A DNA stretch of 64,000 bases from contig NZ_BAAAWN010000001.1 of NCBI RefSeq assembly GCF_039535095.1, positions 124,001 through 188,000 of the forward strand. Reading direction: 5' to 3'. The notes under the pieces were generated by a model. The model did not search any database. It was not told the DNA's origin and saw nothing but the letters and a program-made list of their open reading frames with translations. The stretch's first letter is position 1. Each line of letters starts with the position of its first letter. Below are positions 1 to 64,000 of the stretch, piece by piece. The DNA is from Arthrobacter ramosus. Its GTDB lineage: Bacteria > Actinomycetota > Actinomycetes > Actinomycetales > Micrococcaceae. The position numbers and the translations under genes were made by a program.

Positions 1-629
1 GGGCCGGTGGTATCCCTCCCGAGTTCGCTGACCTGTTCGGCGGCGGCTTCGGCGGTGGACAGACCGGTTTCCAGCGCGCCCCCCAAAAGGGCAGCGACCG
101 CACGGCTTCCACCTCAATTTCCTTTGCCGGCTCCATTCACGGCACCACGGTGAGCTTGCGCGAAAGCAACGGCAACGTCATCGACGTGAAGATTCCCGCG
201 GGGATCAGGGACGGCCAGAAGGTCCGCCAGCGCGGCAAGGGCAACCCCGGCGCAGCTGGCAACGGGGACCTCATCATCACGGTGAACGTCAAGCCCCACG
301 ATTTCTTTAACCGCGACGGCGACAACATCCGCATCCACGTGCCGGTCACCTTCGCGGAGGCCGCCTTGGGTTCCAACATCCACGTGCCAACGCTCGACGG
401 CGACACCGTCACCGTCCGCGTCCCGGCCGGCACCCCTTCCGGCCGCACGCTCCGGGTCAAGGGTCGCGGCGTCAAGACATCGAAGGCCACCGGAGACCTG
501 TTGGTGACGATCGACGTCTCCGTCCCGCAGAACCTCAACAAAGAGGCCGAGGAGGCCGTCAAGGCATTCGCCGCGGCCACAGCCGACGCCGATCCTCGCC
601 ACGACTTGGCCGCCAAGGCCCGCTTGTAG
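1..629 (+). CDS. dnaJ: Chaperone DnaJ, C-terminal part (5' end outside window)
   Basis: This is the C-terminal 208 residues of a J-domain co-chaperone of DnaK; the J domain lies before the window. The visible part starts in a Gly/Phe-rich stretch (LFGGGFGGGQTGF) and runs directly into the two beta-barrel client-binding domains (IPAGIRDGQKVRQRGKG, then VPAGTPSGRTLRVKGRG). No CxxCxGxG zinc-finger repeats lie between them, so it is a class B (CbpA-like) DnaJ. The next gene is hspR, 27 bases downstream, the usual tail of the actinobacterial dnaK-grpE-dnaJ-hspR operon. The reading frame is open from base 3. The identification is firm; only the N-terminus is unseen. Confidence 0.93.
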   Translation, partial: AGGIPPEFADLFGGGFGGGQTGFQRAPQKGSDRTASTSISFAGSIHGTTVSLRESNGNVIDVKIPAGIRDGQKVRQRGKGNPGAAGNGDLIITVNVKPHDFFNRDGDNIRIHVPVTFAEAALGSNIHVPTLDGDTVTVRVPAGTPSGRTLRVKGRGVKTSKATGDLLVTIDVSVPQNLNKEAEEAVKAFAAATADADPRHDLAAKARL

Positions 630-656
630 CGGCAGAACACACGGGAGGACGTAGGC

Positions 657-1079
657 ATGGGCATCGACATCAACCAGCCGATCTTCGTCATCTCCGTCGC
701 GGCCGAACTGGCTGACATGCACCCGCAGACCCTGCGCCAGTACGACCGCCTCGGCATCGTGTCGCCGAGCCGCGCTCCGGGCAAGTCCCGGCGTTACTCC
801 CAACGGGACATCGACCGCTTGCGCGAGGTCCAGCGGCTCTCCCACGAGGGCGTGTCCCTCGAGGGCATCAAGCGCATCCTCGAGCTCGAAAACCAAGTGG
901 CCGCGCTGCAGTTCCGCGTGGCCGAGTTGAGCGAGGAATTGCAACGCCGGCGGAGCCCGATGGAGGCCCGTATTTTCGCTGCAGGAGCAGCGGGCGACGT
1001 CGTCAGCCTGGCCCGCGGGCAGCGCCCCCGGGCGCGGTCCCAGGCCGTGGTGGTGTGGCGGCCGCGACCGGGGGAGTAA
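657..1079 (+). CDS. hspR: HspR, MerR-family heat-shock repressor
   Basis: This 140-residue MerR-type regulator has its winged helix at residues 10-80 (AAELADMHPQTLRQYDRLG, then SRRYSQRDIDRLREVQ), followed by a short coiled-coil (about residues 80-100). The basic tail ending in VVVWRPRPGE is typical of HspR. In actinobacteria HspR represses the dnaK operon by binding HAIR inverted repeats upstream of dnaK and uses DnaK as co-repressor; its own gene closes that operon, as here. The ATG has a GGGAGG ribosome site about 10 bases upstream. The stop lies 4 bases from the convergent gene on the other strand, with no obvious terminator between them. Confidence 0.95.
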   Translation: MGIDINQPIFVISVAAELADMHPQTLRQYDRLGIVSPSRAPGKSRRYSQRDIDRLREVQRLSHEGVSLEGIKRILELENQVAALQFRVAELSEELQRRRSPMEARIFAAGAAGDVVSLARGQRPRARSQAVVVWRPRPGE

Positions 1080-1083
1080 TCCC

Positions 1084-1716
1084 CTAGGCCTGCGAGAGGG
1101 ACGCCAGCAGCACCGGCGCTTCCTGCCCGGTCCACCTACCCCGCAGGGCAGCTGAATTTTCCGGACCCGGTGTCCCCGGATCCAGGACACGATTCACGAG
1201 CAGTGTGAGCTCACCGGCGTCGATGCTGGTGACGCTGCCTTCGGTGACCGGGGCTGCCGGGGTCACCGAAGGGACTTCGCTACCGGGCGTTCCGCTGCCT
1301 TTGACGTTGACCGAACTCTTGCGCGGCTCCATGGCACCGTCCACGTCAACGAATTGTTCGGCTTCCTGCTGTCCCGTGAGGATGGCGGTGGCCAGGGCAG
1401 CGACGTAGACGGGATCGGCGCAGGCGTCGTACACCCACCTCGTGCCCAACACCGAGTGTTCCATGGTGCCGAGCAGCGAGTCCTCCCCACCGTGCAATTC
1501 CGAACCCCGGTAGCTCAGCGGAACCTGATAGACCTTGCCGCCGTGGGAGACCAGGTGGGTTTCGAGGCCGACTTCGCCGTCCGGATCATCGAAGCGGTAC
1601 GCGCCGAGCAGCTCGGGCGCGGAGCCATCCTTGGTGAACCACGGCTGGACGGGCAAATACCTTTCGATGAGTTCAAGTTTGCTGGGATTCAGGGTTGCTC
1701 GATGGATGATAGCCAT
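1084..1716 (-). CDS. Stand-alone maltokinase N-terminal cap-like protein
   Basis: The 210-residue protein resembles the N-terminal cap domain of actinobacterial maltokinases. Its start (MAIIHRATLNPSKLELIERY) and the segments QPWFTKDG, YRFDDPDGEVGLETHLV, YQVPLSYRG and GTMEHSVLGTRWVYDAC match this family. The kinase domain that normally follows is absent: after residue 115 there is a Ser/Thr/Pro/Val-rich stretch and a short C-terminal segment. The function of free cap-domain proteins is not known to me. The gene lies 10 bases after the monooxygenase/reductase gene on the same strand, so it may be co-transcribed, but nothing ties it to aromatic metabolism. It is not a complete kinase. The family call is fairly safe; the role is open. 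Confidence 0.7.
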   Translation of the reverse strand: MAIIHRATLNPSKLELIERYLPVQPWFTKDGSAPELLGAYRFDDPDGEVGLETHLVSHGGKVYQVPLSYRGSELHGGEDSLLGTMEHSVLGTRWVYDACADPVYVAALATAILTGQQEAEQFVDVDGAMEPRKSSVNVKGSGTPGSEVPSVTPAAPVTEGSVTSIDAGELTLLVNRVLDPGTPGPENSAALRGRWTGQEAPVLLASLSQA

Positions 1717-1726
1717 GCGGTCCAGC

Positions 1727-4117
1727 CTAGTTGGCCAGCGCGGGCGCGGAGACTGCTCTCGGGATCCAACGCAGGTGCGTGTTTTCAGAGTTGGAGGCGG
1801 GCTCTTTCAAGAGTGAAAGCCTGGGCCTAACGGCATCTGTGCGGGAGCTCGGCGGTTTGCGTCGGCCCGCCCGGAACTGCGGCACCCACTGCGCTCCGGT
1901 GCCCTGGTATTCCTGCTCGGCTGCGGCGTGGAGCGTCCACTGGGGGTCGAACAAGTGCGTCCTGCCCAGTGCCACGAGGTCTGCCCGTCCCGCAAGGAGG
2001 ATGGAGTTGACGTCGTCATAGCTGGAGATGGCGCCGACGGCGATGACCGCTGCTCCGGCGGGTGCGGCAACTTCCTGCCGGATGCGGTCGGCGAACGGCG
2101 TCTGGTAGCTGCGGCCGAAAGCCGGTTGCTCTTCCTTGGCGACCTGCCCGGTGGAGACGTCGATGCCCGCGGCGCCATGGGCCACGAATGCCCGCGCGAT
2201 GTCGAGCGAGTCGTCTGAGGTGTTGCCTCCTTCGACCCAATCCGTCGCGGAGATGCGTACCGTCACAGGCTTGCTGGCAGGCCACGCCGCACGGACGGCG
2301 TCGAACACTTCCAGGGGGAACCGCAGGCGGTTCTCCAAGCTGCCACCGTACTCGTCCGTCCGGCGGTTCGACACCGGCGAGAGGAACGAGGAAAGCAGGT
2401 AGCCGTGGGCGGCATGGACCTCAAGGAGGTCGAAGCCTGCCTCTTCGGCACGGAGGGCCGCGGCGACGAACTCAGCCTTGATGGCCGCCATTCCTGCGTG
2501 GTCGAGTTCCACAGGCGTCTGGTTGCCGGGACCGTATGGCAGGGCCGTCGGTCCAACAGCCTGCCAGTTGCCGGATGCGAGCGGTTCGTCGATGCCTTCC
2601 CACATGAGCTTGGTGGAGCCCTTGCGGCCGGAATGACCGAGCTGCGCGCCTATCTTCGCCGTCGAGTTGGCGTGGACGAATTCCACGATTTCCTTCCAGC
2701 TGTCGCGCTGTGTGTCCGTGTACAGGCCGGTGCAGCCGGGGGTGATCCGCCCGGTCTCGGAAACACACACCATTTCGGTCATGACCAATCCGGCGCCGCC
2801 GAGTGCCTTGGAACCGAGGTGCACTTTGTGGAAGTCGCCCGGGACGCCATCCACCGCGGAGTACATGTCCATGGGGGAGACCACAATGCGGTTCTTGAGC
2901 TCCAGTCCGCCGATCCGGAACGGTTGGAACATGGCCGGCGCAGTCTCCGTCAGTCCTTGGGACTCGGCGAAGTTGCGGTCCACGGCGTCGGCGAATTCCG
3001 GGTCGCGCAGCCGCAGGTTTTCCTGGGTGATGCGGCGGCTCCGGGTGAGGAGGTTGAAAGCGAACTGCGTCGGGTCCTGCCCCTTGTATTGGGCGATCCG
3101 CTCGAACCATTCAAGCGAAGCCTGGGCGGCACGCTGGGTGGAAGCGACAACCGGACGACGCTCCGTTTCATAGGCAGACAACGCAGATTCCACATCCGGG
3201 TGTTCGTGCAGGCAGGCGGCGAGTGCCAGGGAGTCCTCCATGGCCAGTTTGGTTCCGGAGCCGATGGAGAAGTGTGCTGTGTGCGCCGCATCGCCGAGCA
3301 GCACGACGTTGCCGTGGCGCCAGCTTTGATTGCGCACGGTGGTGAAATTGAGCCACTTGGAGTTGTTGGACAGGACTTCGTAGCCGTCGAGTTCCTCGGC
3401 GAAGATGGAACGGATCTTGCTGATCGCCTTCTCGTCGGAGACGCCGGGCGGGAAGACGTCGGCTGCGGTCTCGTCGAACCCGGCAGCCCGCCACACGTCC
3501 TCGTGCATTTCGACAATGAACGTGGATCCTTCGTCGGAGTACGGGTAGCCATGGATCTGCATGACTCCCCATTCGGTCTCCTTGACGAAGAACTTGAAAG
3601 CCTCGAACACCTGGTCGGTGCCGAGCCACATGAACTTGTTGGGCCGGAGGTCAAGGCTCGGAATGAAGGAATCCGCGTATTTGGCGCGGATCTGGGAGTT
3701 GATGCCGTCTGCTGCGAGGACCAGGTCGTAGTTGGCCTCAAGCTCCTCAAGCGGTGGCGCAACGGTCTGGAAACGCAGGTCGACGCCGAGCTCGGCGCAG
3801 CGGCGCTGAAGCAGTTCCAGCAGTTCCTTGCGGCTCATGGCCGCAAAGCCCTGGCCGCCCACCGTCACTGTTTCGCCGCCGAAGTGGATGTCGATGTCGG
3901 ACCAGCGGGCGAAGCGCTGGCTCATGTATTCGGCCACGACGGGGTCGGCGTTGCCGATCCCGCCGAGAGTCTCATCGGAAAATACGACGCCGAAACCGAA
4001 AGTGTCACTGGCAGCGTTTCGTTCCCAGAGGGTGATCTTGTGTGACGGGTCGAGTTGCTTCATCAATGCCGCGAAGTACAGGCCGCCGGGGCCGCCTCCT
4101 ACGATTGCGATTTTCAT
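1727..4117 (-). CDS. Bifunctional aryl-CoA flavin monooxygenase / OYE-type oxidoreductase
   Basis: This 796-residue fusion has two flavoenzyme halves. Residues 1 to about 390 form a group A FAD monooxygenase: GGGPGGLYFA near the start, DGINSQIR, and GDAAHTAHFSIGSG. From about 395 to 750 there is an Old Yellow Enzyme (FMN) domain: NRIVVSPMDMYSA, HSGRKGS, HAAHGYLLSSFLSPVSN. The same architecture occurs in salicylyl-CoA 5-hydroxylase and in 2-aminobenzoyl-CoA monooxygenase/reductase, so the likely reaction is 5-hydroxylation, perhaps with ring reduction, of an ortho-substituted benzoyl-CoA. The ATG overlaps the ligase stop (ATGA) and has AAGGAG upstream. About 45 residues follow the expected end of the OYE domain. 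Sequence alone cannot separate an amino from a hydroxy substrate. Confidence 0.87.
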   Translation of the reverse strand: MKIAIVGGGPGGLYFAALMKQLDPSHKITLWERNAASDTFGFGVVFSDETLGGIGNADPVVAEYMSQRFARWSDIDIHFGGETVTVGGQGFAAMSRKELLELLQRRCAELGVDLRFQTVAPPLEELEANYDLVLAADGINSQIRAKYADSFIPSLDLRPNKFMWLGTDQVFEAFKFFVKETEWGVMQIHGYPYSDEGSTFIVEMHEDVWRAAGFDETAADVFPPGVSDEKAISKIRSIFAEELDGYEVLSNNSKWLNFTTVRNQSWRHGNVVLLGDAAHTAHFSIGSGTKLAMEDSLALAACLHEHPDVESALSAYETERRPVVASTQRAAQASLEWFERIAQYKGQDPTQFAFNLLTRSRRITQENLRLRDPEFADAVDRNFAESQGLTETAPAMFQPFRIGGLELKNRIVVSPMDMYSAVDGVPGDFHKVHLGSKALGGAGLVMTEMVCVSETGRITPGCTGLYTDTQRDSWKEIVEFVHANSTAKIGAQLGHSGRKGSTKLMWEGIDEPLASGNWQAVGPTALPYGPGNQTPVELDHAGMAAIKAEFVAAALRAEEAGFDLLEVHAAHGYLLSSFLSPVSNRRTDEYGGSLENRLRFPLEVFDAVRAAWPASKPVTVRISATDWVEGGNTSDDSLDIARAFVAHGAAGIDVSTGQVAKEEQPAFGRSYQTPFADRIRQEVAAPAGAAVIAVGAISSYDDVNSILLAGRADLVALGRTHLFDPQWTLHAAAEQEYQGTGAQWVPQFRAGRRKPPSSRTDAVRPRLSLLKEPASNSENTHLRWIPRAVSAPALAN

Positions 4118-5790
4118 GCTTTTGCTCCTTCGCAGGCCTGGCCCAAGCCTGCGCCGGCAAGCTGTTCGGGGTCGTTGTCGATACGGTCGCGCAGCTTGAA
4201 ATGCTGCAGCTTGCCGCTGGGATTGCGGGGAAGTTCGTCAACGAACCGGATGTCCCGCGGGTACTTGTAGGGGGCGATCGTCCGTTTGACGAAGTCCTGT
4301 ATTTCCTTGCGCTTCGCGTCATCGCCCCTGACGCCTTCGCGCAGGACGATGAACGCGCAGACGACGCTGCCGCGTGCCTCGTCGGGCCGGCCGATGACCG
4401 CGTTCTCCACCACATCCGGGTGCAGGTCGATGGCGGTTTCCACCTCGGGGGCGCCGATGTTGTAGCCGGAGGAAACGATCATGTTGTCGGACCGGGCCTC
4501 ATAGGTGAAGTACCCGTCCTCATCTTTCGTGAAAGTGTCGCCGGTGACGTTCCAGCCGTTGACCACGTAGTTCGATTGCCGTGGGTCGTCCAGGTAGCGG
4601 CATCCGGTGGGGCCGATGACGGCGAGCCGCCCAAGCTGCCCGGGTCCTAGTTCCAGGCCCTCGTCGTCGAGGATGGCTGCCCTGTACCCGGGCACGGCCC
4701 GTCCGGTGGTGCCGGGCCGGATGTCGTCTCCGGACGCGGAAATGAAGACGTGCAAGAGTTCGGTGGCTCCGATGCCGTTCACCAGCCGGAGACCGGTGGC
4801 CTCCCGAACGGCTTCCCACGTTTCCTTGGGCAAGTGTTCGCCCGCCGAGACCGCTACCCGGAGCTTGCGGAGCAACGATCCGCGGCCTTCCTTGAGGATG
4901 GCCCGGTACGCAGTGGGTGCGGTGAACAGGATGGTGGCCCCGGCAGCGGCTGCACTCTCGGCAAGTTCCACGGGGGTGGCCCGTTCGGTCAACAACGAGG
5001 ATGCGCCGAAGCGCAGGGGGAAGACCACCAGCCCACCGAGGCCGAACGTGAAGGCGAGGGGTGGTGAACCGGCAAACACGTCGTCGGCGGTTGGCTGCAG
5101 AATATGGCGGGCAAAAGTGTCGGCGTTCGCGAGGATGTCCCTGTGGAAATGCATGGTGATCTTCGGCGTGCCCGTGGTGCCCGACGTTGGGCCGAGCAGC
5201 GCGACGTCGTCGGCTGAGGTGGGCACGGCAGCGAACTCGCCGCTCTTGGCGGCACAGCGGGACGCGAGGTCACCGGCGTCGTCGGATCCATAGGAGAGGA
5301 CAACGGTGTCCTCTCCTACCGCCGCGAGCAGTTCGTCCATGAACCGGTGGTCGGAGATGGCTACGGTGGGACGTGTGAGGCTGATAATCGTGCCGACCTC
5401 GCTGGAACGCAACATCGGCATAGTGGTGACAACGACGGCCCCGGCCTTGAGCACGCCAAGCCAGGCCGCGACAATCCAAGGATTGTTCGGACCGCGCAAC
5501 ATGACGCGGTTGCCAGGCACCACGCCCAGGTCCTCGGTGAGGACCTGGGCAACTTGGTTGGCGCGCCGCCGCAGCTCACCGTACGTCCAGACCGTGCCGT
5601 CGGGGGTAACCAGGGCGGCCCGCTCTGCACCATGGATTGCGACGGCGTCGTCAATGAGCGCCGCTGCCGCGTTGAGCGTCGCCGGGTACTGGAGTTCCGG
5701 CAGGGTGAATTCGAGGGTCGGCCACGTGCCGGCCGGTGGCAGATGGTCGCGGGTGAAGGTGTCCACGTGGGCTGATCTCAACATTGTCAT
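4114..5790 (-). CDS. Aryl-CoA ligase (2-aminobenzoate/salicylate type)
   Basis: This 558-residue ANL-superfamily acyl-adenylate ligase activates an aromatic acid to its CoA thioester. The AMP-binding signature is LLGPTSGTTGTPKI (about residue 200). NGIGATELLHVF and YEARSDNMIVSSGYNI with a downstream PRNPSGKLQ give the A5, A8 and A10 motifs including the catalytic Lys. It belongs with benzoate/2-aminobenzoate-CoA ligases. The start was set at the ATG six bases inside the first possible GTG, because AAAGGAG sits 5 bases before it. It lies 41 bases after the thioesterase gene, and its stop overlaps the start of the CoA-thioester hydroxylase. It therefore probably makes the substrate of that enzyme. 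Confidence 0.87.
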   Translation of the reverse strand: MTMLRSAHVDTFTRDHLPPAGTWPTLEFTLPELQYPATLNAAAALIDDAVAIHGAERAALVTPDGTVWTYGELRRRANQVAQVLTEDLGVVPGNRVMLRGPNNPWIVAAWLGVLKAGAVVVTTMPMLRSSEVGTIISLTRPTVAISDHRFMDELLAAVGEDTVVLSYGSDDAGDLASRCAAKSGEFAAVPTSADDVALLGPTSGTTGTPKITMHFHRDILANADTFARHILQPTADDVFAGSPPLAFTFGLGGLVVFPLRFGASSLLTERATPVELAESAAAAGATILFTAPTAYRAILKEGRGSLLRKLRVAVSAGEHLPKETWEAVREATGLRLVNGIGATELLHVFISASGDDIRPGTTGRAVPGYRAAILDDEGLELGPGQLGRLAVIGPTGCRYLDDPRQSNYVVNGWNVTGDTFTKDEDGYFTYEARSDNMIVSSGYNIGAPEVETAIDLHPDVVENAVIGRPDEARGSVVCAFIVLREGVRGDDAKRKEIQDFVKRTIAPYKYPRDIRFVDELPRNPSGKLQHFKLRDRIDNDPEQLAGAGLGQACEGAKA

Positions 5791-5831
5791 GGCCACTCCT
5801 TTCAGTAATACGGCGGATAAGTCGAAGGTGT

Positions 5832-6728
5832 TCAGGAGCCGGCGCGGATCATGCCTTCTTGGGCAACCGTTGCCAGCAGGCGTCCTTGCCTGTCAAAGAA
5901 ACGGCCCGTGGCCAGCCCCCTGTTGCTTTGCCCGGACACGGCCTCCTGTGCGTACAGGACCCAGTCATCGGCGCGGCCGTCCCGGTGAAACCACATGGAG
6001 TGGTCCAGGCTGGCCGTGGCGAGTCCGGGGCTGGACCAGTGGAGCCCGTTCACCCGGAGCAGAGGCTCGAGGATGGTGTAGTCGCAGACGTATGCCAGCG
6101 CGGCTCGGTGCAGATCTGCCGTCGCGTGTTCGTCACCGGCGTCGGGCAATTGCTCGAAGGCTTTCACCCAGATTGCCTGGTGCGGCACGGAATCGCCTTC
6201 GACCTGCAGATATACCGGCCCGGGAATGTGTCGCATGTCGAAGCTGCGCTTTGAGGACCAGTACTCGGCAGCCGGCCCCTCGACCCCCTGTAGCACCTCG
6301 GCGGCACTGCGCAGGGATTCGGGTTCGACGGCGGTTGGCGCCAGAGGCTGGAACTCCGGACCTTCTTCGGGAACCTGGAACGAACCCATCGCCGCGTACA
6401 CGGTCTTGCCGTTCTGGTGTCCACGCACGCTGCGGGTCGAGTATCCACGGCCGTCGCGGAGGCGTTCGACCTCGTAGCGGACCGTGGCCCCGATCTCCAC
6501 GGGCCGCATGAAGTAGCCGTGCATGGAATGCAGCGCGCGGTCGACGTCGACCGATCGCATCATCGCTGCCGCGGCCTGGGCCACCATGTCCCCTCCGTAG
6601 GCTTTGGGCCACGGAACGTACTGCGAGGTGGCTTCGTAGGCTTCGTCGTGAATTTGGGCGGGGACGGCTGTCAGCTCGATGGCTTTGAGGAATGTCTCCG
6701 AGGTCAGGATTCCAGTGGACATGTCCAT
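5832..6728 (-). CDS. Acyl-CoA thioesterase II (double hot-dog)
   Basis: This 298-residue TesB-type thioesterase has two hot-dog domains. The first holds YEATSQYVPWPKAYGGDMVAQA and HSMHGYFMRPV, the second LDHSMWFHRDGRADDWVLY and GLATGRFFDRQGRLLATVAQEG. TesB enzymes hydrolyse acyl-CoA to free acid and CoA. In this operon it could release the hydroxylated aromatic acid (gentisate or 5-hydroxyanthranilate) before ring cleavage. The start used overlaps the cupin stop as TGATG; a second ATG lies six bases inside, and longer starts would run into the cupin gene. The true substrate cannot be read from the sequence. Confidence 0.85.
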   Translation of the reverse strand: MDMSTGILTSETFLKAIELTAVPAQIHDEAYEATSQYVPWPKAYGGDMVAQAAAAMMRSVDVDRALHSMHGYFMRPVEIGATVRYEVERLRDGRGYSTRSVRGHQNGKTVYAAMGSFQVPEEGPEFQPLAPTAVEPESLRSAAEVLQGVEGPAAEYWSSKRSFDMRHIPGPVYLQVEGDSVPHQAIWVKAFEQLPDAGDEHATADLHRAALAYVCDYTILEPLLRVNGLHWSSPGLATASLDHSMWFHRDGRADDWVLYAQEAVSGQSNRGLATGRFFDRQGRLLATVAQEGMIRAGS

Positions 6729-7210
6729 CAGGCCCTGCGGAAGTCTACGAGGGTCTCGTCGGCAACGTCTTCGAGGTTGACCACGAGGTTCTCCGGGGTG
6801 CGCGCAGTCAGCCACACGAGTTCTTCGGTGACGGACATGTTGGCCTCGACATGCGGCATGAACGGCGGGACGAATACCCAGTCGCCCGTCTTCATGTCCA
6901 GGAACTCGGAGTAGTTCTCGCCAAAGTAGATGCGGCCGTGGCCTCGGAGCACGTAGCCGCCGGTTTCCGCTTCGCCGTGGTGGTGCGGCAGGGAGCGGTA
7001 GCCGGGAACGTTGGAGACCTGCCCGAACCAGATCTTGGTGGCCGGCGTGTGCTGGATGCTGACGCCGGAGACGCGGACACAGTCGCCGGACTGGGCGGTG
7101 TTGGTATCTTCTTCACCGGCGCGGGTGACGACCGGCACCACCTTGCCGTCGGCCTGGGCGTAGATGGAGTTGTCGCCTTCGAGGCGGTAGTCGGTAGCGG
7201 TTGTGTTCAT
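6728..7210 (-). CDS. Small monocupin, candidate ring-cleavage dioxygenase
   Basis: This 160-residue single-domain cupin keeps all metal ligands. Motif 1 has H76, H78 and E82 (within YRSLPHHHGEAETGGYVL), and motif 2 has H120 (GDWVFVPPFMPH). It is well short of the roughly 350-residue bicupin gentisate 1,2-dioxygenases. Its place between the hydrolase and thioesterase genes makes it the only candidate in the cluster for the ring-opening step, but a non-catalytic or isomerase role is possible. The ATG start was chosen over a GTG nine bases upstream because that GTG overlaps the AAAGGAG ribosome site. The cupin fold is certain; the dioxygenase role is inference from context. Confidence 0.72.
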   Translation of the reverse strand: MNTTATDYRLEGDNSIYAQADGKVVPVVTRAGEEDTNTAQSGDCVRVSGVSIQHTPATKIWFGQVSNVPGYRSLPHHHGEAETGGYVLRGHGRIYFGENYSEFLDMKTGDWVFVPPFMPHVEANMSVTEELVWLTARTPENLVVNLEDVADETLVDFRRA

Positions 7211-7243
7211 AGTGGTCACTCCTTTGAAGTGCTTGGTATTGGT

Positions 7244-8101
7244 CTAGACGTTGGCGGGGACGGGTGCGTGGATTCTGAATTGGTTTTCCAGCCTTCCGAT
7301 CCCGTCGATTTCGGTGGTGAGCACGTCGCCGTCGTTCAGGAAGCGCGGCGGTGTCATGCCCATCCCCACTCCGCCGGGCGTACCAGTCAGGACAAGGTCT
7401 CCGGGCCGCAGGATGGTGAACTGGGAAATGTAGGAAAGGAGTTTCGCCGGTCCGAACACCAAGGTGCTGGTGCTCCCGTGCTGCACGAGCTCACCGTTGA
7501 CGTAGCCGCGGACCTCAAAGTCGCAGTCCGCTTCGTCCGCGGTCACCATGACCGGGCCTACCGGGGTGGTTCCGTCGAACGCCTTGCCCTGGAACCACTG
7601 CAGCGTGCGGTTCTGCCAGTCGCGCATGGAAACGTCGTTGGCGATTGTGTACCCGGCAATTGCCGCGCGGGCTTGGTCCTCGTCCGCGCGGAACAGTTCG
7701 GAGCCGACGACGACGGCCAGCTCGGCTTCCCAGTCGACCTTCGCGCTGCCGTGGACATGGATGGTGTCAGCCGGCCCGATAAGGGTGTCCGCGTACTTCG
7801 CGAAGAGCGTGGGGTATTCCGGCAGTTCGCGGCCCATCTCCTGGATGTGGTCGCTATAGTTCAGCCCGCAGCAGATGACTTTTCCGGCCCGTGGAAGCAG
7901 AGGTGCCAGCTCGCTGGGGGGTGCGGAAACGACTCCCGGTCCAGACGCTGCAACAAACGCTGCTTCCGCCAGGGCGCGCCAGTCCGGGACGGAGAGAAGT
8001 GCTCCGACGTCGTTGGCCGGCAGCGGTACGTAACTGTTCCCGCCCATGGCGAGCGCCGCCGTCGTGCCCCCGTCGGCTGTCCGTAAGGTGGCCAGCTTCA
8101 T
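7244..8101 (-). CDS. Fumarylacetoacetate hydrolase family protein
   Basis: This 285-residue FAH-superfamily enzyme has the core motifs VICCGLNYSDHIQEMG (about residue 80), KVDWEAELAVVVG with its metal-binding Glu, YTIANDVSMRDWQ, and VLTGTPGGVGMGMTPPRFL. Family members hydrolyse C-C bonds of 2,4-diketo acids such as fumarylpyruvate or isomerise/decarboxylate ring-cleavage products. It is the first gene of the leftward aromatic operon, so it probably splits the ring-opened product. The ATG is preceded by GAAGGGA. RidA is divergent, 156 bases away, so the two transcripts share one control region. Confidence 0.88.
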   Translation of the reverse strand: MKLATLRTADGGTTAALAMGGNSYVPLPANDVGALLSVPDWRALAEAAFVAASGPGVVSAPPSELAPLLPRAGKVICCGLNYSDHIQEMGRELPEYPTLFAKYADTLIGPADTIHVHGSAKVDWEAELAVVVGSELFRADEDQARAAIAGYTIANDVSMRDWQNRTLQWFQGKAFDGTTPVGPVMVTADEADCDFEVRGYVNGELVQHGSTSTLVFGPAKLLSYISQFTILRPGDLVLTGTPGGVGMGMTPPRFLNDGDVLTTEIDGIGRLENQFRIHAPVPANV

Positions 8102-8257
8102 GCGTGTTGTCCCTTCGTGTGCTGCCGATTCCTACATTCATTCCGATGTGTCGACTTTTTTACGATCGTCACATATGCTCAACGTAGCACGGCGGGGAAT
8201 GATCTGCACAGGGATTTTTTAGAACATGTCGCAGCCGCCACCAAGAGGAGGAACAAC
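8102..8257. promoter_or_regulatory. Divergent control region between FAH hydrolase and Rid gene
   Basis: These 156 bases separate the leftward aromatic operon from the rightward Rid gene and must carry both promoters. An inverted repeat ATGTG ... CACAT lies at 8146-8174 with a 19-base spacer, and a smaller ACGATCGT palindrome lies inside it. It could be the operator of the PaaX or another regulator. The promoter hexamers are not clear enough to call. Confidence 0.35.
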
Positions 8258-8656
8258 ATGAGCCACAAGACCGTCAATCCCGAGTCGCTCCCAAAGCCGT
8301 CGGGCTTTGCGCACGGAGTGCTTGCCGGAAACACGCTGTTCTTGGGTGGTCAGACGGCCCTGGACAAAGCCATGAACATCGTTCCCGGCGGGATCGTAGA
8401 ACAGTTCACTCAGGCGTTTTCCAATGTGCTGACTACCCTGCGCGAGGCGGGCGGATTACCCGAGGACCTGGTCAGTGTGACCATCTACCTCACCGACGTG
8501 GACGACTACATGGCCAACGGCCGTGAGATCGGACGGATCTGGCGCGAAATGGCCGGATCCGAGTATCCCGCCATGGCTGGAATCGGCGTCACGCGGCTTT
8601 GGCAGAAGGAAGCTCTCATCGAGATCCAAGGCATCGCGGTCATCCCGGAGCGCTAG
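8258..8656 (+). CDS. Rid-family protein lacking the canonical catalytic Arg
   Basis: This 132-residue YjgF/YER057c/UK114 (Rid) family protein has the trimer-fold motifs GGQTALD, FSNVLTTLREAGGLPEDLVSVT, IYLTDVDDY and LIEIQGIAVIPE. True RidA enzymes, which hydrolyse 2-aminoacrylate-type enamines, have an essential Arg (R105 in E. coli RidA, PARSC). Here the aligned residue is Met106 (PAMAG), so it belongs to the other Rid subfamilies. 2-Aminomuconate deaminases come from the same superfamily, so deamination of a ring-cleavage enamine is possible. The ATG at 8258 was chosen for its AAGAGGAGG ribosome site; an in-frame upstream ATG lacks one. Confidence 0.85.
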   Translation: MSHKTVNPESLPKPSGFAHGVLAGNTLFLGGQTALDKAMNIVPGGIVEQFTQAFSNVLTTLREAGGLPEDLVSVTIYLTDVDDYMANGREIGRIWREMAGSEYPAMAGIGVTRLWQKEALIEIQGIAVIPER

Positions 8657-8685
8657 CCCAAGGGCGCAGAGCGCCAGGACATGGA

Positions 8686-8723
8686 CGAAAGGCCGACGGG
8701 ACAACGGTCCCGTCGGCCTTTCG
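8686..8723 (+). terminator. Strong hairpin terminator after the Rid gene
   Basis: A perfect 16-bp stem (left arm 8686-8701, right arm 8708-8723) encloses a 6-base loop. It lies 30 bases after the Rid stop. It lacks a long T run, but the stem and position suit a terminator and mark the right end of the aromatic cluster. Confidence 0.8.
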
Positions 8724-8901
8724 CCGTGGCGAAGACGGTAGTGCGTTGGGCGAGGCCGTTCAACGGAGCGTCTAACGGCCAGCTTGAACAGACCGTCCAG
8801 CGCTGCCTTGAACTCGGCTCCCGGTTCGTCGGCCCGAGGGAAGTTCCAGCACTCGATAAGCCGTGAACCCGGTGCCCATGCCGCACGAACCGGAGATTCT
8901 G

Positions 8902-10116
8902 CTAACGCCCGCGGTCGTCGGCTGAATCGATTCGTGATAGCGCGGCGTCCACAACCGTCCAAGCCATCGCGATCGCGCCTTCGATGAGCGCATGATCAGC
9001 TCGCTCCGAGGCTGCAGCTTCTGTGAACGCGGACTGATGGTTTGACACAGGCGAGTCACAAATCTTGACGTGCGGATGAAGGCTTGGGACGACTTGGGAG
9101 ACGGCGCCGAAGTCGGTGGAGGCACGGAATGCGCGAGCTTCGGGATCCTGCGGAAAGCTTCGGCCTAGGGCCTCCGCATTCTGCTGATACAGCGAGGCCA
9201 GCCGTGGCGACTGCACAACATTCGGGTATGTCAGTTCCCATTCCAATTCCACTGTGCAGCCGGCCGCGAGGGCTGCCCCCGTGAAGCAGGCCTCGACACG
9301 TGGGACCATATCCTCAAGGTCCGCCAGGGTCTGGGCCCTGATCCCGTACACACCCGCGGACCTTCCTGGGATCACGTTGGCAGCAGACCCGGCGTTCGTG
9401 ACCACACCATGGACTCGGGTGTCGTTGGGGAGCTGCTGGCGAAGCAAACCGACGGCGACCTGCGCGATGGTCGATGCGTCGGCGGCGTTCGCTGCCTCCC
9501 ATGGCGACGCGGCGGCGTGCGAGCTCTTACCTGAGAACTCGAAGGAGAAACCGGTGCTGGCGAGGAAGCCCGGTGAGGCGTCTTCGAATGGCGCAGGATG
9601 AATCATCATGGCCATGTCGGCGCCGATGAATGCACCTTGTTCCAGCATGAGGATCTTGCCGCCGCCGGTCTCCTCTGCCGGGGTGCCCAACACTTCGACC
9701 GTGAGATCGAGCTGCTCAGCCACGCCCTTCAGTCCCACAGCCGCAGCGACTGCGCATGCTGCGATCAGGTTGTGGCCGCAGGCGTGGCCGAGCTCTGGCA
9801 ACGCGTCGTACTCTGCTACGACGATCGCTTTGAAGGAGCCTGCTCCGGCAACTGCGGAGATCGCGGTGTCCAGCCCAAAGGCGCGTTCTGTCACTGTGAA
9901 TCCGGCTGCGCGCAGCTCGTTCGCGACTTCCCTGCTGGAGTTAAACTCGGCAAAACCGAGTTCGGGCATGCCGTGGATGCGATGGCTGAGGTCGATCGCC
10001 TGGTCGCGAAAAGCCTCTATCTCTGCCTGCACTGCCCCTTTAATGGCGTTTCGGAGTTGGGTATTCCTGGTGGCAGATGCCCCTATGGTCTCGGGGATGG
10101 CTGCGTTGGCGCTCAT
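8902..10116 (-). CDS. M20 family amidohydrolase
   Basis: This 404-residue zinc peptidase/amidohydrolase of clan MH resembles the AbgB / Xaa-Arg dipeptidase (PM20D2) branch. Metal-site segments are ELGHACGHNLIAA (about residue 110), GTPAEETGGGK with the general-base Glu pair, and MMIHPAPF. The dimerisation domain lies around residues 185-300, and H in SNHQSAFT is near the C-terminus. It should cleave an amide or N-acyl bond in a small imported compound. The ATG overlaps the stop of the aspartoacylase-like gene (ATGA), and the upstream genes encode a ribose-type ABC importer. The exact substrate is unknown. Confidence 0.85.
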   Translation of the reverse strand: MSANAAIPETIGASATRNTQLRNAIKGAVQAEIEAFRDQAIDLSHRIHGMPELGFAEFNSSREVANELRAAGFTVTERAFGLDTAISAVAGAGSFKAIVVAEYDALPELGHACGHNLIAACAVAAAVGLKGVAEQLDLTVEVLGTPAEETGGGKILMLEQGAFIGADMAMMIHPAPFEDASPGFLASTGFSFEFSGKSSHAAASPWEAANAADASTIAQVAVGLLRQQLPNDTRVHGVVTNAGSAANVIPGRSAGVYGIRAQTLADLEDMVPRVEACFTGAALAAGCTVELEWELTYPNVVQSPRLASLYQQNAEALGRSFPQDPEARAFRASTDFGAVSQVVPSLHPHVKICDSPVSNHQSAFTEAAASERADHALIEGAIAMAWTVVDAALSRIDSADDRGR

Positions 10117-11132
10117 ACGTCGGCCGCCGCAACGAATCCGACGGCATGGCCTTCGGGCACGGCAAAGGACCCGCCCCCTGGCGCCGTCGTCAGGAAAGCC
10201 CACACGAATCCCGTGACGGGCATCTTGACCTCTTCCAACACCGACCCATCCATGCCCACGATGTGCGCAACAACGCTGCCTTGCTCCATAACTGTTCCTG
10301 GATCGCAAACCGGGAATAGAACACCTGACTCGCGGGAGGTGAGTACCCCATGGTAGGTGAAACTTCCTTGGAGCCTTTCCATCAACTGGGGTGCAACTGG
10401 TTCCTCCAACATTCCTAGCTTGGACATGATGTTGAGGACACCTCGGACACCCGCTTCGTATCCTTGGTGTCCATGCTCGTCGAGCAACTCGACCATCAGC
10501 CCCGGAATACCATGTGCTGACGCGGCAGCAGCGGGCTGGCCGTCCACGGACCCCACCTTCTCCGCGGTGCCGTCCTCTGGGTCGGTCATCAGCACCGGGG
10601 TGACGCCGAAAGCTTCCGCCATTGCGCGCTGGACTTGGCGGACCTCGGGTGAGGAGCACTGTGCCGCGAACTCCATCGACATGGGCACCGCTGGCTCCGC
10701 GTTGTTGTGCAAGTCGATGTAGTGAGTCGCGACATCGAACAGACTGCGGACTTGCGCCCCTATCCGCAGCGTTGGTGATCCGGCTGGGTCGCTGGGCCAG
10801 TAGCACGGCATTCCCAGGTGGATGCCGTCCTCGGGAGAGGCGTAGGTCGCCCGGTCGAAAGCAAGGGGATTGGTCACCGGAACTGAGATCAATGTTCCTC
10901 GCAGCCTCGCCGGGTCAATGCGCGCGATGAGCTTGAGAAGTGTTCGTGTTCCCGTGATTTCAGTGCCATGCGTGGCTCCAGTGACAAGAAGGACAGGACC
11001 AGGCTCCGCCCCGTGCATGATGCTCACCGGCACACTGACTACTTGTCCGGAGGCGGACGTGGTAGCGGTCAGGCGACCGTGTCGCAGTTCCCCTGCGGGT
11101 ACGTGGAGGGATCCGACCTCGAATACGCTCAT
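10113..11132 (-). CDS. Succinylglutamate desuccinylase / aspartoacylase family hydrolase
   Basis: This 339-residue zinc carboxypeptidase-like protein belongs to the AstE/ASPA group. The zinc motif GATHGTEITG supplies His and Glu (about residue 55), followed by PVTNPLAFDRATY and YIDLHNNAEP for the third ligand. After about residue 240 there is a small beta-rich lipoyl/barrel-like C-terminal domain (GVLFPVCDPGTVMEQGSVVAHI). Family members deacylate N-acyl amino acids or similar amides. It is translationally coupled to the following M20 gene and lies 23 bases after the ABC ATPase gene, so both hydrolases probably act on the imported compound. The ATG at 11132 has AGGAAT upstream. Confidence 0.84.
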   Translation of the reverse strand: MSVFEVGSLHVPAGELRHGRLTATTSASGQVVSVPVSIMHGAEPGPVLLVTGATHGTEITGTRTLLKLIARIDPARLRGTLISVPVTNPLAFDRATYASPEDGIHLGMPCYWPSDPAGSPTLRIGAQVRSLFDVATHYIDLHNNAEPAVPMSMEFAAQCSSPEVRQVQRAMAEAFGVTPVLMTDPEDGTAEKVGSVDGQPAAAASAHGIPGLMVELLDEHGHQGYEAGVRGVLNIMSKLGMLEEPVAPQLMERLQGSFTYHGVLTSRESGVLFPVCDPGTVMEQGSVVAHIVGMDGSVLEEVKMPVTGFVWAFLTTAPGGGSFAVPEGHAVGFVAAADV

Positions 11133-11155
11133 TGCGGGATTCCTTAATGTTGGTT

Positions 11156-12709
11156 TCACGATGTGGCAGGCGTCGCTGTGGAGGCGAGGCAGCGGTGGGT
11201 GATGGCATCGGTGGTTAGCTGATCCCCGGTCAGCTCTCCGGAGACGGCCCCGTTCTTGATGACGATGACTCGATGACAAAGATGGGCGAGATCCTCATAT
11301 TCACTGCTGGCGATCACGACGGAGCAGCCGTCTTGGGCAGCGCGGTTGATCAGGTCAAACAGAGTCTTCTTGGCTCCCACGTCCACGCCGTTGGTCGGTT
11401 CGTGGAGGAAGAGAACGTGGGGACGGGTGAGCAGCCACTTCGCAAGGATTAGTTTTTGCTGGTTGCCGCCGCTGAATGAGCTCAGGGGCAGATCGGGCGC
11501 CAGCGGCCGCAACCCAACACGGCGCATCGCCTCGATTGCGTCCTTGTGCTCCTCTGAGTAGGCCATGCGACCCGAACGCCAGTAACGCCTCAGGGTGGCC
11601 ATCGTGAGGTTCTCGGCCGCCGAAGCCGCCATGAGTCCGCTGGAGGTCGCCCGATCTGCGGGGATATATGCCATCCCCATGCTCATGGCACGGCGCGGTC
11701 GAAGCCACTTCTGCTCGACTTCCGTGCCTTTGACTTCGACTTTCCCTTCTCCGCGGCTGGCACCGAAGCACAGACCTATGATCTCCTCGAAACCATCTCC
11801 CACGAGACCCGTCAGCCCGAGGATCTCTCCGCGGGACGCCACGAATGAGACATCACGCGTTTCTGCTCCGCTGAGATTTGTAGCCCGTAGGACGGGCTCA
11901 GTCACGCTCGTATGTTCGGACGGGTAGAGGTTCGTGAGCTCCGTGCCAAGGATGGCCGTTATGAGGTCGTCGGTAGTCGCTGACGCGACGTCCATGGTTG
12001 TCACGACTTCTCCTGACCTCAGGATGGTCGCCCGATCGCAAACATCCTTCACTTCGTCGAGTCGGTGCGTCACAAACACCACCGAGCTACCGGTGGCCTT
12101 GATCCTGCGGAGGACCTCGAATACCTGGTGCACCGCGTCCGCCGGGAGGTAGGCTGTGGGTTCGTCCAGGACGAGCACACCCCTTTCTTCGCCGCTTATG
12201 GACTCGATGCCCCTGATGATCGACAGCATGGCCCGCTCTACTGCGGACAGGCGTCCGACCACCGCGTCGGGCGAGAGCCCGAGCCCATACCGTCGGAGGG
12301 TCTCCTCGGTATAGGACCGTTGGGCGCGCCAGTTGATCCTTCCCCACTGTGTTCGGTAACGGCCTAGCCCTAGCGTCTCCATGACGGTGGATGAAAGGAC
12401 CAGGCCGAGATCCTGGTGCACAAATCCAAGCTTCAGGCGTTCTGCCGTCTTAGGGTCGATCGGGAGTCCCTCCGACCGGCCGGACACCGTGACGCGGGGA
12501 GCATTGTCTGCCGCGTAGCCCCCATCCGGAGCGATCTGGCCGGCGAGGAGTTTGATCAGTGTGGACTTGCCTGAGCCATTCTCGCCCAGGAGGGCATGGA
12601 TCTCACCGGACACGATGTTGAGATATGCCTCCTTGAGGACGGGACGGGCGCCGTAGGACTTAGTGAGATGCTCGGCCCGGAGCAGGGGCTCCTGGTTCGT
12701 TGAGTTCAT
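11156..12709 (-). CDS. Ribose-type ABC transporter ATP-binding protein (two NBDs)
   Basis: This 517-residue RbsA/MglA-type ATPase has tandem nucleotide-binding domains. The first has Walker A (GENGSGKST, about residue 40), signature LSAVERAML and Walker B LVLDEPTAYL. The second has a degenerate Walker A (GLVGDGFEE), signature FSGGNQQK and Walker B LFLHEPTNGVD, in which His replaces the usual Asp. A weak second site is normal in this family. Such proteins drive high-affinity uptake of sugars, nucleosides or related polar compounds. The ATG was preferred to a GTG 12 bases upstream because AAGGGTG precedes it. The binding protein and permease genes lie directly upstream. Confidence 0.9.
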   Translation of the reverse strand: MNSTNQEPLLRAEHLTKSYGARPVLKEAYLNIVSGEIHALLGENGSGKSTLIKLLAGQIAPDGGYAADNAPRVTVSGRSEGLPIDPKTAERLKLGFVHQDLGLVLSSTVMETLGLGRYRTQWGRINWRAQRSYTEETLRRYGLGLSPDAVVGRLSAVERAMLSIIRGIESISGEERGVLVLDEPTAYLPADAVHQVFEVLRRIKATGSSVVFVTHRLDEVKDVCDRATILRSGEVVTTMDVASATTDDLITAILGTELTNLYPSEHTSVTEPVLRATNLSGAETRDVSFVASRGEILGLTGLVGDGFEEIIGLCFGASRGEGKVEVKGTEVEQKWLRPRRAMSMGMAYIPADRATSSGLMAASAAENLTMATLRRYWRSGRMAYSEEHKDAIEAMRRVGLRPLAPDLPLSSFSGGNQQKLILAKWLLTRPHVLFLHEPTNGVDVGAKKTLFDLINRAAQDGCSVVIASSEYEDLAHLCHRVIVIKNGAVSGELTGDQLTTDAITHRCLASTATPATS

Positions 12710-12717
12710 GGTACTTA

Positions 12718-13872
12718 TCACCCTTGCCAGAGCCGGGTGTAGAAGGTACGGAAATCGAACGAGCCGTACCAGTCGCCGGACTTCTTCGCGAGGTCGATCG
12801 TGTCGATGTTGGCCCGCGTAAATGTCCGGTTCGGGACCTGCTCGTCTGCAACCGCATCCTCGCCTGCGATCGCGCGCATCGCCTGGTCAACCGCCGCCCA
12901 CCCCATTTGGTAGAGGTTTGTCCCTACTGTCGCCGCCTCCGGGTCCGCCTTGTCCTGGAGCCCGCTCAGCGCCCCGACAATGGCGTTCGAGCCCACCAAG
13001 CGGATGTTTCGGCCGGCGAGCCCGGTGATCGACGGCTTGATCGCCAGATTCATGTCGTCGACGAGGCTCACAACGTAGCGGGTTTCTGGATTGCGCTGCA
13101 GAAACGCGTTTACCTGCGGTTGCAGGAGGGACGACCAAGCTTCCAAAGGTGCGTCCTGCACGGCGACCTTGGCATCGGGGCACAACTGGGCGAACTGTTT
13201 CGTGAACTGGTCGACCACATCGGAACTCGAGGTTCCGAAGCTCGAAGAGCCCAGGTAGAGCACACCTGCGTGGCACGACGAGTCCGCAGCCACGAAGTTG
13301 GCCTGCCGTGTGCCCACGTCGTTCGTTGCCGACGCGTAGGCGAATACACCGATATCGGCAAGTTCCTTAGAGACCTTGCCCGGCGCGTCACTGCCGACAC
13401 TGATCACGGGGATCCCGTGGCTTTTGGCCCCGGTGATGCTCGATGCAACGCTCTTCGGGGGCGTGCCCTGAAGCAGGATGACGTCGACGGATTGGGCAAC
13501 TGCCTGATCTACGAGGGAAGCGGCCTTCGGAGGATCGCCCTCGCTGTCCGAAACAGTGACGGTGGCACCCGCCGCCGCGGCGCCCTCCTTGACGCCGGCA
13601 AGAACGTCCTGGCTGAACGGGAAACTGAGGCCGCTCGCGATGAACCTGATGTTTTTGCCCCGTAAGGAAGTCCCGTTCTTGACCGACGGGATCTTGGGGC
13701 TAGCGGTCACGGGCGCAATGTCGAGGGCTAGCGCCTTGGTGGCGACGCTTTCGGGGTTTGAGGTCCCCGCGGCGGCATTTGTGGTCTCACTCGCCCTTTG
13801 ACAGCCCGTCATGCCCAGGAGCGCAACGGAAATCACGATGGGCAGGATGGCTGCACGTTTCTGTCTCATCAT
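12718..13872 (-). CDS. Substrate-binding lipoprotein of sugar-type ABC importer
   Basis: This 384-residue periplasmic-binding-protein type 1 fold (RbsB/Peripla_BP_4) carries a lipoprotein signal: MRQKRA, a hydrophobic core, and lipobox LGMTGC with Cys about residue 24. The mature part starts with a Ser/Thr/Asn linker. The motifs FIASGLSFPFSQDVLAGV and QSVDVILLQGTPPKSV fit the two-lobed fold. It captures the ligand outside the cell for the permease and ATPase encoded on either side. Either of two adjacent Met codons may be the start, with AGGTGA upstream. The ligand is unknown; the neighbouring amide hydrolases suggest an N-acyl or amide compound rather than a plain sugar. Confidence 0.88.
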   Translation of the reverse strand: MMRQKRAAILPIVISVALLGMTGCQRASETTNAAAGTSNPESVATKALALDIAPVTASPKIPSVKNGTSLRGKNIRFIASGLSFPFSQDVLAGVKEGAAAAGATVTVSDSEGDPPKAASLVDQAVAQSVDVILLQGTPPKSVASSITGAKSHGIPVISVGSDAPGKVSKELADIGVFAYASATNDVGTRQANFVAADSSCHAGVLYLGSSSFGTSSSDVVDQFTKQFAQLCPDAKVAVQDAPLEAWSSLLQPQVNAFLQRNPETRYVVSLVDDMNLAIKPSITGLAGRNIRLVGSNAIVGALSGLQDKADPEAATVGTNLYQMGWAAVDQAMRAIAGEDAVADEQVPNRTFTRANIDTIDLAKKSGDWYGSFDFRTFYTRLWQG

Positions 13873-13923
13873 TTGAAATCACCTAAATTTGTTTGGGTCG
13901 AGAACGACATTGTTCTTGGATGC

Positions 13924-15012
13924 TTATGCGCGAATTGTTCGGCCGTTGCGGCGGGCCGCAAACGTTGAGAGGGCGACTCCCAGGATCAGAGCCATGCCGT
14001 AGAACACCTGCGTCACCCAGCCGGCCAGTCCCAGGAGCTGGAGCCCGGTGATGCCGGTTGCTAGGAAGTATGTCGCGACCGCCGTTCCTAAGATGTTGAA
14101 ACGGCCGGGCGTGAAACTGGTGGATCCGAGCATCGCGGCCGCGAACGGTGCGAGCGCGTAGCTGGTACCAACGTTTGGGTCAGCCGAGCCGAGCACTCCG
14201 GTAAGCAGAACTGCGGCCACCGCGCCAAGAAGGCTGGATACGATAAGGGACCCGGCTCGGATCGCGTCCACTCGAACTCCGGACAGGCGAGCTACCTCTC
14301 GCCCGGCACCTGTGAAGTACAGGCTGCGGCCGATGGGCGTGTGCTGGAAGACGTACCACGCCACCACAACCACACCCAAGGCGTAGAAGAAGACGAGCTG
14401 GATCCCGCCCACAGTGCTTCGGGCGGCATCGACCAGGTCCACAGAGATGCCGGTGACGGTGAGGTTATTCAGCCCCAAAGCGAAGCCGATGAGCACCGAG
14501 GTCATCGCGAGTGTCACAATGAGTGAACTGATCCCGATACGGACGACGAAAAAGGCGTTCACGCATCCGACGACCAACCCAATTGCCAGCGCCACGAGCA
14601 CTGTCGGCATCAGCGGCCACCTTTGGATGACGTTTAGATACCCCATCGTGACAACCGTGATCACAACTACACCGCTCGACGAGAGATCGAACTCCCCGGC
14701 GGCCATGGGAATGGTCACTGCGATTGCCACGATCAGGACCGTGGCCTGCGAACTGAGGAGGTAACCCAAGTTCGAGCCTGAGAGGAAAACTCCGGGCAGG
14801 AGCACGCCAAAGGCCACGATCATCAGGGCCCAGGTGATAATCAGCCCGAAGCGCGAACCGATCAGAGCGATCCAATCGTGAGCCCGCAACCTCGGCTCGG
14901 CCAGGGGGGCGTCAGCCGTGTTTGCGGGACGGGATGGTCCGTCCTTAACCAGGCCACCGCGAGACGTCGCGGGGGAGGCCGCAGAGTCTTGTCCGATTCG
15001 CGTTTGCGCCAT
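13924..15012 (-). CDS. Ribose-type ABC transporter permease
   Basis: This 362-residue RbsC-type membrane permease (BPD_transp_2) has about eight to ten hydrophobic segments. ITWALMIVAFGVLLPGVF is the first and FDLSSSGVVVITVVTMG is the conserved AGEFDLS region. A polar N-terminal tail of about 45 residues precedes the first segment. The ATG at 15012 was chosen because AGGAG lies 6 bases upstream; the longer reading frame adds an unlikely 56 residues. It is the first gene of the leftward permease / binding protein / ATPase / hydrolase operon and lies 155 bases after the AsnC-type regulator gene on the same strand. Confidence 0.88.
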   Translation of the reverse strand: MAQTRIGQDSAASPATSRGGLVKDGPSRPANTADAPLAEPRLRAHDWIALIGSRFGLIITWALMIVAFGVLLPGVFLSGSNLGYLLSSQATVLIVAIAVTIPMAAGEFDLSSSGVVVITVVTMGYLNVIQRWPLMPTVLVALAIGLVVGCVNAFFVVRIGISSLIVTLAMTSVLIGFALGLNNLTVTGISVDLVDAARSTVGGIQLVFFYALGVVVVAWYVFQHTPIGRSLYFTGAGREVARLSGVRVDAIRAGSLIVSSLLGAVAAVLLTGVLGSADPNVGTSYALAPFAAAMLGSTSFTPGRFNILGTAVATYFLATGITGLQLLGLAGWVTQVFYGMALILGVALSTFAARRNGRTIRA

Positions 15013-15167
15013 TTTGTCACTCCTATGGATCTCACTCAGTGCTTGCGCGTTGTCGCGCTTTAAGAAAAGTCTGAGGTCAACGATCATAAGAGGCAGAAAT
15101 TTGTTTGAATTCAGCAACAACACGGCCAAAATTGTAGGAAAACGATCCTCGCTCCGGCTGGTTGGGC

Positions 15168-16193
15168 TCAGTCCGTCCACGGTCGGAGCGGGACGACGCC
15201 CGCGGACCGACCATTTTCGCCGAGAAGCCTGCCCATTCGCTTGACGGACCGCAGATCGATAACCCGGTTAGACACAACCACAAAGGGAAACCGCTCAAGC
15301 AGGGTTGCCTCTACCGCCTCGATCTCTCCCAGCGAGTGGAGCCAACAGGTCGCCATGAGGTTGTTGGGTCCTGTTGTTGCCGCCGCGACGCGAACTTGAG
15401 AGGATCCTGCCAAGGTCCGACACACCTCCTGAAGCCTGTTCGCCGGAACCTTGCCCCAGATTGTTGCCGAGATGGGCCAGCCAAACACTGGCGCGGCAAG
15501 ATCGCACCTGACTCGCACCACCCCACTGTCAACAAGCCGGCCCACGCGACGCCGGGCGGTCGCCGGGGTCACGCCCGCCTGTGCCCCCAAATCCTGGAAG
15601 GCCGTTCGGCCGTCAATCACCAACGCGTCCAGCAGAGAACGATCCACTGGATCTAGCTGCGGCATCTCCCGGCGGTCGAGCGTATCCCGTGAAGTTACTG
15701 ATGCGAGCCTGCCAACCTGACCGGCGTCCATCGCGCGGAGCCGCCAGCGGCTACCCTCTCCGTACAGTGTGGTTACAATCGATACTTCGACACGGTCAAC
15801 TCCGGGATAGCTCCCCAGCCGGCTCAATACACTCTCGTGAAGCGAGTAGAGGCTGCTTGAGAACACCGTCATGGAGAGATCGGGCGCGCCCCCCGTGATT
15901 TCCAAGGTCGCCACTGAAGGGTCGTTCTGCAGCCTTACGACCAATTTTTCCCGAAGCCGTGGACGGCACCACATCAAGACGAACGCGGTCACGCCAACAG
16001 TGTGAAAAGCCGGACCGGGCGTAGCGCTCACCCAAGCGAGCCCGGCTTCGCGCAAGCGGTCCCACCGGCGAGCCAAAGTGATTGGCGCGACGTCCAGCGC
16101 CTGGGAGATCAGAGCCCATGGCGCGCGCGGCGCGCGCTGCAGTGACTCCAACAACGCCAAGTCAAGCTCGTCCGGAGCGATGGATTCGTGCAC
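15168..16193 (-). CDS. Lrp/AsnC-type regulator with two repeated modules
   Basis: This 341-residue protein is twice the length of a classic Lrp. It contains two AsnC modules, each with an HTH: DELDLALLESLQRAPRAPW at residues 8-50 and LDPVDRSLLDALVIDGRTAF near residue 180. Each HTH is followed by a ligand-binding alpha/beta region. Similar double-module regulators occur twice more in the window, each beside an amide-hydrolase cassette. It lies upstream of the ABC/M20/aspartoacylase genes on the same strand and probably responds to the imported compound or its product. The co-effector is unknown. Confidence 0.85.
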   Translation of the reverse strand: MHESIAPDELDLALLESLQRAPRAPWALISQALDVAPITLARRWDRLREAGLAWVSATPGPAFHTVGVTAFVLMWCRPRLREKLVVRLQNDPSVATLEITGGAPDLSMTVFSSSLYSLHESVLSRLGSYPGVDRVEVSIVTTLYGEGSRWRLRAMDAGQVGRLASVTSRDTLDRREMPQLDPVDRSLLDALVIDGRTAFQDLGAQAGVTPATARRRVGRLVDSGVVRVRCDLAAPVFGWPISATIWGKVPANRLQEVCRTLAGSSQVRVAAATTGPNNLMATCWLHSLGEIEAVEATLLERFPFVVVSNRVIDLRSVKRMGRLLGENGRSAGVVPLRPWTD

Positions 16194-16333
16194 AATTCCT
16201 CGACTATTTGAAGGTTGCTTCCCTGATGAGGCGGGACGAGACGACGTGGCGTTGGCCTTGCGAGACCTGTGCGCGAACTTAACAGTCGACTCGGCGGTAT
16301 GTCAACGTCCGTGTTGCCTCTTGCTGGATCGCA

Positions 16334-17218
16334 CTAGGGTGCCACCAGGCCCGTATTGCCGTGGATGAGTTCGTGTGCGTGGGCTGCCGCGAGGGGCGCG
16401 GCAAGGCGATGAACCGCCTGGAACGTCTCGCGAACCACCGGACCGCGCCAGTCCTTCGGGAGGTATTCCAATGGCAGGTTCGGGTCCCGGTACGGGAAGC
16501 GGCGCCACAGAGTCAGCATGGGAATGTAGTAACGGAAAGCATCCCGGCGCAGCTGGGCCGTCGAGTTGGCCAGGGCAGCTCCGGGATCATGGCCTACCAG
16601 TCCGGCCCAAAGATCTCCGGCCCCTTCGTAGAGATCCAGAAATTCGGCGAATTGCTCGTCGATGGCCTTCAGATCCCACCATTCGGCCACCTTCGGCCGC
16701 ATGGGGCCCTCAAACAAGTAGTCGCCCCGGAAGAAGTCCACAAACTGAACAAGGCCGCGCGAGGCAAGCCGCTCACGGGCTTGTTCAAGTACTTGGGCCG
16801 GTGCGATCCATACCCCCGATGCCACGGACCCAAAACCGAGCCCGGACAGCTCTGACCGCAGTTGGTGCCGGCGGTTCCGCATTGTTTCGGGGACGGAGAA
16901 CACCGCGAGGACCCAGGATTCCAGCTGGGCGGAGCGATCGGCGGCGAAGATTCTCCGGTCTCCCTCGCGGAAAACATCCAGAACAGTGTCGGACAGTTCG
17001 TATTTGGCGACACCGTCCTGGCGGACACTTTTGAGGACACCCTTGGCTTTGAGCCGCGAGACTGAGGAACGGACTCCCGGCGCGTCGTAGCCGAGGTCGC
17101 CCAGCATGGAAATCAGCACGGAGACAGGGAGGGCGTCGCTCGAACTACGGCCGTAGAGCCCATACAGGGTGACGATCAGTTGCTGATGGCGCACCGGCGG
17201 AGCGGGCATGTCCATCAT
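16334..17218 (-). CDS. PaaX-family transcriptional regulator
   Basis: This 294-residue protein has the PaaX layout: an N-terminal winged helix (QQLIVTLYGLYGR, GVRSSVSRLKAKGVLKSV, residues 10-65), a central domain with RRHQLRSELSGLGFGSV, and a C-terminal region with WRRFPYRDPNLPLEYLPKDWRG. PaaX proteins repress phenylacetate or other aryl-CoA catabolic genes and are released by an aryl-CoA thioester. The only aryl-CoA pathway in the window is at 1.7-8.7 kb, so that is the likely target, although 7.7 kb of unrelated genes now lie between. It follows the thioesterase gene by 3 bases; the start may be either of two adjacent ATGs. Confidence 0.9.
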   Translation of the reverse strand: MMDMPAPPVRHQQLIVTLYGLYGRSSSDALPVSVLISMLGDLGYDAPGVRSSVSRLKAKGVLKSVRQDGVAKYELSDTVLDVFREGDRRIFAADRSAQLESWVLAVFSVPETMRNRRHQLRSELSGLGFGSVASGVWIAPAQVLEQARERLASRGLVQFVDFFRGDYLFEGPMRPKVAEWWDLKAIDEQFAEFLDLYEGAGDLWAGLVGHDPGAALANSTAQLRRDAFRYYIPMLTLWRRFPYRDPNLPLEYLPKDWRGPVVRETFQAVHRLAAPLAAAHAHELIHGNTGLVAP

Positions 17219-17221
17219 GGT

Positions 17222-17668
17222 TCAGAGCCCCGGACTGTTCGGGACCGCTACGCCAGCGGCCTGCCGGATCCGCTCCGGCCATGGCTGGGCCGAGGCTGAG
17301 CCCGCTGGGACGTGGGCGGTGGTCAGTGTCCCATGGGCAGCCAGGCCGCCCGGCGAGTTTGGATGCGCGTGGCCGTGGACCTCGAAGGCAAGAGTCATGG
17401 ACGTACGGCCGACTTTTTGGATCTTCACGGTTGTCGTCACCCGTTGGCCAAACCACAGCTTGGCCGTGTAGTTGACCACTTGCTGCACTCGCGGAGCACT
17501 CGGGAAGTACTCCGGAAGCGCCAGATTCCGGAAGAGCTCTGCCTCGGCAGCCTCGACCCAGCGCATGATCGCGGAGTTGTGTTGATGGCCCGACGCGTCA
17601 GTGTCCACCCATTCCACAGCCCTGTCGATGCTTGCCTGCGTCTCTGGCTGTGCTTCGCTGCCCTCCAT
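17222..17668 (-). CDS. 4HBT/YbgC-type hot-dog thioesterase
   Basis: This 148-residue single hot-dog domain has the segment VEWVDTDASGHQHNSAIMRW, which places an Asp-containing loop like the 4-hydroxybenzoyl-CoA thioesterase active site (YxDxD.G..N). Next come AELFRNLALPEYF and TTTVKIQKVGRTSMTLAFEV. Such enzymes hydrolyse aromatic or short acyl-CoA esters. It is co-transcribed with the PaaX gene 3 bases downstream. This is a common pairing in aryl-CoA pathways, and it suggests a CoA-releasing role for the gentisyl- or aminobenzoyl-CoA route at the left of the window. Confidence 0.82.
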   Translation of the reverse strand: MEGSEAQPETQASIDRAVEWVDTDASGHQHNSAIMRWVEAAEAELFRNLALPEYFPSAPRVQQVVNYTAKLWFGQRVTTTVKIQKVGRTSMTLAFEVHGHAHPNSPGGLAAHGTLTTAHVPAGSASAQPWPERIRQAAGVAVPNSPGL

Positions 17669-17880
17669 GGTTCCCCCTTCGGCGACGCTGTATTGCTCAG
17701 GCCGCCTTCAATTGTATACATCAAGTGACGGCCGTTCGGAACTCGATATGCCGAAGGAGGTGGGCTCAGGACGGAAGCAGCCATATAGCCTCCTGAAACG
17801 GTGAGTTAGTCGCTCCCTATTCACATTTGTGGCATCAAAAGTGAATAGCGGCGGTCCTGGTCGTTCCTCAGGTGCGCACC
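17669..17880. promoter_or_regulatory. Control region of the thioesterase-paaX pair
   Basis: This 212-base gap lies downstream of the SNF2 helicase gene and upstream of the leftward thioesterase-paaX genes. It contains a perfect palindrome TGTATACA at 17713-17720 inside ATTGTATACAT, about 45 bases before the thioesterase start, a plausible operator for PaaX autoregulation. No clear terminator for the helicase gene was seen. Confidence 0.4.
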
Positions 17881-20800
17881 CTACTCCGCGAACAGCCCCG
17901 CCAGATCCTCCGCCGTCAGGGCGCCACCAGTCAGGGCATCGCCTTCCATGACGTCCGCGAACAGCTGCGATTTCCTGGTCTTGAGGGCCATGACCTTTTC
18001 CTCGATGGTGTCCTTGGCCACCAATCGGTAGACCATGACGTTCCTCGCCTGCCCGATCCTGTGGGTGCGGTCCACGGCCTGCGCTTCGGAGGCGGGGTTC
18101 CACCATGGGTCCAGCAGGAACACGTAGTCGGCCTCGGTCAGGTTCAGGCCGAAGCCTCCGGCTTTCAAGGAAATGAGGAACACGGGCGCTGCGCCGTTCT
18201 TGAATTCGCTCACGACGTCGGCCCGGTTCCGGGTGCTGCCGTCGAGATAGCAATACTCAATGTTCTCCGCGTCGAGCCGCTCCCGGACCTTGCCCAGGAA
18301 CCCCGTGAACTGGCTGAAGATGAGGGCCCTGTGCCCCTCGGCAACGATGTCCTCCAGCTGTTCGAACAGCACATCGAGCTTGGACGAGCGCACTGCGGAC
18401 AGGGACTCGTCCACGAGGGAGACATCCAGGCTGAGCTGCCGCAGCAGTGTGAGCGACTGGAAAATAGTGAAGCGGTTCTTATTGACGTCGTCGATGAGCC
18501 CAAGGATTTTCTGCCGCTCACGCTGAAGATGGGTCTGGTACACCTTCTGGTGCCGCGGGTTCAGCACCACTTCCAGCACCTGCTCCTGCTTGGGCGGCAG
18601 GTCCTTGATGACTTGCTCTTTGGTGCGGCGCATCATGAGGGGGCGTACCCGACGGCGGAGCTTGGCGAGCTGGGCCTTGTCGCCGTTCTTTTCGACCGGC
18701 TTTTGGTAGTATTCCGCGAAGCGGCGCGGGCTGGAGAACAGCCCGGGTGCGACGATCGAAGTCAGCGCCCAGAACTCCATGAGGTTGTTTTCAAGCGGCG
18801 TTCCCGTGATGGCCAGCTTGAAGGATGCCGGGAGTTTCCGGGCGCACTGGTACGCCTTGGATTGATGGTTCTTGACGAACTGGGCTTCGTCGAGCATGAG
18901 CCCGGCCCATTCCTTGGCTGCGTAGGCCTCGTAGTCGATCCGGAACAGCGCGTAGGAGGTGATGACGACGTCGGTTTCGGCCATGGCCTCTTGCGGATCC
19001 GTGCCGCTCTTGGCGAAGGTCTCCCCGACGGTCTTTATGCTCAGGCCGGGCGCGAAGCGTTGGACCTCGGCGGCCCAGTTGCCCACGACGCTGGTAGGCG
19101 CGACCACCAAGAAGGGGGCGCTGCCGCCCGCGCCGTCAGCGGCGGATTCAGCCTGCTCCTTCGCCGCGCACATCAAGGCAATCGCCTGCACTGTCTTGCC
19201 GAGGCCCATGTCGTCGGCCAGGACGCCGCCCAGGCTGTGCCGGTAGAGGAAACTCAACCAGTTGAAGCCCTCCAACTGGTACGGACGGAGCTCGGCATCA
19301 AGCGAGCCCGGCAGCGGTAGCCCGGTCACGCCGTCGTCGAGCAAGCCGCCCACGGCCTCGCGCCATGCGGCCGCTTGCTCGTCCACAATCCCCAATTGCG
19401 CGAGCTCATCCCAAAGCCCCGCCTGGAAGCGGCTGATCTGCAGGGTGCCGTGCCGGTCCGGGTTGTCCTGCAAGGACCTGGCCTCGTCGATCAGCGCGCG
19501 GAGTTGGTGCAGTTCGGGCAGGTCCAACGAGAAGTAGGCGCCGCTGGGCAGCAACATCCGGCTTTGGCCGGCCGCGAGGGCGGAGAACACCGCGGCGAAG
19601 GACACAGGTTCGCTCTCGAGCGTGATGACGATGCCGAGATCGAACCAGTCGCGGCTGTCGGTGGCCTTGGTCGAAATGGAGACGACCGGAGCCTCGGTGG
19701 CTTCGCGGTAGTCGGCGATCTCGCCGGAGGTGTCCACGACGACGTCGGGCAGTTCGCGCATCCGGGGCAGTACCTCCTCGGTGAAGGCCAGGGTGTCGAG
19801 CCCGTCCAGCGCCACCGAGGCCGCAAGGCGTGGAGCCCCCCATCCGCCGCTCGAGGATTCGCCCAGCGCAGCAACCACATCCCAAGGCCGGCCCAGGGAC
19901 TCCAGGATCCGGGCTTCGTCGGCGTCGTCGCGGTAGCCGTGGTCGTCCGGGTGCCGCCAGAGGGGCTGGGCCGTCACGAGCTTGCCGGCCTTGTAGTGCC
20001 ACTCCCAGTGCAGCCGCACCCGGTGGTCGGAGCCGTAGTTCGCCAGCAGGGACAGCGTGGGCACGGCGAGGACCGGCAACTCCACGGAATGGTCCGCTGC
20101 CGTGACCCGGGTGGACTGCTTAAGCTTCGGATAGAACGCCGTGAGGAATCGCTCTTCGTCCTTCGCCGGGATCTGGAGCCGGGATGCGCCCATGACAAAA
20201 TCGAGGAGTTCCTGCGACTCACCGCCCTCCAACGGAGCCAGCGTGATGAGGTTCTCGGGTGCCGATACGCCGGGCAAGTGCCCCTCGCCGGGCCCCGTGA
20301 AGAACAAGCCATGCGCCGGGCGCCCAATCAAGCCCAAGGTCGCCGGATCAAGGGCGTCCGCTCCCAAGGTCACCGACGGCGCCAGCTGCAGTCCGTCGTC
20401 GGGCCGGCCGCTTTCCAGTCGGCTCAGGTCGAGCCCGACGACGGCGGGCTCCGCAGCGATGCGGACAGGCTCGGTCCCGCCGGAGTGGATGAGCGCGACC
20501 CCTATCTTCTCGGCCTCAGCTATGAGGCTCCACAGGTTCTTGCCGGCGAATTCGTTGAGCAGCATCCACATGCTCGAAGTGAGCTGCCGGTAGTCCGAGG
20601 TGGAATGCGCGGCCAGGAAGTTCTGCATCCAGTCGATATGGGCTTCGTTGAACTCGCGCTTGTAGCCGAGGTAGTTCAGGTTGGTCCAGGAAACATCGCC
20701 CCGGATCCATTTGCCCTTGGCGCCCATCATCACCGGGCGGGCCTTGAGCTGGCGCACGCTGCGGAGCGGATCGCGCCGGCCTGTGTAGGAGAAGTGCGGG

Positions 20801-21279
20801 GCAGGTTCTTCAACCTCGAACGCCAGTGCCAAGGGGAGGCCTTGGCCTTGCGGGGCGGTTCCCGGGGTGGCGATGAGCTTGCTGAGTGCCTGCTCCCAGG
20901 CCGGCCGCTGCACGATTCCCCCAGGCTGGGCCGTCTGTCCGAACGCAGGCGCGCTGAGCAGCTGTGCGCGCACGGCAGGATGGTCTTCGGCGGCGAAGAG
21001 AAGGGCGGCCACGTGTTTGCAGTCCTTGCGGACGGGGCAACTGCATACGCCAACGGTGCAGCTCCAGCCGCCGGGCTTGCGGACCAGCTTGGCCGACGTC
21101 GAATACGCTGACGGGCCACTGCCCCTGACCTTGCCCATCATCAGACCGGTGGCGGAGTCGAAAGTGATGCTGCTGACCCGGCTTCCCATGGCATAGGCCA
21201 AGCCGGCCGCCAGGGAGCGGTCGTTAATGGCGGGTGTCTGAATCGCCAGTTCCCAGGAGTCGTCTGAGTGGGAAGGCAT
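17881..21279 (-). CDS. SWIM zinc-finger SNF2/Rad54-type helicase
   Basis: This 1132-residue bacterial SNF2-family ATPase starts with a SWIM zinc finger: C79, C81, C87 and H89 in CSCPVRKDCKHVAALL. A long middle domain follows, then the two-lobed SF2 motor: Walker A DDMGLGKTVQAIAL near residue 690, DEAQ box near residue 793, and motif VI DRTHRIGQARNV near the end. These proteins translocate on double-stranded DNA and are thought to act in repair or nucleoprotein remodelling. It is a single gene with its own upstream region, and no recognisable partner is beside it. Length and motifs are typical and complete. Confidence 0.93.
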   Translation of the reverse strand: MPSHSDDSWELAIQTPAINDRSLAAGLAYAMGSRVSSITFDSATGLMMGKVRGSGPSAYSTSAKLVRKPGGWSCTVGVCSCPVRKDCKHVAALLFAAEDHPAVRAQLLSAPAFGQTAQPGGIVQRPAWEQALSKLIATPGTAPQGQGLPLALAFEVEEPAPHFSYTGRRDPLRSVRQLKARPVMMGAKGKWIRGDVSWTNLNYLGYKREFNEAHIDWMQNFLAAHSTSDYRQLTSSMWMLLNEFAGKNLWSLIAEAEKIGVALIHSGGTEPVRIAAEPAVVGLDLSRLESGRPDDGLQLAPSVTLGADALDPATLGLIGRPAHGLFFTGPGEGHLPGVSAPENLITLAPLEGGESQELLDFVMGASRLQIPAKDEERFLTAFYPKLKQSTRVTAADHSVELPVLAVPTLSLLANYGSDHRVRLHWEWHYKAGKLVTAQPLWRHPDDHGYRDDADEARILESLGRPWDVVAALGESSSGGWGAPRLAASVALDGLDTLAFTEEVLPRMRELPDVVVDTSGEIADYREATEAPVVSISTKATDSRDWFDLGIVITLESEPVSFAAVFSALAAGQSRMLLPSGAYFSLDLPELHQLRALIDEARSLQDNPDRHGTLQISRFQAGLWDELAQLGIVDEQAAAWREAVGGLLDDGVTGLPLPGSLDAELRPYQLEGFNWLSFLYRHSLGGVLADDMGLGKTVQAIALMCAAKEQAESAADGAGGSAPFLVVAPTSVVGNWAAEVQRFAPGLSIKTVGETFAKSGTDPQEAMAETDVVITSYALFRIDYEAYAAKEWAGLMLDEAQFVKNHQSKAYQCARKLPASFKLAITGTPLENNLMEFWALTSIVAPGLFSSPRRFAEYYQKPVEKNGDKAQLAKLRRRVRPLMMRRTKEQVIKDLPPKQEQVLEVVLNPRHQKVYQTHLQRERQKILGLIDDVNKNRFTIFQSLTLLRQLSLDVSLVDESLSAVRSSKLDVLFEQLEDIVAEGHRALIFSQFTGFLGKVRERLDAENIEYCYLDGSTRNRADVVSEFKNGAAPVFLISLKAGGFGLNLTEADYVFLLDPWWNPASEAQAVDRTHRIGQARNVMVYRLVAKDTIEEKVMALKTRKSQLFADVMEGDALTGGALTAEDLAGLFAE

Positions 21280-21614
21280 TCGTTGGGGCTACTTTCGGCA
21301 GGAGGCTATCTATGAATCCTAGTCCCCGCCTCCTCCCTGACTTCGCTCCGCTCAGCCAGGGAACCCGGGCGGCGTGGGCCCAACGCCTCCTCCCTGACTT
21401 CGCTCCGCTCAGCCAGGGAACCCGGGCGGCGTGGGCCCAACGCCTCCTCCCTGACTTCGCTCCGCTCAGCCAGGGAACCCGGGCGGCGTGGGCCCACGGA
21501 GCAGCCCTGAAACTTTGCCGGACGTTCACCTCTGCCTAGCTTGCCCGACAACCGCCCCCGCGTACGTTGAAAGGGTCCGGAGCAGCACAAGCTTCCTAGC
21601 AGTGAGGAAATCCC
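21280..21614. other. Intergenic region between the helicase and the acidic protein gene
   Basis: This is the upstream region of two divergent genes. Its main content is the 57-bp triple tandem repeat at 21327-21497. The remaining 117 bases before the rightward gene contain its ribosome site (GTGAGGAAAT) but no clear promoter hexamers. Confidence 0.6.
21327..21497. repeat. Three perfect or near-perfect 57-bp tandem repeats
   Basis: Three head-to-tail copies start at 21327, 21384 and 21441. They are identical apart from the last few bases of the third. Each contains the arms TCCCTG and CAGGGA, which can form a small hairpin, followed by a GGGC...GCCC pair. The period is divisible by three, so long spurious reading frames cross it on both strands. 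No gene is proposed. Confidence 0.93.
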
Positions 21615-22463
21615 ATGACCAGCAATGAGAACCCCGTCGTTCTGACGAAGGACAGCATCGAGGCCGACAGCGCCGACGTTGTGGACGCGAACGTCACCGT
21701 GGTCAACGAGATGTACGAGGAGCTCCTCAACCATGAGGAAATCGCTACCAATGCTCTGCGCAGCTACTTTGTGGACTACTACCTGACACAAGCACTCGCG
21801 GGCGGTTTCGCCCAGTACGTGTTCACGGTCCCGGAACGCGAAGAGGTGGATGCGTTTGTCCGCGAAGGTCTCGAAGGAATGGGCGCCAAAGGCCACCTTG
21901 AGCTGTTCAACCGCACCGCCGCAGCTTTCGACGCGCTTTCCGAGGACGACGCCGAGGCCTACCTGGACGGCGATCTTGACGAGTCCGAGGTGGCACCGGA
22001 AGCCGTTGCTGAGCTCGAGGCCCTCGACGGCGAATTCGAATCCCTCCTGGAAACCGAAGACATCATCGAACTCAACGCAGCGTGGCTCCGCAGCCAAGCC
22101 GGCGTGCTTTACCTGGACGAGGAGCAGCTCAAGGCACACATCGCCGAGCGCGTGGCCCTCATCCCGAACCTCGAAGAGCGCCAGGCCGAGGCCGCCGAAG
22201 CGGAACTCGAGAACGCCCCTGAATTCGAGCTCATCATCCGCGAACTGTGCGACGTTGCCGGCTACCAGCTGGAGAAGATCACCATGGGCGATCCCAACTA
22301 CGAGCACGACGGCGAGACGATCCTCGCCTGGCACTTCACCACGGACCACGGCAACTACATCATGATCGAAGAGGACGACGAAGCCTTCATGATCCACCCG
22401 GAGACGAAGGAAATCATCGCGGCCGTCGAGTTCGAAGACGCTGACGAGTTCGAAGACGCCTAA
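21615..22463 (+). CDS. Acidic uncharacterised protein, possibly DMP19-like
   Basis: This 282-residue, very acidic protein is rich in Glu and Asp throughout and ends in a run of EDADEFEDA-type residues. It has no signal peptide or membrane segment. The N-terminal half contains helical segments (ATNALRSYFVDYYLTQALAGGFAQYVFTV) resembling DUF4375/DMP19-type proteins, DNA-mimic candidates. The C-terminal half has ETILAWHFTTDHGNYIMIEEDD. The start has GTGAGGAAAT about 8 bases upstream. No functional neighbour is seen; it converges on the lipoprotein gene across a strong hairpin. The family link is only suggestive. Confidence 0.65.
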   Translation: MTSNENPVVLTKDSIEADSADVVDANVTVVNEMYEELLNHEEIATNALRSYFVDYYLTQALAGGFAQYVFTVPEREEVDAFVREGLEGMGAKGHLELFNRTAAAFDALSEDDAEAYLDGDLDESEVAPEAVAELEALDGEFESLLETEDIIELNAAWLRSQAGVLYLDEEQLKAHIAERVALIPNLEERQAEAAEAELENAPEFELIIRELCDVAGYQLEKITMGDPNYEHDGETILAWHFTTDHGNYIMIEEDDEAFMIHPETKEIIAAVEFEDADEFEDA

Positions 22464-22465
22464 GA

Positions 22466-22608
22466 CGCCCGCTCACCTTTAGGGCCTCTCAGGCGGACGC
22501 CCGCTCACTTATGAGGCCTCCAGGACAAACGCTCGCTCAGATCTGCCGGCCGGTCCGGAGAGATCTGAGCGAGCGTTTGCCATTTGGGGTGCAAAGGTGA
22601 GCGAGGGT
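22466..22608. repeat. CGCTCGCTCA-type intergenic repeats
   Basis: The space between convergent genes is almost filled with variants of a short unit built on CGC(T/C)CGCTCA followed by C(T)TT. Examples are at about 22467 and 22499, and inverted at about 22593-22605. The perfect hairpin at 22526-22579 is made from the same unit in both orientations. A second cluster lies at 61700-61793. Confidence 0.75.
22526..22579. terminator. Perfect 19-bp hairpin between convergent genes
   Basis: Left arm 22526-22544 pairs perfectly with right arm 22561-22579 across a 16-base loop. Lying between the ends of two convergent genes, it probably terminates both. Its arms consist of the CGCTCGCTCA repeat. Confidence 0.75.
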
Positions 22609-23181
22609 TTAGTAGCCCATGCTGCTCCCGCTTGGGGTGCTGCTCCCGCTTGGGGTGCTGCTGCTTGGGGTCAGCATGGAACCGGACGGGCTGACCAAGG
22701 ACCAGACACCGCCCACGCCTTGGCCGTATGTGTCACTGGAGTCTTCGTCCTTGGAGTAGAAGTAGATGGGCATGCCGTTGATGGTGATCTGCATCTTGCC
22801 GTCTGCTGTGGGGATGGTGCCTATGGTTCCGCTCACCCCGTCAACCGCCGGCATGGTCGACGTCGTTGTCACGGCAGGCCAGTTTGTAGCGCAACCGCCG
22901 GTGCAGGCGCTCTTTCCGGAGTCCTTGACGTCCTTCGAGAAGATGTAGACGCTCTTGCCGTTCGCCGCAACCACGCGCTCGCCGACGCTCGACGACGCCG
23001 TCTTCAGTTCCGCCGCGCCAGCAGGCGTGCTCGACGCCGGAGCGCTTGAACTCGCCGACGCCGCGGAGCTGGGGGTGGTGGCGCTCGACGACGTGGAAGA
23101 CGCGCCGGGGCTTCCTCCACAGCCAGTGAGGGCGATGGCCAGGGCAAGAATGCCGAGCCCGGTGCCGAGTTGCTTCTTCAT
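22609..23181 (-). CDS. Secreted-repeat lipoprotein (PF03640-like)
   Basis: This 190-residue lipoprotein has MKKQLG, a hydrophobic core and lipobox ALTGC, with Cys about residue 21. A Ser/Ala/Pro/Thr-rich linker of about 45 residues follows. Then come two copies of the 'secreted repeat of unknown function': SVYIFSKDVKDSGKSACTG with GGCATNWPAV, and PIYFYSKDEDSSDTYGQ with VGGVWSLVSP. A short low-complexity Ser/Gly tail ends it. The fold is found in surface lipoproteins whose function is unknown. The ATG has AAGGAG. The gene is divergent from an ECF sigma factor gene and carries the same promoter motif (23232-23260), so it is probably a direct member of that regulon. Confidence 0.87.
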   Translation of the reverse strand: MKKQLGTGLGILALAIALTGCGGSPGASSTSSSATTPSSAASASSSAPASSTPAGAAELKTASSSVGERVVAANGKSVYIFSKDVKDSGKSACTGGCATNWPAVTTTSTMPAVDGVSGTIGTIPTADGKMQITINGMPIYFYSKDEDSSDTYGQGVGGVWSLVSPSGSMLTPSSSTPSGSSTPSGSSMGY

Positions 23182-23231
23182 GGTTTGCTCCTTCGCTTGC
23201 ACCGGCCGTGGACGTGCCGGAAGCTAACCCG

Positions 23232-23260
23232 TACGACGCCGCCGGGTGAAGAATGGTTCA
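23232..23260 (-). promoter_or_regulatory. ECF-type promoter of the lipoprotein gene
   Basis: On the minus strand the sequence TGAACC-N16-CGTCGTA has the AAC / CGTC boxes of ECF sigma promoters. The same boxes with the same spacing occur on the plus strand at 23268-23296 before the sigma gene. The start codon is about 50 bases downstream. Confidence 0.75.
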
Positions 23261-23267
23261 CAGGGCT

Positions 23268-23296
23268 TGAACCTTTTTCGTGGCGGGCACGTCGTA
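23268..23296 (+). promoter_or_regulatory. ECF-type autoregulatory promoter of the sigma gene
   Basis: TGAACC-N16-CGTCGTA lies 39 bases before the sigma factor start codon. It is an exact match in boxes and spacing to the opposite-strand element at 23232-23260; the two -35 boxes are 7 bases apart, back to back. Confidence 0.75.
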
Positions 23297-23335
23297 TCGC
23301 AGGAGAAGGGGAAGCCGAGCACCAAGGAGGCGCCG

Positions 23336-23836
23336 ATGCCGCTCGACGAGGATGTGGTGGCCGCGATCTACCGCGACCACGGCACAGCCTTGCGCCGCTT
23401 CGTGCTGAGCTGCACGCCGGACGCCCACCTGGCTGAAGACGTGGTGCAGGAAACCATCCTTCGCGTGTGGCAGCACGCCCCGCAGATCACCGGCAGCCTG
23501 CGCAGCTATTTGTTCCGCACTGCCCGCAATGTCATCATCGACAACTACCGCAAGGCCCAGCGGCGCCCGGCAGAGGCTGCCGAACGCGACATGGCGGACC
23601 CGGAGGAGGCCACCGAGCGAGTGGACGAACTCCTCAACCGGGTCCTTATGGAGGAGGCGCTCCTGCGGCTCAGCACCGAACACCGGGAGGTCCTGGTAGC
23701 CCTGCATTACGAACGTTTCACGGTGAACGAGGCCGCGCTGAGACTCAACATCCCCAGCGGTACGGTGAAATCGCGGGCCTTCTACGCCGTCAGGGCGCTT
23801 CGCACGATTCTCGACGAAATGGGGGTGCAGCGGTGA
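23336..23836 (+). CDS. ECF RNA polymerase sigma factor
   Basis: This 166-residue sigma-70 family protein has only regions 2 and 4. Region 2 includes LAEDVVQETILRVWQHA and the -10 recognition segment SLRSYLFRTARNVIIDNYRK (residues 35-85). Region 4 is LSTEHREVLVALHYERFTVNEAA with LNIPSGTVKSRAFYAVRALR (residues 110-160). The ATG at 23336 was chosen because AAGGAGG lies 6 bases upstream; a longer frame lacks this. Its stop overlaps the GTG of the anti-sigma gene (GTGA), so the two are made together. The promoter at 23268-23296 implies autoregulation. Confidence 0.92.
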   Translation: MPLDEDVVAAIYRDHGTALRRFVLSCTPDAHLAEDVVQETILRVWQHAPQITGSLRSYLFRTARNVIIDNYRKAQRRPAEAAERDMADPEEATERVDELLNRVLMEEALLRLSTEHREVLVALHYERFTVNEAALRLNIPSGTVKSRAFYAVRALRTILDEMGVQR

Positions 23837-24540
23837 ACGAAACCGGACTTCACCAATTGCTGGGCGCCTACTTGCTCGGCGGCCTCGAGCCCGCGGAGGC
23901 CCGGCTTTTCGAGGAGCACTTGGCAAGCTGCGCTGATTGCCGGCTCGAACTGGGGGAGCTGGAGAGCCTCCCGGCCCTGCTCGACGCCGTCCCCGTGCCC
24001 GACGCCGTCGCGGTCGCCGCCGGGCGACCCGCCGTCGAACCCTCCGCCGCAGTTCCGTCCGACGCCCGCTCACTTTTGGGGGCTTTTTCAGAAACGCTCC
24101 CGCAGCCGATTCTCTTGAAAATGGCAGCACGGCGGCGGAAATCCCGACGCCGGTGGGTGGCTCTGGTGGGTGCCGTAGCCGCCGCATGCCTTGGGTTGGG
24201 CATACTGGCGGGGCCCGTGTTGAACCAGCCGCCCAAGCCTGACGCCAGCTATTCGCTGCAGACAGACAACGGCCTGCAGCTCACGGTGGGGCTCGTCAGG
24301 AAGGCGTGGGGGACCGAGCTGCAACTGGAAGGCCGCAGCATGCCGGCGCAAGGCACGATGTACCTGTGGGTCAAGGGCCGCGACGGCACGGAGGAAATGG
24401 CTTGCGGTTGGACCGCGACGTCCAGCGGCCACATCAAGGTCACGGGCGCGACGCCGGTCCAGCTCGCCGGGATTTCGGGCGTGGAACTGCGCGATGACAA
24501 CCAAAAGACGGTCGCGGTGATTTCGGTCCCGGGGAGCTAG
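23833..24540 (+). CDS. Zinc-finger anti-sigma factor with RskA-type C-terminus
   Basis: This 235-residue membrane anti-sigma factor has a zinc anti-sigma domain at residues 1-50 with the H-x3-C-x2-C motif (EEHLASCADC). A linker follows, then one transmembrane helix (WVALVGAVAAACLGLGIL, about residue 115). The extracytoplasmic domain contains LVRKAWGTELQLEGRSMP and WTATSSGHIKV, like RskA. It should hold the co-encoded sigma factor inactive at the membrane until a signal outside the cell causes release. The start is a GTG overlapping the sigma stop. A piece of the CGCTCACTTTT dispersed repeat lies inside the coding linker at about 24064-24076, coding for ARSLL. Confidence 0.88.
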   Translation: MNETGLHQLLGAYLLGGLEPAEARLFEEHLASCADCRLELGELESLPALLDAVPVPDAVAVAAGRPAVEPSAAVPSDARSLLGAFSETLPQPILLKMAARRRKSRRRWVALVGAVAAACLGLGILAGPVLNQPPKPDASYSLQTDNGLQLTVGLVRKAWGTELQLEGRSMPAQGTMYLWVKGRDGTEEMACGWTATSSGHIKVTGATPVQLAGISGVELRDDNQKTVAVISVPGS

Positions 24541-24574
24541 GGGTCCCCAGGACCTAGGCGGTCAGCGTACGCGG

Positions 24575-25390
24575 CTACGCTGATGCGGCTTCGCTGGCCG
24601 CAGGATCGGGCAGATCGCCTCGTTCCCAGGTGGGCATGTCCAGTCGGTTGAAACTGTAGAGATGGATTCCAGAGACACCATCCGGGTGCGCCATGAGTTC
24701 GGAAACCAGGCCTTCCGGTGAGTACTTGTCCACGCCTAGAAGCTTGCGGGCAAGGGTGGTTCCTTTGTTACTGAGGAACTTCAGGGATGTCCCGACGCCG
24801 ATCTGGGTCGCGAGCGCCAGCAGTTTTGTCCGCGGAACGGCCCCGGCAACACCGGCCCACACTGGCAGGTCGACCCCTTCGCGGCGCAGGAGTGCTGCGT
24901 AATCGAGGACCTTCGGGGCGGAGAAGCACATTTGCGTGACAACGTGCGTGGCCAAATGTTGTTTGGCCAACAGGGCATCCAGCAAGTCCAGTCCGCTCAC
25001 GGAAGGGTGCCCCTCGGGGTAACCGGCGATGCCCGCGGTGATGCTACCGCCGGAGTACTCGGCGATGTCCGCCAAGAGGGGAAGGCTCGATCGATAGGGG
25101 CCGGCAGCTTGCGCACCGTCTCCACCGATGGCGAAGACCTCCGCGATCCCGGCGGCCCCGCAGTCCCGGAGGATGCCGGAAAGCTGCGCCCGGTGCTCCA
25201 GCCCGCGCGCCGAGAGGTGCGGAATCACGTTGTAGCCCAGAAGGCTGAGCTTGATGGAAGCCTCCATGGTCCGTGCGATGCCGTGATGGGGCAGGCAGGT
25301 AACGGTGAGCGCAGTGGAAAGCGGCACAGCGGCCTGGACTTTCTCAACGATTCCGTCCGAGGGAATGATTTCAATCCGGGTGGGGAACAT
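24575..25390 (-). CDS. Methylenetetrahydrofolate reductase-like protein
   Basis: This 271-residue TIM-barrel flavoprotein belongs to the MetF family. Matching segments are the N-terminal strand RIEIIPS (catalytic-Glu position kept), TCLPHH, NVIPHLSAR, AIGGDGAQ (catalytic-Asp position), ITAGIAGYPEGHPSV and THVVTQMCFSAPKV. MetF reduces 5,10-methylene-THF to 5-methyl-THF; divergent homologues act in other one-carbon reactions. It is somewhat shorter than E. coli MetF (296 residues). The gene starts 16 bases after lipA, has AAGGAG before the ATG, and so lies under the same glycine riboswitch. That makes folate one-carbon handling after glycine cleavage its likely job. Confidence 0.78.
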   Translation of the reverse strand: MFPTRIEIIPSDGIVEKVQAAVPLSTALTVTCLPHHGIARTMEASIKLSLLGYNVIPHLSARGLEHRAQLSGILRDCGAAGIAEVFAIGGDGAQAAGPYRSSLPLLADIAEYSGGSITAGIAGYPEGHPSVSGLDLLDALLAKQHLATHVVTQMCFSAPKVLDYAALLRREGVDLPVWAGVAGAVPRTKLLALATQIGVGTSLKFLSNKGTTLARKLLGVDKYSPEGLVSELMAHPDGVSGIHLYSFNRLDMPTWERGDLPDPAASEAASA

Positions 25391-25406
25391 GCTGGCTCCT
25401 TGCGGA

Positions 25407-26432
25407 TCAGGCCGTCGTGTGGTGTGCGAGGAGGGTGCGGGCTTCCTGGCGGGTGGTGCCGGAGTCCTGGATGCCTTCGGCGATGTGGGCCAGGTGGGCG
25501 GGGATTTCGCGGCCTTTCTTGCGCATCGCGGTGGCCCAGAGGCGTCCGGCGCGGTAGGAGGAGCGGACCAGGGGGCCGGACATGACGCCGAGGAAGCCGG
25601 TTTCCTCGGCTTCGGTGGCGAGTTCGACGAATTCCTGGGGTTTGACCCAGCGGTCCACGGGCAGGTGCCGTTCGGAGGGGCGCAGGTACTGGGTGATGGT
25701 GATCAGGTCACAGCCGGCGGCGCGCAGGTCGGTAAGGGCTTCGGAGATCTCTTCCCGGGTTTCGCCCATGCCCAGGATCAGGTTGGATTTGGTGACCATG
25801 CCGGCGGCCCGGCCCTGGGTGATGACGTCCAGGGAGCGGTCGTAGCGGAACGCGGGGCGGATGCGCTTGAAGATCCGGGGCACGGTTTCGACGTTGTGCG
25901 CGAAGACCTCCGGGTTCGAGTCGCAGATCGCCTGGATGTGTTCGGGTTTGCCGGAGAAGTCGGGGATGAGCAGTTCGACGCCGGTGCCGGGGTTCAGTTC
26001 GTGGATCTTGCGGACGGTTTCGGCGTAGAGCCAGACGCCTTCGTCTGCCAGGTCGTCGCGGGCGACGCCGGTGACGGTGGCGTAGCGCAGGGCCATGGCC
26101 TGGACGGAGCGGGCGACCTTGGTGGGTTCGAACATGTCCACGGGGGAGGGTTTGCCGGTGTCGATCTGGCAGAAGTCGCAGCGGCGGGTGCATTCGGAGC
26201 CGCCGATCAGGAAGGTCGCTTCCTTGTCTTCCGAGCACTCGAAGATGTTCGGGCAGCCGGCTTCCTCGCAGACGGTGTGCAGGCCTTCTTTTTTCACGAG
26301 GTTCTTCAGGCCCACGAATTCCGGGCCCATCTGGACCTTGGCCTTGATCCACTCGGGCTTGCGTTCGACCGGGACGGCTTTGTTGCGTTGTTCAACGCGC
26401 AGCAGCTTACGGCCTTCAGGTGCCAGGGTCAT
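25407..26432 (-). CDS. lipA: Lipoyl synthase
   Basis: This 341-residue radical-SAM enzyme inserts two sulfurs into octanoyl-protein to form lipoyl groups. It has both iron-sulfur sites. The N-terminal auxiliary cluster is [12 protein letters not shown] (about residues 58-69), and the radical-SAM motif is CTRRCDFCQ (about residues 87-95). The C-terminal RSSYRAG motif supplies the Ser ligand of the auxiliary cluster. The start [11 protein letters not shown] was preferred to an ATG 12 bases upstream because GGAG lies between them and the sequence matches actinobacterial LipA starts. It follows a tandem glycine riboswitch and precedes an MTHFR-like gene. This links it to the lipoylated glycine cleavage system rather than to lipB, which is not nearby. 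Confidence 0.95.
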
Positions 26433-26478
26433 GAGGAACTCCATAATTCAGGTGGCGCGGACGCACCACGATGATTCG

Positions 26479-26681
26479 GTTCCTCCCCGCTCTGTATTGG
26501 ACCTGAGAGTTTCCGCGTCTCCGCCTCTCGGCTGGACGCTTGCACCGTCGGTGAGTCCGGTTGCCCGGGCTGCTTTCCAGAGTTGCCTTGCCGCGGCGGT
26601 ACATGGGCCTGAGAGATTCCTGGGGAGGATTTGCTCCTACGGCGCCTGCTGAAACGTACCGGCAGGGCTCTCCCGCCGCAG
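26479..26681 (-). ncRNA. Tandem glycine riboswitch in the lipA leader
   Basis: Read on the minus strand, this leader has two glycine aptamers in series. The first (about 26590-26681) opens with GCGGGAGAGCCC and contains GCGCCGTAGGAGCAA and CTCTCAGGC. The second (about 26479-26590) contains CTCACCGACGGTGCAAG, GCCGAGAGGCGG and AACTCTCAGGT. These are the conserved purine-rich and CTCTCAGG elements of the family. It ends about 45 bases before the lipA start. Glycine binding usually turns expression on. A short linker joins the two aptamers, as expected for the cooperative tandem form. Confidence 0.92.
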
Positions 26682-26719
26682 ATCATAAGCACGTGCCGCC
26701 TTTCGGTGACACGTCTCAC

Positions 26720-26748
26720 ATGGTATCCGGTGCCTGTGCGGCACGCAA
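26720..26748 (-). promoter_or_regulatory. Probable promoter of the glycine-riboswitch leader
   Basis: On the minus strand TTGCGT, a 17-base spacer and TACCAT lie about 40 bases upstream of the first aptamer. This is a sigma-70-like match by eye only. Confidence 0.45.
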
Positions 26749-26792
26749 AGAGTGGCTGTCGCAATTGTCGCGGGTTCTGGTTGGCGCAAGGT

Positions 26793-27551
26793 CTAGCGGG
26801 CGCCTTGTGAGGACCATACGGAAGCTCCGAGTTCCCGCGAAATTGTCCACGCGGCGTCGCGGAGTTCGCGGACGGTGGCCTCGCTTGCCGGCCACTCGCT
26901 CGCGGAGAGCACTACCGACAAAACGGCGATGACGGTCCCGCTTTCATCGTAGACGGGGGCCGCGATGGAAGCTTCGCCAATCACCGCTTCCTCGTATTCC
27001 AACCCGAGCGCGTTCTTGCGCACTTCCTCAAGCTGGGATCGGAGGACTGCGGGGTTGGTAATGGTTTCGCCGGTAAATTCGGCCAGCGGCTTGCTGAGCA
27101 CGTCGTTTTCGAACTCGGGGTTGTAGGCGAGTAGTACTTTTCCGAGAGCAGAGGCGTGGGCGGGCAGGTTGAGTCCTGTTTCCGGCATTTGCTCTGTGCC
27201 GTCTGGGCGGCGGTCGTGATGAATGATCAAAACTTCGCCGAGAAGGTTCACACCCAGTCGCGTCGCGTAACCGGTCCGTCGGGACAACTCGTGCATCCAC
27301 CGCATCGCGCGGGCCCGGACGTCAAGGGTGTCGAGGTAGACGCTCGAAAGTTTCAGCAGCGCGGGCCCGAGCATGTAGCGGTTTCCGGAGCTTTCCTGGG
27401 CGACCAGCCCGTGTGCCTGCAGCGATTTCACGAGTCCGTGGACCGTGGAAGGCGGAAGCTCCAATGCGGCGGCCAGTTCGGAGATTCCAAGGCGCCTGGC
27501 GCCCTGAAGGAGCCCGAGGATTTTGGCCGCTCGGTCAATCGACTGGATCAC
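26793..27551 (-). CDS. IclR-family regulator, probably of the glycerol/Dha operon
   Basis: This 252-residue IclR protein has an N-terminal winged HTH (MIQSIDRAAKILGLL, GISELAAALELPPSTVHGLVKSL, residues 1-60). The effector-binding domain contains RRTGYATRLGV, LPAHASALGKVLLAYNP and GEASIAAPVYDESGTVIAVLSVVLS. It is divergent from glpF-dhaKLM, and glycerol operons of actinobacteria (gyl type) are commonly controlled by an adjacent IclR repressor. The start is a GTG with GGAG upstream. The shared 169-base gap holds inverted repeats that could be its operators. Confidence 0.88.
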   Translation of the reverse strand: MIQSIDRAAKILGLLQGARRLGISELAAALELPPSTVHGLVKSLQAHGLVAQESSGNRYMLGPALLKLSSVYLDTLDVRARAMRWMHELSRRTGYATRLGVNLLGEVLIIHHDRRPDGTEQMPETGLNLPAHASALGKVLLAYNPEFENDVLSKPLAEFTGETITNPAVLRSQLEEVRKNALGLEYEEAVIGEASIAAPVYDESGTVIAVLSVVLSASEWPASEATVRELRDAAWTISRELGASVWSSQGAR

Positions 27552-27586
27552 AGCTCCACTCTCCCATCATCAATTGGCTTCTCCGT

Positions 27587-27671
27587 TCGACATGTCAATT
27601 TAACCCCTTGACAACCAGGGATCCTAAACGGCATTATTCGATAATACCGAATCAGAGTTGACAATGTCGAA
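27587..27671. promoter_or_regulatory. glpF promoter and candidate IclR operators
   Basis: TTGACA (27608-27613) with CATTAT 18 bases on (27632-27637) forms a likely rightward promoter. The inverted repeat ATTCG-N7-CGAAT at 27636-27652 overlaps its -10/start region. Two related sites flank it: TTCGACATGTCAA at about 27587-27599 and TTGACAATGTCGAA at 27658-27671. The layout suits repression of glpF-dhaKLM, and perhaps autoregulation, by the IclR protein. Confidence 0.5.
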
Positions 27672-27720
27672 TCCGACTCTTCGGCTAATTTCATCCACCG
27701 TTCAAAGGAGAACTTTCGTC

Positions 27721-28476
27721 ATGGACGAAAACCGCATGTGGCAGCGCGTCGCTGCCGAGTTCCTGGGGACCGCGTTCCTCGTGTTCGTAGGAGTAGGATC
27801 CGTCCCGGCCCTCGCCATCGCCCGCGGCAATGCGCCGTTTACCGGTTCGGAGCTGGGCTTCATCTCCCTGTCGTTTGGTGCAGTCGTCATTGGCACCGTC
27901 TACGTCTTCGGTTACATCTCGGGAAACCACATCAACCCCGCAGTGACCGTGGCGCTGGCCGCCACAGGGAAGTTCCCGTGGCGTGACGTGCCGGGATACC
28001 TCGCAGCCCAGGTACTGGGTGCTGTTGCAGGTTCCCTCGCGATCATTGCGGTCCTCGGCCAGAAGGCCAGTGAGCTGGGCCTCGGGGTGGCCGCCTATGG
28101 TGACATCCCCGTCTGGCAGGCTTTCACCGCTGAATTCATCGGCACGTTCATTCTGGTCTTCACGGTCTTCGGCGTGATCCACCGCAAGGCCGCACCGGGT
28201 TTCGCCGGGATTGTCATCGGCTTCATCGTGTTCGCCGCAATCATCCCCGTCGCGCCCGCCACGGGGGCATCGATCAACCCCGCCAGGACCACCGGGCCGA
28301 TGCTCGTACAGTTCCTGATGGGCGGAACCGTTCACTGGGAGCAATGGCCTGTTTATGTTGTCGCCGAACTTGCCGCGGGCGTCGCCGCGGGATTGTTGTT
28401 CGGGCTCATCTCGCGCACCCAGGCTGACCGCACCTCGCTCACCGAGGCGCTGACCGAGCAGGAGTCCCGGGCGTGA
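27721..28476 (+). CDS. glpF: Glycerol facilitator / aquaglyceroporin
   Basis: This 251-residue MIP-family channel has six membrane helices and both half-helix NPA boxes, GNHINPAVT and ASINPARTTGP. An Arg follows the second NPA in the selectivity filter. It admits glycerol, and perhaps dihydroxyacetone, by facilitated diffusion. The ATG at 27721 has AAAGGAG about 11 bases upstream; an earlier in-frame ATG at 27658 falls inside the probable control region. Its stop overlaps the GTG of dhaK (GTGA), making uptake and phosphorylation one unit under the divergent IclR regulator. Confidence 0.93.
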   Translation: MDENRMWQRVAAEFLGTAFLVFVGVGSVPALAIARGNAPFTGSELGFISLSFGAVVIGTVYVFGYISGNHINPAVTVALAATGKFPWRDVPGYLAAQVLGAVAGSLAIIAVLGQKASELGLGVAAYGDIPVWQAFTAEFIGTFILVFTVFGVIHRKAAPGFAGIVIGFIVFAAIIPVAPATGASINPARTTGPMLVQFLMGGTVHWEQWPVYVVAELAAGVAAGLLFGLISRTQADRTSLTEALTEQESRA

Positions 28477-29465
28477 ACAAGCTGATCAACTCCCCGCAGA
28501 CTCTGCTGGCAGACGCCCTGCGCGGTGTCGCCGCCGCGCACGGCCAACTTTCCGTTGATTTCGAGAACCGCATCGTTTTCAGCACCGCACCACGGGAGGG
28601 ACGCGTCGCACTGGTCTCCGGAGGTGGCTCGGGCCATGAACCGCTGCACAGCGGGTTCGTCGGCGCAGGGATGCTGGATGCCGCGTGCGCCGGTGAGATC
28701 TTTACATCACCGACGCCCGACCAGATTCTGGCCGCCGCCACCCGGGTGGACACCGGGGCGGGGGTGCTCTTCGTGGTGAAAAACTACACCGGCGACCTGC
28801 TCAACTTTGAAATGGCCGCCGAACTCGCCCGGGAGCAGGGAATCGAGGTGGCCACCGTTGTCGTCGCAGACGACGTCGCGGTGGAGGACTCCACCTGGAC
28901 AGCGGGCCGGCGCGGTGTCGGCACCACGCTGATTCTGGAAAAAGTTGCCGGCGCAGCAGCTGCCCGCGGCTGGTCCCTTGAGAAGGTACACGGGCTCGCC
29001 GAACGGACCGCCCATGCCGGGCGTTCCATGGGGGCAGCACTCACCAGCTGCACTGTTCCTGCCGTCGGCAGGCCCAGCTTCGACCTCCCCGAGGGCGAAA
29101 TGGAACTCGGCGTCGGCATCCACGGCGAGCCAGGACGCAAGCGTGTGCCGGTGATGTCGGCCGCGGAACTCTCGCACGCGTTGGTCGAGTCGATCACCAC
29201 CGACTATGACCTCGGCGGCAAACCTGTCATCGCTTTGCTGACCGGCCTGGGAGGAACCCCGCTGATCGAGCTCTACGCAATGTTCGCCGAGGTCTCCGAC
29301 CGACTCAACGAACGCAATATAAAGGTAGCGCGCTCGTTGGTCGGCAATTACGTCACCAGTCTCGATATGGCGGGCTGCTCGCTGACTCTGGTCGGCGTAG
29401 ACGACGAAATTCTCGATCTATGGGACGCGCCGGTGAACACCCCTGCCATCCGCTGGCAGGATTGA
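28473..29465 (+). CDS. dhaK: Dihydroxyacetone kinase substrate-binding subunit DhaK
   Basis: This 330-residue Dak1 domain has the substrate-site signature GGGSGHEPLHSGFVGAGML (about residues 50-68). The His that binds dihydroxyacetone covalently is in LGVGIHGEPG (about residue 216). KNYTGDLLNFEMA is also conserved. It works with DhaL and the PTS protein DhaM to phosphorylate dihydroxyacetone with phosphoenolpyruvate as the donor. The GTG start overlaps the glpF stop; dhaL follows one base after the stop. All catalytic features are intact. Confidence 0.93.
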   Translation: MNKLINSPQTLLADALRGVAAAHGQLSVDFENRIVFSTAPREGRVALVSGGGSGHEPLHSGFVGAGMLDAACAGEIFTSPTPDQILAAATRVDTGAGVLFVVKNYTGDLLNFEMAAELAREQGIEVATVVVADDVAVEDSTWTAGRRGVGTTLILEKVAGAAAARGWSLEKVHGLAERTAHAGRSMGAALTSCTVPAVGRPSFDLPEGEMELGVGIHGEPGRKRVPVMSAAELSHALVESITTDYDLGGKPVIALLTGLGGTPLIELYAMFAEVSDRLNERNIKVARSLVGNYVTSLDMAGCSLTLVGVDDEILDLWDAPVNTPAIRWQD

Positions 29466-29466
29466 C

Positions 29467-30114
29467 ATGTCTGAAGCACTTACGATCGGTGCGCTGCAGC
29501 AGTGGCTGTACCGCTTCGCGTCCGAAATCACGACACAGGCGGACTGGCTGACCGAGCTGGACTCGGCGATTGGAGATGCTGACCACGGGACCAACATGGT
29601 CCGCGGCACAGCCGCAGTGGTCACCAAGCTCGATGGCGGGGCGACAGGCACCGTACAGGAACTGCTTAAGGCCGTCGGCATGACCCTGGTGGCCACCGTC
29701 GGTGGGGCCAGCGGGTCCTTGTACGGCACCTTCTTCATTGAAATGGCCCGAAACAGCCCCGCGGACGTGCAATTGAACGGATCTGAATTGGAGAACGCAC
29801 TGCATGCCGGCGTCAACGGCGTCATTGCACGGGGACATGCAACGGTTGGCGACAAGACCATGATTGACGCCCTCGAACCGGCCGTCACGGCACTGTCCCA
29901 GTCCCTGGCTGACGGCCAGCAACTGCAGTGCTCAATTGCGGCCGCCGCCGCTGCGGCGACGACCGGCCGGGACTCCACCAAACCGCTCGTCGCACGCAAA
30001 GGCCGGGCGTCCTACCTCGGTGAGCGCAGCGCCGGACACATCGATCCGGGAGCCGCGTCAGCGGCCATCCTGCTTGCAGCGCTGGCCGCCAGCATCGGGG
30101 AAGGAACCGCATGA
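29467..30114 (+). CDS. dhaL: Dihydroxyacetone kinase ADP-binding subunit DhaL
   Basis: This 215-residue Dak2 domain is an eight-helix barrel that holds ADP as a fixed cofactor. The Mg-binding Asp cluster is LDSAIGDADHGTNM (about residues 33-46). GGASGSLYGTFF and TVGDKTMIDALEPA are the nucleotide-site segments, and GRASYLGERSAGHIDPGA is the conserved C-terminal motif. It transfers phosphate from DhaM to dihydroxyacetone bound on DhaK. Its stop overlaps the dhaM start (ATGA). Confidence 0.93.
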   Translation: MSEALTIGALQQWLYRFASEITTQADWLTELDSAIGDADHGTNMVRGTAAVVTKLDGGATGTVQELLKAVGMTLVATVGGASGSLYGTFFIEMARNSPADVQLNGSELENALHAGVNGVIARGHATVGDKTMIDALEPAVTALSQSLADGQQLQCSIAAAAAAATTGRDSTKPLVARKGRASYLGERSAGHIDPGAASAAILLAALAASIGEGTA

Positions 30115-30830
30115 TCGGCATCGTACTCGTCTCACACAGTGAAGCCCTCGCAAACGCCGCGATGGATCTCGCCCTGCAAATGGTTCACGGCGCGCAACCT
30201 CCCATCCGGATCGCCGCGGGCGTGGCCGGAGGTTTCGGCACCGACGCAACAGCAATCGCGTCCGCAATCGATGACCTCGCCACCATTGAGGGTGTGCTCG
30301 TGATCACCGACCTGGGATCAGCGATCCTTAGCTCATCCCTGGCCTTGGAGATCCGCAGCAGCACCTACGAGGTCTTGATCAGCGACGGCCCCTTCGTCGA
30401 AGCAACTACGGCTGCAGTGGTCAGCGCAACGGCAGGAAGTTCGCTGGCCGACGTTGCCGCTGAAGCGAGCAACGCCCTCAGCGCAAAGAAGACCCAGACC
30501 GTCACCGGAGCAGGCGCTTCAGTCGCGGAAGACACCGATCCGGAGAACCCCGCCGCCAGCGCAGAGGAACGTCTGATCAATCCGATGGGCCTGCACACCC
30601 GCCCGGCAGCCCTACTCGTGCAGACGGCCGGGGAGTTCAGTGCCGACATCGAACTCACAAACACCACCGCCGGGCGAGGACCGGTCAGCGCATCCAGTGT
30701 GATCGGTCTGCTCTCCCTCGCGGCGAGCAAGAACGATCAGCTCCGCATTGATGCCAACGGCCCCGACGCCAGTCGGGCCGTGAACGCCGTAAAGCAACTC
30801 GTCCTCCAAGGGTTCGGCGAGCTGTCCTAG
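30111..30830 (+). CDS. dhaM: PTS phosphotransferase subunit DhaM (EIIA-HPr fusion)
   Basis: This 239-residue protein has two domains. Residues 1-130 form an EIIA-mannose-like domain whose phospho-His lies in VSHS (about residue 9) and whose GGFGTDATAI is conserved. After a linker, residues 150-239 form an HPr domain with active His in NPMGLHTRPAA and the Ser-46-type loop SSVIGLLSLAA. The EI domain found in E. coli DhaM is absent, so general EI must supply phosphate. It rephosphorylates the ADP on DhaL. The gene closes the first dha set; 65 bases follow before a second dhaK. Confidence 0.92.
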   Translation: MIGIVLVSHSEALANAAMDLALQMVHGAQPPIRIAAGVAGGFGTDATAIASAIDDLATIEGVLVITDLGSAILSSSLALEIRSSTYEVLISDGPFVEATTAAVVSATAGSSLADVAAEASNALSAKKTQTVTGAGASVAEDTDPENPAASAEERLINPMGLHTRPAALLVQTAGEFSADIELTNTTAGRGPVSASSVIGLLSLAASKNDQLRIDANGPDASRAVNAVKQLVLQGFGELS

Positions 30831-30895
30831 CCTCCTTCCCCAACGCCTTCATCCCTCTCTTTCCGCTGTCCTATTTACAGAACCGGAGTACTTCC

Positions 30896-31903
30896 ATGCC
30901 CACATCCGTGCGTCGACACATCGTCAACAACCCCCACCGCGTCATCGACGAAGCCCTGGACGGTTTCGCCCTGACCTATCCGGAGCTGGTGACGTTCAAC
31001 AACGAACACAACCTGATCTCCCGCAAAACCCTGACACCCGGCAAGGCCGGACTTGTCTCAGGAGGAGGCTCCGGCCACGAGCCACTGCACGCCGGATTCG
31101 TCGGGAGCGGCATGCTCGACGTCGCCGTCTGCGGCGCAGTGTTTGCCAGCCCCACCGCAGACCAGGTGCATGCGGGCACCAAACTCGCCAACACCGGCGC
31201 AGGTGTCGTGCAGATCGTGAAGAACTACACCGGCGACGTCCTCAACTTCCAGATCGCCGCGTCCCTGGCCGATGACGACGGCGTTCCCGTGGAGCAGGTC
31301 CTGGTTGACGACGACCTCGCCTCCGACAACGGCAACGACGGTCCCGGACGCCGCGGCACTGCCGCAGTGGTCACCGTCGAAAAGGTATGCGGCGCTCTCG
31401 CCGAGCGGGGCGCCGACGTGTCCACGATCGCCGCCCGCGGCCGCGACGTCGTAACCCGTTCACGCAGCCTGGCGATCGCCCTGGACGCAGGTGCGCACCC
31501 CGGTGAGTCCGCTGCGGCGTTTGAGCTGGAACCGCACGAGGTCGAATTCGGGGTGGGCATCCACGGTGAACGCGGCACCGGCCGCATCGCCTATGCGCCT
31601 GCCGATGATCTGGTCGAACAGCTCGTCACCCCTTTGGTGAACAGTCTGCAGGTCAAGCGCGGCCAGTCGGTGATTGCGATCGTGAACGGCCTCGGCGGGG
31701 CCTACCCGCTCGAGCTGTCCATCGCAGCCCGCCACGTACACAACCTTCTGAACGGTCGTGGCATCAGCGTCGCGCGCTCCTTGACCGGCACGTACGTCTC
31801 TTCCCTGAACATGCACGGCCTCTCCGTGACCCTGACCGTTGCCGACGACGAACTGATCAGCCTGTGGGACGACACCGTCCGCACACCAGCCCTCACTTGG
31901 TAA
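30896..31903 (+). CDS. Second DhaK-type kinase subunit
   Basis: This 335-residue Dak1-domain protein is a paralogue of the DhaK encoded 2.4 kb upstream. It keeps GGGSGHEPLHAGFVGSGML, KNYTGDVLNF and the covalent His in FGVGIHGERG. The N-terminus and the ligand-proximal loops differ. It is paired with its own DhaL-like subunit, but no second DhaM follows. It may share DhaM with the first set, use ATP directly, or act on another short ketose; DAK-family kinases for erythrulose are known. The ATG has GGAG 8 bases upstream. Confidence 0.85.
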   Translation: MPTSVRRHIVNNPHRVIDEALDGFALTYPELVTFNNEHNLISRKTLTPGKAGLVSGGGSGHEPLHAGFVGSGMLDVAVCGAVFASPTADQVHAGTKLANTGAGVVQIVKNYTGDVLNFQIAASLADDDGVPVEQVLVDDDLASDNGNDGPGRRGTAAVVTVEKVCGALAERGADVSTIAARGRDVVTRSRSLAIALDAGAHPGESAAAFELEPHEVEFGVGIHGERGTGRIAYAPADDLVEQLVTPLVNSLQVKRGQSVIAIVNGLGGAYPLELSIAARHVHNLLNGRGISVARSLTGTYVSSLNMHGLSVTLTVADDELISLWDDTVRTPALTW

Positions 31904-31929
31904 CAACACAACAAACCGAAGGAAACACC

Positions 31930-32577
31930 ATGACCAACTTCATCAACGGCACCGCTGCACTGACGTGGATCACCTCGTTCAGCGAACGATTCGACTCGAC
32001 ACAGGCCTACCTGACAGAGCTGGACAGGCTCGCCGGTGATGGCGACTTCGGCGTGAACATCGCGTCCGCCCTGGAACGCACACGAGCAGGTTTGCCGCCC
32101 GCCACGGAGGCGACCTTTACCACCGTGTTCCAAGCCGCAAGCCGTGGCTTCATGGCCACCGGAGGCACCAGCGGACCGCTGTTCGGGATGTGGTTCCGCG
32201 ACATCGCCAAAGGGACCAAGAATGACGCAGCAGCCGTCACTGACATCGCCCAAGGCATCGCCGCGGGTCTGTCGACCATCCAGAAGCTCGGCGGTGCCCG
32301 GGTCGGTGACAACACAATGATCGACGCGCTCGAACCGGCATCCGCTGCCCTCACCGTGGCCGCCGAGCGCGGCAGCACGCCAGGCGAGGCGCTTCTGGAA
32401 GCAGCCCTGGCTGCCCGGGCCGGTGCCGAGTCCACCGCCAACCTCATCGCCGCGCGCGGCAGGGCCACTTACGTGGGCGAACTCGCGCGAGGGGTGCTCG
32501 ACCCCGGCGCGGTCACCATCGCACTGTTCTTTGAGGCCGGTGCGGACACCGTCGGCGCCGGCCGGGCCACCAGCTAA
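31930..32577 (+). CDS. Second DhaL-type kinase subunit
   Basis: This 215-residue Dak2-domain protein pairs with the second DhaK. The metal-binding loop reads LAGDGDFGVNI: the two functional Asp residues remain, but the usual His or Thr/Cys after them is Phe. GGTSGPLFGMWFRDIAK and RVGDNTMIDALEPA are conserved. GRATYVGELARGVLDPGA matches the family end. The start was set at the ATG with GAAGGAAA just upstream rather than a frame extending into the preceding gene. It is the last gene of the operon and converges on trmB. Confidence 0.85.
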   Translation: MTNFINGTAALTWITSFSERFDSTQAYLTELDRLAGDGDFGVNIASALERTRAGLPPATEATFTTVFQAASRGFMATGGTSGPLFGMWFRDIAKGTKNDAAAVTDIAQGIAAGLSTIQKLGGARVGDNTMIDALEPASAALTVAAERGSTPGEALLEAALAARAGAESTANLIAARGRATYVGELARGVLDPGAVTIALFFEAGADTVGAGRATS

Positions 32578-32664
32578 CCATCGTAGGGATGCTACGCACG
32601 CGATGTCGCCCGAGCTTAGAACAGCCAGCCTTCCGGTAGAAGGTGCGGTGTGGAGGCGATGCTG

Positions 32665-33588
32665 CTAGATCCTGCGATAGCTGAGGTCGAAGATCATACG
32701 TCCGGCCTCGTGGGCCTTGTTTTCGAAGCTGGTGCGGATGCGGCCGTCGAAGCGCGGAGCCCACCCGCCCACGTGGTCCACTCCCTCGTTGGGGCCTGTG
32801 TGCTCGGTGCTGACCGGGGCGCGGCCTTCCTTGACAGGTGCCCCGCCAACCATGGTTTCGACTCCGGATTCCCACACCTGGGTGAGGGGGCTGTCAGCGC
32901 CGGTCCGTTCGCCGTCGTGCACGTTCTCGAACTCGGTGGAGCCGGCCAGGACCTCGCGGACGTGTATGGCGTAGTTGGACCAGTCGGTGGCGATCCGCCA
33001 CAGGCCACCCTTCTTGAGGGACCGTGCTGCGAGTTCGGCGAACGCGGGCTGGATGAGGCGGCGTTTGTGGTGCCGGGATTTGTGCCACGGGTCGGGGAAG
33101 AAGACCCAGAGCTCGCTCACCGAACCCGCGGGGAGCATGGTGGCCAGGACCTCGGGGGCGTTGGCCTCCACCACGCGGACGTTGCTGAGCCCGCGGCTGT
33201 TGATCTTGATCATGGTGTTGGCCAGGCCCGGGGTATATACCTCCACGGCGAGGAAGTCCCTGTCCGGGTTCTCCTCCGCCGCGTGGCATACGGCGTCGCC
33301 GAGTCCCGAACCGATTTCAACGATCAGCGGCGCCTTGCGCCCAAACTCCGCTTCGGCGTCGAACACGTAGTCCGGGTGCACGGACGTGTTGGCGACATGC
33401 CGCGGAACCTGGATGGCCCAGCGGTCCGAGTGCTCTTCCCACGCGGCCTGGCGGCGGCCCTGAAGGCGCGTCCCGCGGCGCACAAAACTGACCGGCCGGC
33501 CACCATACGTGCCGAAGGAGGCCTGGCTGCCTGGGGTCACGGGGCGCGAAGACTGCGGTGTTTCAGGGGATTCTGGGGTTTCACTCAT
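32665..33588 (-). CDS. trmB: tRNA (guanine-N7-)-methyltransferase
   Basis: This 307-residue SAM-dependent enzyme makes m7G at position 46 of tRNA. The SAM-binding motif is IVEIGSGLGDAV (about residue 90). The family signature FFPDPWHKSRHHKRRLIQP follows near residue 165, then GLWRIATDWSNYA and the C-terminal RIRTSFENKAHEAGR. The first 60 residues are a Pro/Ser/Gly/Arg-rich tail common in actinobacterial TrmB. It converges on the second dhaL gene and is divergent from the MFS exporter gene. Confidence 0.95.
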   Translation of the reverse strand: MSETPESPETPQSSRPVTPGSQASFGTYGGRPVSFVRRGTRLQGRRQAAWEEHSDRWAIQVPRHVANTSVHPDYVFDAEAEFGRKAPLIVEIGSGLGDAVCHAAEENPDRDFLAVEVYTPGLANTMIKINSRGLSNVRVVEANAPEVLATMLPAGSVSELWVFFPDPWHKSRHHKRRLIQPAFAELAARSLKKGGLWRIATDWSNYAIHVREVLAGSTEFENVHDGERTGADSPLTQVWESGVETMVGGAPVKEGRAPVSTEHTGPNEGVDHVGGWAPRFDGRIRTSFENKAHEAGRMIFDLSYRRI

Positions 33589-33666
33589 CCCCTCCAGAAT
33601 ACCGTTGTAGGACCAAACGCCCGCGGCGGGAGCCGGCGTATGTGGACAAACTGCCAGAATGGGTTG

Positions 33667-34953
33667 GTGACCCGCGCTTCAAGCTCCTCCAAGAACACCA
33701 AGCCGCACCCCGGCGTCCCCGAGACCCTCGTCGACGCCGAGATCGACGAGCTTCCCGCCGCCGAGCCCACGCAGGTCAAGACGCGGGGCGGACTCGTCTT
33801 CCTGGGGATCTGTCTTGTGCTCATCGGCCTGAACCTGCGGACGGTGTTTTCGAGCTTTTCGGCGGTCCTTCCGGAAGTCACCGCCGACGCCGGGCTGCCG
33901 GGCTGGGCAGTGGTTGTCCTCACCACTGTGCCAGTGACCTTGTTGGGTGTCTTTGCGCCTCTGGCGCCGGTCCTGGCGCGCCGTTTCGGTGCCGAGAGAG
34001 TATTGCTTGGCGCGATGGCAGTGCTAACGGCTGGGCTGCTGCTCCGTCCCGTGGACCTCGCCGGCGCCGGGCACTTGCCCGCGCTCCTCGCCGGAACCGC
34101 GGCGTGCGGCGCTGCGATCGCGCTATGCAACGTGCTCCTGCCCGGGGTGGTGAAGCGCGACTTCCCGCATCGGCTTGGGCTCATGGGCGGGCTATATACG
34201 ACGGCGATTTGCGCGTCTGCCGCGCTTGGCGCCGGTTTCACCTATCCCGTCTTCACGGCGGCCGGGCACTGGACCTCGGCGCTGTGGTTCTGGGCGCTGC
34301 CCGCCGCCGTCGTACTTTTGCTTTTCTTGCCGCTCGCGATCCGCCAGCATCCCGTCCGGCACAACGCCGCCGACGGCGGTGCGAACGTCTGGCGTTCCGC
34401 CGTCGCCTGGCAGGTCACCATCTTTATGGCGTTGCAGGCGATGATGTCCTTCAGCGTGTTCGCCTGGTTGGCGCCGATTCTCCGCGATCGCGGGATCGAC
34501 GGCGGGACGGCCGGCTTCATCGTGTCCGTGTCGATTGTGCTGCAGATGCTTGGTTCGTTCATCGCCCCGGGGCTCGCGGCCCGTTTCAAGGATCAGCGCG
34601 TCATCAACACCGTGGTGGCGCTCATGACCGGCGGCGGCTTCGCCTTGAGCATCTTCGGCCCCACGGATCTGATTTGGGTGTGGACCGGGCTGTTAGGCCT
34701 TGGCCAGGGGAGCCTCACGGCCGTGGCGTTGACTATGATCATGCTGCGTACGCGCGATTCGCACACCGCGGCGCATCTTTCCGGCATGATGCAGGGCGTC
34801 GGCTATGGCTTGGGCTCCACGGGAACCCTGATGGTCGGCCAGTTGCACCAAGCGACCGGTGGCTTCGCGGCTGCCGGCATCCTGTTCCTCATAGTGGGAT
34901 CCCTGGCGGCCTTCTTCGGCTTCCGCGCCGGCCGGAACCGGTATGTCGGCTAG
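33667..34953 (+). CDS. CynX/NimT-type MFS transporter
   Basis: This is an approximately 428-residue, 12-helix major facilitator of the cyanate/nitroimidazole (CynX/NimT/YycB) group. GLVFLGICLVLIGLNLRTVF is the first helix with the group's LNLR motif. The segments LPGVVKRDFPHRLGLMGGLYT and MMLRTRDSHTAAHLSGMMQG are also characteristic. A 45-residue polar N-terminal tail precedes helix 1. The GTG at 33667 is a choice by position; no ribosome site is visible and the frame is open far upstream through trmB, so the start is uncertain. The substrate is unknown. A 66-bp palindrome starts at the base after its stop. Confidence 0.82.
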   Translation: MTRASSSSKNTKPHPGVPETLVDAEIDELPAAEPTQVKTRGGLVFLGICLVLIGLNLRTVFSSFSAVLPEVTADAGLPGWAVVVLTTVPVTLLGVFAPLAPVLARRFGAERVLLGAMAVLTAGLLLRPVDLAGAGHLPALLAGTAACGAAIALCNVLLPGVVKRDFPHRLGLMGGLYTTAICASAALGAGFTYPVFTAAGHWTSALWFWALPAAVVLLLFLPLAIRQHPVRHNAADGGANVWRSAVAWQVTIFMALQAMMSFSVFAWLAPILRDRGIDGGTAGFIVSVSIVLQMLGSFIAPGLAARFKDQRVINTVVALMTGGGFALSIFGPTDLIWVWTGLLGLGQGSLTAVALTMIMLRTRDSHTAAHLSGMMQGVGYGLGSTGTLMVGQLHQATGGFAAAGILFLIVGSLAAFFGFRAGRNRYVG

Positions 34954-35019
34954 CCCAACTGACTCGCAGTTGTTGTCGTTTTCGGGCCTCTAAACGACGT
35001 TAACTGCGAGCCAGTTGGG
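34954..35019. repeat. 66-bp imperfect palindrome, copy 1
   Basis: Arms 34954-34981 and 34992-35019 (28 bases each, 24 paired) flank a 10-base loop. The element starts at the first base after the MFS stop codon. A second copy of the same size lies at 42151-42216. It probably acts as a terminator or mRNA 3' end. Confidence 0.88.
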
Positions 35020-35052
35020 GAGGGAACACAGCGAGGCGGCATAATCGGGTAC

Positions 35053-36024
35053 ATGGTCATGCTGGCACCCTCGCGCGAGCTGGACGGGCTCGATCGGCGG
35101 ATTGTCGGCGCTCTCCAGGTCAATGGCCGCGCCTCCTGGCGGCGGATCGCCGAAGTTCTGGGCGAGCCGTTCAGCACGGTGACCCGCCGCGGCATCGCCC
35201 TGCTGGATTCGAGTATCGTGCGGGTGGCCGGCCTGGTGACCCTTGGCCCCACCCATCTTGTGGAAGTGCACTGTGAACCGTCGCGGTTGGTCGCCATCGC
35301 GGAGGAGCTTTCAGGCGATCCGGACGCTATTTTCGTCTATGCGCTCACCGGCCCCACTCGAATCCTGTTCGAAGTTCAAGCCCGTCCGGGACGCCTCTCG
35401 AGTCTTGTGCTGGAGGAACTACCAGCACTCGACGGCGTGGTGCAGGTGAGCGCGTCGCCCGTCATGGAGTACTTCCGCACGGTGGCTGAATGGCACCCGG
35501 GCCCGGTCACCGCAGAGGAAACTGCCGCGCTTCAGGAAGTGCCGCCTCCGCCGTCCCGTCCGAGTGCGAGTGGAGTGCTCGACGACGTCGACTCCCACCT
35601 CGTGCGGATCCTCGTGGCTGACGGCCGCGTTCCGGTCGCCGAGCTGGGGGAAGCCGTGGGGCTTTCCGCCCCGGCCGTGCGCCGACGGCTCAACACCCTC
35701 CTCGAGGACGGCACGCTGAGTGTCCGGGCGATCGTTGAGCCCGCGGACATCGGCCTTCCGATCGAAGCCGTGGTCTGGGTCCGCACTGCCCCCGCCGACG
35801 CTGTCGAGGTTGGCCGGCTGCTCGCTGAAGCGCCCGGAGTCCGCTACGCGGTCATGGCGATGGGCGAATTCCAGCTCATGGCCAACGTCACCCTCGCCAG
35901 CTTGAACGAACTGCGCGATTTCCTCACGTCATCTCCATGGGCCGAGCGTGCCCTGGCTGTGCGCAGTTCCCTCGTGGTGCGGGCGTACAAGCGCGGCGGC
36001 TTGCGCATGCCCGCCCTCGACTGA
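35053..36024 (+). CDS. Lrp/AsnC-type regulator with two repeated modules
   Basis: This 323-residue regulator has two AsnC modules. The first HTH is LDGLDRRIVGALQVNGRAS with RRIAEVLGEPFSTVTRRG (residues 10-55). The second is LDDVDSHLVRILVADGRVP with AELGEAVGLSAPAVRRRLNTLL (about residues 175-220). Each is followed by a ligand domain. It lies 184 bases upstream of the amidase/symporter/CoA-transferase operon in the same direction and is its likely regulator. It resembles the double-module regulators at 15.2-16.2 and 44.9-46.0 kb. Confidence 0.86.
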   Translation: MVMLAPSRELDGLDRRIVGALQVNGRASWRRIAEVLGEPFSTVTRRGIALLDSSIVRVAGLVTLGPTHLVEVHCEPSRLVAIAEELSGDPDAIFVYALTGPTRILFEVQARPGRLSSLVLEELPALDGVVQVSASPVMEYFRTVAEWHPGPVTAEETAALQEVPPPPSRPSASGVLDDVDSHLVRILVADGRVPVAELGEAVGLSAPAVRRRLNTLLEDGTLSVRAIVEPADIGLPIEAVVWVRTAPADAVEVGRLLAEAPGVRYAVMAMGEFQLMANVTLASLNELRDFLTSSPWAERALAVRSSLVVRAYKRGGLRMPALD

Positions 36025-36208
36025 GCCAGTTAGAAACCAGCTTCCTCCCGTCTGGGTTCGCTCCTGCCCAGAAAAGGGTGCCTTGCGCGCCAAAAAATCT
36101 CATGCGCACCCCTAGCCAAATGTGATTCACCACACTATCGTGGTTCATTAATTCCATTTGAGACAAAGAAGTGACTCAAAAGGAAACTAAATGAAAGCAA
36201 CATGAATC
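36025..36208 (+). promoter_or_regulatory. Control region of the amidase operon
   Basis: This AT-richer 184-base gap holds the inverted repeat ACCAC-N6-GTGGT at 36129-36144. An AT-rich stretch up to about 36170 follows. An AsnC-type operator and promoter are likely, but exact hexamers are not clear. Confidence 0.4.
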
Positions 36209-37648
36209 ATGACAAACGACTTGATTTACCGTGGGGCAGTGGAGCTGGCCGGGCTCCTGCGTTCCCGGGAGGTGTCTGCCACCGAGGTCCTCGAGGCGCA
36301 CCTGGACCAGATCGACAAGCTCAACCCGCTGATCAACGCGGTCGTTACCCTCGACGAAGAGGGCGCCAGAGCGGCCGCAGCGGAAGCCGACCGCAAGATC
36401 GTGGCCGGAGAGCCAGTGGGACCGCTCCACGGCTTGCCCATCAGCTTCAAGGACACCGCGAATACCGCGGGGATGCGCACCACGTTCGGGCACCCGCACT
36501 TCCGGGACCACGTTCCGGAGGAAAATGATCTGCACGTCCAGCGCATCCTCGACGCCGGAGCAATTCGAGTGGGCAAGACCAATGTCCCCGAGTTCGCCGC
36601 CGGATCCCACACCTTCAACCGTGTCTTCGGTGCAACGCGCAACCCCTACGACCCCGGCAAGTCCGCCGGCGGCAGCAGCGGTGGTGCGGCAGCTGCCCTG
36701 GCAGCGGGCTTCCAGCCGATCGCCGATGGAAGCGACATGGGCGGCTCCCTCCGCAACCCGGCGTCGTTTTGCAATGTGGTCGGCCTGCGTCCCACCCCCG
36801 GCATGGTCCCCAACACGGACGGCAACAACGTCTTTTTCCCGTTGGGCGTGGCCGGACCCATGGGCCGCACGGCGGCGGACGCTGCGCTTTTGTTCGAGGT
36901 CATGACCGGCGCTTCGCCCGACGATCCCCATTCCGTTTTCCCGACCGGTCCCGAACGCCGCGATGCCCCCGCCACCGAACTGTCCCCAGCCGATTTTGCC
37001 GACCTGCGTATCGCGTTCGCTCCGAGCCTCGGCGGCCGGATCCCTGTGAGCCGCGAGGTTCTCGACGTCATTGAACCGCAGGCAGCGGCCCTCGCGGCCC
37101 TGGGCGCACACGTCGAGCTGGACTGCCCGGACCTCGACGGTTCCGAGCAAGTGTTCCGCGTACTGCGCGCAGCCTCTTTCGACTCGATGTGGGGCGAACA
37201 GCTGGCTGGGGAACCCGATGCCTTCAACCATTTCCTGGCCGGCAACATCCGCGAAGGTGGCCTGCTCAGTGGCCGCGACGTAGTTCGCGCCGAGGAAGGA
37301 ATGACCCGCCTGATTCGCAAGGCGGCCGGATTCTTTGAGCGTTACGACCTGGTTATTGCCCCTGCGTCCCAGGTTGTCCCGTTCGACGTCGATCTCGAAT
37401 ACCCCACCGAGATCGAGGGGCAACGGCTCCAGAACTATCTCGACTGGATGCGTGCCCCGTACCTGTTCACCCCGCTTGGCCTCCCCGCCCTGTCGGTTCC
37501 GGCCGGTTTCACCCCCGCCGGACTTCCCGTAGGCCTCCAGATGGTCGGAGCACGCGGCAGCGACGCCCGCCTCCTCCGCCTGGCTTCCGCCTTCGAGAAG
37601 ATCTCTTCCTGCTCATCCGTTCGCCCCCAAGGAGCTGCAGTTCTATGA
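36209..37648 (+). CDS. Amidase signature family amidase
   Basis: This 479-residue amidase has the full Ser-cisSer-Lys triad: Lys in LPISFKDTA (about residue 80), cis-Ser in SAGGSSGGAAAAL, and nucleophile Ser in SDMGGSLRNPA. It hydrolyses an amide to a free acid and ammonia or an amine. It is the first gene of a tightly coupled operon (ATGA and TGATG overlaps) with a symporter, a CoA-transferase and a carboxyltransferase. The acid it releases is therefore probably imported as the amide and then activated to a CoA ester. The natural substrate is unknown. Confidence 0.9.
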   Translation: MTNDLIYRGAVELAGLLRSREVSATEVLEAHLDQIDKLNPLINAVVTLDEEGARAAAAEADRKIVAGEPVGPLHGLPISFKDTANTAGMRTTFGHPHFRDHVPEENDLHVQRILDAGAIRVGKTNVPEFAAGSHTFNRVFGATRNPYDPGKSAGGSSGGAAAALAAGFQPIADGSDMGGSLRNPASFCNVVGLRPTPGMVPNTDGNNVFFPLGVAGPMGRTAADAALLFEVMTGASPDDPHSVFPTGPERRDAPATELSPADFADLRIAFAPSLGGRIPVSREVLDVIEPQAAALAALGAHVELDCPDLDGSEQVFRVLRAASFDSMWGEQLAGEPDAFNHFLAGNIREGGLLSGRDVVRAEEGMTRLIRKAAGFFERYDLVIAPASQVVPFDVDLEYPTEIEGQRLQNYLDWMRAPYLFTPLGLPALSVPAGFTPAGLPVGLQMVGARGSDARLLRLASAFEKISSCSSVRPQGAAVL

Positions 37649-37962
37649 GCACTACCCTGTCATCCCCCAAGAGATTGACCATTGCCTCAGTCCCCATCGT
37701 GGGCATGATCATCACACCGTTCCTGCCTTTCGTTTCCACACCAACGCTATGGCTTGGCCTCCCTTCGGCGATCGTCTGGATGGGCCTCATGATCGTCGCC
37801 ACGATCGTCGCACTGCAGATTATCGAGCGCACGTACCTTCGCGAAGGCGGTGCCGAACTCGACCGTCTTGAAGCCGAGCAAAGCGCCTTGGCAGGCGCCG
37901 CTACAACGAATGGCGCCGCTACCAATAGGCCGGCCACCATCACCGAAACGGAGGCCTACTGA
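37645..37962 (+). CDS. DUF3311-type small membrane subunit of symporter
   Basis: This 105-residue protein has two hydrophobic helices (IASVPIVGMIITPFLPFV and GLPSAIVWMGLMIVATIVAL) and a polar Ala/Thr-rich tail. Small DUF3311-like proteins are regularly encoded just before sodium:solute symporters and probably form a complex with them. Here the start overlaps the amidase stop (ATGA) and the stop overlaps the symporter start (TGATG), which fits a strict pairing. Confidence 0.75.
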   Translation: MSTTLSSPKRLTIASVPIVGMIITPFLPFVSTPTLWLGLPSAIVWMGLMIVATIVALQIIERTYLREGGAELDRLEAEQSALAGAATTNGAATNRPATITETEAY

Positions 37963-39431
37963 TGCTTACAGTCGCCATCATCATCGGAATTGTCGGCATC
38001 GGCGCCCTCGGTATCGTGGGCCGCCGACGCCAGACAGAACTCTCCAGCTGGACCGTCGGCAAGCGGGATTTGCCCCGCTGGACCAGCTGGTTCCTCCAAG
38101 CGGGCGAGTCGCTGACCACGTTCAGCTTCCTCGGCCTCGCCGGAATCGCCTTCGGTGGCGGCGTTGCCGCACTCTTCGCCGTCGCCTATCTGACCATCAA
38201 CTGCATCGTCCAGTATTTCGTGATTCCCCGGCAGCGAGCGCTGGGTGCGAACCGCGGCTACCTGACCATGGCGGACTTCTTCCAGGACCGATTCAACAGC
38301 AAGGCCCTGGGCAAGACCGTGGCCCTCGTCGGTGCGGTGTTCCTCATCCCGTACCTGCAACTGCAAATCACCGGGCTTGGATTGATCGTCCAGCTCGCTA
38401 CCGGGAGCGAATCGGCGCGTGGTTACAGCATGGCCGTGGCCAGCGTGCTGGTGGTCGTCTTCGTCATCTGGGCGGGCATCCGGGGACTCGCCAAGGTGGC
38501 TGTTTTCAAGGACTTCGCCATGCTGGCCGCCCTGGTCATCATGTTGGCCGGTGTGGTCGCCGGCATTGGCGGCATCCCGGATATCTTCGCCAAAGTCATG
38601 GATACCGCCCCGAGCTACCTCACCATCAGCCGTCCGGGCTTTGACGCCACCTTCTGGGTGACCTCGGTGATCGTGACAAGCATCGGCGCCGGGCTCAACA
38701 CCTTCCCGCACTTGTGGCCGCCGGTTCTTGCCGCGAAAAGCGGTGCCGTGCTGCGGGACAACGTCAAATGGCTTGCGGTCTACCAGTTCCTCCTGCTCAT
38801 CCCGATCACCGCCGGAATTGCCGCCACCCTGGTCCTCGATCCGAAGACCAAGAGCAACTTCGTCCTCTTGGGCATCGCCCAGCACACCTTGCCGGAGCCA
38901 CTGATCGCGATCATTGCCATCGGCGGCGCAGCGGCTGCCATGGTTCCGGCGGGCGCGATCGCGATGGGCATTTCCTCGCTTGTCTCGAACAACCTGCTGT
39001 CCGTGAAGAACCCCAAGCTGCGGTTCCGGATCAACCACGTGGTGGTCGCCATCGCCGTCGGACTGGCTCTGGCTTTCGGGCTCGCAAAATCGGACATCGG
39101 AGCGCTGCTCCTGCTCACGTACGGTGGCCTCACCCAGCTCGCTCCCGCCGTCGCCATCGCGATCGGCCGCAAGGTGCGCATCGGCGCCGTTCCGGTCAAC
39201 CTGGGGATCATCGTCGGCACGCTCACAGTAGCTGTCATCACCTTCGGCAACGTCCCCACGGGCGGCGTCGATTCGGGCCTCATTTCCCTCGCCCCGAACC
39301 TTGTGGTGCTCGCCGTCGCTGAACTTATCCGCCGTCGTCGCGCGGACGACGTCGGGCCAGTTCCGGAGCATCTTGCGGTTGATGGACACAGCGCGGTTGA
39401 AGGGCACAGCACCGTAGGAGTCGAAGCATGA
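37962..39431 (+). CDS. Sodium:solute symporter family transporter
   Basis: This 489-residue SSS-family carrier has about 13 predicted helices. Family features are SWTVGKRDLPRWTSWFLQAGE near the N-terminus, GGYLTMADFFQDRF-like RGYLTMADFFQDRF, and the central MVPAGAIAMGISSLVSNNLL motif. It should import a carboxylate, amide or amino-acid-like compound with Na+. It is coupled to the small subunit before it and overlaps the CoA-transferase gene after it (ATGA). The solute is probably the substrate of the amidase in the same operon. Confidence 0.88.
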   Translation: MLTVAIIIGIVGIGALGIVGRRRQTELSSWTVGKRDLPRWTSWFLQAGESLTTFSFLGLAGIAFGGGVAALFAVAYLTINCIVQYFVIPRQRALGANRGYLTMADFFQDRFNSKALGKTVALVGAVFLIPYLQLQITGLGLIVQLATGSESARGYSMAVASVLVVVFVIWAGIRGLAKVAVFKDFAMLAALVIMLAGVVAGIGGIPDIFAKVMDTAPSYLTISRPGFDATFWVTSVIVTSIGAGLNTFPHLWPPVLAAKSGAVLRDNVKWLAVYQFLLLIPITAGIAATLVLDPKTKSNFVLLGIAQHTLPEPLIAIIAIGGAAAAMVPAGAIAMGISSLVSNNLLSVKNPKLRFRINHVVVAIAVGLALAFGLAKSDIGALLLLTYGGLTQLAPAVAIAIGRKVRIGAVPVNLGIIVGTLTVAVITFGNVPTGGVDSGLISLAPNLVVLAVAELIRRRRADDVGPVPEHLAVDGHSAVEGHSTVGVEA

Positions 39432-40687
39432 CGCAGCCCGGATTCCCCGACCACAAGCAACACCACGAGGGACCGCTCGTCGGCAAGCTCGTCGTCGACC
39501 TCTCCCGCGCCCTTGCCGGTCCGCACGCCGGCATGATGCTCGGTGACCTCGGCGCCCGCGTCATCAAGGTGGAGAATCCCGACGGCGGTGATGACAGCCG
39601 CGGCTGGGGGCCGCCGTTCGTCGATACTCCTGAGGGCCGCGAGTCAACGTACTTCCTTTCGTGCAACCGGAATAAGGAGTCCATCCGGCTTGACCTCAAG
39701 GCGGCAGACGGCAAGGCCGCGTTGCGGGAACTGCTGCGGCGGGCCGACGTCCTCGTGGAGAACTTCCGTCCGGGAACCCTGGACCGGCTGGGTTTTGATC
39801 CCAAGAGCCTCGAAGAGTTGAATCCGCGGCTGGTGGTTCTCGCCATCAGTGGTTTCGGCCACGACGGTCCGGAGGGGAACCGTGCCGGCTACGACCAGAT
39901 TGCCCAGGGCGAAGCCGGGCTGATGTCCCTCACGGGTTCAGGTCCCGGGGACCCGCAGCGCGTTGGCGTACCGATTGGCGATGTCCTGGCTGGAATCCAC
40001 GGCGCCTACGGTGTGCTGGCGGCTCTCCTGGAGCGTGAGCGGACGGGCCGTGGCCAGATGGTCCGCACGTCCCTGTTGTCCTCGATCGTCAGCGTTCTTG
40101 CTTTCCAGGGCACGCGTTGGACGGTGGGCGGCGAGGTTCCGCAGGCCCAAGGCAACCACCATCCTTCGATCGCGCCATATGGGCTGTTCCGCTGCGCGGG
40201 AGGCTCGGTGCAGATTGCCGTGGGATCCGAAGGTTTGTGGCGCCGCTTCGCGGAAGAATTCGGACTGTCCGTTCGGGACGAACGCTGGCGCGACAATCAG
40301 TCCCGCGTGGCCCACCGGGCCGAGCTGGCCGAAGCGATCGAAGCCGCATTCTCGGAGTCCGACGCCGAAGAGCTGCTCGCGCGGCTCGAAGCGGCCGGGG
40401 TGCCCGGAGGCCGGGTCCGTTCCCTGGACGAAGTCTTTGGGTGGGAACAGGCGCGGAGCCAACACCTCGCCGTCGAACTCGAGCACCCCACGCTGGGACG
40501 CATCGAGGTCCCGGGATCGCCGCTGCGCTTCTTCCAACCGGACGGCACCGAGACCACCAGGTTGCGGCACACTGCGCCGCCGAGGCTCGGAGAGCACGAC
40601 GACGCCGTCCGGGCGTGGCTTGACAGCGCAGGGTTGCCCGGCGACGCATTGCCCGGCGACGCATTAATTGGTTCGGGGGCGTCGTGA
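39428..40687 (+). CDS. CaiB/BaiF (class III) CoA-transferase
   Basis: This 419-residue family III CoA-transferase has VVDLSRALAGPHAGMMLGDLGARVIKVE at the N-terminus. SRGWGPPF and KAALRELLRRADVLVENFRPGTLDRLG follow, and GYDQIAQGEAGLMSLTG carries the catalytic Asp (about residue 159). It moves CoA between acids through an aspartyl-CoA anhydride. In this operon it probably activates the acid formed by the amidase. The C-terminus carries a 15-base direct repeat (TTGCCCGGCGACGCA, twice at about 40634-40663), giving a duplicated LPGDA. Confidence 0.9.
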   Translation: MTQPGFPDHKQHHEGPLVGKLVVDLSRALAGPHAGMMLGDLGARVIKVENPDGGDDSRGWGPPFVDTPEGRESTYFLSCNRNKESIRLDLKAADGKAALRELLRRADVLVENFRPGTLDRLGFDPKSLEELNPRLVVLAISGFGHDGPEGNRAGYDQIAQGEAGLMSLTGSGPGDPQRVGVPIGDVLAGIHGAYGVLAALLERERTGRGQMVRTSLLSSIVSVLAFQGTRWTVGGEVPQAQGNHHPSIAPYGLFRCAGGSVQIAVGSEGLWRRFAEEFGLSVRDERWRDNQSRVAHRAELAEAIEAAFSESDAEELLARLEAAGVPGGRVRSLDEVFGWEQARSQHLAVELEHPTLGRIEVPGSPLRFFQPDGTETTRLRHTAPPRLGEHDDAVRAWLDSAGLPGDALPGDALIGSGAS

Positions 40688-42150
40688 CGGCGGTCGCGGA
40701 GGCCACTCGCCCGGAAGCGGCTTCCACCGGACACCGGCAGCGCCGCCTTAGCGGGGCCGAGTTTCTTGAGCAGCTCCTCGACGCCGGCAGTTTCCGGAGT
40801 TGGGGCCGGCCTGTCCCGGCGCCGCCGGGGGCGGATTCTGCCTACCTCGCGGATCTGGCCCGGGCCCGCGATCGTAGCGGTACCGACGAGTCCGTGCTCA
40901 CGGGCGAAGGGACGCTGGATGGGCAGCCCGTGGCCGTCCTGGCCAGCGAATTCGCCTTCCTCGGCGGCTCGATCGGGCGGTCCGCCGCCGAGCGGATCGT
41001 CGCAGCAATTGAAGAGGCGGGCCGACGTCGGCTGCCCCTCGTGGCCGCTCCTGCGTCAGGCGGCACCCGAATGCAGGAAGGTACCCTAGCCTTCCTGCAG
41101 ATGGTGCGGATTACCGAGGCGCTCGCGGCATACAAGCGTCTAGGGCTGCCCTATCTGGCATATCTCCGGCACCCCACCACAGGCGGCGTCTTCGCCTCGT
41201 GGGGATCGTTGGGGCACATCACCGTCGCGGAACCAGGTGGGCTGGTTGGCTTCCTGGGTCCCAAGGTCTACGCCGGACTCACTGGGCAGGAGTTTCCGGT
41301 GGGAATCCAGAGCAGCGAGCATCTTCTCGCTCGTGGAACGGTCGACGCCGTGTTGGACGCACCGGGTTTCAGGAACCTTGCCGCTGAGGTGCTGGGCATC
41401 CTCGCTGGCCGGGGGTCCTGGATCGATGCGGGGACCCCGCCGGTCACAGCTAACAGCAGCGACGACGCTTCCGCGTGGGATTCGGTCGTACTGACTCGCG
41501 ACGCCCGGCGTCCCGGGCTGGCGGAACTGCTCGACGCCGGGTTCGGCCGCCTCGTGCGCTTGCACGGCACGGGCCGTGGGGCAGCTTCGGCGAGCACCGC
41601 CGTCGTGCTGGCCGAACTCGAGGGGCGGCCCGTCGTCGTCGTTGGCCAGGACCGCGCAGCCCAGCGGGCGGGGAGCGTCCTCGACGCCGCGGGTTTGGCG
41701 CAGGCCCGCCGGGGGATGCGCCTCGCGGAGGAACTAGGGCTGCCGCTCGTGACGGTGGTGGATACTCCGGGGGCCGAGCTTTCGGTCCGGGCCGAGGAAT
41801 CCGCAATCGCGGGCGGAATCGCTGATTGCATCGCGGGAATGCTCGGACTTACGGTGCCAAGCGTTGCCGTGCTCCTCGGCGAGGGGGCCGGTGGGGGTGC
41901 GCTCGCTCTTGCGGCTGCCCGCCGCACGGTGGCGGCCGAGCACGCCTGGCTCGCGCCACTGCCGCCGGAAGGTGCCAGCATCATTGTGCACGGTGACACG
42001 TCCCTGGCGGCCGAGCTGAGTGAGCGGCAACGGATCGGAGCGCGCGCACTCTTCGAAGGTGGTGCCGTGGACGAGGTGGTAAGCGAGGGCGAGGGTTTCA
42101 TCAAGCGCCTGGTGGAAGCCGCCTCCCGGCACCTCGCCGCCCAGCTTTAA
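40684..42150 (+). CDS. Fused carboxyltransferase (AccD-AccA type)
   Basis: This 488-residue protein has two crotonase-fold carboxyltransferase halves. The AccD-like half holds LVAAPASGGTRMQEGTLAFLQM and HPTTGGVFASWGSLGHI. The AccA-like half holds LVTVVDTPGAELSVRAEESAIAGGIA and LGEGAGGGALALA. The zinc-ribbon cysteines of AccD are absent. It should carboxylate or decarboxylate an acyl-CoA with biotin carrier protein, but no biotin carboxylase or carrier gene is nearby. It must share those subunits or act as a decarboxylase. The GTG start overlaps the CoA-transferase stop; a 66-bp palindrome follows the stop directly. Confidence 0.82.
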   Translation: MTAVAEATRPEAASTGHRQRRLSGAEFLEQLLDAGSFRSWGRPVPAPPGADSAYLADLARARDRSGTDESVLTGEGTLDGQPVAVLASEFAFLGGSIGRSAAERIVAAIEEAGRRRLPLVAAPASGGTRMQEGTLAFLQMVRITEALAAYKRLGLPYLAYLRHPTTGGVFASWGSLGHITVAEPGGLVGFLGPKVYAGLTGQEFPVGIQSSEHLLARGTVDAVLDAPGFRNLAAEVLGILAGRGSWIDAGTPPVTANSSDDASAWDSVVLTRDARRPGLAELLDAGFGRLVRLHGTGRGAASASTAVVLAELEGRPVVVVGQDRAAQRAGSVLDAAGLAQARRGMRLAEELGLPLVTVVDTPGAELSVRAEESAIAGGIADCIAGMLGLTVPSVAVLLGEGAGGGALALAAARRTVAAEHAWLAPLPPEGASIIVHGDTSLAAELSERQRIGARALFEGGAVDEVVSEGEGFIKRLVEAASRHLAAQL

Positions 42151-42216
42151 CCCAACTGGCTCGCAGTTGTTGTCGTTTTCAGCGCTCTAAACGACGTTAA
42201 CTGCGAGTCAGTTGGG
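42151..42216. repeat. 66-bp imperfect palindrome, copy 2
   Basis: Arms 42151-42178 and 42189-42216 flank a 10-base loop. It starts at the first base after the carboxyltransferase stop, as copy 1 does after the MFS stop at 34953. It lies between convergent genes and may terminate both. Confidence 0.88.
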
Positions 42217-42230
42217 TCCGGGCGTGGGAG

Positions 42231-43523
42231 TTAGTGCGTCAGGTCCTTGCCCTTGGTTTCGGGGATCATGAAGGCGAACGCGATTCCGATGGCCAGCAGG
42301 ATCACGGCGTAGACGTTGAACATGTTGGCCTGGCCGATGCTGCCGAGCCAGGTCTGCAAGTACGGGGCCGTCCCGCCGAAGACCGCTACGCAGATGGAGT
42401 ACGGGACGCCGACGCCCACGGTGCGGATCTTGGTCGGGAACAGCTCCGCATATACGGCCGGGACAATCGAGGCGCTGCCGGCGATGAAGAACAACATCAC
42501 GGACATCGAAACGGCCAGCTGCCACGGGGAATCCTTCAGGAGCCAGGTCATGGGGAAGTGCAGCAACGCCGCACCTGCCGAGCTCATGATCAGCACGGGC
42601 TTGCGGCCGATACGGTCGGACAGCTTGCCCCAGAACGGCAGCGCCGCGATGAACGCAATGTTTCCGATGACGCCGGCCCACAGGGCTGCTCCACGGTCCA
42701 TCTTGAGGGTGCTCGCCGCATAACTCGGCGCAACGACGCCCCAGATGTAGTAGACAACGGTGAGGCCGACGGTCAGCCCGATAACCTGCAGGGCCTGTTT
42801 GCGGTACTTGACGATCTGCGGCCACATGGGCTCGCGCTTTTCCTTGGGCACCTCGGCTTCGAATGCCTCGGTCTCCTTCATTTTGGCCCGCATGACCAAG
42901 GCGTAGATGCCCAGGGCGCCGCCCACCAGGAACGGCACGCGCCAGCCCCAGGCGTTCATGTCGGCCTTGCTCAGCACGCCGGTCAGGATGGCGCCCAGCA
43001 AGGTTCCGGCAAGGATGCCGGCGGTTCCGGAGGTGTAGATGAGGGTCGCCCAGAATCCGCGCTTTTCCTTGGGCGCCATTTCGGACAGGTACGTTTGCGA
43101 CGACGGCAGCTCGCCACCGTGGGCGAGGCCCTGGATGAGGCGGGCCACCAGCAGCATGACGGATGCCAAGGCCCCGACAGCCTGGAAGGTCGGGGCGATA
43201 CCGATCAGCAGGCTGCCGACAGCGGCGAGGCCGACGGCGAACGTCATGGACGTCTTGCGACCGATCCTGTCGCCGATCCAGCCGAAGACGAAGCCGCCGA
43301 ACGGTCGGGCCACGAATCCGACGGCGAAGATCGCCAGGGTGGAGAGAACCGCGGACGTGGGATCGGCACTGCTGAAGAGCGCGCTGGCAATGAAAGGCGA
43401 GAACGTGGCGTAGATGGCCCAGTCGTACCATTCGACGGCGTTGCCGATGCCGGTGCCGATGAGGGTTCGCAGATGGGACTTGTGAACCTGGACTGTGTCT
43501 GAAGTGCCAACGGTGGCGGTCAT
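42231..43523 (-). CDS. MHS-family MFS transporter
   Basis: This 430-residue, 12-helix metabolite:H+ symporter-like carrier has GNAVEWYDWAIYATFSPFI in helix 1. GFVFGWIGDRIGRKTSM is the loop 2-3 motif of the family, followed by RLIQGLAHGGELPSSQTYLSE. Such proteins import small carboxylates, betaines or osmolytes with protons. The ATG at 43523 was chosen because GGAG lies 8 bases upstream. It is the second gene after an M20 amidohydrolase (26-base gap), so it may import that enzyme's substrate. Confidence 0.9.
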   Translation of the reverse strand: MTATVGTSDTVQVHKSHLRTLIGTGIGNAVEWYDWAIYATFSPFIASALFSSADPTSAVLSTLAIFAVGFVARPFGGFVFGWIGDRIGRKTSMTFAVGLAAVGSLLIGIAPTFQAVGALASVMLLVARLIQGLAHGGELPSSQTYLSEMAPKEKRGFWATLIYTSGTAGILAGTLLGAILTGVLSKADMNAWGWRVPFLVGGALGIYALVMRAKMKETEAFEAEVPKEKREPMWPQIVKYRKQALQVIGLTVGLTVVYYIWGVVAPSYAASTLKMDRGAALWAGVIGNIAFIAALPFWGKLSDRIGRKPVLIMSSAGAALLHFPMTWLLKDSPWQLAVSMSVMLFFIAGSASIVPAVYAELFPTKIRTVGVGVPYSICVAVFGGTAPYLQTWLGSIGQANMFNVYAVILLAIGIAFAFMIPETKGKDLTH

Positions 43524-43549
43524 GTCTTGCTCCAAGGTTGGGGTGGGGG

Positions 43550-44770
43550 TTAGTTGCCGGCGGCGAGGGTGGCGATGCGGGAGACCGCGAGCTCTGTGTA
43601 GAGCGCCGCACCGTCGGACAGGATGCCGTCGTCGAACGTGGCGTAAGGGGAGTGGTTGAACGGTGAGGTGGTGTGGTCCACGCCCCGCGGTACGGCGCTG
43701 AGGCCCACGAAGGTTCCCGGAACTTCGGCCAGGACCCGGGAGAAATCCTCCGAGCCACTGATCGGCGTGGCCCAGCGGGAGAGCCGGGAATCGCCGAACA
43801 TGTCCGAGATGACGTTCTCGGCGGTGTGGGTCTCGTCCTCGTCAGTGACGGTCATGGGGTATTCGCCGCGGTAATCGACGTCTACTTCCAGGCCATGCGC
43901 GGAGGCAATACCCTGGAGGAGCTGCGGAATCGCGGTCATCATCCGGTCGCGGGAGGCTTCCGAGAACGTGCGGATGGTGGCTTCGAAACGCGCGGACTCG
44001 GGGATGACGTTGCGCTTGGTACCTGCCTGCAGTACGCCCACGGTCAGGACTACGGGATCGAACATGTTGAACTGCCGAGTGATCATGACCTGCAGGGCGG
44101 TCACCATTTCCGCGGCCGCAGTCACCGGGTCCTTGGCCGCGTGCGGCGCTGAGCCGTGACCGCCGGCACCGAGGACCGTGACGAAGAGTCCGTCGGAGGC
44201 GCTCATCATGACGCCCGGCTTGGTGCAGAACTGGCCATACGGTTCCAAGGAGGAGAAGACATGCATGCCGTAGGCGGCGTCAACACGGCGGCCGGCGGCG
44301 TCGAGGACGCCTTCGCGGATCATGTGGCCCGCGCCGTCGAAGCCTTCTTCGCCCGGCTGGAACATCAGGACGACGTCGCCGGCCAGCTGATCGCGTCGTT
44401 CGGCCAACAGGGTTGCGGCTCCGGCGAGCATGGACGTGTGGAGGTCGTGGCCGCAGGCGTGCATGGCGCCGTCGATCTTCGAGGAGAACTCGACGCCGGT
44501 GCGCTCCTGGACGGGAAGTCCGTCCATGTCGGCGCGGAGCAACACAGCCGGCTTCCGGGTTGAGGCGTGCGGCGCGCCGCCGCGCAAGACCGCGGTGACC
44601 GACGTCGTGCTCTCGCCAAGGGTGATTTCGTACGGGAGCCCGTCGAGCGCCTTGAGCACCTTTTCCTGGGTGCGTGGGAGATCCAGGCCGATTTCCGGTT
44701 CCTGGTGGAGCTCGTGACGGAACCGGGCGATTTCTCCCTGCATCTCTTTGGCGTCTGAGGCGATCGACAT
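43550..44770 (-). CDS. M20D amidohydrolase (hippurate/N-acyl amino acid hydrolase type)
   Basis: This 406-residue zinc hydrolase has FRHELHQEPEIGLDLPRTQ at the N-terminus. AVLLRADMDGLPV, GAMHACGHDLHTSML and FQPGEEGFDGAGHMI supply the metal ligands and catalytic Glu. Members cleave hippurate, N-acetyl amino acids and auxin conjugates. The ATG has CAGGAG 5 bases upstream. With the MFS gene after it and a divergent AsnC-type regulator, it forms an import-and-deacylate cassette. It is not close to the M20 at 8.9-10.1 kb, which belongs to another branch. Confidence 0.9.
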   Translation of the reverse strand: MSIASDAKEMQGEIARFRHELHQEPEIGLDLPRTQEKVLKALDGLPYEITLGESTTSVTAVLRGGAPHASTRKPAVLLRADMDGLPVQERTGVEFSSKIDGAMHACGHDLHTSMLAGAATLLAERRDQLAGDVVLMFQPGEEGFDGAGHMIREGVLDAAGRRVDAAYGMHVFSSLEPYGQFCTKPGVMMSASDGLFVTVLGAGGHGSAPHAAKDPVTAAAEMVTALQVMITRQFNMFDPVVLTVGVLQAGTKRNVIPESARFEATIRTFSEASRDRMMTAIPQLLQGIASAHGLEVDVDYRGEYPMTVTDEDETHTAENVISDMFGDSRLSRWATPISGSEDFSRVLAEVPGTFVGLSAVPRGVDHTTSPFNHSPYATFDDGILSDGAALYTELAVSRIATLAAGN

Positions 44771-44812
44771 CTGTTCTCCTGTTTCCTGAACGTTTGGTAG
44801 GTATCCATAGCC

Positions 44813-44837
44813 ATTGTGGAGTGATTAGCCTCACAAT
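44813..44837. promoter_or_regulatory. Inverted repeat ATTGTG-N13-CACAAT, candidate AsnC operator
   Basis: Perfect 6-base arms (44813-44818 and 44832-44837) lie in the 143-base gap between the divergent M20 gene and the AsnC-type regulator gene. Position and symmetry suit an operator serving both directions. Confidence 0.5.
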
Positions 44838-44913
44838 CTTCTAAAGCCCTGAAAAAATTCAAGATCATGCCAGAATTAACAAGAATCATGCATCACCAAG
44901 GAGAGGATCGCTG

Positions 44914-45969
44914 ATGGAACTCAGTGAAGAGGACCTCCGGCTGATCAATGCCCTCCAGATCTCGCCGCGGATCAGTTGGTCCGACGCCGCCGAGGTCCTG
45001 GACGTCCACGCAACCACGTTGGCCTCCCGATGGGACCGCCTGCGAGAGTCCGGAGCTGCCTGGACCACGGCGCACCTCATGGGCGACCCCAAGCACGCCT
45101 GCCTTGCCCTGTTGGACGTGGACTGCGAAATGCACCTCAGGCCCGAGGTCACGGCCGCGCTCGCGGCGATTCCGGAGATCATCACGGTTGAGGAGGCGGC
45201 CAGCAACCGGGACCTCATGCTCACCGTGATCACCCAGGACCTGGGCGAATTCAGCAGCCGGCTATTGCCCCAGCTCAAGGAAATCCGGGGACTCACCAAG
45301 TACCGGACCTCGCTCTGCACCCGCATCCACACAAGCGGCTATGCGTGGCGGCTCAACGTCCTGAGCCGGGCGGAGCAGCAGGCGCTGCGCGCCCTCGCCG
45401 GGCCGGAAGCGCTCAATCCGTCCGCCCCCTACGCTCAGGTCACCCCGCTGCCTGAGAGCCATATGGCACTCTTTCCGTTCCTCGCCCGGGATGGAAGGGC
45501 GTCCGCCGCGGAAATCGCACGTGCATTGGGACGTCACCCTGCCACGGTCCAGCGGCAGCTCGGCCGGGTGCTCGCGAGCCGGATGCTGTCCTTCCGCTGC
45601 GAAATCGCCCAGCAATTCTCCGGCTATCCCATGACGTGCCAGTGGTTCGCGAATGTTCCAGCAGGCCAGCATGAAGCCGCGGCCGCCGAGCTGCGGGCCG
45701 TCAGGAACGTCAGGTTCACGGCCTCCACTACCGGCAGCACCAACTTTGTGATCATCATGTGGCTGCGCTCGCTGGCCGAGGTCATGGAGATGGAACTCGC
45801 CATCCAGCAGCGGATTCCCGGCATCGAACTCGTCGAGAGCGTCGTGATGCTGAGCACGGCCAAGCGGGTCGGCTGGATGCTGAACCCGGACTCGACGGCG
45901 ACTGGCGCCGTCGTGCCGACCGCCGCCGGTGAGATGCTGCCCGCAATCGAATGGACGACGACGGCGTGA
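44914..45969 (+). CDS. Lrp/AsnC-type regulator with two repeated modules
   Basis: This 351-residue double-module AsnC regulator has HTH 1 at residues 1-45 (LSEEDLRLINALQISPRIS, LDVHATTLASRWDRLRESG) and HTH 2 near residues 180-225 (RDGRASAAEIARALGRHPATV). A ligand domain follows each. Its HTH 1 looks close to that of the regulator at 15.2-16.2 kb (both have a (A/S)RWDRLRE(S/A)G helix). It is divergent from the M20/MFS pair and has AAGGAGAGG upstream of the ATG. It probably senses the imported conjugate or the freed amino acid. Confidence 0.87.
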   Translation: MELSEEDLRLINALQISPRISWSDAAEVLDVHATTLASRWDRLRESGAAWTTAHLMGDPKHACLALLDVDCEMHLRPEVTAALAAIPEIITVEEAASNRDLMLTVITQDLGEFSSRLLPQLKEIRGLTKYRTSLCTRIHTSGYAWRLNVLSRAEQQALRALAGPEALNPSAPYAQVTPLPESHMALFPFLARDGRASAAEIARALGRHPATVQRQLGRVLASRMLSFRCEIAQQFSGYPMTCQWFANVPAGQHEAAAAELRAVRNVRFTASTTGSTNFVIIMWLRSLAEVMEMELAIQQRIPGIELVESVVMLSTAKRVGWMLNPDSTATGAVVPTAAGEMLPAIEWTTTA

Positions 45970-46004
45970 CTCACCGGGCCGGGTAGGTGTGCGGCGTCGG
46001 AGCG

Positions 46005-47435
46005 CTATCCAGGGCCTCCATATTGGAAGCTGTGATCCCAGGGATGCGCTTGCTCAAATGCCTGCGCGACGTCCAGCAATGTATCGTCAGCAAAATGCCG
46101 GCCACTGACTTGCACACCCACTGGAAGCCCGTTGCGGGTACGTCCCACCGGGATGCTGACCGAAGGCTGCCCTGTGAGGTTGGAGAGAAATGCGAACGGT
46201 GACCATTGGCGTCCGTCAGCAATTCCACAGTCTCCATCCTCGGGAAATCGCATCCCGACAGGAAATGCCGGAGTGGCTGTGGTAGGCGTTAGGAGAACGT
46301 CGTGGAGTTCACCAAACCTTCGCATGGTGTCATAGACGATCTGTCGATTCCTCCGCGCCCGTGTCAGCTCATCACCGGTCCACTGTCGATCAACAAGCTC
46401 CCGGATATCCGGAGAAACAGTCACATGATCTGCGAGTTTGCGAAGTTCCTCAAGGTCCGTGTCCATCGCCACTGTTGCCGCAAATATTTCCCGGAGATCC
46501 GGCAATGCCGGCAACTGAGGGGACGCTTCCCGGACGATCCATGACTGCCGCGAAGCCACCGCCCTAACGGCCGCCTCGACTATCTCGGCCACTTCGGAGT
46601 CAACCTCCGCCCCGGCAAGACTTGGGCTGTACCCAAGGACGAGATCTCTTTGCCGGGATGTTCCGTGTCCCATGTCCAGCGGTACGGAATGCCGATCCCG
46701 AACATCCACCCCGGCAATAACCGACATGACCAGTGCGCTGTCAGCGACTGTGCGCGTGATCGGCCCGATGCATTCAAGCGATTCCCAGCTATTTAGACCA
46801 GTTCTGAGTGGCAGGCGCGACGACGGGTACAACGGGACCACGCCGAATGTGGGCTTTAGTGCAAAAACGCCACATATGGCTGCCGGAACCCTCAAAGATC
46901 CGCCGCCATCACTACCCAGCGCTATCGATCCCATGCCCGCGGCGACGGCGGCTGCGGCACCCCCCGATGAGCCCGCCGCCGTCATGCCAACATCCCACGG
47001 GTTGCGTGTCGGGCCGAACAGCTCGTTATCTGTGACGACGCCGTATCCCAACTCTCGAGTATTCGTCTTGCCGATCAGTATGCCTCCGGCCTCGCGGAGC
47101 CTTGCCACCGAGATTTCGTCCTGATCCGGAACCCAGTCCTGATGGGCCAAACTTCCCAGTGTTGTACGCAACCCCTTTGTGGGGATGAGGTCCTTCACCG
47201 AAAATGGTACGCCGTGCAGTGGACCGGTCGGCTCCCCCGCCGCTTGCCTGCGGTCTGCGGCCCGGGCCTCATCCAATGCTTGATCATTCATGGTGACATA
47301 GGCGTTCAGCCTCGGGTTGACGTCAGCGATCCGCTCCAGGACGGCGGTGGTCAGCATTTCTGCGGACCACCGGCCTTCCCGGACTCCGTCAGCCTGTTCA
47401 ACCGCCGAGAGCTGCCAAAGGATGGCTTTTCTCAC
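46005..47435 (-). CDS. Amidase signature family amidase (complete active site)
   Basis: This 476-residue amidase has an intact triad: Lys in PFSVKDLIPT, cis-Ser in TAAGSSGGAAAAV, and nucleophile Ser in SDGGGSLRVPA. It is the last gene of a leftward operon with a hydantoinase-like enzyme and a second amidase-like protein that lacks the triad. The start is a GTG overlapping the hydantoinase stop (GTGA); longer frames run into that gene. It probably hydrolyses the ring-opened or carbamoylated product of the hydantoinase-like enzyme, but the natural substrate is unknown. Confidence 0.88.
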   Translation of the reverse strand: MRKAILWQLSAVEQADGVREGRWSAEMLTTAVLERIADVNPRLNAYVTMNDQALDEARAADRRQAAGEPTGPLHGVPFSVKDLIPTKGLRTTLGSLAHQDWVPDQDEISVARLREAGGILIGKTNTRELGYGVVTDNELFGPTRNPWDVGMTAAGSSGGAAAAVAAGMGSIALGSDGGGSLRVPAAICGVFALKPTFGVVPLYPSSRLPLRTGLNSWESLECIGPITRTVADSALVMSVIAGVDVRDRHSVPLDMGHGTSRQRDLVLGYSPSLAGAEVDSEVAEIVEAAVRAVASRQSWIVREASPQLPALPDLREIFAATVAMDTDLEELRKLADHVTVSPDIRELVDRQWTGDELTRARRNRQIVYDTMRRFGELHDVLLTPTTATPAFPVGMRFPEDGDCGIADGRQWSPFAFLSNLTGQPSVSIPVGRTRNGLPVGVQVSGRHFADDTLLDVAQAFEQAHPWDHSFQYGGPG

Positions 47436-48850
47436 GTGGCCTTCTGCCCCGGAGCCAGCTGCATGAGATTCTCGGCCTTCCTCGGCAGATAACTGCCGTA
47501 GCCAGGTTCCTGAGCCAAAGAACCGTCCACCAAGAGCGCGCGCCCACGGAGGAAGGAGTGTGTAGGCCATCCCGTAACTGAGCGGTTCTCGTAAAGGCTG
47601 TACGTCGCACCCGTGTGCTGCGTACGAGCCTGAATTGTCTCCGTCCGCTTGGGATCGATAATGACCAAATCAGCGTCGGATCCTACTTGGATTGCCCCCT
47701 TCTTGGGGTAGAGCCCATAGATTTTCGCAGGATTACTGCTCAGAACGGCAGCAAGCTCCGCCGGATCCAGGCCCCGGCGACTGACCATCTCATCAAACAT
47801 GATGGGCAGCAGGGTCTCAGTTCCAGGCGCACCGTAGGGTTCTGCGAAAATGTCTGTCGTCTCCGTCAGGCTTTCACGATCACGCGGTGCATGATCGCTT
47901 GCGACCACAGAAAGCGTTGCGTCAGAAAGTGCTTGCCAAAGACTGTCGTTGTCGAAGGCCGTCCGCAAAGGCGGCCCAACTTTCGCCAAAGGACCCCGGG
48001 CGATGAGGTCGTCATTAGTCAGGGTGAGATACTTCGGACAAGTCTCCCCCCACGCCCTCTGCCCGGCCTTCTGTGCCTCCCGCAGTGCCCGGATGGCGCC
48101 GCTCGTTGTCATATGAAGAACGTAGAGCGGGCAATCCATCACCGCGGCGTAAGTCAACGCCCTGATGGTTCCCAGATCCTCTGCTGCTGCCGGTTCCGCT
48201 GCCGCGAAATCGCTGATGGCGGTCTTGCCTGCTGCGCGGCTTCCCGCAATAAGGTGGCCGATCATCTCCCCGTCTTCAGCGTGCACCATGGCAAGGCCAC
48301 CGGCGTCGCGGATCAAACCCAAGCCGCGGAGCAAAAGATTGTCGGGCATCATGATTCCCATGTCCTTATAGGACATAAAGAACTTGACCGAGGCGCTTCC
48401 CAGCACCATCAGCTTGGGAATTTCCTTGTCCAGGTCGTGCTCAGGTCGCACAATCGTGTGAAGTCCGAAATCTATAACCGATGTACGGCTGCCTAGGTCG
48501 ATAAAATGCTCGATGGCATCCGACGGAGCCATGTCGATTGGTGCCCGAATTTGGGTAATGGCCGTTGTTACGCCTCCAAAGGCCGCGGAACGATGACTGT
48601 CCCCGATTTCATCTGAGTGATCCGTCCAGGTCCTACAATGCACATGCGAATCAATAGCGCCGGGAAGAACGATTCGATCTACGGCTGACACAACATTCTT
48701 CGCTGCCATCTGGCTTAGATCCGGTTCCACCGCGGCGATCGTTTCGCCTCGGATTCCGATATCGGCCCGTCGGGTGCCTTCAGGGGTAACGACAGTTCCG
48801 CCGACAATGACGACGTCGAAGGGTTCGATGTTGTTCACGAGCTTGTTCAC
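47432..48850 (-). CDS. Hydantoinase / allantoinase-like cyclic amidohydrolase
   Basis: This 472-residue amidohydrolase-superfamily enzyme has the binuclear metal site: HxH in DSHVHCRT, the carboxylated-Lys position in FFMSYKDMG, His in MVHAEDGE and YVLHMTTSG, and Asp in VASDHAPRD. It resembles dihydropyrimidinase, D-hydantoinase and allantoinase, which open cyclic ureides. The GTG start overlaps the stop of the amidase-like gene. No carbamoylase, allantoicase or ureidoglycolate gene is near, so a standard pyrimidine or allantoin route is not supported. The coupled amidase is the likely next step. Confidence 0.87.
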   Translation of the reverse strand: MNKLVNNIEPFDVVIVGGTVVTPEGTRRADIGIRGETIAAVEPDLSQMAAKNVVSAVDRIVLPGAIDSHVHCRTWTDHSDEIGDSHRSAAFGGVTTAITQIRAPIDMAPSDAIEHFIDLGSRTSVIDFGLHTIVRPEHDLDKEIPKLMVLGSASVKFFMSYKDMGIMMPDNLLLRGLGLIRDAGGLAMVHAEDGEMIGHLIAGSRAAGKTAISDFAAAEPAAAEDLGTIRALTYAAVMDCPLYVLHMTTSGAIRALREAQKAGQRAWGETCPKYLTLTNDDLIARGPLAKVGPPLRTAFDNDSLWQALSDATLSVVASDHAPRDRESLTETTDIFAEPYGAPGTETLLPIMFDEMVSRRGLDPAELAAVLSSNPAKIYGLYPKKGAIQVGSDADLVIIDPKRTETIQARTQHTGATYSLYENRSVTGWPTHSFLRGRALLVDGSLAQEPGYGSYLPRKAENLMQLAPGQKAT

Positions 48851-50511
48851 TTTCCGCCGGGAGTTACAGGGTGGTTCGGATGACGCAGATGCCAAGGCGT
48901 CTTGCTTTCGTACGCAGCACCAACGTAGAAGAGCATCGGTTCACTGTGCGGCGGTCCACACAACTGCAGCCCGACAGGGAGCCCTTCCTTCGTGAACCCG
49001 CACGGCACCGAGAGCGCAGGTAATCCCAAAGTGTTTAGAGGAGCCGCATAGCGCGTGTAAACAGTGTGAGCCGCTTCTTCGCCCCTGGATCCAGTACTGA
49101 TGGAAGGGGTATCCACCGGAGCTGCGGGGACCGGCGTCGTCGGCGTTACGATGACATCCACGTCCTTCCAGACTTCCGAGAATTGGCGGGCAAAGAACCC
49201 TCGCAGCCGAGCGGCCTTGAGATACTCACTTGCCATGACCCCTCTGCCTGCTTCCTGTCGCTGTCGGATGTCCTGGCCATACTCAGTCGCTCGATCCCTG
49301 ATGAGCTCCTCATGAATACTGGACGCTTCCGAAAAGGCAATAGCGCGGTGAACTGGCGCTATGGCAGCTGCGTCCGGCAATACCACCTCATGAACGGTCG
49401 CGCCTAAGCTGGCCAGCTCCGTTAGGGCCTGAAGATAAGCGCGCTGTACCCCGTCGTCCAAGCCCATCTCAAGCCAGTTAGTCGGCACGCCAATGCGTAG
49501 ATCAATCCGATCCCGGGCAGACCCACGGGCCGACGCTTCTTGACAGGACATTCCATACCTCTGCCGTGCCCGACCATCCAGAAGCATGTCCGCGATACTC
49601 GCTGTACCGCTGATTGTCTGTGCCAAAACGCCCATGGTTTCGGTAGTCCACGTAAGGGGAACTACCCCGCTTCGATCCATGACACCAAATGTCGGCTTGA
49701 GACCCACGATTCCGCAGTGTGCTGCCGGAACCCTGATTGATCCTCCCGGATCAGTGCCAACCGCAGAAGAGACGAGGCCCGCAGCAACAGCGGCTCCGGC
49801 ACCGCCCGCTGCCCCTCCGGCCGTGCGTGCCAGGTCCCAGGGGTTGCGCATGCTGCCATAGTGATCGTTCGTTCCGGTCGTTCCTGCTGCGAACTCCTGA
49901 GTATTGAGCTTGCCGGCGAGCATCGCTCCCTCGCCTTTCAACCGCTTCCAAGCCGCCGCATCTCTGTCAGGAACGAAATCACGCAGAATACTCGATCCCG
50001 CAGTCGTAGGGATCCCGGACGTGCAGACCATGTCCTGCAGTCCTATGGGGATGCCTTTCAAAAGACCGCCCGAATCACCGAAATCAGTCTGGGGATCAAG
50101 GGTTACGCGGATAAAGGCGTTGAGGGAAGAGTCCCACGTGTCTATCTGGTAGGAGAAGGCCTTTATCACCTCGGAGCGCGTCAGGACACCCCGCGCCGTA
50201 AGGTCGGCCAGCACATGTCCGGGAATCCAGGGAAGGCCGTCGAGATCTGGTTCCCGGGCTTCGTCGGTCCGGGAACCGGGGAGCTCAACCGGATCGGGCC
50301 GATAAGCCGATGCTTTCACAGGATCGAAGATCAGCGGTGGCGGGTCATCAAAGAGATTGGTAGGACCATGGCCCTGCAGGCTGGCCGCGACCGCATCCAG
50401 CAAGTCCCCGGCACCCTCTGCGGTGACGTAGTCGAGATTTGGGTTGAGCCATTGAAGTAATTCCGCTCGTGGTTTCAAGGGTCCTCGTAGTTGTTGGTTT
50501 GGCTGCTTCAC
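48847..50511 (-). CDS. Amidase-like protein lacking catalytic Lys and cis-Ser
   Basis: This 554-residue amidase-signature protein has an N-terminal extension of about 110 residues that is not part of the AS fold. The core is well conserved, but the catalytic Lys is Gln159 (PIGLQDMVC). The cis-Ser is Ala234 (AGGAAGGAG replaces GGSSGG). The nucleophile Ser258 (DPGGSIRVP) remains, 24 residues after position 234 as in active amidases. It is therefore probably not a normal amidase. It may be a scaffold, a regulatory partner of the intact amidase, or an enzyme of altered chemistry. The GTG start has GAGG 7 bases upstream and lies 7 bases after the MFS stop. Confidence 0.85.
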   Translation of the reverse strand: MKQPNQQLRGPLKPRAELLQWLNPNLDYVTAEGAGDLLDAVAASLQGHGPTNLFDDPPPLIFDPVKASAYRPDPVELPGSRTDEAREPDLDGLPWIPGHVLADLTARGVLTRSEVIKAFSYQIDTWDSSLNAFIRVTLDPQTDFGDSGGLLKGIPIGLQDMVCTSGIPTTAGSSILRDFVPDRDAAAWKRLKGEGAMLAGKLNTQEFAAGTTGTNDHYGSMRNPWDLARTAGGAAGGAGAAVAAGLVSSAVGTDPGGSIRVPAAHCGIVGLKPTFGVMDRSGVVPLTWTTETMGVLAQTISGTASIADMLLDGRARQRYGMSCQEASARGSARDRIDLRIGVPTNWLEMGLDDGVQRAYLQALTELASLGATVHEVVLPDAAAIAPVHRAIAFSEASSIHEELIRDRATEYGQDIRQRQEAGRGVMASEYLKAARLRGFFARQFSEVWKDVDVIVTPTTPVPAAPVDTPSISTGSRGEEAAHTVYTRYAAPLNTLGLPALSVPCGFTKEGLPVGLQLCGPPHSEPMLFYVGAAYESKTPWHLRHPNHPVTPGGK

Positions 50512-50518
50512 GGCTGCC

Positions 50519-51931
50519 TCAGTGCATCGGGACAAGGGACTCCTCGACCTCCTCCTCCGTGTTCTTACCGATCGGCTCCCACTTGACGATCGCAAGAGCA
50601 ATCAGACCCACCACGGGGGCGATAACAAGAGTGAACAGTGTTCCGTAAAGACCAAACGTTGCGAGAAGAATGGGTACCAGGAACAGTGCGGTAAGGCTTC
50701 CCGTGCGGTTGGCCGCTTGGGAAAGACCAGCGCCTGCACCGCGGATTTGCGTGGGGTACGACAAAGCCGAGAAGGATTGGGCAGTCGAGCCGGGGCCGAA
50801 GGTGTGGAAGCCAATGAAGAGCGCCAGGAGTGCAACCCCGAGCAGAGCCGGCAGCGACTGACCCCAGATTCCGAGAATGACGAGGATAACGCCGACAGCG
50901 CCGAAGCCAACGATAGAGAGCCTCCGCAAGCCCAGACGGTTGACCATCGAGCCGGCGAGTAGCGCTCCTACCAATCCGCATGCGTTGGCAGCAATTGACG
51001 CCGTGAGAGAAACGTCGACGCTCTTGGAGATGAAAGAGAAAACGATCAATGGCAGGTAAAAGCCGACAGAGGAGAACTGAACGCTTTGGGCCGCGCTGAT
51101 GAGGACGATGAGGATACTGCGGTTCCGGTACTGCTTGGCGAACAGCATCTTCATGACCTTGAAGAATCCGGGTGAGTCCTTAGCTTCGATGATGTTGAGT
51201 GCAGCATTCTTATCCACGGAATAAGGGCGGTTGTTCATTTTGCTCAGAATTCGTGCCGCCTCGGGAAGATCGCCGCGGTTTGCTGCCCACATGGGGCTTT
51301 CCGACATGTACTTGAACCGCAGGGCAAGGATAACGATGGCGGGTACAGCGCCCAGGCCAACTGCCCAGCGCCAGAGTTCAGTTCCGACGCCGGCGTGGTT
51401 CATGCCGAGTGCGACGAGGAGCCCGACGATGGTGGCGGCGGACCACATGGCCGCTGCCGATTCAACCCATTTGCCCTTCTTCTTCACGGCCATGAATTCA
51501 GCGAGGAATGCCATCGCGACGGGCACGTCCAGCCCGACGCCTATCCCGATGAGGAGGCGGAAAAACACGAGCGTCCCGTAGTTGGGCGATAGAGCTGCAC
51601 CGATCGTGGCGACGACGAACAGCAGTATATTCACCATGAACATCTTCAGCCGGCCGAAGCGATCGACAAAGTAGCCGCCTGAGAAGGCTCCCAGGATGGC
51701 TCCAAAGGCCATGACTGCAGTAACTAGGCCCAAAGTCTGGGCATCGAGATGGAACTCCTGCTGAAGTTGGACAGAACCTGCGCTCAGGCTGGTGAAGTCG
51801 TAGGCGTCGATAAAGAAACCGCCAAGTGCGATGGTGCCGATCATCCGCGTTCGGCCTCCCAGCCGGGGGGTCTCATTGACTTCGCGGACAACATCGTCCT
51901 TCGAGCGAATGATTGTTGCTTCAGTGGGCAT
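50519..51931 (-). CDS. MFS transporter of the sugar/aromatic acid porter type
   Basis: This 470-residue, 12-helix carrier has a 45-residue cytosolic tail. LGGFFIDAYDFTSLSAG is in helix 1, GGYFVDRFGRLKMFM is the MFS loop motif, and RLLIGIGVGLDVPVAMAFLAEF follows. It is the first gene of the leftward operon and probably imports the cyclic or amide substrate handled by the downstream hydantoinase and amidase. The ATG at 51931 was chosen for AGGAG 6 bases upstream. Family resemblance does not fix the solute. Confidence 0.88.
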   Translation of the reverse strand: MPTEATIIRSKDDVVREVNETPRLGGRTRMIGTIALGGFFIDAYDFTSLSAGSVQLQQEFHLDAQTLGLVTAVMAFGAILGAFSGGYFVDRFGRLKMFMVNILLFVVATIGAALSPNYGTLVFFRLLIGIGVGLDVPVAMAFLAEFMAVKKKGKWVESAAAMWSAATIVGLLVALGMNHAGVGTELWRWAVGLGAVPAIVILALRFKYMSESPMWAANRGDLPEAARILSKMNNRPYSVDKNAALNIIEAKDSPGFFKVMKMLFAKQYRNRSILIVLISAAQSVQFSSVGFYLPLIVFSFISKSVDVSLTASIAANACGLVGALLAGSMVNRLGLRRLSIVGFGAVGVILVILGIWGQSLPALLGVALLALFIGFHTFGPGSTAQSFSALSYPTQIRGAGAGLSQAANRTGSLTALFLVPILLATFGLYGTLFTLVIAPVVGLIALAIVKWEPIGKNTEEEVEESLVPMH

Positions 51932-52064
51932 AGCCTCTCCTATGTTTGGCCGGGCACCGTGATCAAAGGGGGAATCTGAACGGTGGCGGCTGTTTGATCT
52001 ACTGAACCGCATTACTTGCCCTCCTGGTAGCCTATTTTTCTTTCGATACCCATAGGATTTGTCT

Positions 52065-52967
52065 ATGGACCTCCGAGGGCTTCAATACTTCGTCTCCTCA
52101 GCAGATGCGGGGAGTTTCACCGCCGCGGCGGATGTGCTGTACGTCAGCCAACCGTCTCTCTCGGAGGGCATCCGGCGATTGGAACGCGAACTCGCAACGC
52201 CCCTTTTCCATCGAGTGGGCAAGGGAGTTGTGCTGACCGAGTCCGGTCTTGTTCTTCTTCCGATGGCCCGAAACCTTCTTCGGGACCTGGACGAAGCGCG
52301 CGAAGCGATGGTTGCCCTTAAGGGGCTCCAGGGCGGCCACGTTCGTCTAACCTCGCCTCCCGGTCTTAGTGTCGACCCGCTCGCCCAGATTGTTGGCAGA
52401 TTTCGCGATAAGTACCCCGCCGTAACGTTGTCCATGCTGCCTGCAGAGGACGGCAACCTGGCGACTCAAGCCGTACTGTCCGCTGCATGCGAGATCGGAA
52501 TTGTCGATCGTCAACCTCACTCCTCGGATCTGGTCGCGCACGTCATCGCCCGCAACGAGATCATGGTCATTTCACCACCAGGGACCGGACACGAGGAGCC
52601 CACGCAGATTCCTTTGGAAGCCCTCACTGGGCGCTCATTCATCAGCAGCCTCCCAGGAACCCGTACCCGAACAGTTCTGAATGAAGCGAGGGAGAGCGGG
52701 ATCGATCTCAGGATCGTCGTTGAAACTCCACACCGTGAAGCCGTTGTGCCCTTGGTCCTGGAAGGGGTCGGAAGCGCGTTTGTTACCAGCTCTGTAGCCC
52801 GGGAAGCCCAGAAACAAGGAGCCGTCGCGTCCGCGTTGCAACCACAGATCAGTTACGACGTTTACCTCATCCACCGCTCAAAGCCACTCACACGAGCGGC
52901 CGCCGCGTTCGTTAGCCATGCCCTTCTCTTAAGCTCCACCACAATGCCTCAAACACCGGAAACCTAG
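52065..52967 (+). CDS. LysR-family regulator
   Basis: This 300-residue LysR protein has a standard N-terminal HTH (LRGLQYFVSSADAGSFTAAA, LYVSQPSLSEGIRRLERELA, residues 3-50). The periplasmic-binding-like effector domain includes GHVRLTSPPGLSVDPLAQIV and VPLVLEGVGSAFVTSSVA. It is divergent from the MFS/amidase-like/hydantoinase/amidase operon by 133 bases and should activate it when the imported compound is present. The ATG was preferred to a TTG six bases upstream; AGGA lies 9 bases before it. Confidence 0.9.
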   Translation: MDLRGLQYFVSSADAGSFTAAADVLYVSQPSLSEGIRRLERELATPLFHRVGKGVVLTESGLVLLPMARNLLRDLDEAREAMVALKGLQGGHVRLTSPPGLSVDPLAQIVGRFRDKYPAVTLSMLPAEDGNLATQAVLSAACEIGIVDRQPHSSDLVAHVIARNEIMVISPPGTGHEEPTQIPLEALTGRSFISSLPGTRTRTVLNEARESGIDLRIVVETPHREAVVPLVLEGVGSAFVTSSVAREAQKQGAVASALQPQISYDVYLIHRSKPLTRAAAAFVSHALLLSSTTMPQTPET

Positions 52968-53188
52968 CGCTAACTCCTGACCCATGCCTTCAATTCTCCG
53001 CTGCCGCATTCGGGCTTTCCATAGGGAAGGTGGGTCGCTCAGTCCTAGGAAAACCAGGGAGCGGATGCCCGGGTTATCGCTCCACGACCCGCCGAACGCA
53101 CCCGCACATGGCTTGCCCTCCTGCAGGCATGGCCGCCCGCCGCGCGCCGGCTCTGTGGCCCCAAACTCGTTTGGGCTTCTAGGCTGGG
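52968..53188. other. Intergenic gap before MFS gene
   Basis: These 221 bases hold no gene I can support. The last 12 bases contain TAGGCT just before the MFS ATG, a -10-like element that would give a leaderless transcript; no ribosome site is present. The earlier part is a mixed-sequence spacer. Confidence 0.4.
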
Positions 53189-54691
53189 ATGATGACAAGC
53201 CACGACTCAACAGCCGGCATACTGCAGCGCCCCTATCTCCTGGCGACAGCGGGTGCCTGCGCGTTGGTCTTCCTTGCAGCTTTCGAATCCATGGCCGTCA
53301 CCACCATCATGCCGCTGGTGAGCCGCGAGCTGGACGGTGCCGGCCTCTATGCATTGGCGTTCGCCGGACCGCTCGCCACTGGCGTGATCGGGATGGTGGC
53401 CGCAGGGAACTGGGCGGACAGGCGCGGTCCGTCCGCCCCGCTGTACGCATCCGTGGCGCTGTTCGCGGCCGGACTGCTCATCGCCGGTACCTCGGTTTCC
53501 ATGCCGATACTCGTGGCCGGCAGGCTGGTCCAAGGCCTCGGCGGCGGAGCCATGACCGTGGCGCTGTATGTGGTGATCGCCCGGGTCTATCCCGCCAGGT
53601 TGCACGCCCAAGTCTTTGCTGCGTTCTCGGCGGCCTGGGTCATTCCCTCGATGATCGGTCCCTTCGCCGCCGGCGTGGTTGCCCAGTTGAGCAGCTGGCA
53701 CTGGGTGTTCCTCGGCGTCGTCGGCCTCGTGGTTCCGGCCTTGGCAATGATCCTCCCCGCCATGCGGGGCGTGCGGTCCACGCCGGACGCGCGGAACGCG
53801 GCCCCGCGGGAGGCCGGCTCCCCGAAGACGGGCTCCTCGAAGGCGGCTGCCGGCGGGGCAAAGCCCGAAGGCGCCGACGTTCCCTGGGCCTTCGGCCGCA
53901 TGGGATGGGCAGCGCTCGCGGCCCTTGCGGTTCTCGGCCTGAACCTCTCCGGCCACGTGCCCGGCGTCGGCTGGGTGATTGCCGCCGTCGCGCTCGTCAC
54001 CGCGATGCTGGCAGTACGGCCGCTGGTTCCCCGCGGCACGCTCGGCGCGCACCGCGGACTGCCGAGCGTCATTTTGATGCGCGGAGTCGCTTCGGCCGCA
54101 TTCTTCGGTACCGAGGTTTACGTGCCGTACCTCCTCACGGAGCGATACACCTTCACCCCGGCATTTGCCGGGCTCGCGCTGACTGGATCGGCAATCGCCT
54201 GGGCAGCGGCGTCCGCTGTGCAGGGCCGCATGGGTTCCAGGCTTGGCAACGCCCTGGCAGTACGGATCGGGTCGGCGCTGGTGCTCGGGTCGGTGGTAAT
54301 TGTCCTCGTGACCACATTGTTTTCGTGGCCCGCCGCGGTGGCGATTGCTGGTTGGCTGTTCGCGGGCGCCGGGATGGGCCTGATGTACCCACGCTTGAGC
54401 GTCATGACCCTGGCCCTTTCCAAGCCCGAGGACCAAGGCTTCAACAGTTCGGCAATGTCCATCGCCGATTCCCTCGGCGGTGCCCTCTCGCTCGCCGTGA
54501 CGGGACTCGTCTTCAGTGCGCTGACGACGACGGCGGCTTCCTTCGCGGGAGTGTTCGCGCTGACGTCGACCATCGCCGTCGTCGGACTCATCATTGCGCC
54601 GCGGGTTGCTGTCCGGCGGCCCTCGGGTGCTGAAAGCGTGGACGGTGCGGAGGCGCACCGCGCCGCCGAGGCGGACGACGTGCGGGCCTAG
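53189..54691 (+). CDS. MFS transporter (DHA-type efflux)
   Basis: This 500-residue major facilitator has about 14 hydrophobic segments. Motifs are FLAAFESMAVTTIMPLVSREL in helix 1, AGNWADRRGPSAPLYAS for motif A, and RLVQGLGGGAMTVALYVVIARVYP for motif B. The layout suits drug/proton efflux pumps of the DHA2 kind. A charged Ala/Gly/Pro loop of about 45 residues divides the halves. The mRNA may be leaderless (TAGGCT 7 bases before the first ATG). Its end overlaps the convergent methyltransferase gene by 4 bases. The exported compound is unknown. Confidence 0.87.
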   Translation: MMTSHDSTAGILQRPYLLATAGACALVFLAAFESMAVTTIMPLVSRELDGAGLYALAFAGPLATGVIGMVAAGNWADRRGPSAPLYASVALFAAGLLIAGTSVSMPILVAGRLVQGLGGGAMTVALYVVIARVYPARLHAQVFAAFSAAWVIPSMIGPFAAGVVAQLSSWHWVFLGVVGLVVPALAMILPAMRGVRSTPDARNAAPREAGSPKTGSSKAAAGGAKPEGADVPWAFGRMGWAALAALAVLGLNLSGHVPGVGWVIAAVALVTAMLAVRPLVPRGTLGAHRGLPSVILMRGVASAAFFGTEVYVPYLLTERYTFTPAFAGLALTGSAIAWAAASAVQGRMGSRLGNALAVRIGSALVLGSVVIVLVTTLFSWPAAVAIAGWLFAGAGMGLMYPRLSVMTLALSKPEDQGFNSSAMSIADSLGGALSLAVTGLVFSALTTTAASFAGVFALTSTIAVVGLIIAPRVAVRRPSGAESVDGAEAHRAAEADDVRA

Positions 54692-55362
54692 GACGTTCGC
54701 GTGGCCCGGAGAACGCTGTCGATGGTGGTGGCGTGTTGGCCATCCGGACCCGTCACCGCGCGTTCCCGGGAATCAGCAACATTGATCCTCCACGAGCCCG
54801 GGCCGCGCGTGAGCGCCTCGACTAAGTCCTCGGGAGTGAAGAACTTGTCCTTCATATCCTTGTGCCCGCTCCAAGGAGTCAGGCCATCAGGATGATGCCC
54901 GACCACGAGCAAAGCGCCGCCGGGAGCCACCGCGGACGCGGCCGAGACGAGCGAATCGCACCACGGAAGAAGCGGAGAATGAAGGAATTGCGAAGACACG
55001 AGGTCGAAGCCCTTGTCAGGGCGCCAGGAGCCGAAGTTCCGTTGCAGCCACGTGATCCGGTCCTGTAGCCCGACGTCGGCGGCATGGGCTTCTGCCCGTT
55101 CAAGCGCGACGGCGGAGACGTCCACCGCGGTCACCGTCCAGCCATGCTGGGCGAGCCAGATGGCGTCTGCGCCCTCGCCGCAGCCGAGATCCAGGGCGGT
55201 GCCGGGAGCCAGGCCCTTGGCTTCCGCGATCAGCTGCGGATTGGGATTCCCGCTCCACCTCTTCGCCTTTTCCCGGTACACCTCGTCCCAAAACTGCGCC
55301 GCGTCGGCGTCGTGTTCGGGTTCGCTGTGAAGGTGGGCTCCGCCGTCGTGCTGGTGCGTCAT
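54688..55362 (-). CDS. Class I SAM-dependent methyltransferase
   Basis: This 224-residue Rossmann-fold methyltransferase has motif I ALDLGCGEGADAIWLA (about residue 56) and VTAVDVSAVALERAEAHA for motif II. FDLVSSQFLHSPL is the acidic post-motif segment. A His/Asp/Glu-rich N-terminus (HQHDGGAHLHSEPEHD) precedes FWDEVYREKAKRWSGNPNP. It resembles TehB/thiopurine-type small-molecule methyltransferases. The substrate is unknown. It converges on the MFS gene with a 4-base overlap. Confidence 0.85.
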   Translation of the reverse strand: MTHQHDGGAHLHSEPEHDADAAQFWDEVYREKAKRWSGNPNPQLIAEAKGLAPGTALDLGCGEGADAIWLAQHGWTVTAVDVSAVALERAEAHAADVGLQDRITWLQRNFGSWRPDKGFDLVSSQFLHSPLLPWCDSLVSAASAVAPGGALLVVGHHPDGLTPWSGHKDMKDKFFTPEDLVEALTRGPGSWRINVADSRERAVTGPDGQHATTIDSVLRATRTS

Positions 55363-55690
55363 GGCTCAAGCCTGCCCTGACGTGCCCAGGCGACGCAACG
55401 GCCGCCCAAAGGCCCCTGTGGAAAGGCCGGCGACCCGCAGATGCTAGAATGGGTTTACTTGATGTGCAGTGATGCCCGCTAGTCCCCGAATTTGGCTTAG
55501 TTCCAAATTTGGGAAGTGGGCTTTTTTCATGTGAGAGGCACATCCTGCGTCGATGAACGCGTTTTCTCTGGTCCTGGCCAGGCTTATTGCCTACCGGTCG
55601 ATCACTGACTTTTTCCTCGGCGAACCCTTGGCCCAACCGGCGTCGGGGGACGATGTCCGTTGGACACCGCCAGAAAGACCCTTGAAACAC
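55363..55690 (+). promoter_or_regulatory. Leader region of the DEAD-box helicase gene
   Basis: This 328-base region contains a -10-like TAGAAT at 55445-55450, a terminator-shaped hairpin at 55474-55527, and a small ATGTG...CACAT hairpin at 55529-55543. The helicase ATG follows at 55691. An in-frame ATG at 55553 could extend the protein by 46 residues, but it has no ribosome site close by and the extra residues do not resemble the helicase family. Confidence 0.5.
55474..55527 (+). terminator. Terminator-like hairpin in the helicase leader
   Basis: The outer stem GCCC/GGGC and inner stem GAATTTGG/CCAAATTT flank a loop CTTAGTT, followed by six T residues (55522-55527). It lies about 20 bases after the probable transcription start and 164 bases before the helicase ATG. 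It could attenuate the helicase transcript or end a short RNA. Confidence 0.65.
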
Positions 55691-57415
55691 ATGACTACTT
55701 TTGCTGCCCTTGGCACGCCCAAGGCCATCGCCGAGTCCCTCGCTGCAGATGGCATCGAAGAAGCCTTCCCCATCCAGGTCAAGACCCTCCCGGATACGCT
55801 CGCGGGCCGCGACGTCCTGGGCCGTGGCCGCACCGGCTCCGGTAAGACCATCGCTTTCGCTATCCCGCTTGTGGCACGTCTCGCCGAGCGCGAAGCCAAG
55901 CACTTCCGCAAGCCCGGCCGCCCGATGGGACTGGTCCTCGCACCGACCCGCGAACTGGCCACCCAGATCAACGCCACCATCGAACCGCTCGCCAAGGCCA
56001 TGGGCCTGAACACCACGGTCATCTACGGTGGCATCTCCCAGGCCCGCCAGGAAAAGGCGTTGCGCGCCGGCGTCGACATTGTCATCGCCTGCCCGGGCCG
56101 CCTTGAGGACCTCATCCGCCAGCGCATCCTGACCCTCGAAGCTGTCGAGATCACAGTCCTGGACGAGGCCGACCACATGGCCGATCTCGGCTTCCTCCCG
56201 GTGGTCAAGAAGCTCATGGACATGACCCCTACCCAGGGTCAGCGCCTGCTCTTCTCCGCGACGTTGGACAACGGTGTTGACAAACTGGTCAACCGTTACC
56301 TGTCCAACCCGCTGACCCACTCGGTGGATGACCCCCAGGCCGCCGTCACCACCATGGAGCACCACGTCCTGGTGGTCAACGACCAGACCGTCAAGAAGCA
56401 GCTGATCGTGGAGTTGGCCTCCGGCGCCGGCCGACGTCTGCTCTTCATGCGGACCAAGCACCACGCACGCAAGTTGGCCAAGACCCTGACCGATTGCGGC
56501 ATCCCCGCCGTCGATCTCCACGGCAACCTGTCGCAGAATGCCCGTGACCGTAACCTCGCCGAGTTTGCCAGTGGCGAGGTCCGGGTCCTGGTGGCCACCG
56601 ACGTCGCGGCCCGCGGCGTGCACGTCGACGACGTCGAACTCGTCATCCACGTCGACCCGCCCACAGAGCACAAGGCTTACCTGCACCGCTCCGGCCGTAC
56701 GGCCCGCGCAGGTTCCGACGGCACCGTGGTCACGCTGACGCTTCCCGAGCAGCAGTCCGACGTCAAGAAGCTCATGAAGGCTGCGGGCGTCGACGTCTCG
56801 TTCGAGCGCGTCACGGCCAACTCCCCGTTGATAGCCGAGCTGGTGGGCCAGGTTGCCGACAAGGTTGATCCCCGCACCCGTGCGGCATTGCTCGCAGCGA
56901 AGACCCAGCAGCCGGGCGGCGGCACCTCCACTGGTGCCAACGCCCAGCGCAAGCGCAACCGCCGTTCCACCCAGGCTGCACCCACTGCGGGTGGCCGTGG
57001 TGGTCGCGGTGGCCGTGGCAAGGTTGCGGCCGAGCCCGTGCGCACCGACATCAACCGCGCCGATCGCCGCGCAGCAGCGAACGACGACGTCGCCCGCAGC
57101 TCACGTGGACGCGGCAACGCTGCTTCCGGTCACCGCAACGACGTTCCAGGCGCACAGGGCCAGGGTGGTCGCAGCGGACGTCCGGCAACCGGTCAGCGTG
57201 CTGCCGCCGGCAACCGCTCGGCTTCGGCTCCGCGCACCGAATCCGCTACTTCCACGCGTACCAGCGGCAACAAGTCCGTATGGTCCTCGAACACGGGTGG
57301 CAACTCCGGTGGCTCCTATGGCTCCGGCTCAGGCAACTCGGGTTCCGGCCGTCCAGCCCGCAGCGGCCCGCGCCGTGCCTCGGCTCCGGCGTCGAACGAG
57401 CGCCGCAGCCGCTAA
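55691..57415 (+). CDS. DEAD-box RNA helicase with RGG-type tail
   Basis: This 574-residue helicase has all core motifs: Q motif FPIQVKTLPDTLAGRDVLG, Walker A GRTGSGKT, APTRELA, DEAD in LDEADHMADLGF, SAT in LFSATLD, and HRSGRTARAG. After about residue 400 a basic low-complexity tail (GGRGGRGGRG, then Ser/Gly/Arg repeats) probably binds RNA non-specifically, as in cold-shock helicases of actinobacteria. It should unwind structured mRNA or assist ribosome assembly. The leader carries a terminator-like hairpin, which suggests control before the coding region. Confidence 0.92.
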   Translation: MTTFAALGTPKAIAESLAADGIEEAFPIQVKTLPDTLAGRDVLGRGRTGSGKTIAFAIPLVARLAEREAKHFRKPGRPMGLVLAPTRELATQINATIEPLAKAMGLNTTVIYGGISQARQEKALRAGVDIVIACPGRLEDLIRQRILTLEAVEITVLDEADHMADLGFLPVVKKLMDMTPTQGQRLLFSATLDNGVDKLVNRYLSNPLTHSVDDPQAAVTTMEHHVLVVNDQTVKKQLIVELASGAGRRLLFMRTKHHARKLAKTLTDCGIPAVDLHGNLSQNARDRNLAEFASGEVRVLVATDVAARGVHVDDVELVIHVDPPTEHKAYLHRSGRTARAGSDGTVVTLTLPEQQSDVKKLMKAAGVDVSFERVTANSPLIAELVGQVADKVDPRTRAALLAAKTQQPGGGTSTGANAQRKRNRRSTQAAPTAGGRGGRGGRGKVAAEPVRTDINRADRRAAANDDVARSSRGRGNAASGHRNDVPGAQGQGGRSGRPATGQRAAAGNRSASAPRTESATSTRTSGNKSVWSSNTGGNSGGSYGSGSGNSGSGRPARSGPRRASAPASNERRSR

Positions 57416-57441
57416 GCCACTTTTGGTCTAGGCATTCCGCT

Positions 57442-57520
57442 GGACATGCTCAACGTGGGCAACGAGGAGTGGGCATATTCCTGATATGTCCACTCTCTGA
57501 ACCAAGAGCAGGGCATGCTC
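57442..57520. repeat. 79-bp dispersed repeat, copy A
   Basis: The unit runs from GGACATG to GCATGCTC and contains the near-palindrome GCATATTCCTGATATGTCC in its middle. It lies 27 bases after the helicase stop. Copies B and C are at 57547-57625 and 60250-60328. Confidence 0.85.
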
Positions 57521-57546
57521 ATTGTCCGTTCGCCAGGTTCTCCGCT

Positions 57547-57625
57547 GGACATGCGCAACCTTGGTAGCAAGGCGTGGACATATTCCTGATATGTCCGTTC
57601 CTAGGCCCGAAGAATGAGCATGTCC
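57547..57625. repeat. 79-bp dispersed repeat, copy B
   Basis: Same length and layout as copy A, with a perfect inner palindrome GGACATAT-N5-ATATGTCC. It ends 7 bases before the end of the convergent MBL gene. Copies A and B may together act as a two-way terminator. Confidence 0.85.
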
Positions 57626-57632
57626 CTAGGGA

Positions 57633-58283
57633 TTACCAGCCGCGCTCGCGCCATTCCGCAAGGTGTGGCCGCTCTGCACCGAGCGTGGTCGGATCTCCAT
57701 GGCCAGGATGCACCACGGTGTCATCCGGGTAGGCCTGGAACAGCCGTTCGCTCACGTCGTTCAACAGCGAAGTGAAGCGTGCGGCATCGTTCTGGGTGTT
57801 GCCAACCCCTCCCGGGAACAACGAGTCGCCGCTGAAAATGTGCGCGGGCCCTTCAGGGTCCAGGTACACGTAGGCGATTGAACCCGGAGTGTGGCCGCGC
57901 AAGTGCACCGCGGTGATGTCGAAACCGTCGAAGTTTCCCACGTCGCCATGGCGCAGCGGCACGTCCACGGGCACAGGCAGCGCGTCGGCGTCGTCCACTC
58001 CGGCCGAGGTCTTCGCGCCCGTAACTTCCACCAACCCGGGAAGCGCGCGGACGTGGTCCCAGTGCTGGTGCGTCGTGGCGATCAGGGCCAGTTTCGGCGT
58101 GGCGGTGGTGTCCGCGGCCGAGTCTTCGATCATCTGTTGGATGGCCGGAAGGTCGTCCGCGGCGTCGATCAGGAGTTGCGCGCCGCTTGCCTTGGCAGTG
58201 AGCAGATACACGTTGTTGTTCATCTCGCTGACCGAGATTCGCCGGATGGTGATGTCGCGCAGTGAATGAATGAGTGAGTCCAT
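57633..58283 (-). CDS. MBL-fold metallo-hydrolase (glyoxalase II-like)
   Basis: This 216-residue metallo-beta-lactamase-fold protein has the metal motif TTHQHWDHVRALP (about residue 72). LRGHTPGSIAYVY supplies the second His, FSGDSLFPGGVGNT the bridging Asp, and VVHPGHGDPTTLG the last His. It resembles glyoxalase II and related thioesterases such as mycothiol-linked hydrolases. The GDSLFPGGVGNT segment is typical of the hydroxyacylglutathione hydrolase-like group in actinobacteria. It is a single gene with no pathway partner beside it. Confidence 0.88.
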   Translation of the reverse strand: MDSLIHSLRDITIRRISVSEMNNNVYLLTAKASGAQLLIDAADDLPAIQQMIEDSAADTTATPKLALIATTHQHWDHVRALPGLVEVTGAKTSAGVDDADALPVPVDVPLRHGDVGNFDGFDITAVHLRGHTPGSIAYVYLDPEGPAHIFSGDSLFPGGVGNTQNDAARFTSLLNDVSERLFQAYPDDTVVHPGHGDPTTLGAERPHLAEWRERGW

Positions 58284-58319
58284 TCGTCCACTCTACGGAA
58301 GCTGCCTGCGGCTTACCGC

Positions 58320-59339
58320 CTATTCGCGGCCCTGCGAAACCCAGGTGGGATCCGCGGACCGTGAGCCGACGACGGCGTCCGCGGCGCCGTCGAGCACGTC
58401 CAGTTGGGCGGCGCTCAACTCGAGCGACAGGGCGCCCAGGTTCTCATCGATCCGGTTCGCTTTGCGCGTACCGGGGATGGGGACCACGCTGAGCTGGAGG
58501 CGGCGGCCCTGGGCGAAAAGCCAGGCCAAAGCCACTTGGGCGGGAGTTGCATCCCGGCCGGTGCTCCCGGACAGCTCGGTGGCCACGGCACGCACCGCGG
58601 CAACGACCGCCTGGTTGGCGTCGAGTGCGCCGTCGGCAAAACGGGGGATGCGGTGTCGGAAATCGTTCTCGCCGAGTTGATCGGCGCTGACGGTTCCGGT
58701 GAGGAAGCCCCGTCCAAGCGGCGAATAGGGCACGAAGCCCACACCCAGCTCTGCCGCAGTCGGGACGACGTTGCGTTCAACGTCCCGGCTCCAGATGGAC
58801 CACTCGCTCTGCACGGCGGCGATCGGGTGCACGGCGTTGGCTTCCCTCAGCTCCTCGGCTGTCACTTCAGACAGGCCAAGGTGCCGGACTTTGCCTGCCC
58901 GGACAAGCTCTGCCATGGCCTCCACGGTTTCCACAATCGGAACGCGGAGGTCGCGGCGGTGCATGTAGTAGAGGTCGATGACGTCGGTGCCCAGGCGGCG
59001 GAGGCTCGCTTCCGCCGCCTGGGCCACGTACGCGGTATCTCCCCGGACATCGGTGTAGCCCTCGCGTGGGTTGCCCACGATTCCGAACTTGGTGGCCAAC
59101 TGGACCTCGTCGCGGCGATCCTTCAGCAGCTTCGCGATCAGTTCCTCGTTGTCGCCCGCGCCGTAAATATCCGCGGTGTCAATGAAGCTGATGCCGGCAT
59201 CCACGGCGTGATGCAGCGTCTTGAGGGATTCGGCGGGATCCACCTCGCCGTAAACGGGCGTCAGTGCCATCCCGCCGAAACCTAGGGGGCTCACGGTCAG
59301 GCCATCGCCGAGCTGTACGTTCGTGGTTTCCGGGCTCAT
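58320..59339 (-). CDS. Aldo/keto reductase
   Basis: This 339-residue TIM-barrel NADPH-dependent oxidoreductase has the catalytic Asp and Tyr in ISFIDTADIYGAGDNEELI (about residue 50), and Lys and His in VQLATKFG and DLYYMHRRD. FVPYSPLGRGFLTG is the group signature found in YakC/Tas-like members. It reduces aldehydes or ketones of unknown identity. The ATG follows AAGGAGAACTACC. It is not clearly part of an operon; the SMR pair downstream begins 69 bases beyond its start on the same strand. Confidence 0.88.
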   Translation of the reverse strand: MSPETTNVQLGDGLTVSPLGFGGMALTPVYGEVDPAESLKTLHHAVDAGISFIDTADIYGAGDNEELIAKLLKDRRDEVQLATKFGIVGNPREGYTDVRGDTAYVAQAAEASLRRLGTDVIDLYYMHRRDLRVPIVETVEAMAELVRAGKVRHLGLSEVTAEELREANAVHPIAAVQSEWSIWSRDVERNVVPTAAELGVGFVPYSPLGRGFLTGTVSADQLGENDFRHRIPRFADGALDANQAVVAAVRAVATELSGSTGRDATPAQVALAWLFAQGRRLQLSVVPIPGTRKANRIDENLGALSLELSAAQLDVLDGAADAVVGSRSADPTWVSQGRE

Positions 59340-59408
59340 GGTAGTTCTCCTTCGCCGAGTGTTCGTCTCATCGCTGGCAACTCCGTGGGGCGGGGGAGTA
59401 TTCCGCGC

Positions 59409-59771
59409 TTATGGCCGGGCCGGCTCGGCCACTTCCACCGCTTCAGTGGGAAGGGCCTTCAGCCCGGCCGCGCAACCAACGATTCCCGCAATGAACAGCA
59501 GCTTGAGCGGGCTGGCCGGTTCGACGCCGGTGGCCATGGCCCAGCCGACCGTCAGTGCTGCTCCGATCCCGACCCAGACGGCGTAGGCCGTTCCCAGGGG
59601 AATCCGCTTCACTGCGATGCCGAGGCCGATCATGCTGAGGCTTGCAGTGACGGCGAAGACCACGGTGGGGAGGGCTTGGCTGAAGCCGTCGGATAGTCCG
59701 AGGGCCGTCGCCCACACAGCTTCGAGCACGGCGGAGGCCAGCAGAATGGCCCATGCAAACTTGGCGGTCAT
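59409..59771 (-). CDS. Small multidrug resistance (SMR) subunit, second gene of pair
   Basis: This 120-residue SMR-family protein has four transmembrane helices. FAWAILLASAVLEAVWATALG carries the essential Glu in helix 1 (about residue 15), followed by LGTAYAVWVGIGAALTVGWA. The start lies 2 bases after the stop of the first SMR gene. The C-terminus has a charged 12-residue tail. Pairs like this (EbrAB, YkkCD, GdnCD) work as heteromers exporting cationic drugs or guanidine. Confidence 0.88.
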   Translation of the reverse strand: MTAKFAWAILLASAVLEAVWATALGLSDGFSQALPTVVFAVTASLSMIGLGIAVKRIPLGTAYAVWVGIGAALTVGWAMATGVEPASPLKLLFIAGIVGCAAGLKALPTEAVEVAEPARP

Positions 59772-59773
59772 GG

Positions 59774-60088
59774 CTACGCCACCACCTTTAAACCGACCAC
59801 GCACACACCGATCCCGGCGAGCAGGAGCAGCCGGGCCGCCGTCGGGCGCTCAACTTTGGTGATCATCGCGTAAGCGGCCGTGAGGACGACGCCGACTCCG
59901 ACCCACACCGCATACGCGGTTCCGGTGGGAATGGACTGCATCGCGAAGGCCAGGCCCGCGGTGCTCGCAATCACGGTGACCAGGAAGATGGCGGAGGGGA
60001 CCGGTTTGCGGAAGCCGTTGGAACGGTGGAGCGCTGCGGCCCAGACGGCCTCAAGCGCGCCGGACAGAATGAGGATTAACCACGACAT
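59774..60088 (-). CDS. Small multidrug resistance (SMR) subunit, first gene of pair
   Basis: This 104-residue SMR protein has four helices: SWLILILSGALEAVWAAALH with the coupling Glu, PSAIFLVTVIASTAGLAFAM, GTAYAVWVGVGVVLTAAYAM and RLLLLAGIGVCVVGLKV. The GALEAVWA segment resembles the SugE/Gdx subgroup that exports guanidinium, but a quaternary ammonium substrate is also possible. It lies 2 bases before its partner gene. Confidence 0.88.
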   Translation of the reverse strand: MSWLILILSGALEAVWAAALHRSNGFRKPVPSAIFLVTVIASTAGLAFAMQSIPTGTAYAVWVGVGVVLTAAYAMITKVERPTAARLLLLAGIGVCVVGLKVVA

Positions 60089-60249
60089 GACAGATCCTTT
60101 GGCCAGTCTTGTCGCGTGCCGGGTACTGAACCGTCGTCCGGAGGTCCCTGTGCGGGCCTTGCTTCGAGGCTAGCAAAGCCCGACGCCGGGTGGCCAGCTT
60201 TGGTGGCGAGCCTCACCAAGGGACATGCGCGGTCGCGGGCCTAATCGAG

Positions 60250-60328
60250 GGACATGTCCAACGTTGGGGTGAGCGTGTCGGCATATTGCTGTTATGTCCA
60301 GTGCTGGGACCTAGGAGTGCGCATGCTC
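60250..60328. repeat. 79-bp dispersed repeat, copy C
   Basis: Same 79-bp length and landmarks as copies A and B (GGACATG start, CATATTGCTGTTATGTCC centre, GCATGCTC end). It overlaps the last six codons and the stop of the HutD-like gene. A partial unit (GGGACATGCGC) lies just before it at about 60220. Confidence 0.82.
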
Positions 60329-60955
60329 CACGCGGTCGATGGAGATGACGGCGATGAATCCACGGCCCAGGATTTCCGGGCTGCGGGTGTCGGAACCTAC
60401 TACTGCGTCGTAGCGGGCGAGTTCGACGGATTCGGCGGTCGGTGCGGCAGCCTCCCCGTCCGAGCTGTCCGCAGGAACAGCCGTTTCCGCAGCTTCCGCG
60501 CCGGGACTAACTGAAGCCTTGCCCTCCAAAAGGAGGGCCAACTGGCCTTCGAACACGGGGTGTGCGCGCTTCTTGGAGAGCTCGACGATGGACGTGTAGC
60601 CCTTGAATTCGCCTGCCCGGGCGATCACGTTGAGGTCCCGGATGTCGCCAGTCGGGAGTGCGCTGGCAGAGGCCGCCTCGCCGGAAAACCGGAACGGCCG
60701 ATACTTTTCCAAGGGGTGTTCTTCGCCGTCCACCGTAAGCAGCAGCAATTCGCCGTCGATCACCGTGATGACTCGCTCCATGCCCGGGAACGTCGAGAAA
60801 TCGCCGGCCGATCCGACGTCGGCGATGCTGACCCGCCAGTCCCACGCTCCGTCTTGCGCCGACGCCGCTTTCGGATGGCTTGCGAGTTCGCGGGTCACCC
60901 CGCCTCCGTTGCGCCACGGTTCGGGTTTGAGCTCGGCAAAGCGGATGATCTCCAT
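60311..60955 (-). CDS. HutD-family cupin-like protein
   Basis: This 214-residue protein belongs to the HutD/Ves family: EIIRFAELKPEPWRNGGGVTRE at the N-terminus, then DWRVSIADVGSAGDFSTFPG and MERVITVIDGELLLLTVDG. The fold is a double cupin. HutD is thought to modulate histidine use, but no hut genes are here. An Ala/Glu/Pro-rich insert of about 30 residues lies near residue 165. The ATG at 60955 was chosen for GGAG 7 bases upstream. The 3' end and stop lie inside the 79-bp repeat copy C, so the repeat provides the last codons. Confidence 0.85.
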   Translation of the reverse strand: MEIIRFAELKPEPWRNGGGVTRELASHPKAASAQDGAWDWRVSIADVGSAGDFSTFPGMERVITVIDGELLLLTVDGEEHPLEKYRPFRFSGEAASASALPTGDIRDLNVIARAGEFKGYTSIVELSKKRAHPVFEGQLALLLEGKASVSPGAEAAETAVPADSSDGEAAAPTAESVELARYDAVVGSDTRSPEILGRGFIAVISIDRVEHAHS

Positions 60956-61088
60956 GCGCTCCAGCCTAGCCCGAGCCAGCCTTTGGCTGATTGAACGCTC
61001 GCGTAACATCGGTGCAACCTTGGCACGGTTCAACAATCCCGGACGCCCTTGCTAACGTCGTAGGGAGATAAACGGTTGGAGGCGCGGA

Positions 61089-61685
61089 ATGTTCGTCAAA
61101 GTGTGTGGCTTGAGCACGCCTGAATCCGTGCAGGCCGCCGTCGAGTCCGGTGCAGACGCCGTGGGTTTCGTGCTGACGAAGAGTCCCCGCGAGGTATCGC
61201 CCGACCGTGCCCGAGACTTGCTGGTCCATGTACCGGAAGGTGTCACTGCCGTCGGGGTCTTCCGTCACGAGGCAGCCGCCGACGCCGTCGCAACCGCCCG
61301 CGAAGCCGGCCTCGAATGGGTCCAGCTGCACGGAAGCCGCTCGCCGGAAGACGTTAAGATCGTGCACGACGCCGGCATGCAGCTCATCCGGGCCGTCACC
61401 ATGGGTGCCGCTCCGGACGAGTTCGGGGAGTGGGGCGAGGAACTTCTGCTGATCGACGCCGCTGTGCCGGGTTCGGGTGAGGCGTGGGACTATGCCTCGG
61501 TCCGGAAACTTGGCCTGGGTGCGCGCCACTGGTTGTTGGCTGGCGGGTTGACCCCGTCCAACGTCGGAGCCGCCGTGCTCGAAGCCGAGGCCTGGGGCGT
61601 CGACGTGTCCAGCGGCGTGGAGTCCTCGCGTGGGGTGAAGGACCTCGACCTCGTGCGCGCCTTCGTCCAAGCCGCAAAATCCTGA
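61089..61685 (+). CDS. trpF: Phosphoribosylanthranilate isomerase
   Basis: This 198-residue TIM-barrel enzyme converts phosphoribosylanthranilate to CdRP in tryptophan synthesis. Catalytic Cys is in FVKVCGLST (about residue 6). The general-acid Asp is in LLIDAAVPGSGEAWDY, and the phosphate-binding motifs are LAGGLTPSNVG and GVDVSSGVESSRGVKD. It stands alone rather than in a trp operon. The ATG has GGAGGCG 6 bases upstream. Many actinobacteria lack trpF and use PriA; here a dedicated gene is present. Confidence 0.92.
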   Translation: MFVKVCGLSTPESVQAAVESGADAVGFVLTKSPREVSPDRARDLLVHVPEGVTAVGVFRHEAAADAVATAREAGLEWVQLHGSRSPEDVKIVHDAGMQLIRAVTMGAAPDEFGEWGEELLLIDAAVPGSGEAWDYASVRKLGLGARHWLLAGGLTPSNVGAAVLEAEAWGVDVSSGVESSRGVKDLDLVRAFVQAAKS

Positions 61686-61699
61686 CGTCCCCTCCGAAT

Positions 61700-61793
61700 C
61701 GCTCGCTCACCTTTAACGCCCTTTCGCCAAACGCTCGCTCAGATGATGTGAGCGAGGGTCCGCGGTTTTGCCCTCAAAAGTGAGCGAGCGTCG
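61700..61793. repeat. CGCTCGCTCA-type intergenic repeats, second cluster
   Basis: Units in both orientations (about 61700, 61731, and inverted at 61749 and 61780) fill the gap after trpF. They match the repeats between the acidic protein and lipoprotein genes at 22.5 kb. The opposed units can pair into hairpins and may terminate the trpF transcript. Confidence 0.72.
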
Positions 61794-61813
61794 CAAGAAA
61801 CCCTTGACAGCCG

Positions 61814-62053
61814 ATGTCCGCAGACCGGCTCAGTCTCATCTTCTCGGTTCTTGCCGACCCCACCCGAAGGGCCATTCTGGCCCGGCTTTCGGAGGGCGAG
61901 GCCACCGTGAACGAACTTGCCGAACCGTTCGACATCAGCCTTCCCGCCGTCTCGCGGCATCTCAAGGTCCTGGAAAACGCGGGGCTGATCAGCCTCGACG
62001 CCCACCTACGCAAGATTCAGAACGATTCAAAGGATCCAGGAGTCAAGCAATGA
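61814..62053 (+). CDS. ArsR-family regulator with internal deletion
   Basis: This 79-residue protein starts as a normal SRPBCC-associated ArsR regulator: SLIFSVLADPTRRAILARL, then NELAEPFDISLPAVSRHLKVLENAGLIS. It then jumps directly to LDAHLRKIQND, which matches the extreme C-terminal helix of the family. Normal members have about 110 residues. The wing and the dimerisation helix (some 35 residues) are missing in frame. DNA binding is therefore probably impaired or altered. It overlaps the SRPBCC gene by ATGA. No ribosome site is visible before its ATG. Confidence 0.78.
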   Translation: MSADRLSLIFSVLADPTRRAILARLSEGEATVNELAEPFDISLPAVSRHLKVLENAGLISLDAHLRKIQNDSKDPGVKQ

Positions 62054-62511
62054 ACACGGAACAGCACATCCTCACCATGACCCGCGAATTCGATGCCCCG
62101 CGCGAGCTCGTCTTCCAAGCCTTCGTGGACCCCGACCAGCTCGCCGCGTGGTTCGGGCCGGTGGGCGTGGATTCGCCGCGCGACCGGATAGTCGTCGACC
62201 CCCGGGTGGGCGGAGTCTGGCAGCTCGTCATGACCTGGGAGGAGGACGGCGATGCCAAGGAATCACCCATCGACGCCGTCATCACCGCGTACGATCCGCC
62301 GGCCCTGCTGGTCGCCACCCAGAAAGCAGAGCCCGACGCCGGGATCACACTTTTGCTGGAAATGCGCCTTGAGTTCGAGGTACTGGATGGCGGCCGTACG
62401 CGGCTTCATCTCACGCAGGGTCCCTTCGACTCCGACGAATGGGTGGACATGACCCGGGAGGGATGGGGCACCTCGTTTACCAAACTGGACACCTTGCTGC
62501 TGCGGGAATAG
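62050..62511 (+). CDS. SRPBCC (AHSA1/START-like) protein
   Basis: This 153-residue protein has the hydrophobic-pocket SRPBCC fold: LTMTREFDAPRELVFQAFVDPDQLAAWFGP at the N-terminus and EGWGTSFTKLDTLLLRE at the C-terminus. Such proteins bind small lipophilic ligands and are very often paired with an ArsR regulator, as here. AGGAG lies 8 bases before the ATG, inside the end of the ArsR gene. The ligand is unknown. Confidence 0.87.
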   Translation: MNTEQHILTMTREFDAPRELVFQAFVDPDQLAAWFGPVGVDSPRDRIVVDPRVGGVWQLVMTWEEDGDAKESPIDAVITAYDPPALLVATQKAEPDAGITLLLEMRLEFEVLDGGRTRLHLTQGPFDSDEWVDMTREGWGTSFTKLDTLLLRE

Positions 62512-62641
62512 GTAAGCGGTCTAAAAGGGGGCCCGAAGTCAACTTGGAAGGCCAGGGCCCATCCGGGCTAGACTCCACGGCGGGGACAGAATGCCATTGC
62601 TCTGGAGGCCGAACGGCTCCGGAGACAGACGATCAAGCAGA

Positions 62642-63127
62642 ATGCGACCTTTGAAAATCCTTCAGAAACGTCTCAACAGCCCTATCCGATACCTGACAGT
62701 CGCCCTCTTCGCCGCACTGGCGCTGTCCGGCTGCTCCACACAGGGAGGGGGCTCGGCCGCGGCGGGCACGCCGTCGTCCTCTTCTGCGGGCGACTCCGCA
62801 ACCGCAAGCGCAAGCCCAACTCCTTCATCGGGGCCATTCGGGGGCTTCGCCTCGGCAGCCGAAATGTGCTCCACCATCTCTAAAGAAGCGACGGGAGCTT
62901 CGTTGCTGCCAATGTCCGCGGCGCAGGGAAAGACCGCCGAGCTGGAGCAATACAAGGCAGAACTCGCCGCCACGGCGGATCGCGTCCCGGACGCGCTCAA
63001 GGCTGATTTCACCAATCTCAAGGACACTGCGATCGCAGGTCTGAAAGACCAGACTGTCTACTCGCGCGGCAAGTTCGAAAAGGCGATGGCTCCCGTTACC
63101 ACTTGGCTGAGCGCCAACTGCAAGTAG
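62642..63127 (+). CDS. Small secreted lipoprotein of unknown function
   Basis: This 161-residue protein has a signal (MRPLKILQKRLNSPIRYLTV, then a hydrophobic core) and lipobox ALSGC near residue 31. A Ser/Ala/Gly/Pro/Thr linker of about 35 residues follows, then an alpha-helical domain of about 85 residues with one Cys pair (AEMCSTI and SANCK). The ATG at 62642 was chosen because it starts the signal sequence; an upstream ATG adds only polar residues. I do not recognise the family. It lies between the SRPBCC and DNA ligase genes with no clear link. Confidence 0.7.
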   Translation: MRPLKILQKRLNSPIRYLTVALFAALALSGCSTQGGGSAAAGTPSSSSAGDSATASASPTPSSGPFGGFASAAEMCSTISKEATGASLLPMSAAQGKTAELEQYKAELAATADRVPDALKADFTNLKDTAIAGLKDQTVYSRGKFEKAMAPVTTWLSANCK

Positions 63128-63191
63128 TCCTTTATCCACTTAAGCGAATGAACAGGTAGCGCGGTCCCGGCGCCGCGGCAAGAATGGCTTC

Positions 63192-64000
63192 ATGCAGCTG
63201 CCAGTCATGCCCCCTGTCGCACCCATGCTTGCCAAGGCGGTTGGCGCCATCCCGGACGGCGCCATGAGCTACGAGCCTAAATGGGATGGTTTCCGCTCCG
63301 TCGTTTTTCGTGACGGTGACGACGTCGAAATCGGTAGTCGCAACGAGAAGCCCATGAACCGGTACTTCCCGGAGCTCATCGAGGCGTTGAAGGCAAACCT
63401 GCCGGAACGCTGCGTCCTCGACGGTGAGATCATCCTGGTCGGCAGCTCCGGTGACCGCTTGGACTTTGAAGCCCTCCAGCAACGCATCCATCCGGCAGCC
63501 AGCAGGGTCAAGCTGTTGTCCGAGCAGACGCCGGCGAAATTCGTGGCCTTCGACCTGCTCGCCCTTGGCGATGAGGACTTCACGGGACGGCCCTTCGCCG
63601 AACGGCGGGCAGCGCTTGAACAAGCACTTGCAGGCGCCGCCGCTCCCATCCACCTCACCGCGGCAACCCGTGACATGGGAACGGCAGAGCAGTGGTTCAA
63701 CCAGTTCGAGGGCGCAGGCCTGGACGGCCTGCTCGCCAAGCCGCTCGATGGTACCTACCAACCGGACAAGCGCGTGATGTTCAAGGTCAAACACCAGCGG
63801 ACCGCCGACTGCGTTGTGGCCGGCTACCGGGTTCATAAGACCGGTGACGACCTTATTGGTTCACTATTGTTGGGGCTTTATGACGACGGCGGCCGGCTAT
63901 CCAACGTCGGCGTGGTGGGATCCTTCTCGATGCACAGACGCAAGGAACTGTTCGACGAACTCCAACCCCTCGTGACTGCGTTCGATGGGCATCCCTGGGC
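63192..64000 (+). CDS. ATP-dependent DNA ligase, LigC-like (3' end outside window)
   Basis: The first 269 residues of a nucleotidyltransferase-type DNA ligase run off the window. The adenylated Lys is in YEPKWDGFR (about residue 30). IGSRNEKPMNRYFPEL follows as motif Ia, VLDGEIILV as motif III, KFVAFDLLALGDEDFTGRPF as motif IIIa, and EGLLAKP-like DGLLAKPLDG with VMFKVKHQRTADCVV as motifs IV and V. The OB fold then begins. It fits mycobacterial LigC, a repair ligase; the end is unseen, so a longer fusion cannot be excluded. The start at 63192 was chosen as the first ATG before the conserved MPPVAPMLAK segment. Confidence 0.9.
   Translation, partial: MQLPVMPPVAPMLAKAVGAIPDGAMSYEPKWDGFRSVVFRDGDDVEIGSRNEKPMNRYFPELIEALKANLPERCVLDGEIILVGSSGDRLDFEALQQRIHPAASRVKLLSEQTPAKFVAFDLLALGDEDFTGRPFAERRAALEQALAGAAAPIHLTAATRDMGTAEQWFNQFEGAGLDGLLAKPLDGTYQPDKRVMFKVKHQRTADCVVAGYRVHKTGDDLIGSLLLGLYDDGGRLSNVGVVGSFSMHRRKELFDELQPLVTAFDGHPW

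Follow-up and report, generated by a model that had tools for sequence, protein, structure and literature searches.

The window, a stretch of 64,000 nucleotides from Arthrobacter ramosus, carries on its minus strand at 48847..50511 a gene for a 554 aa protein, here called psAmd, which runs from a GTG start codon at 50511 to a TGA at 48847 and is a homologue of the amidase-signature enzymes without their catalytic lysine and cis-serine. The start codon is preceded by GAGG, 5 nt upstream, and the plus strand at the same coordinates is interrupted by stop codons. psAmd is a member of the amidase-signature superfamily PF01425, the profile of which covers residues 116-527 at 317.6 bits (cut-off 27). 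An earlier note on this DNA had described two of the three catalytic residues as replaced and the nucleophile as kept, and the minus-strand translation and the alignment show the same: Gln159 (codon 50035..50037, minus strand) stands at the place of the lysine in GIPIGLQDM, Ala234 (49810..49812, minus strand) at that of the cis-serine in GGAAGG, and Ser258 (49738..49740, minus strand) at the nucleophile position in TDPGGSIRVP. Absent from that note were the replacement of the second serine of the GGSS motif as well (Ala235), the proline in place of threonine in the nucleophile loop (Pro255; 49747..49749, minus strand), and the sharing of all these changes across a family.

psAmd belongs to a five-gene unit of LysR-type regulator, MFS protein, psAmd, hydantoinase-like protein and intact amidase, the order of which is identical in all four loci read. 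The MFS protein (50519..52012, minus strand) is a probable importer, with its best NCBIfam match below the cut-off (TIGR00895, aromatic acid/H+ symport; 148.4 of 418.55 bits). On the other side of psAmd, the hydantoinase/dihydropyrimidinase-like protein (47432..48850, minus strand; 472 aa from a GTG at 48850) also falls below the cut-off of its best NCBIfam model (TIGR02033; 348.5 of 393.25 bits), and it keeps the metal-ligand positions in comparison with 1nfg. The last gene (46005..47435, minus strand; 476 aa from a GTG at 47435) encodes an amidase-signature protein with the full set of K81, S156 and S180, and on these residues it is predicted to be active. This is the context the earlier note had proposed, namely an importer, a hydantoinase and a final amidase with intact residues. 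The start of the hydantoinase gene overlaps the psAmd stop by 4 nt, as does the start of the amidase gene the hydantoinase stop, and with the start codons as taken both overlaps recur in 4/4 loci. The divergent LysR-type regulator (52059..52967, plus strand) likewise adjoins the operon in each of the four. The unit sits in a low-GC block of 7 kb that is absent from a congener, and Rfam searches at the gathering threshold retrieved no match in the 40-56 kb segment of the window. Nothing was seen in common between the window and the Actinacidiphila loci outside the five genes, and for this reason we claim no pathway substrate; barbiturate/malonate and purine routes had been considered from the neighbouring genes.

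The psAmd family set comprised 38 sequences (the query, 34 database proteins and three fetched loci), and the 123 other fetched amidases served as the comparison set. Lysine and serine were both present in 123/123 of the latter. In contrast, no psAmd-family sequence has the lysine (glutamine in 20, threonine in 13, serine in three and histidine in two) and all 38 have alanine for the cis-serine, which places the family outside the Ser-cisSer-Lys mechanistic class on both counts. The second GGSS serine is gone in 37/38 (Ser235 to alanine or cysteine), and position 255 is proline in 38/38 and threonine in 123/123 of the others. Ser258 and its GGS loop are invariant across the family (P0001-P0036, L006, L015 and L016). 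Since the loss is common to all 38 sequences, it is attributable neither to chance nor to sequencing error; orthologues with a normal triad, which the earlier note had named as the sign of such an error, were looked for and are absent among the 37 other members. As a control within the same genome, PF01425 gave ten matches including psAmd, two of which fall in one protein, and with one 87-position fragment left out, the seven other proteins all have the lysine, a cis-position serine and the serine nucleophile.

In the tree, the psAmd clade has a support of 100/100 and lies next to intact amidases with an N-terminal extension. These nine nearest relatives (P0038, P0054, P0065, P0078, P0122-P0124, P0129 and, one step further out, P0130) differ from psAmd in keeping the lysine, GGSS and the threonine of TDTGGS. 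On the branch that lost lysine and cis-serine, two invariant histidines appeared, among 17 residues fixed there. His388 (49348..49350, minus strand) is histidine in 38/38 and asparagine in all nine relatives; it falls on GatA Tyr309, in five GatA alignments among those listed, a residue which we take to line the GatA pocket. His482 (49066..49068, minus strand) is likewise histidine in 38/38 and glycine in 9/9 relatives, and its region is gapped in the GatA alignments. That psAmd arose by duplication of the neighbouring amidase gene was rejected by an AU test (p 0.000865), and the identity of 32-34% between psAmd and the amidase of locus L016 also speaks against it.

The earlier note had further pointed to a 110-residue N-terminal extension. 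About 110 residues do precede the domain (residues 1-115, 50167..50511, minus strand, lie before the PF01425 match), but an alignable extension, judged from the alignment by eye and partly gapped in P0065 and P0130, is carried by the intact relatives too, and we therefore rejected it as a special mark of a pseudo-enzyme. Pfam gave no match to the extension at E 10 for five sequences and none to psAmd residues 1-79, and the extension profile retrieved no GatC or AtzG among PDB chains, only two chance-level matches (E 1.3). An hhalign comparison with a GatC alignment scored 14.45, above 30/30 column shuffles (maximum 13.72), yet with a probability of 1.02% and an E of 0.053. The AtzG model found no match in the genome and was silent in every control genome too.

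psAmd is under purifying selection, with dN/dS values of 0.152 and 0.175 beside 0.192 and 0.176 for the intact amidase. A comparison was made of 14 psAmd and amidase pairs in which the two proteins have diverged equally (mean identity 0.64 for psAmd and 0.63 for the amidase). In the active-site stretches (141 columns, picked by motif), the fraction of invariant columns was 0.546 in psAmd vs. 0.511 in the amidase, and elsewhere 0.246 vs. 0.236; the lysine, GKLN and cis-serine stretches by themselves are slightly less conserved in psAmd (0.43/0.57, 0.62/0.67 and 0.48/0.52). psAmd shows the combination by which pseudo-enzymes are recognized, catalytic residues lost in a conserved gene, and shows no release of the pocket from catalytic constraint, which is expected of a pure scaffold, though not of every pseudo-enzyme. 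The conserved pocket stretches suggest something other than a pure scaffold, and they also fit a non-catalytic, ligand-binding subunit.

The distance matrices of psAmd and the intact amidase correlate at 0.94, a value reached in 0/5000 permutations. Among the best 37 amidase representatives listed, 12 seem to lie on a contig that also carries psAmd, and in 394 sampled Streptomycetaceae genomes the two with psAmd are the two with an amidase 61% identical to the window's neighbour. Within the taxonomic family of A. ramosus, psAmd was found in 0/196 other sampled genomes. Plasmid searches with psAmd, the hydantoinase and the amidase gave best places all below 60% identity. A scan of genome contigs found at least one psAmd-family locus (L006) and at least four loci at 29-36% identity, L007 being examined among these. 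Amidase homologues listed on long contigs with no corresponding psAmd entry were dropped as evidence of psAmd absence, as the matches listed seem to come from cluster-representative contigs.

By profile psAmd shares its fold with the PF01425 hydrolases (GatA 4wj3 and 2df4, biuret hydrolase 6c62, FAAH and allophanate hydrolase), and like them it has the nucleophile serine in a GGS(I/L)R loop, the GKLN and LKPT motifs, and Arg418 where GatA has Arg358. It is unlike them in having neither lysine nor cis-serine, a proline for threonine, and the new His388 and His482. It also misses the GatA equivalog cut-off (TIGR00132; 290.1 of 481.1 bits) and both AtzE models (NF006631, 273.5 of 461 bits; TIGR02715, 272.7 of 425.75 bits). 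In Variovorax paradoxus (L007), a hydantoinase-like gene adjoins an intact amidase-signature amidase and a transporter, the amidase and hydantoinase being 31-34% identical to those of the window; that locus differs in having an Asp/Glu-racemase-like gene, as read from its translation, and no psAmd-family gene was seen beside its amidase and hydantoinase. Among the papers listed in literature searches, none deals with the psAmd family, judging by titles and the beginnings of abstracts.

The explanation we tentatively favour is that the psAmd pocket works with an altered chemistry other than Ser-cisSer-Lys amide hydrolysis. In this view Ser258 is retained, and the acid-base role of the lost lysine and cis-serine would have passed to the newly fixed His388, possibly together with His482. 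Its target would most plausibly be a more reactive carbonyl (ester, thioester or lactone), or its step a non-hydrolytic one such as isomerisation. In the pathway as we picture it, the compound imported by the MFS protein would be a cyclic ureide, a cyclic imide or a conjugate of either, psAmd would act on it or on an early intermediate, the hydantoinase would open the ring, and the intact amidase would cleave the resulting amide or carbamoyl group; the substrate and the order of steps are guesses. For altered chemistry speak the loss in 38/38 with Ser258 kept, the constrained pocket stretches, and the two histidines new on the same branch, to which we add the clade support, the dN/dS values, the unchanged gene order and the matrix correlation. 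Against it stand the variability of position 159, which may be Q, T, S or H, the slightly lower conservation of the lysine, GKLN and cis-serine stretches, and the choice of His388 and His482 after the fact, as they are two among the 17 residues fixed on that branch. Pro255, moreover, removes a backbone NH beside what we take to be the oxyanion hole, a change at odds with ordinary acyl-enzyme chemistry. The fuller proposal, that a Ser-His or His-His centre of Ser258, His388 and His482 has replaced Ser-cisSer-Lys and catalyses one reaction in an undescribed pathway for cyclic ureides or imides, on a five-gene cassette moving between actinobacteria, is on present evidence rather unlikely as a whole.

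A close rival, with a real though lesser chance of being right, takes psAmd for a non-catalytic pseudo-enzyme subunit, the dead pocket of which would bind substrate, product or effector, in a complex with the amidase and/or the hydantoinase that stabilises, regulates or channels. In both GatCA and AtzE-AtzG an amidase requires a small subunit that is itself non-catalytic, and the plant import receptors Toc64/OM64 use an amidase-signature domain without amidase chemistry, although these are eukaryotic, stand in an unrelated context and have lost other residues. In one review (PMC8393822), the single match to Toc64 lay in the reference list. The AtzG precedent, in which the amidase AtzE, encoded in an operon for nitrogen-ring catabolism, strictly depends on a non-catalytic partner (PMC6219798), agrees with such a role, as do the family-wide loss of lysine and cis-serine, the 4-nt gene overlaps and the co-inheritance with the intact amidase, the Streptomycetaceae pair included. 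Overlap and co-inheritance are, however, commonplace in compact operons, a scaffold needs neither Ser258 nor newly fixed histidines, and psAmd is no copy of its supposed partner.

It is improbable that psAmd is a plain serine hydrolase of reduced power in which Ser258 attacks esters without lysine, cis-serine or any new residue. Lysine mutants of amidase-signature enzymes still act on activated esters, and the invariant Ser258 and GGS loop would suit such an enzyme; the changes of Thr255 to proline and Ser235 to alanine or cysteine, however, alter the loops that serve the nucleophile, and the newly fixed histidines are left without explanation. The mutant K142A has no mention in the FAAH papers among the matches listed. 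That the gene is decaying or damaged in assembly, as its rarity among same-family genomes might suggest, is hardly credible and was rejected on the sharing of the loss by 38/38 sequences and on dN/dS values like those of the amidase.

The strictly conserved pocket, and the recurring company of the same transporter and of two enzymes that look functional, suggest that the psAmd family is either an enzyme turned to another use or an accessory subunit in a breakdown pathway. Automatic annotation in the sources calls its members 'amidase' or 'aspartyl-tRNA(Asn)/glutamyl-tRNA(Gln) amidotransferase subunit A', names that imply an activity the family probably lacks. A very large enzyme family is defined by the Ser-cisSer-Lys triad. 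The psAmd clade, which has lost two of these residues, retained the nucleophile and the pocket stretches and fixed new histidines, lets one ask how a hydrolase fold changes its chemistry or turns into a regulatory subunit, and its intact close relatives can serve as controls. The cassette points to an undescribed catabolic pathway on a self-contained 7-kb unit. A Ser-His or His-His centre, if true, would mean that the catalytic centre of a serine hydrolase was re-invented in nature while the fold stayed the same, and the intact close relatives are still known for comparison.

The coordinates that the earlier note had given for an amidase homologue, here called psAmd, do hold an open frame, which runs on the minus strand from a GTG at 50511 to a TGA at 48847 and encodes 554 aa. 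The PF01425 profile matches residues 116-527 with 317.6 bits, and in alignments to solved amidases the catalytic Lys is replaced by Gln159 and the cis-Ser by Ala234, the nucleophile being Ser258. The second Ser of GGSS is Ala235, and the Thr of TDTGGS is Pro255. Counterparts of S. aureus GatA residues, which we take to be Lys79, Ser154 and Ser178 (catalytic) and Tyr309, Arg358 and Asp425 (pocket), were read off alignments. When the N-terminal extension was compared to GatC with hhalign, residues 25-57 beat 30 of 30 column shuffles at a probability of only about 1%; the match may reflect a clamp of the GatC/AtzG type fused to psAmd, or may have no meaning.

A protein search (8000 candidates scored, 5439 matches) retrieved, among the best 120 of the 5439 matches, the window's own psAmd (P0002) and 34 relatives (P0003-P0036) of 49-66% identity spanning all active-site stretches, two of which (P0020 and P0034) have the first stretch of the N-terminus absent. 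A further fragment, P0037, is without two of the three stretches. Among the matches listed, the next identity drops to 43% and under, and the best 120 of a profile search contained no additional members. The family was therefore aligned as 38 rows, i.e., the query, the 34 relatives and the copies at loci L006, L015 and L016, with P0037 and P0002 left out; in the tree, L015 is a near-copy of P0026 and L006 of P0030. None of the 38 rows has Lys at position 159 (Q20, T13, S3, H2), all have Ala at 234 and Pro at 255, and 37 lack Ser at 235 (A22, C15, S1). The comparison amidases (P0038-P0160) carry Lys, Ser, Ser and Thr at 159, 234, 235 and 255 in 123/123 cases. Ser258 is retained in P0001-P0036 and in the L006, L015 and L016 copies. 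In the host genome, the seven other PF01425 proteins examined, a count outside which one short fragment falls, are normal at all three triad places. In a subclade of 16 rows, position 235 is Cys (15) or Ser (1), position 159 is Thr (13) or Ser (3), and the Ser loop reads PDPGGS in place of TDPGGS (position 253); the remaining 22 rows have Gln or His at 159 with Ala-Ala at 234-235. Going by this alignment, the family appears to hold two solutions at positions 159, 235 and 253.

In a careful tree of 67 rows, the psAmd clade is set apart by a branch supported at 100/100, and together with eight of nine intact N-extended relatives it splits from all other rows with 100/99. A quick tree places P0038, P0054, P0065, P0078, P0122-P0124 and P0129 as the sister of psAmd, with P0130 next. 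These nine relatives all have Lys and GGSS, and since all of them carry an extension alignable with that of psAmd, the extension is by parsimony older than the residue loss. An origin of psAmd as a copy of the neighbouring amidase was rejected, because forcing the two to group costs 24.4 log-likelihood units (p-AU 0.000865, with a long neighbouring-amidase branch of 2.76 in the quick tree). Seventeen positions, including A234, P255, T211, T287, L311, H388, H482, Y485 and S445, hold a residue that is present in at least 94% of the psAmd clade and in 0/9 of the intact N-extended relatives. His is fixed at 388 and 482, where all nine relatives have Asn and Gly, respectively. His388 aligns with GatA Tyr309 in five GatA alignments, two of them from near-identical chains, and His482 falls in the segment surrounding GatA Asp425; gaps in the alignments there make its placement less sure.

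The order divergent LysR, MFS, psAmd, hydantoinase and amidase was found at all four psAmd loci whose surroundings were read, i.e., the window, the congeneric locus L016, whose psAmd is 93% identical to the window's, and two Actinacidiphila loci, L006 (A. oryziradicis) and L015. Identities between L006 and the window are 52% for psAmd, 62% for the hydantoinase, 60% for the amidase, 65% for the MFS and 58% for the LysR, and, given the start codons chosen here, 4-nt overlaps occur at the two inner junctions of all four loci. Ten further psAmd/amidase pairs, with longest contigs equal in size and from the same sources (7357, 10900, 70689, 16941, 150191, 13504, 8760, 19740, 11833 and 185585), were each read as two genes of the same contig. 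An amidase 47% identical to the window's, P0240, has the source and contig size of the 10900 pair, so the cluster on that 10900-nt contig may hold a third amidase. On this reading, at least 12 of the 37 amidase representatives at the head of the list (P0161-P0197, at least 55% identity) appear to share a contig with psAmd, including two from Actinacidiphila and excluding three partial matches of 60-70% lower in the list. Conversely, eight of the 11 psAmd entries on contigs above 10 kb have an amidase entry matched in this way, and none was matched for three (22106, 15525 and 33379). Distance matrices of psAmd and amidase across 14 pairs correlate at r 0.94, with 0/5000 permutations as high, to which shared species history contributes. 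The hydantoinase-like protein keeps the metal-ligand positions of D-hydantoinase 1nfg (HxH, Lys, His, His and Asp) and falls under the cut-offs of the NCBIfam models compared. K81, S156 and S180 of the neighbouring amidase are fixed in 45/45 aligned rows.

Counting the window's own genome where sampled, psAmd was found in 1/197 genomes of the family, 1/396 of the phylum, 1/396 of the order and 2/150 of the genus, as well as in 2/394 Streptomycetaceae (2/35 in the genus of those two); the samples overlap, strict cut-offs (1e-140 or 1e-120) may have missed members, and so may the scoring of three candidates per genome for phylum, order and Streptomycetaceae. The same two of 394 Streptomycetaceae genomes have an orthologue of the neighbouring amidase (61%), the third match being 49% identical. 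GC across the cluster (46000-53000) is 57-60%, compared to 63-70% on either side within 38-58 kb, and in a congener (L043) the flanks (Lrp-M20-MFS and MFS-methyltransferase-DEAD-box-MBL-AKR) adjoin without the cluster between them, with the MFS/methyltransferase order swapped. On this evidence, the five genes appear to have been gained horizontally as a self-contained cassette.

An Lrp-type regulator, an M20 amidohydrolase and an MFS (42231-45969) are kept, at 67-89% identity, in the four cluster-free congener regions that were read. The stretch 36209-42150 holds another intact PF01425 amidase (with K and Ser-Ser) together with a sodium:solute symporter, a CoA-transferase of family III and a protein matching both Carboxyl_trans and ACCA, possibly another catabolic block, amide or malonate-type. 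Beside the cluster of A. oryziradicis (L006 15126-19907), PucR-like regulator, permease and deaminase/amidohydrolase-like genes, named from translations, suggest purine or pyrimidine use; neither L015 nor the window showed this set. Variovorax paradoxus (L007 8533-13550) shows a parallel design, with hydantoinase-like, amidase-signature amidase, MFS and Asp/Glu-racemase-like genes in a row (names partly from translations); its amidase has Lys and GGSS, and no psAmd was seen beside these genes.

Between the window and L016, dN/dS is 0.152 for psAmd, 0.192 for the amidase, 0.113 for the hydantoinase, 0.091 for the MFS and 0.089 for the LysR; between L006 and L015, the values are 0.175, 0.176, 0.135, 0.184 and 0.092. 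For 14 psAmd/amidase pairs matched in mean identity (0.64 and 0.63), the invariant fraction of 141 active-site-stretch columns, picked by motif and not from structure, is 0.546 for psAmd vs. 0.511 for the amidase, and 0.246 vs. 0.236 outside them. psAmd is less invariant in the Lys (0.43 vs. 0.57), GKLN (0.62 vs. 0.67) and cis-Ser (0.48 vs. 0.52) stretches and more so in the Ser stretch (0.70 vs. 0.56) and at the Tyr309 (0.45 vs. 0.30), Arg358 (0.46 vs. 0.31) and Asp425 (0.61 vs. 0.56) places.

A literature search of partial coverage found no paper joining "amidase signature" with "pseudoenzyme", or "amidase signature" with "hydantoinase" and "operon", and the family may still be published. 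The inactive- or pseudo-amidase papers found concern other subjects by their titles and abstract openings; PMC6219798 treats AtzG, and PMC8393822 and PMC12636025 treat the catalytic triad.

From gene content, the MFS would import a cyclic ureide or imide, the hydantoinase would open the ring, and the intact amidase would cut the opened amide or carbamoyl group. For psAmd itself, a role as a ligand-binding partner subunit remains a candidate. Among the functional readings, a dead scaffold has the lowest probability, given the constraint on the pocket stretches. Since Ser258 was kept and the branch that lost the two catalytic residues also gained fixed histidines, we lean, over a partner subunit, to psAmd carrying out an altered reaction.
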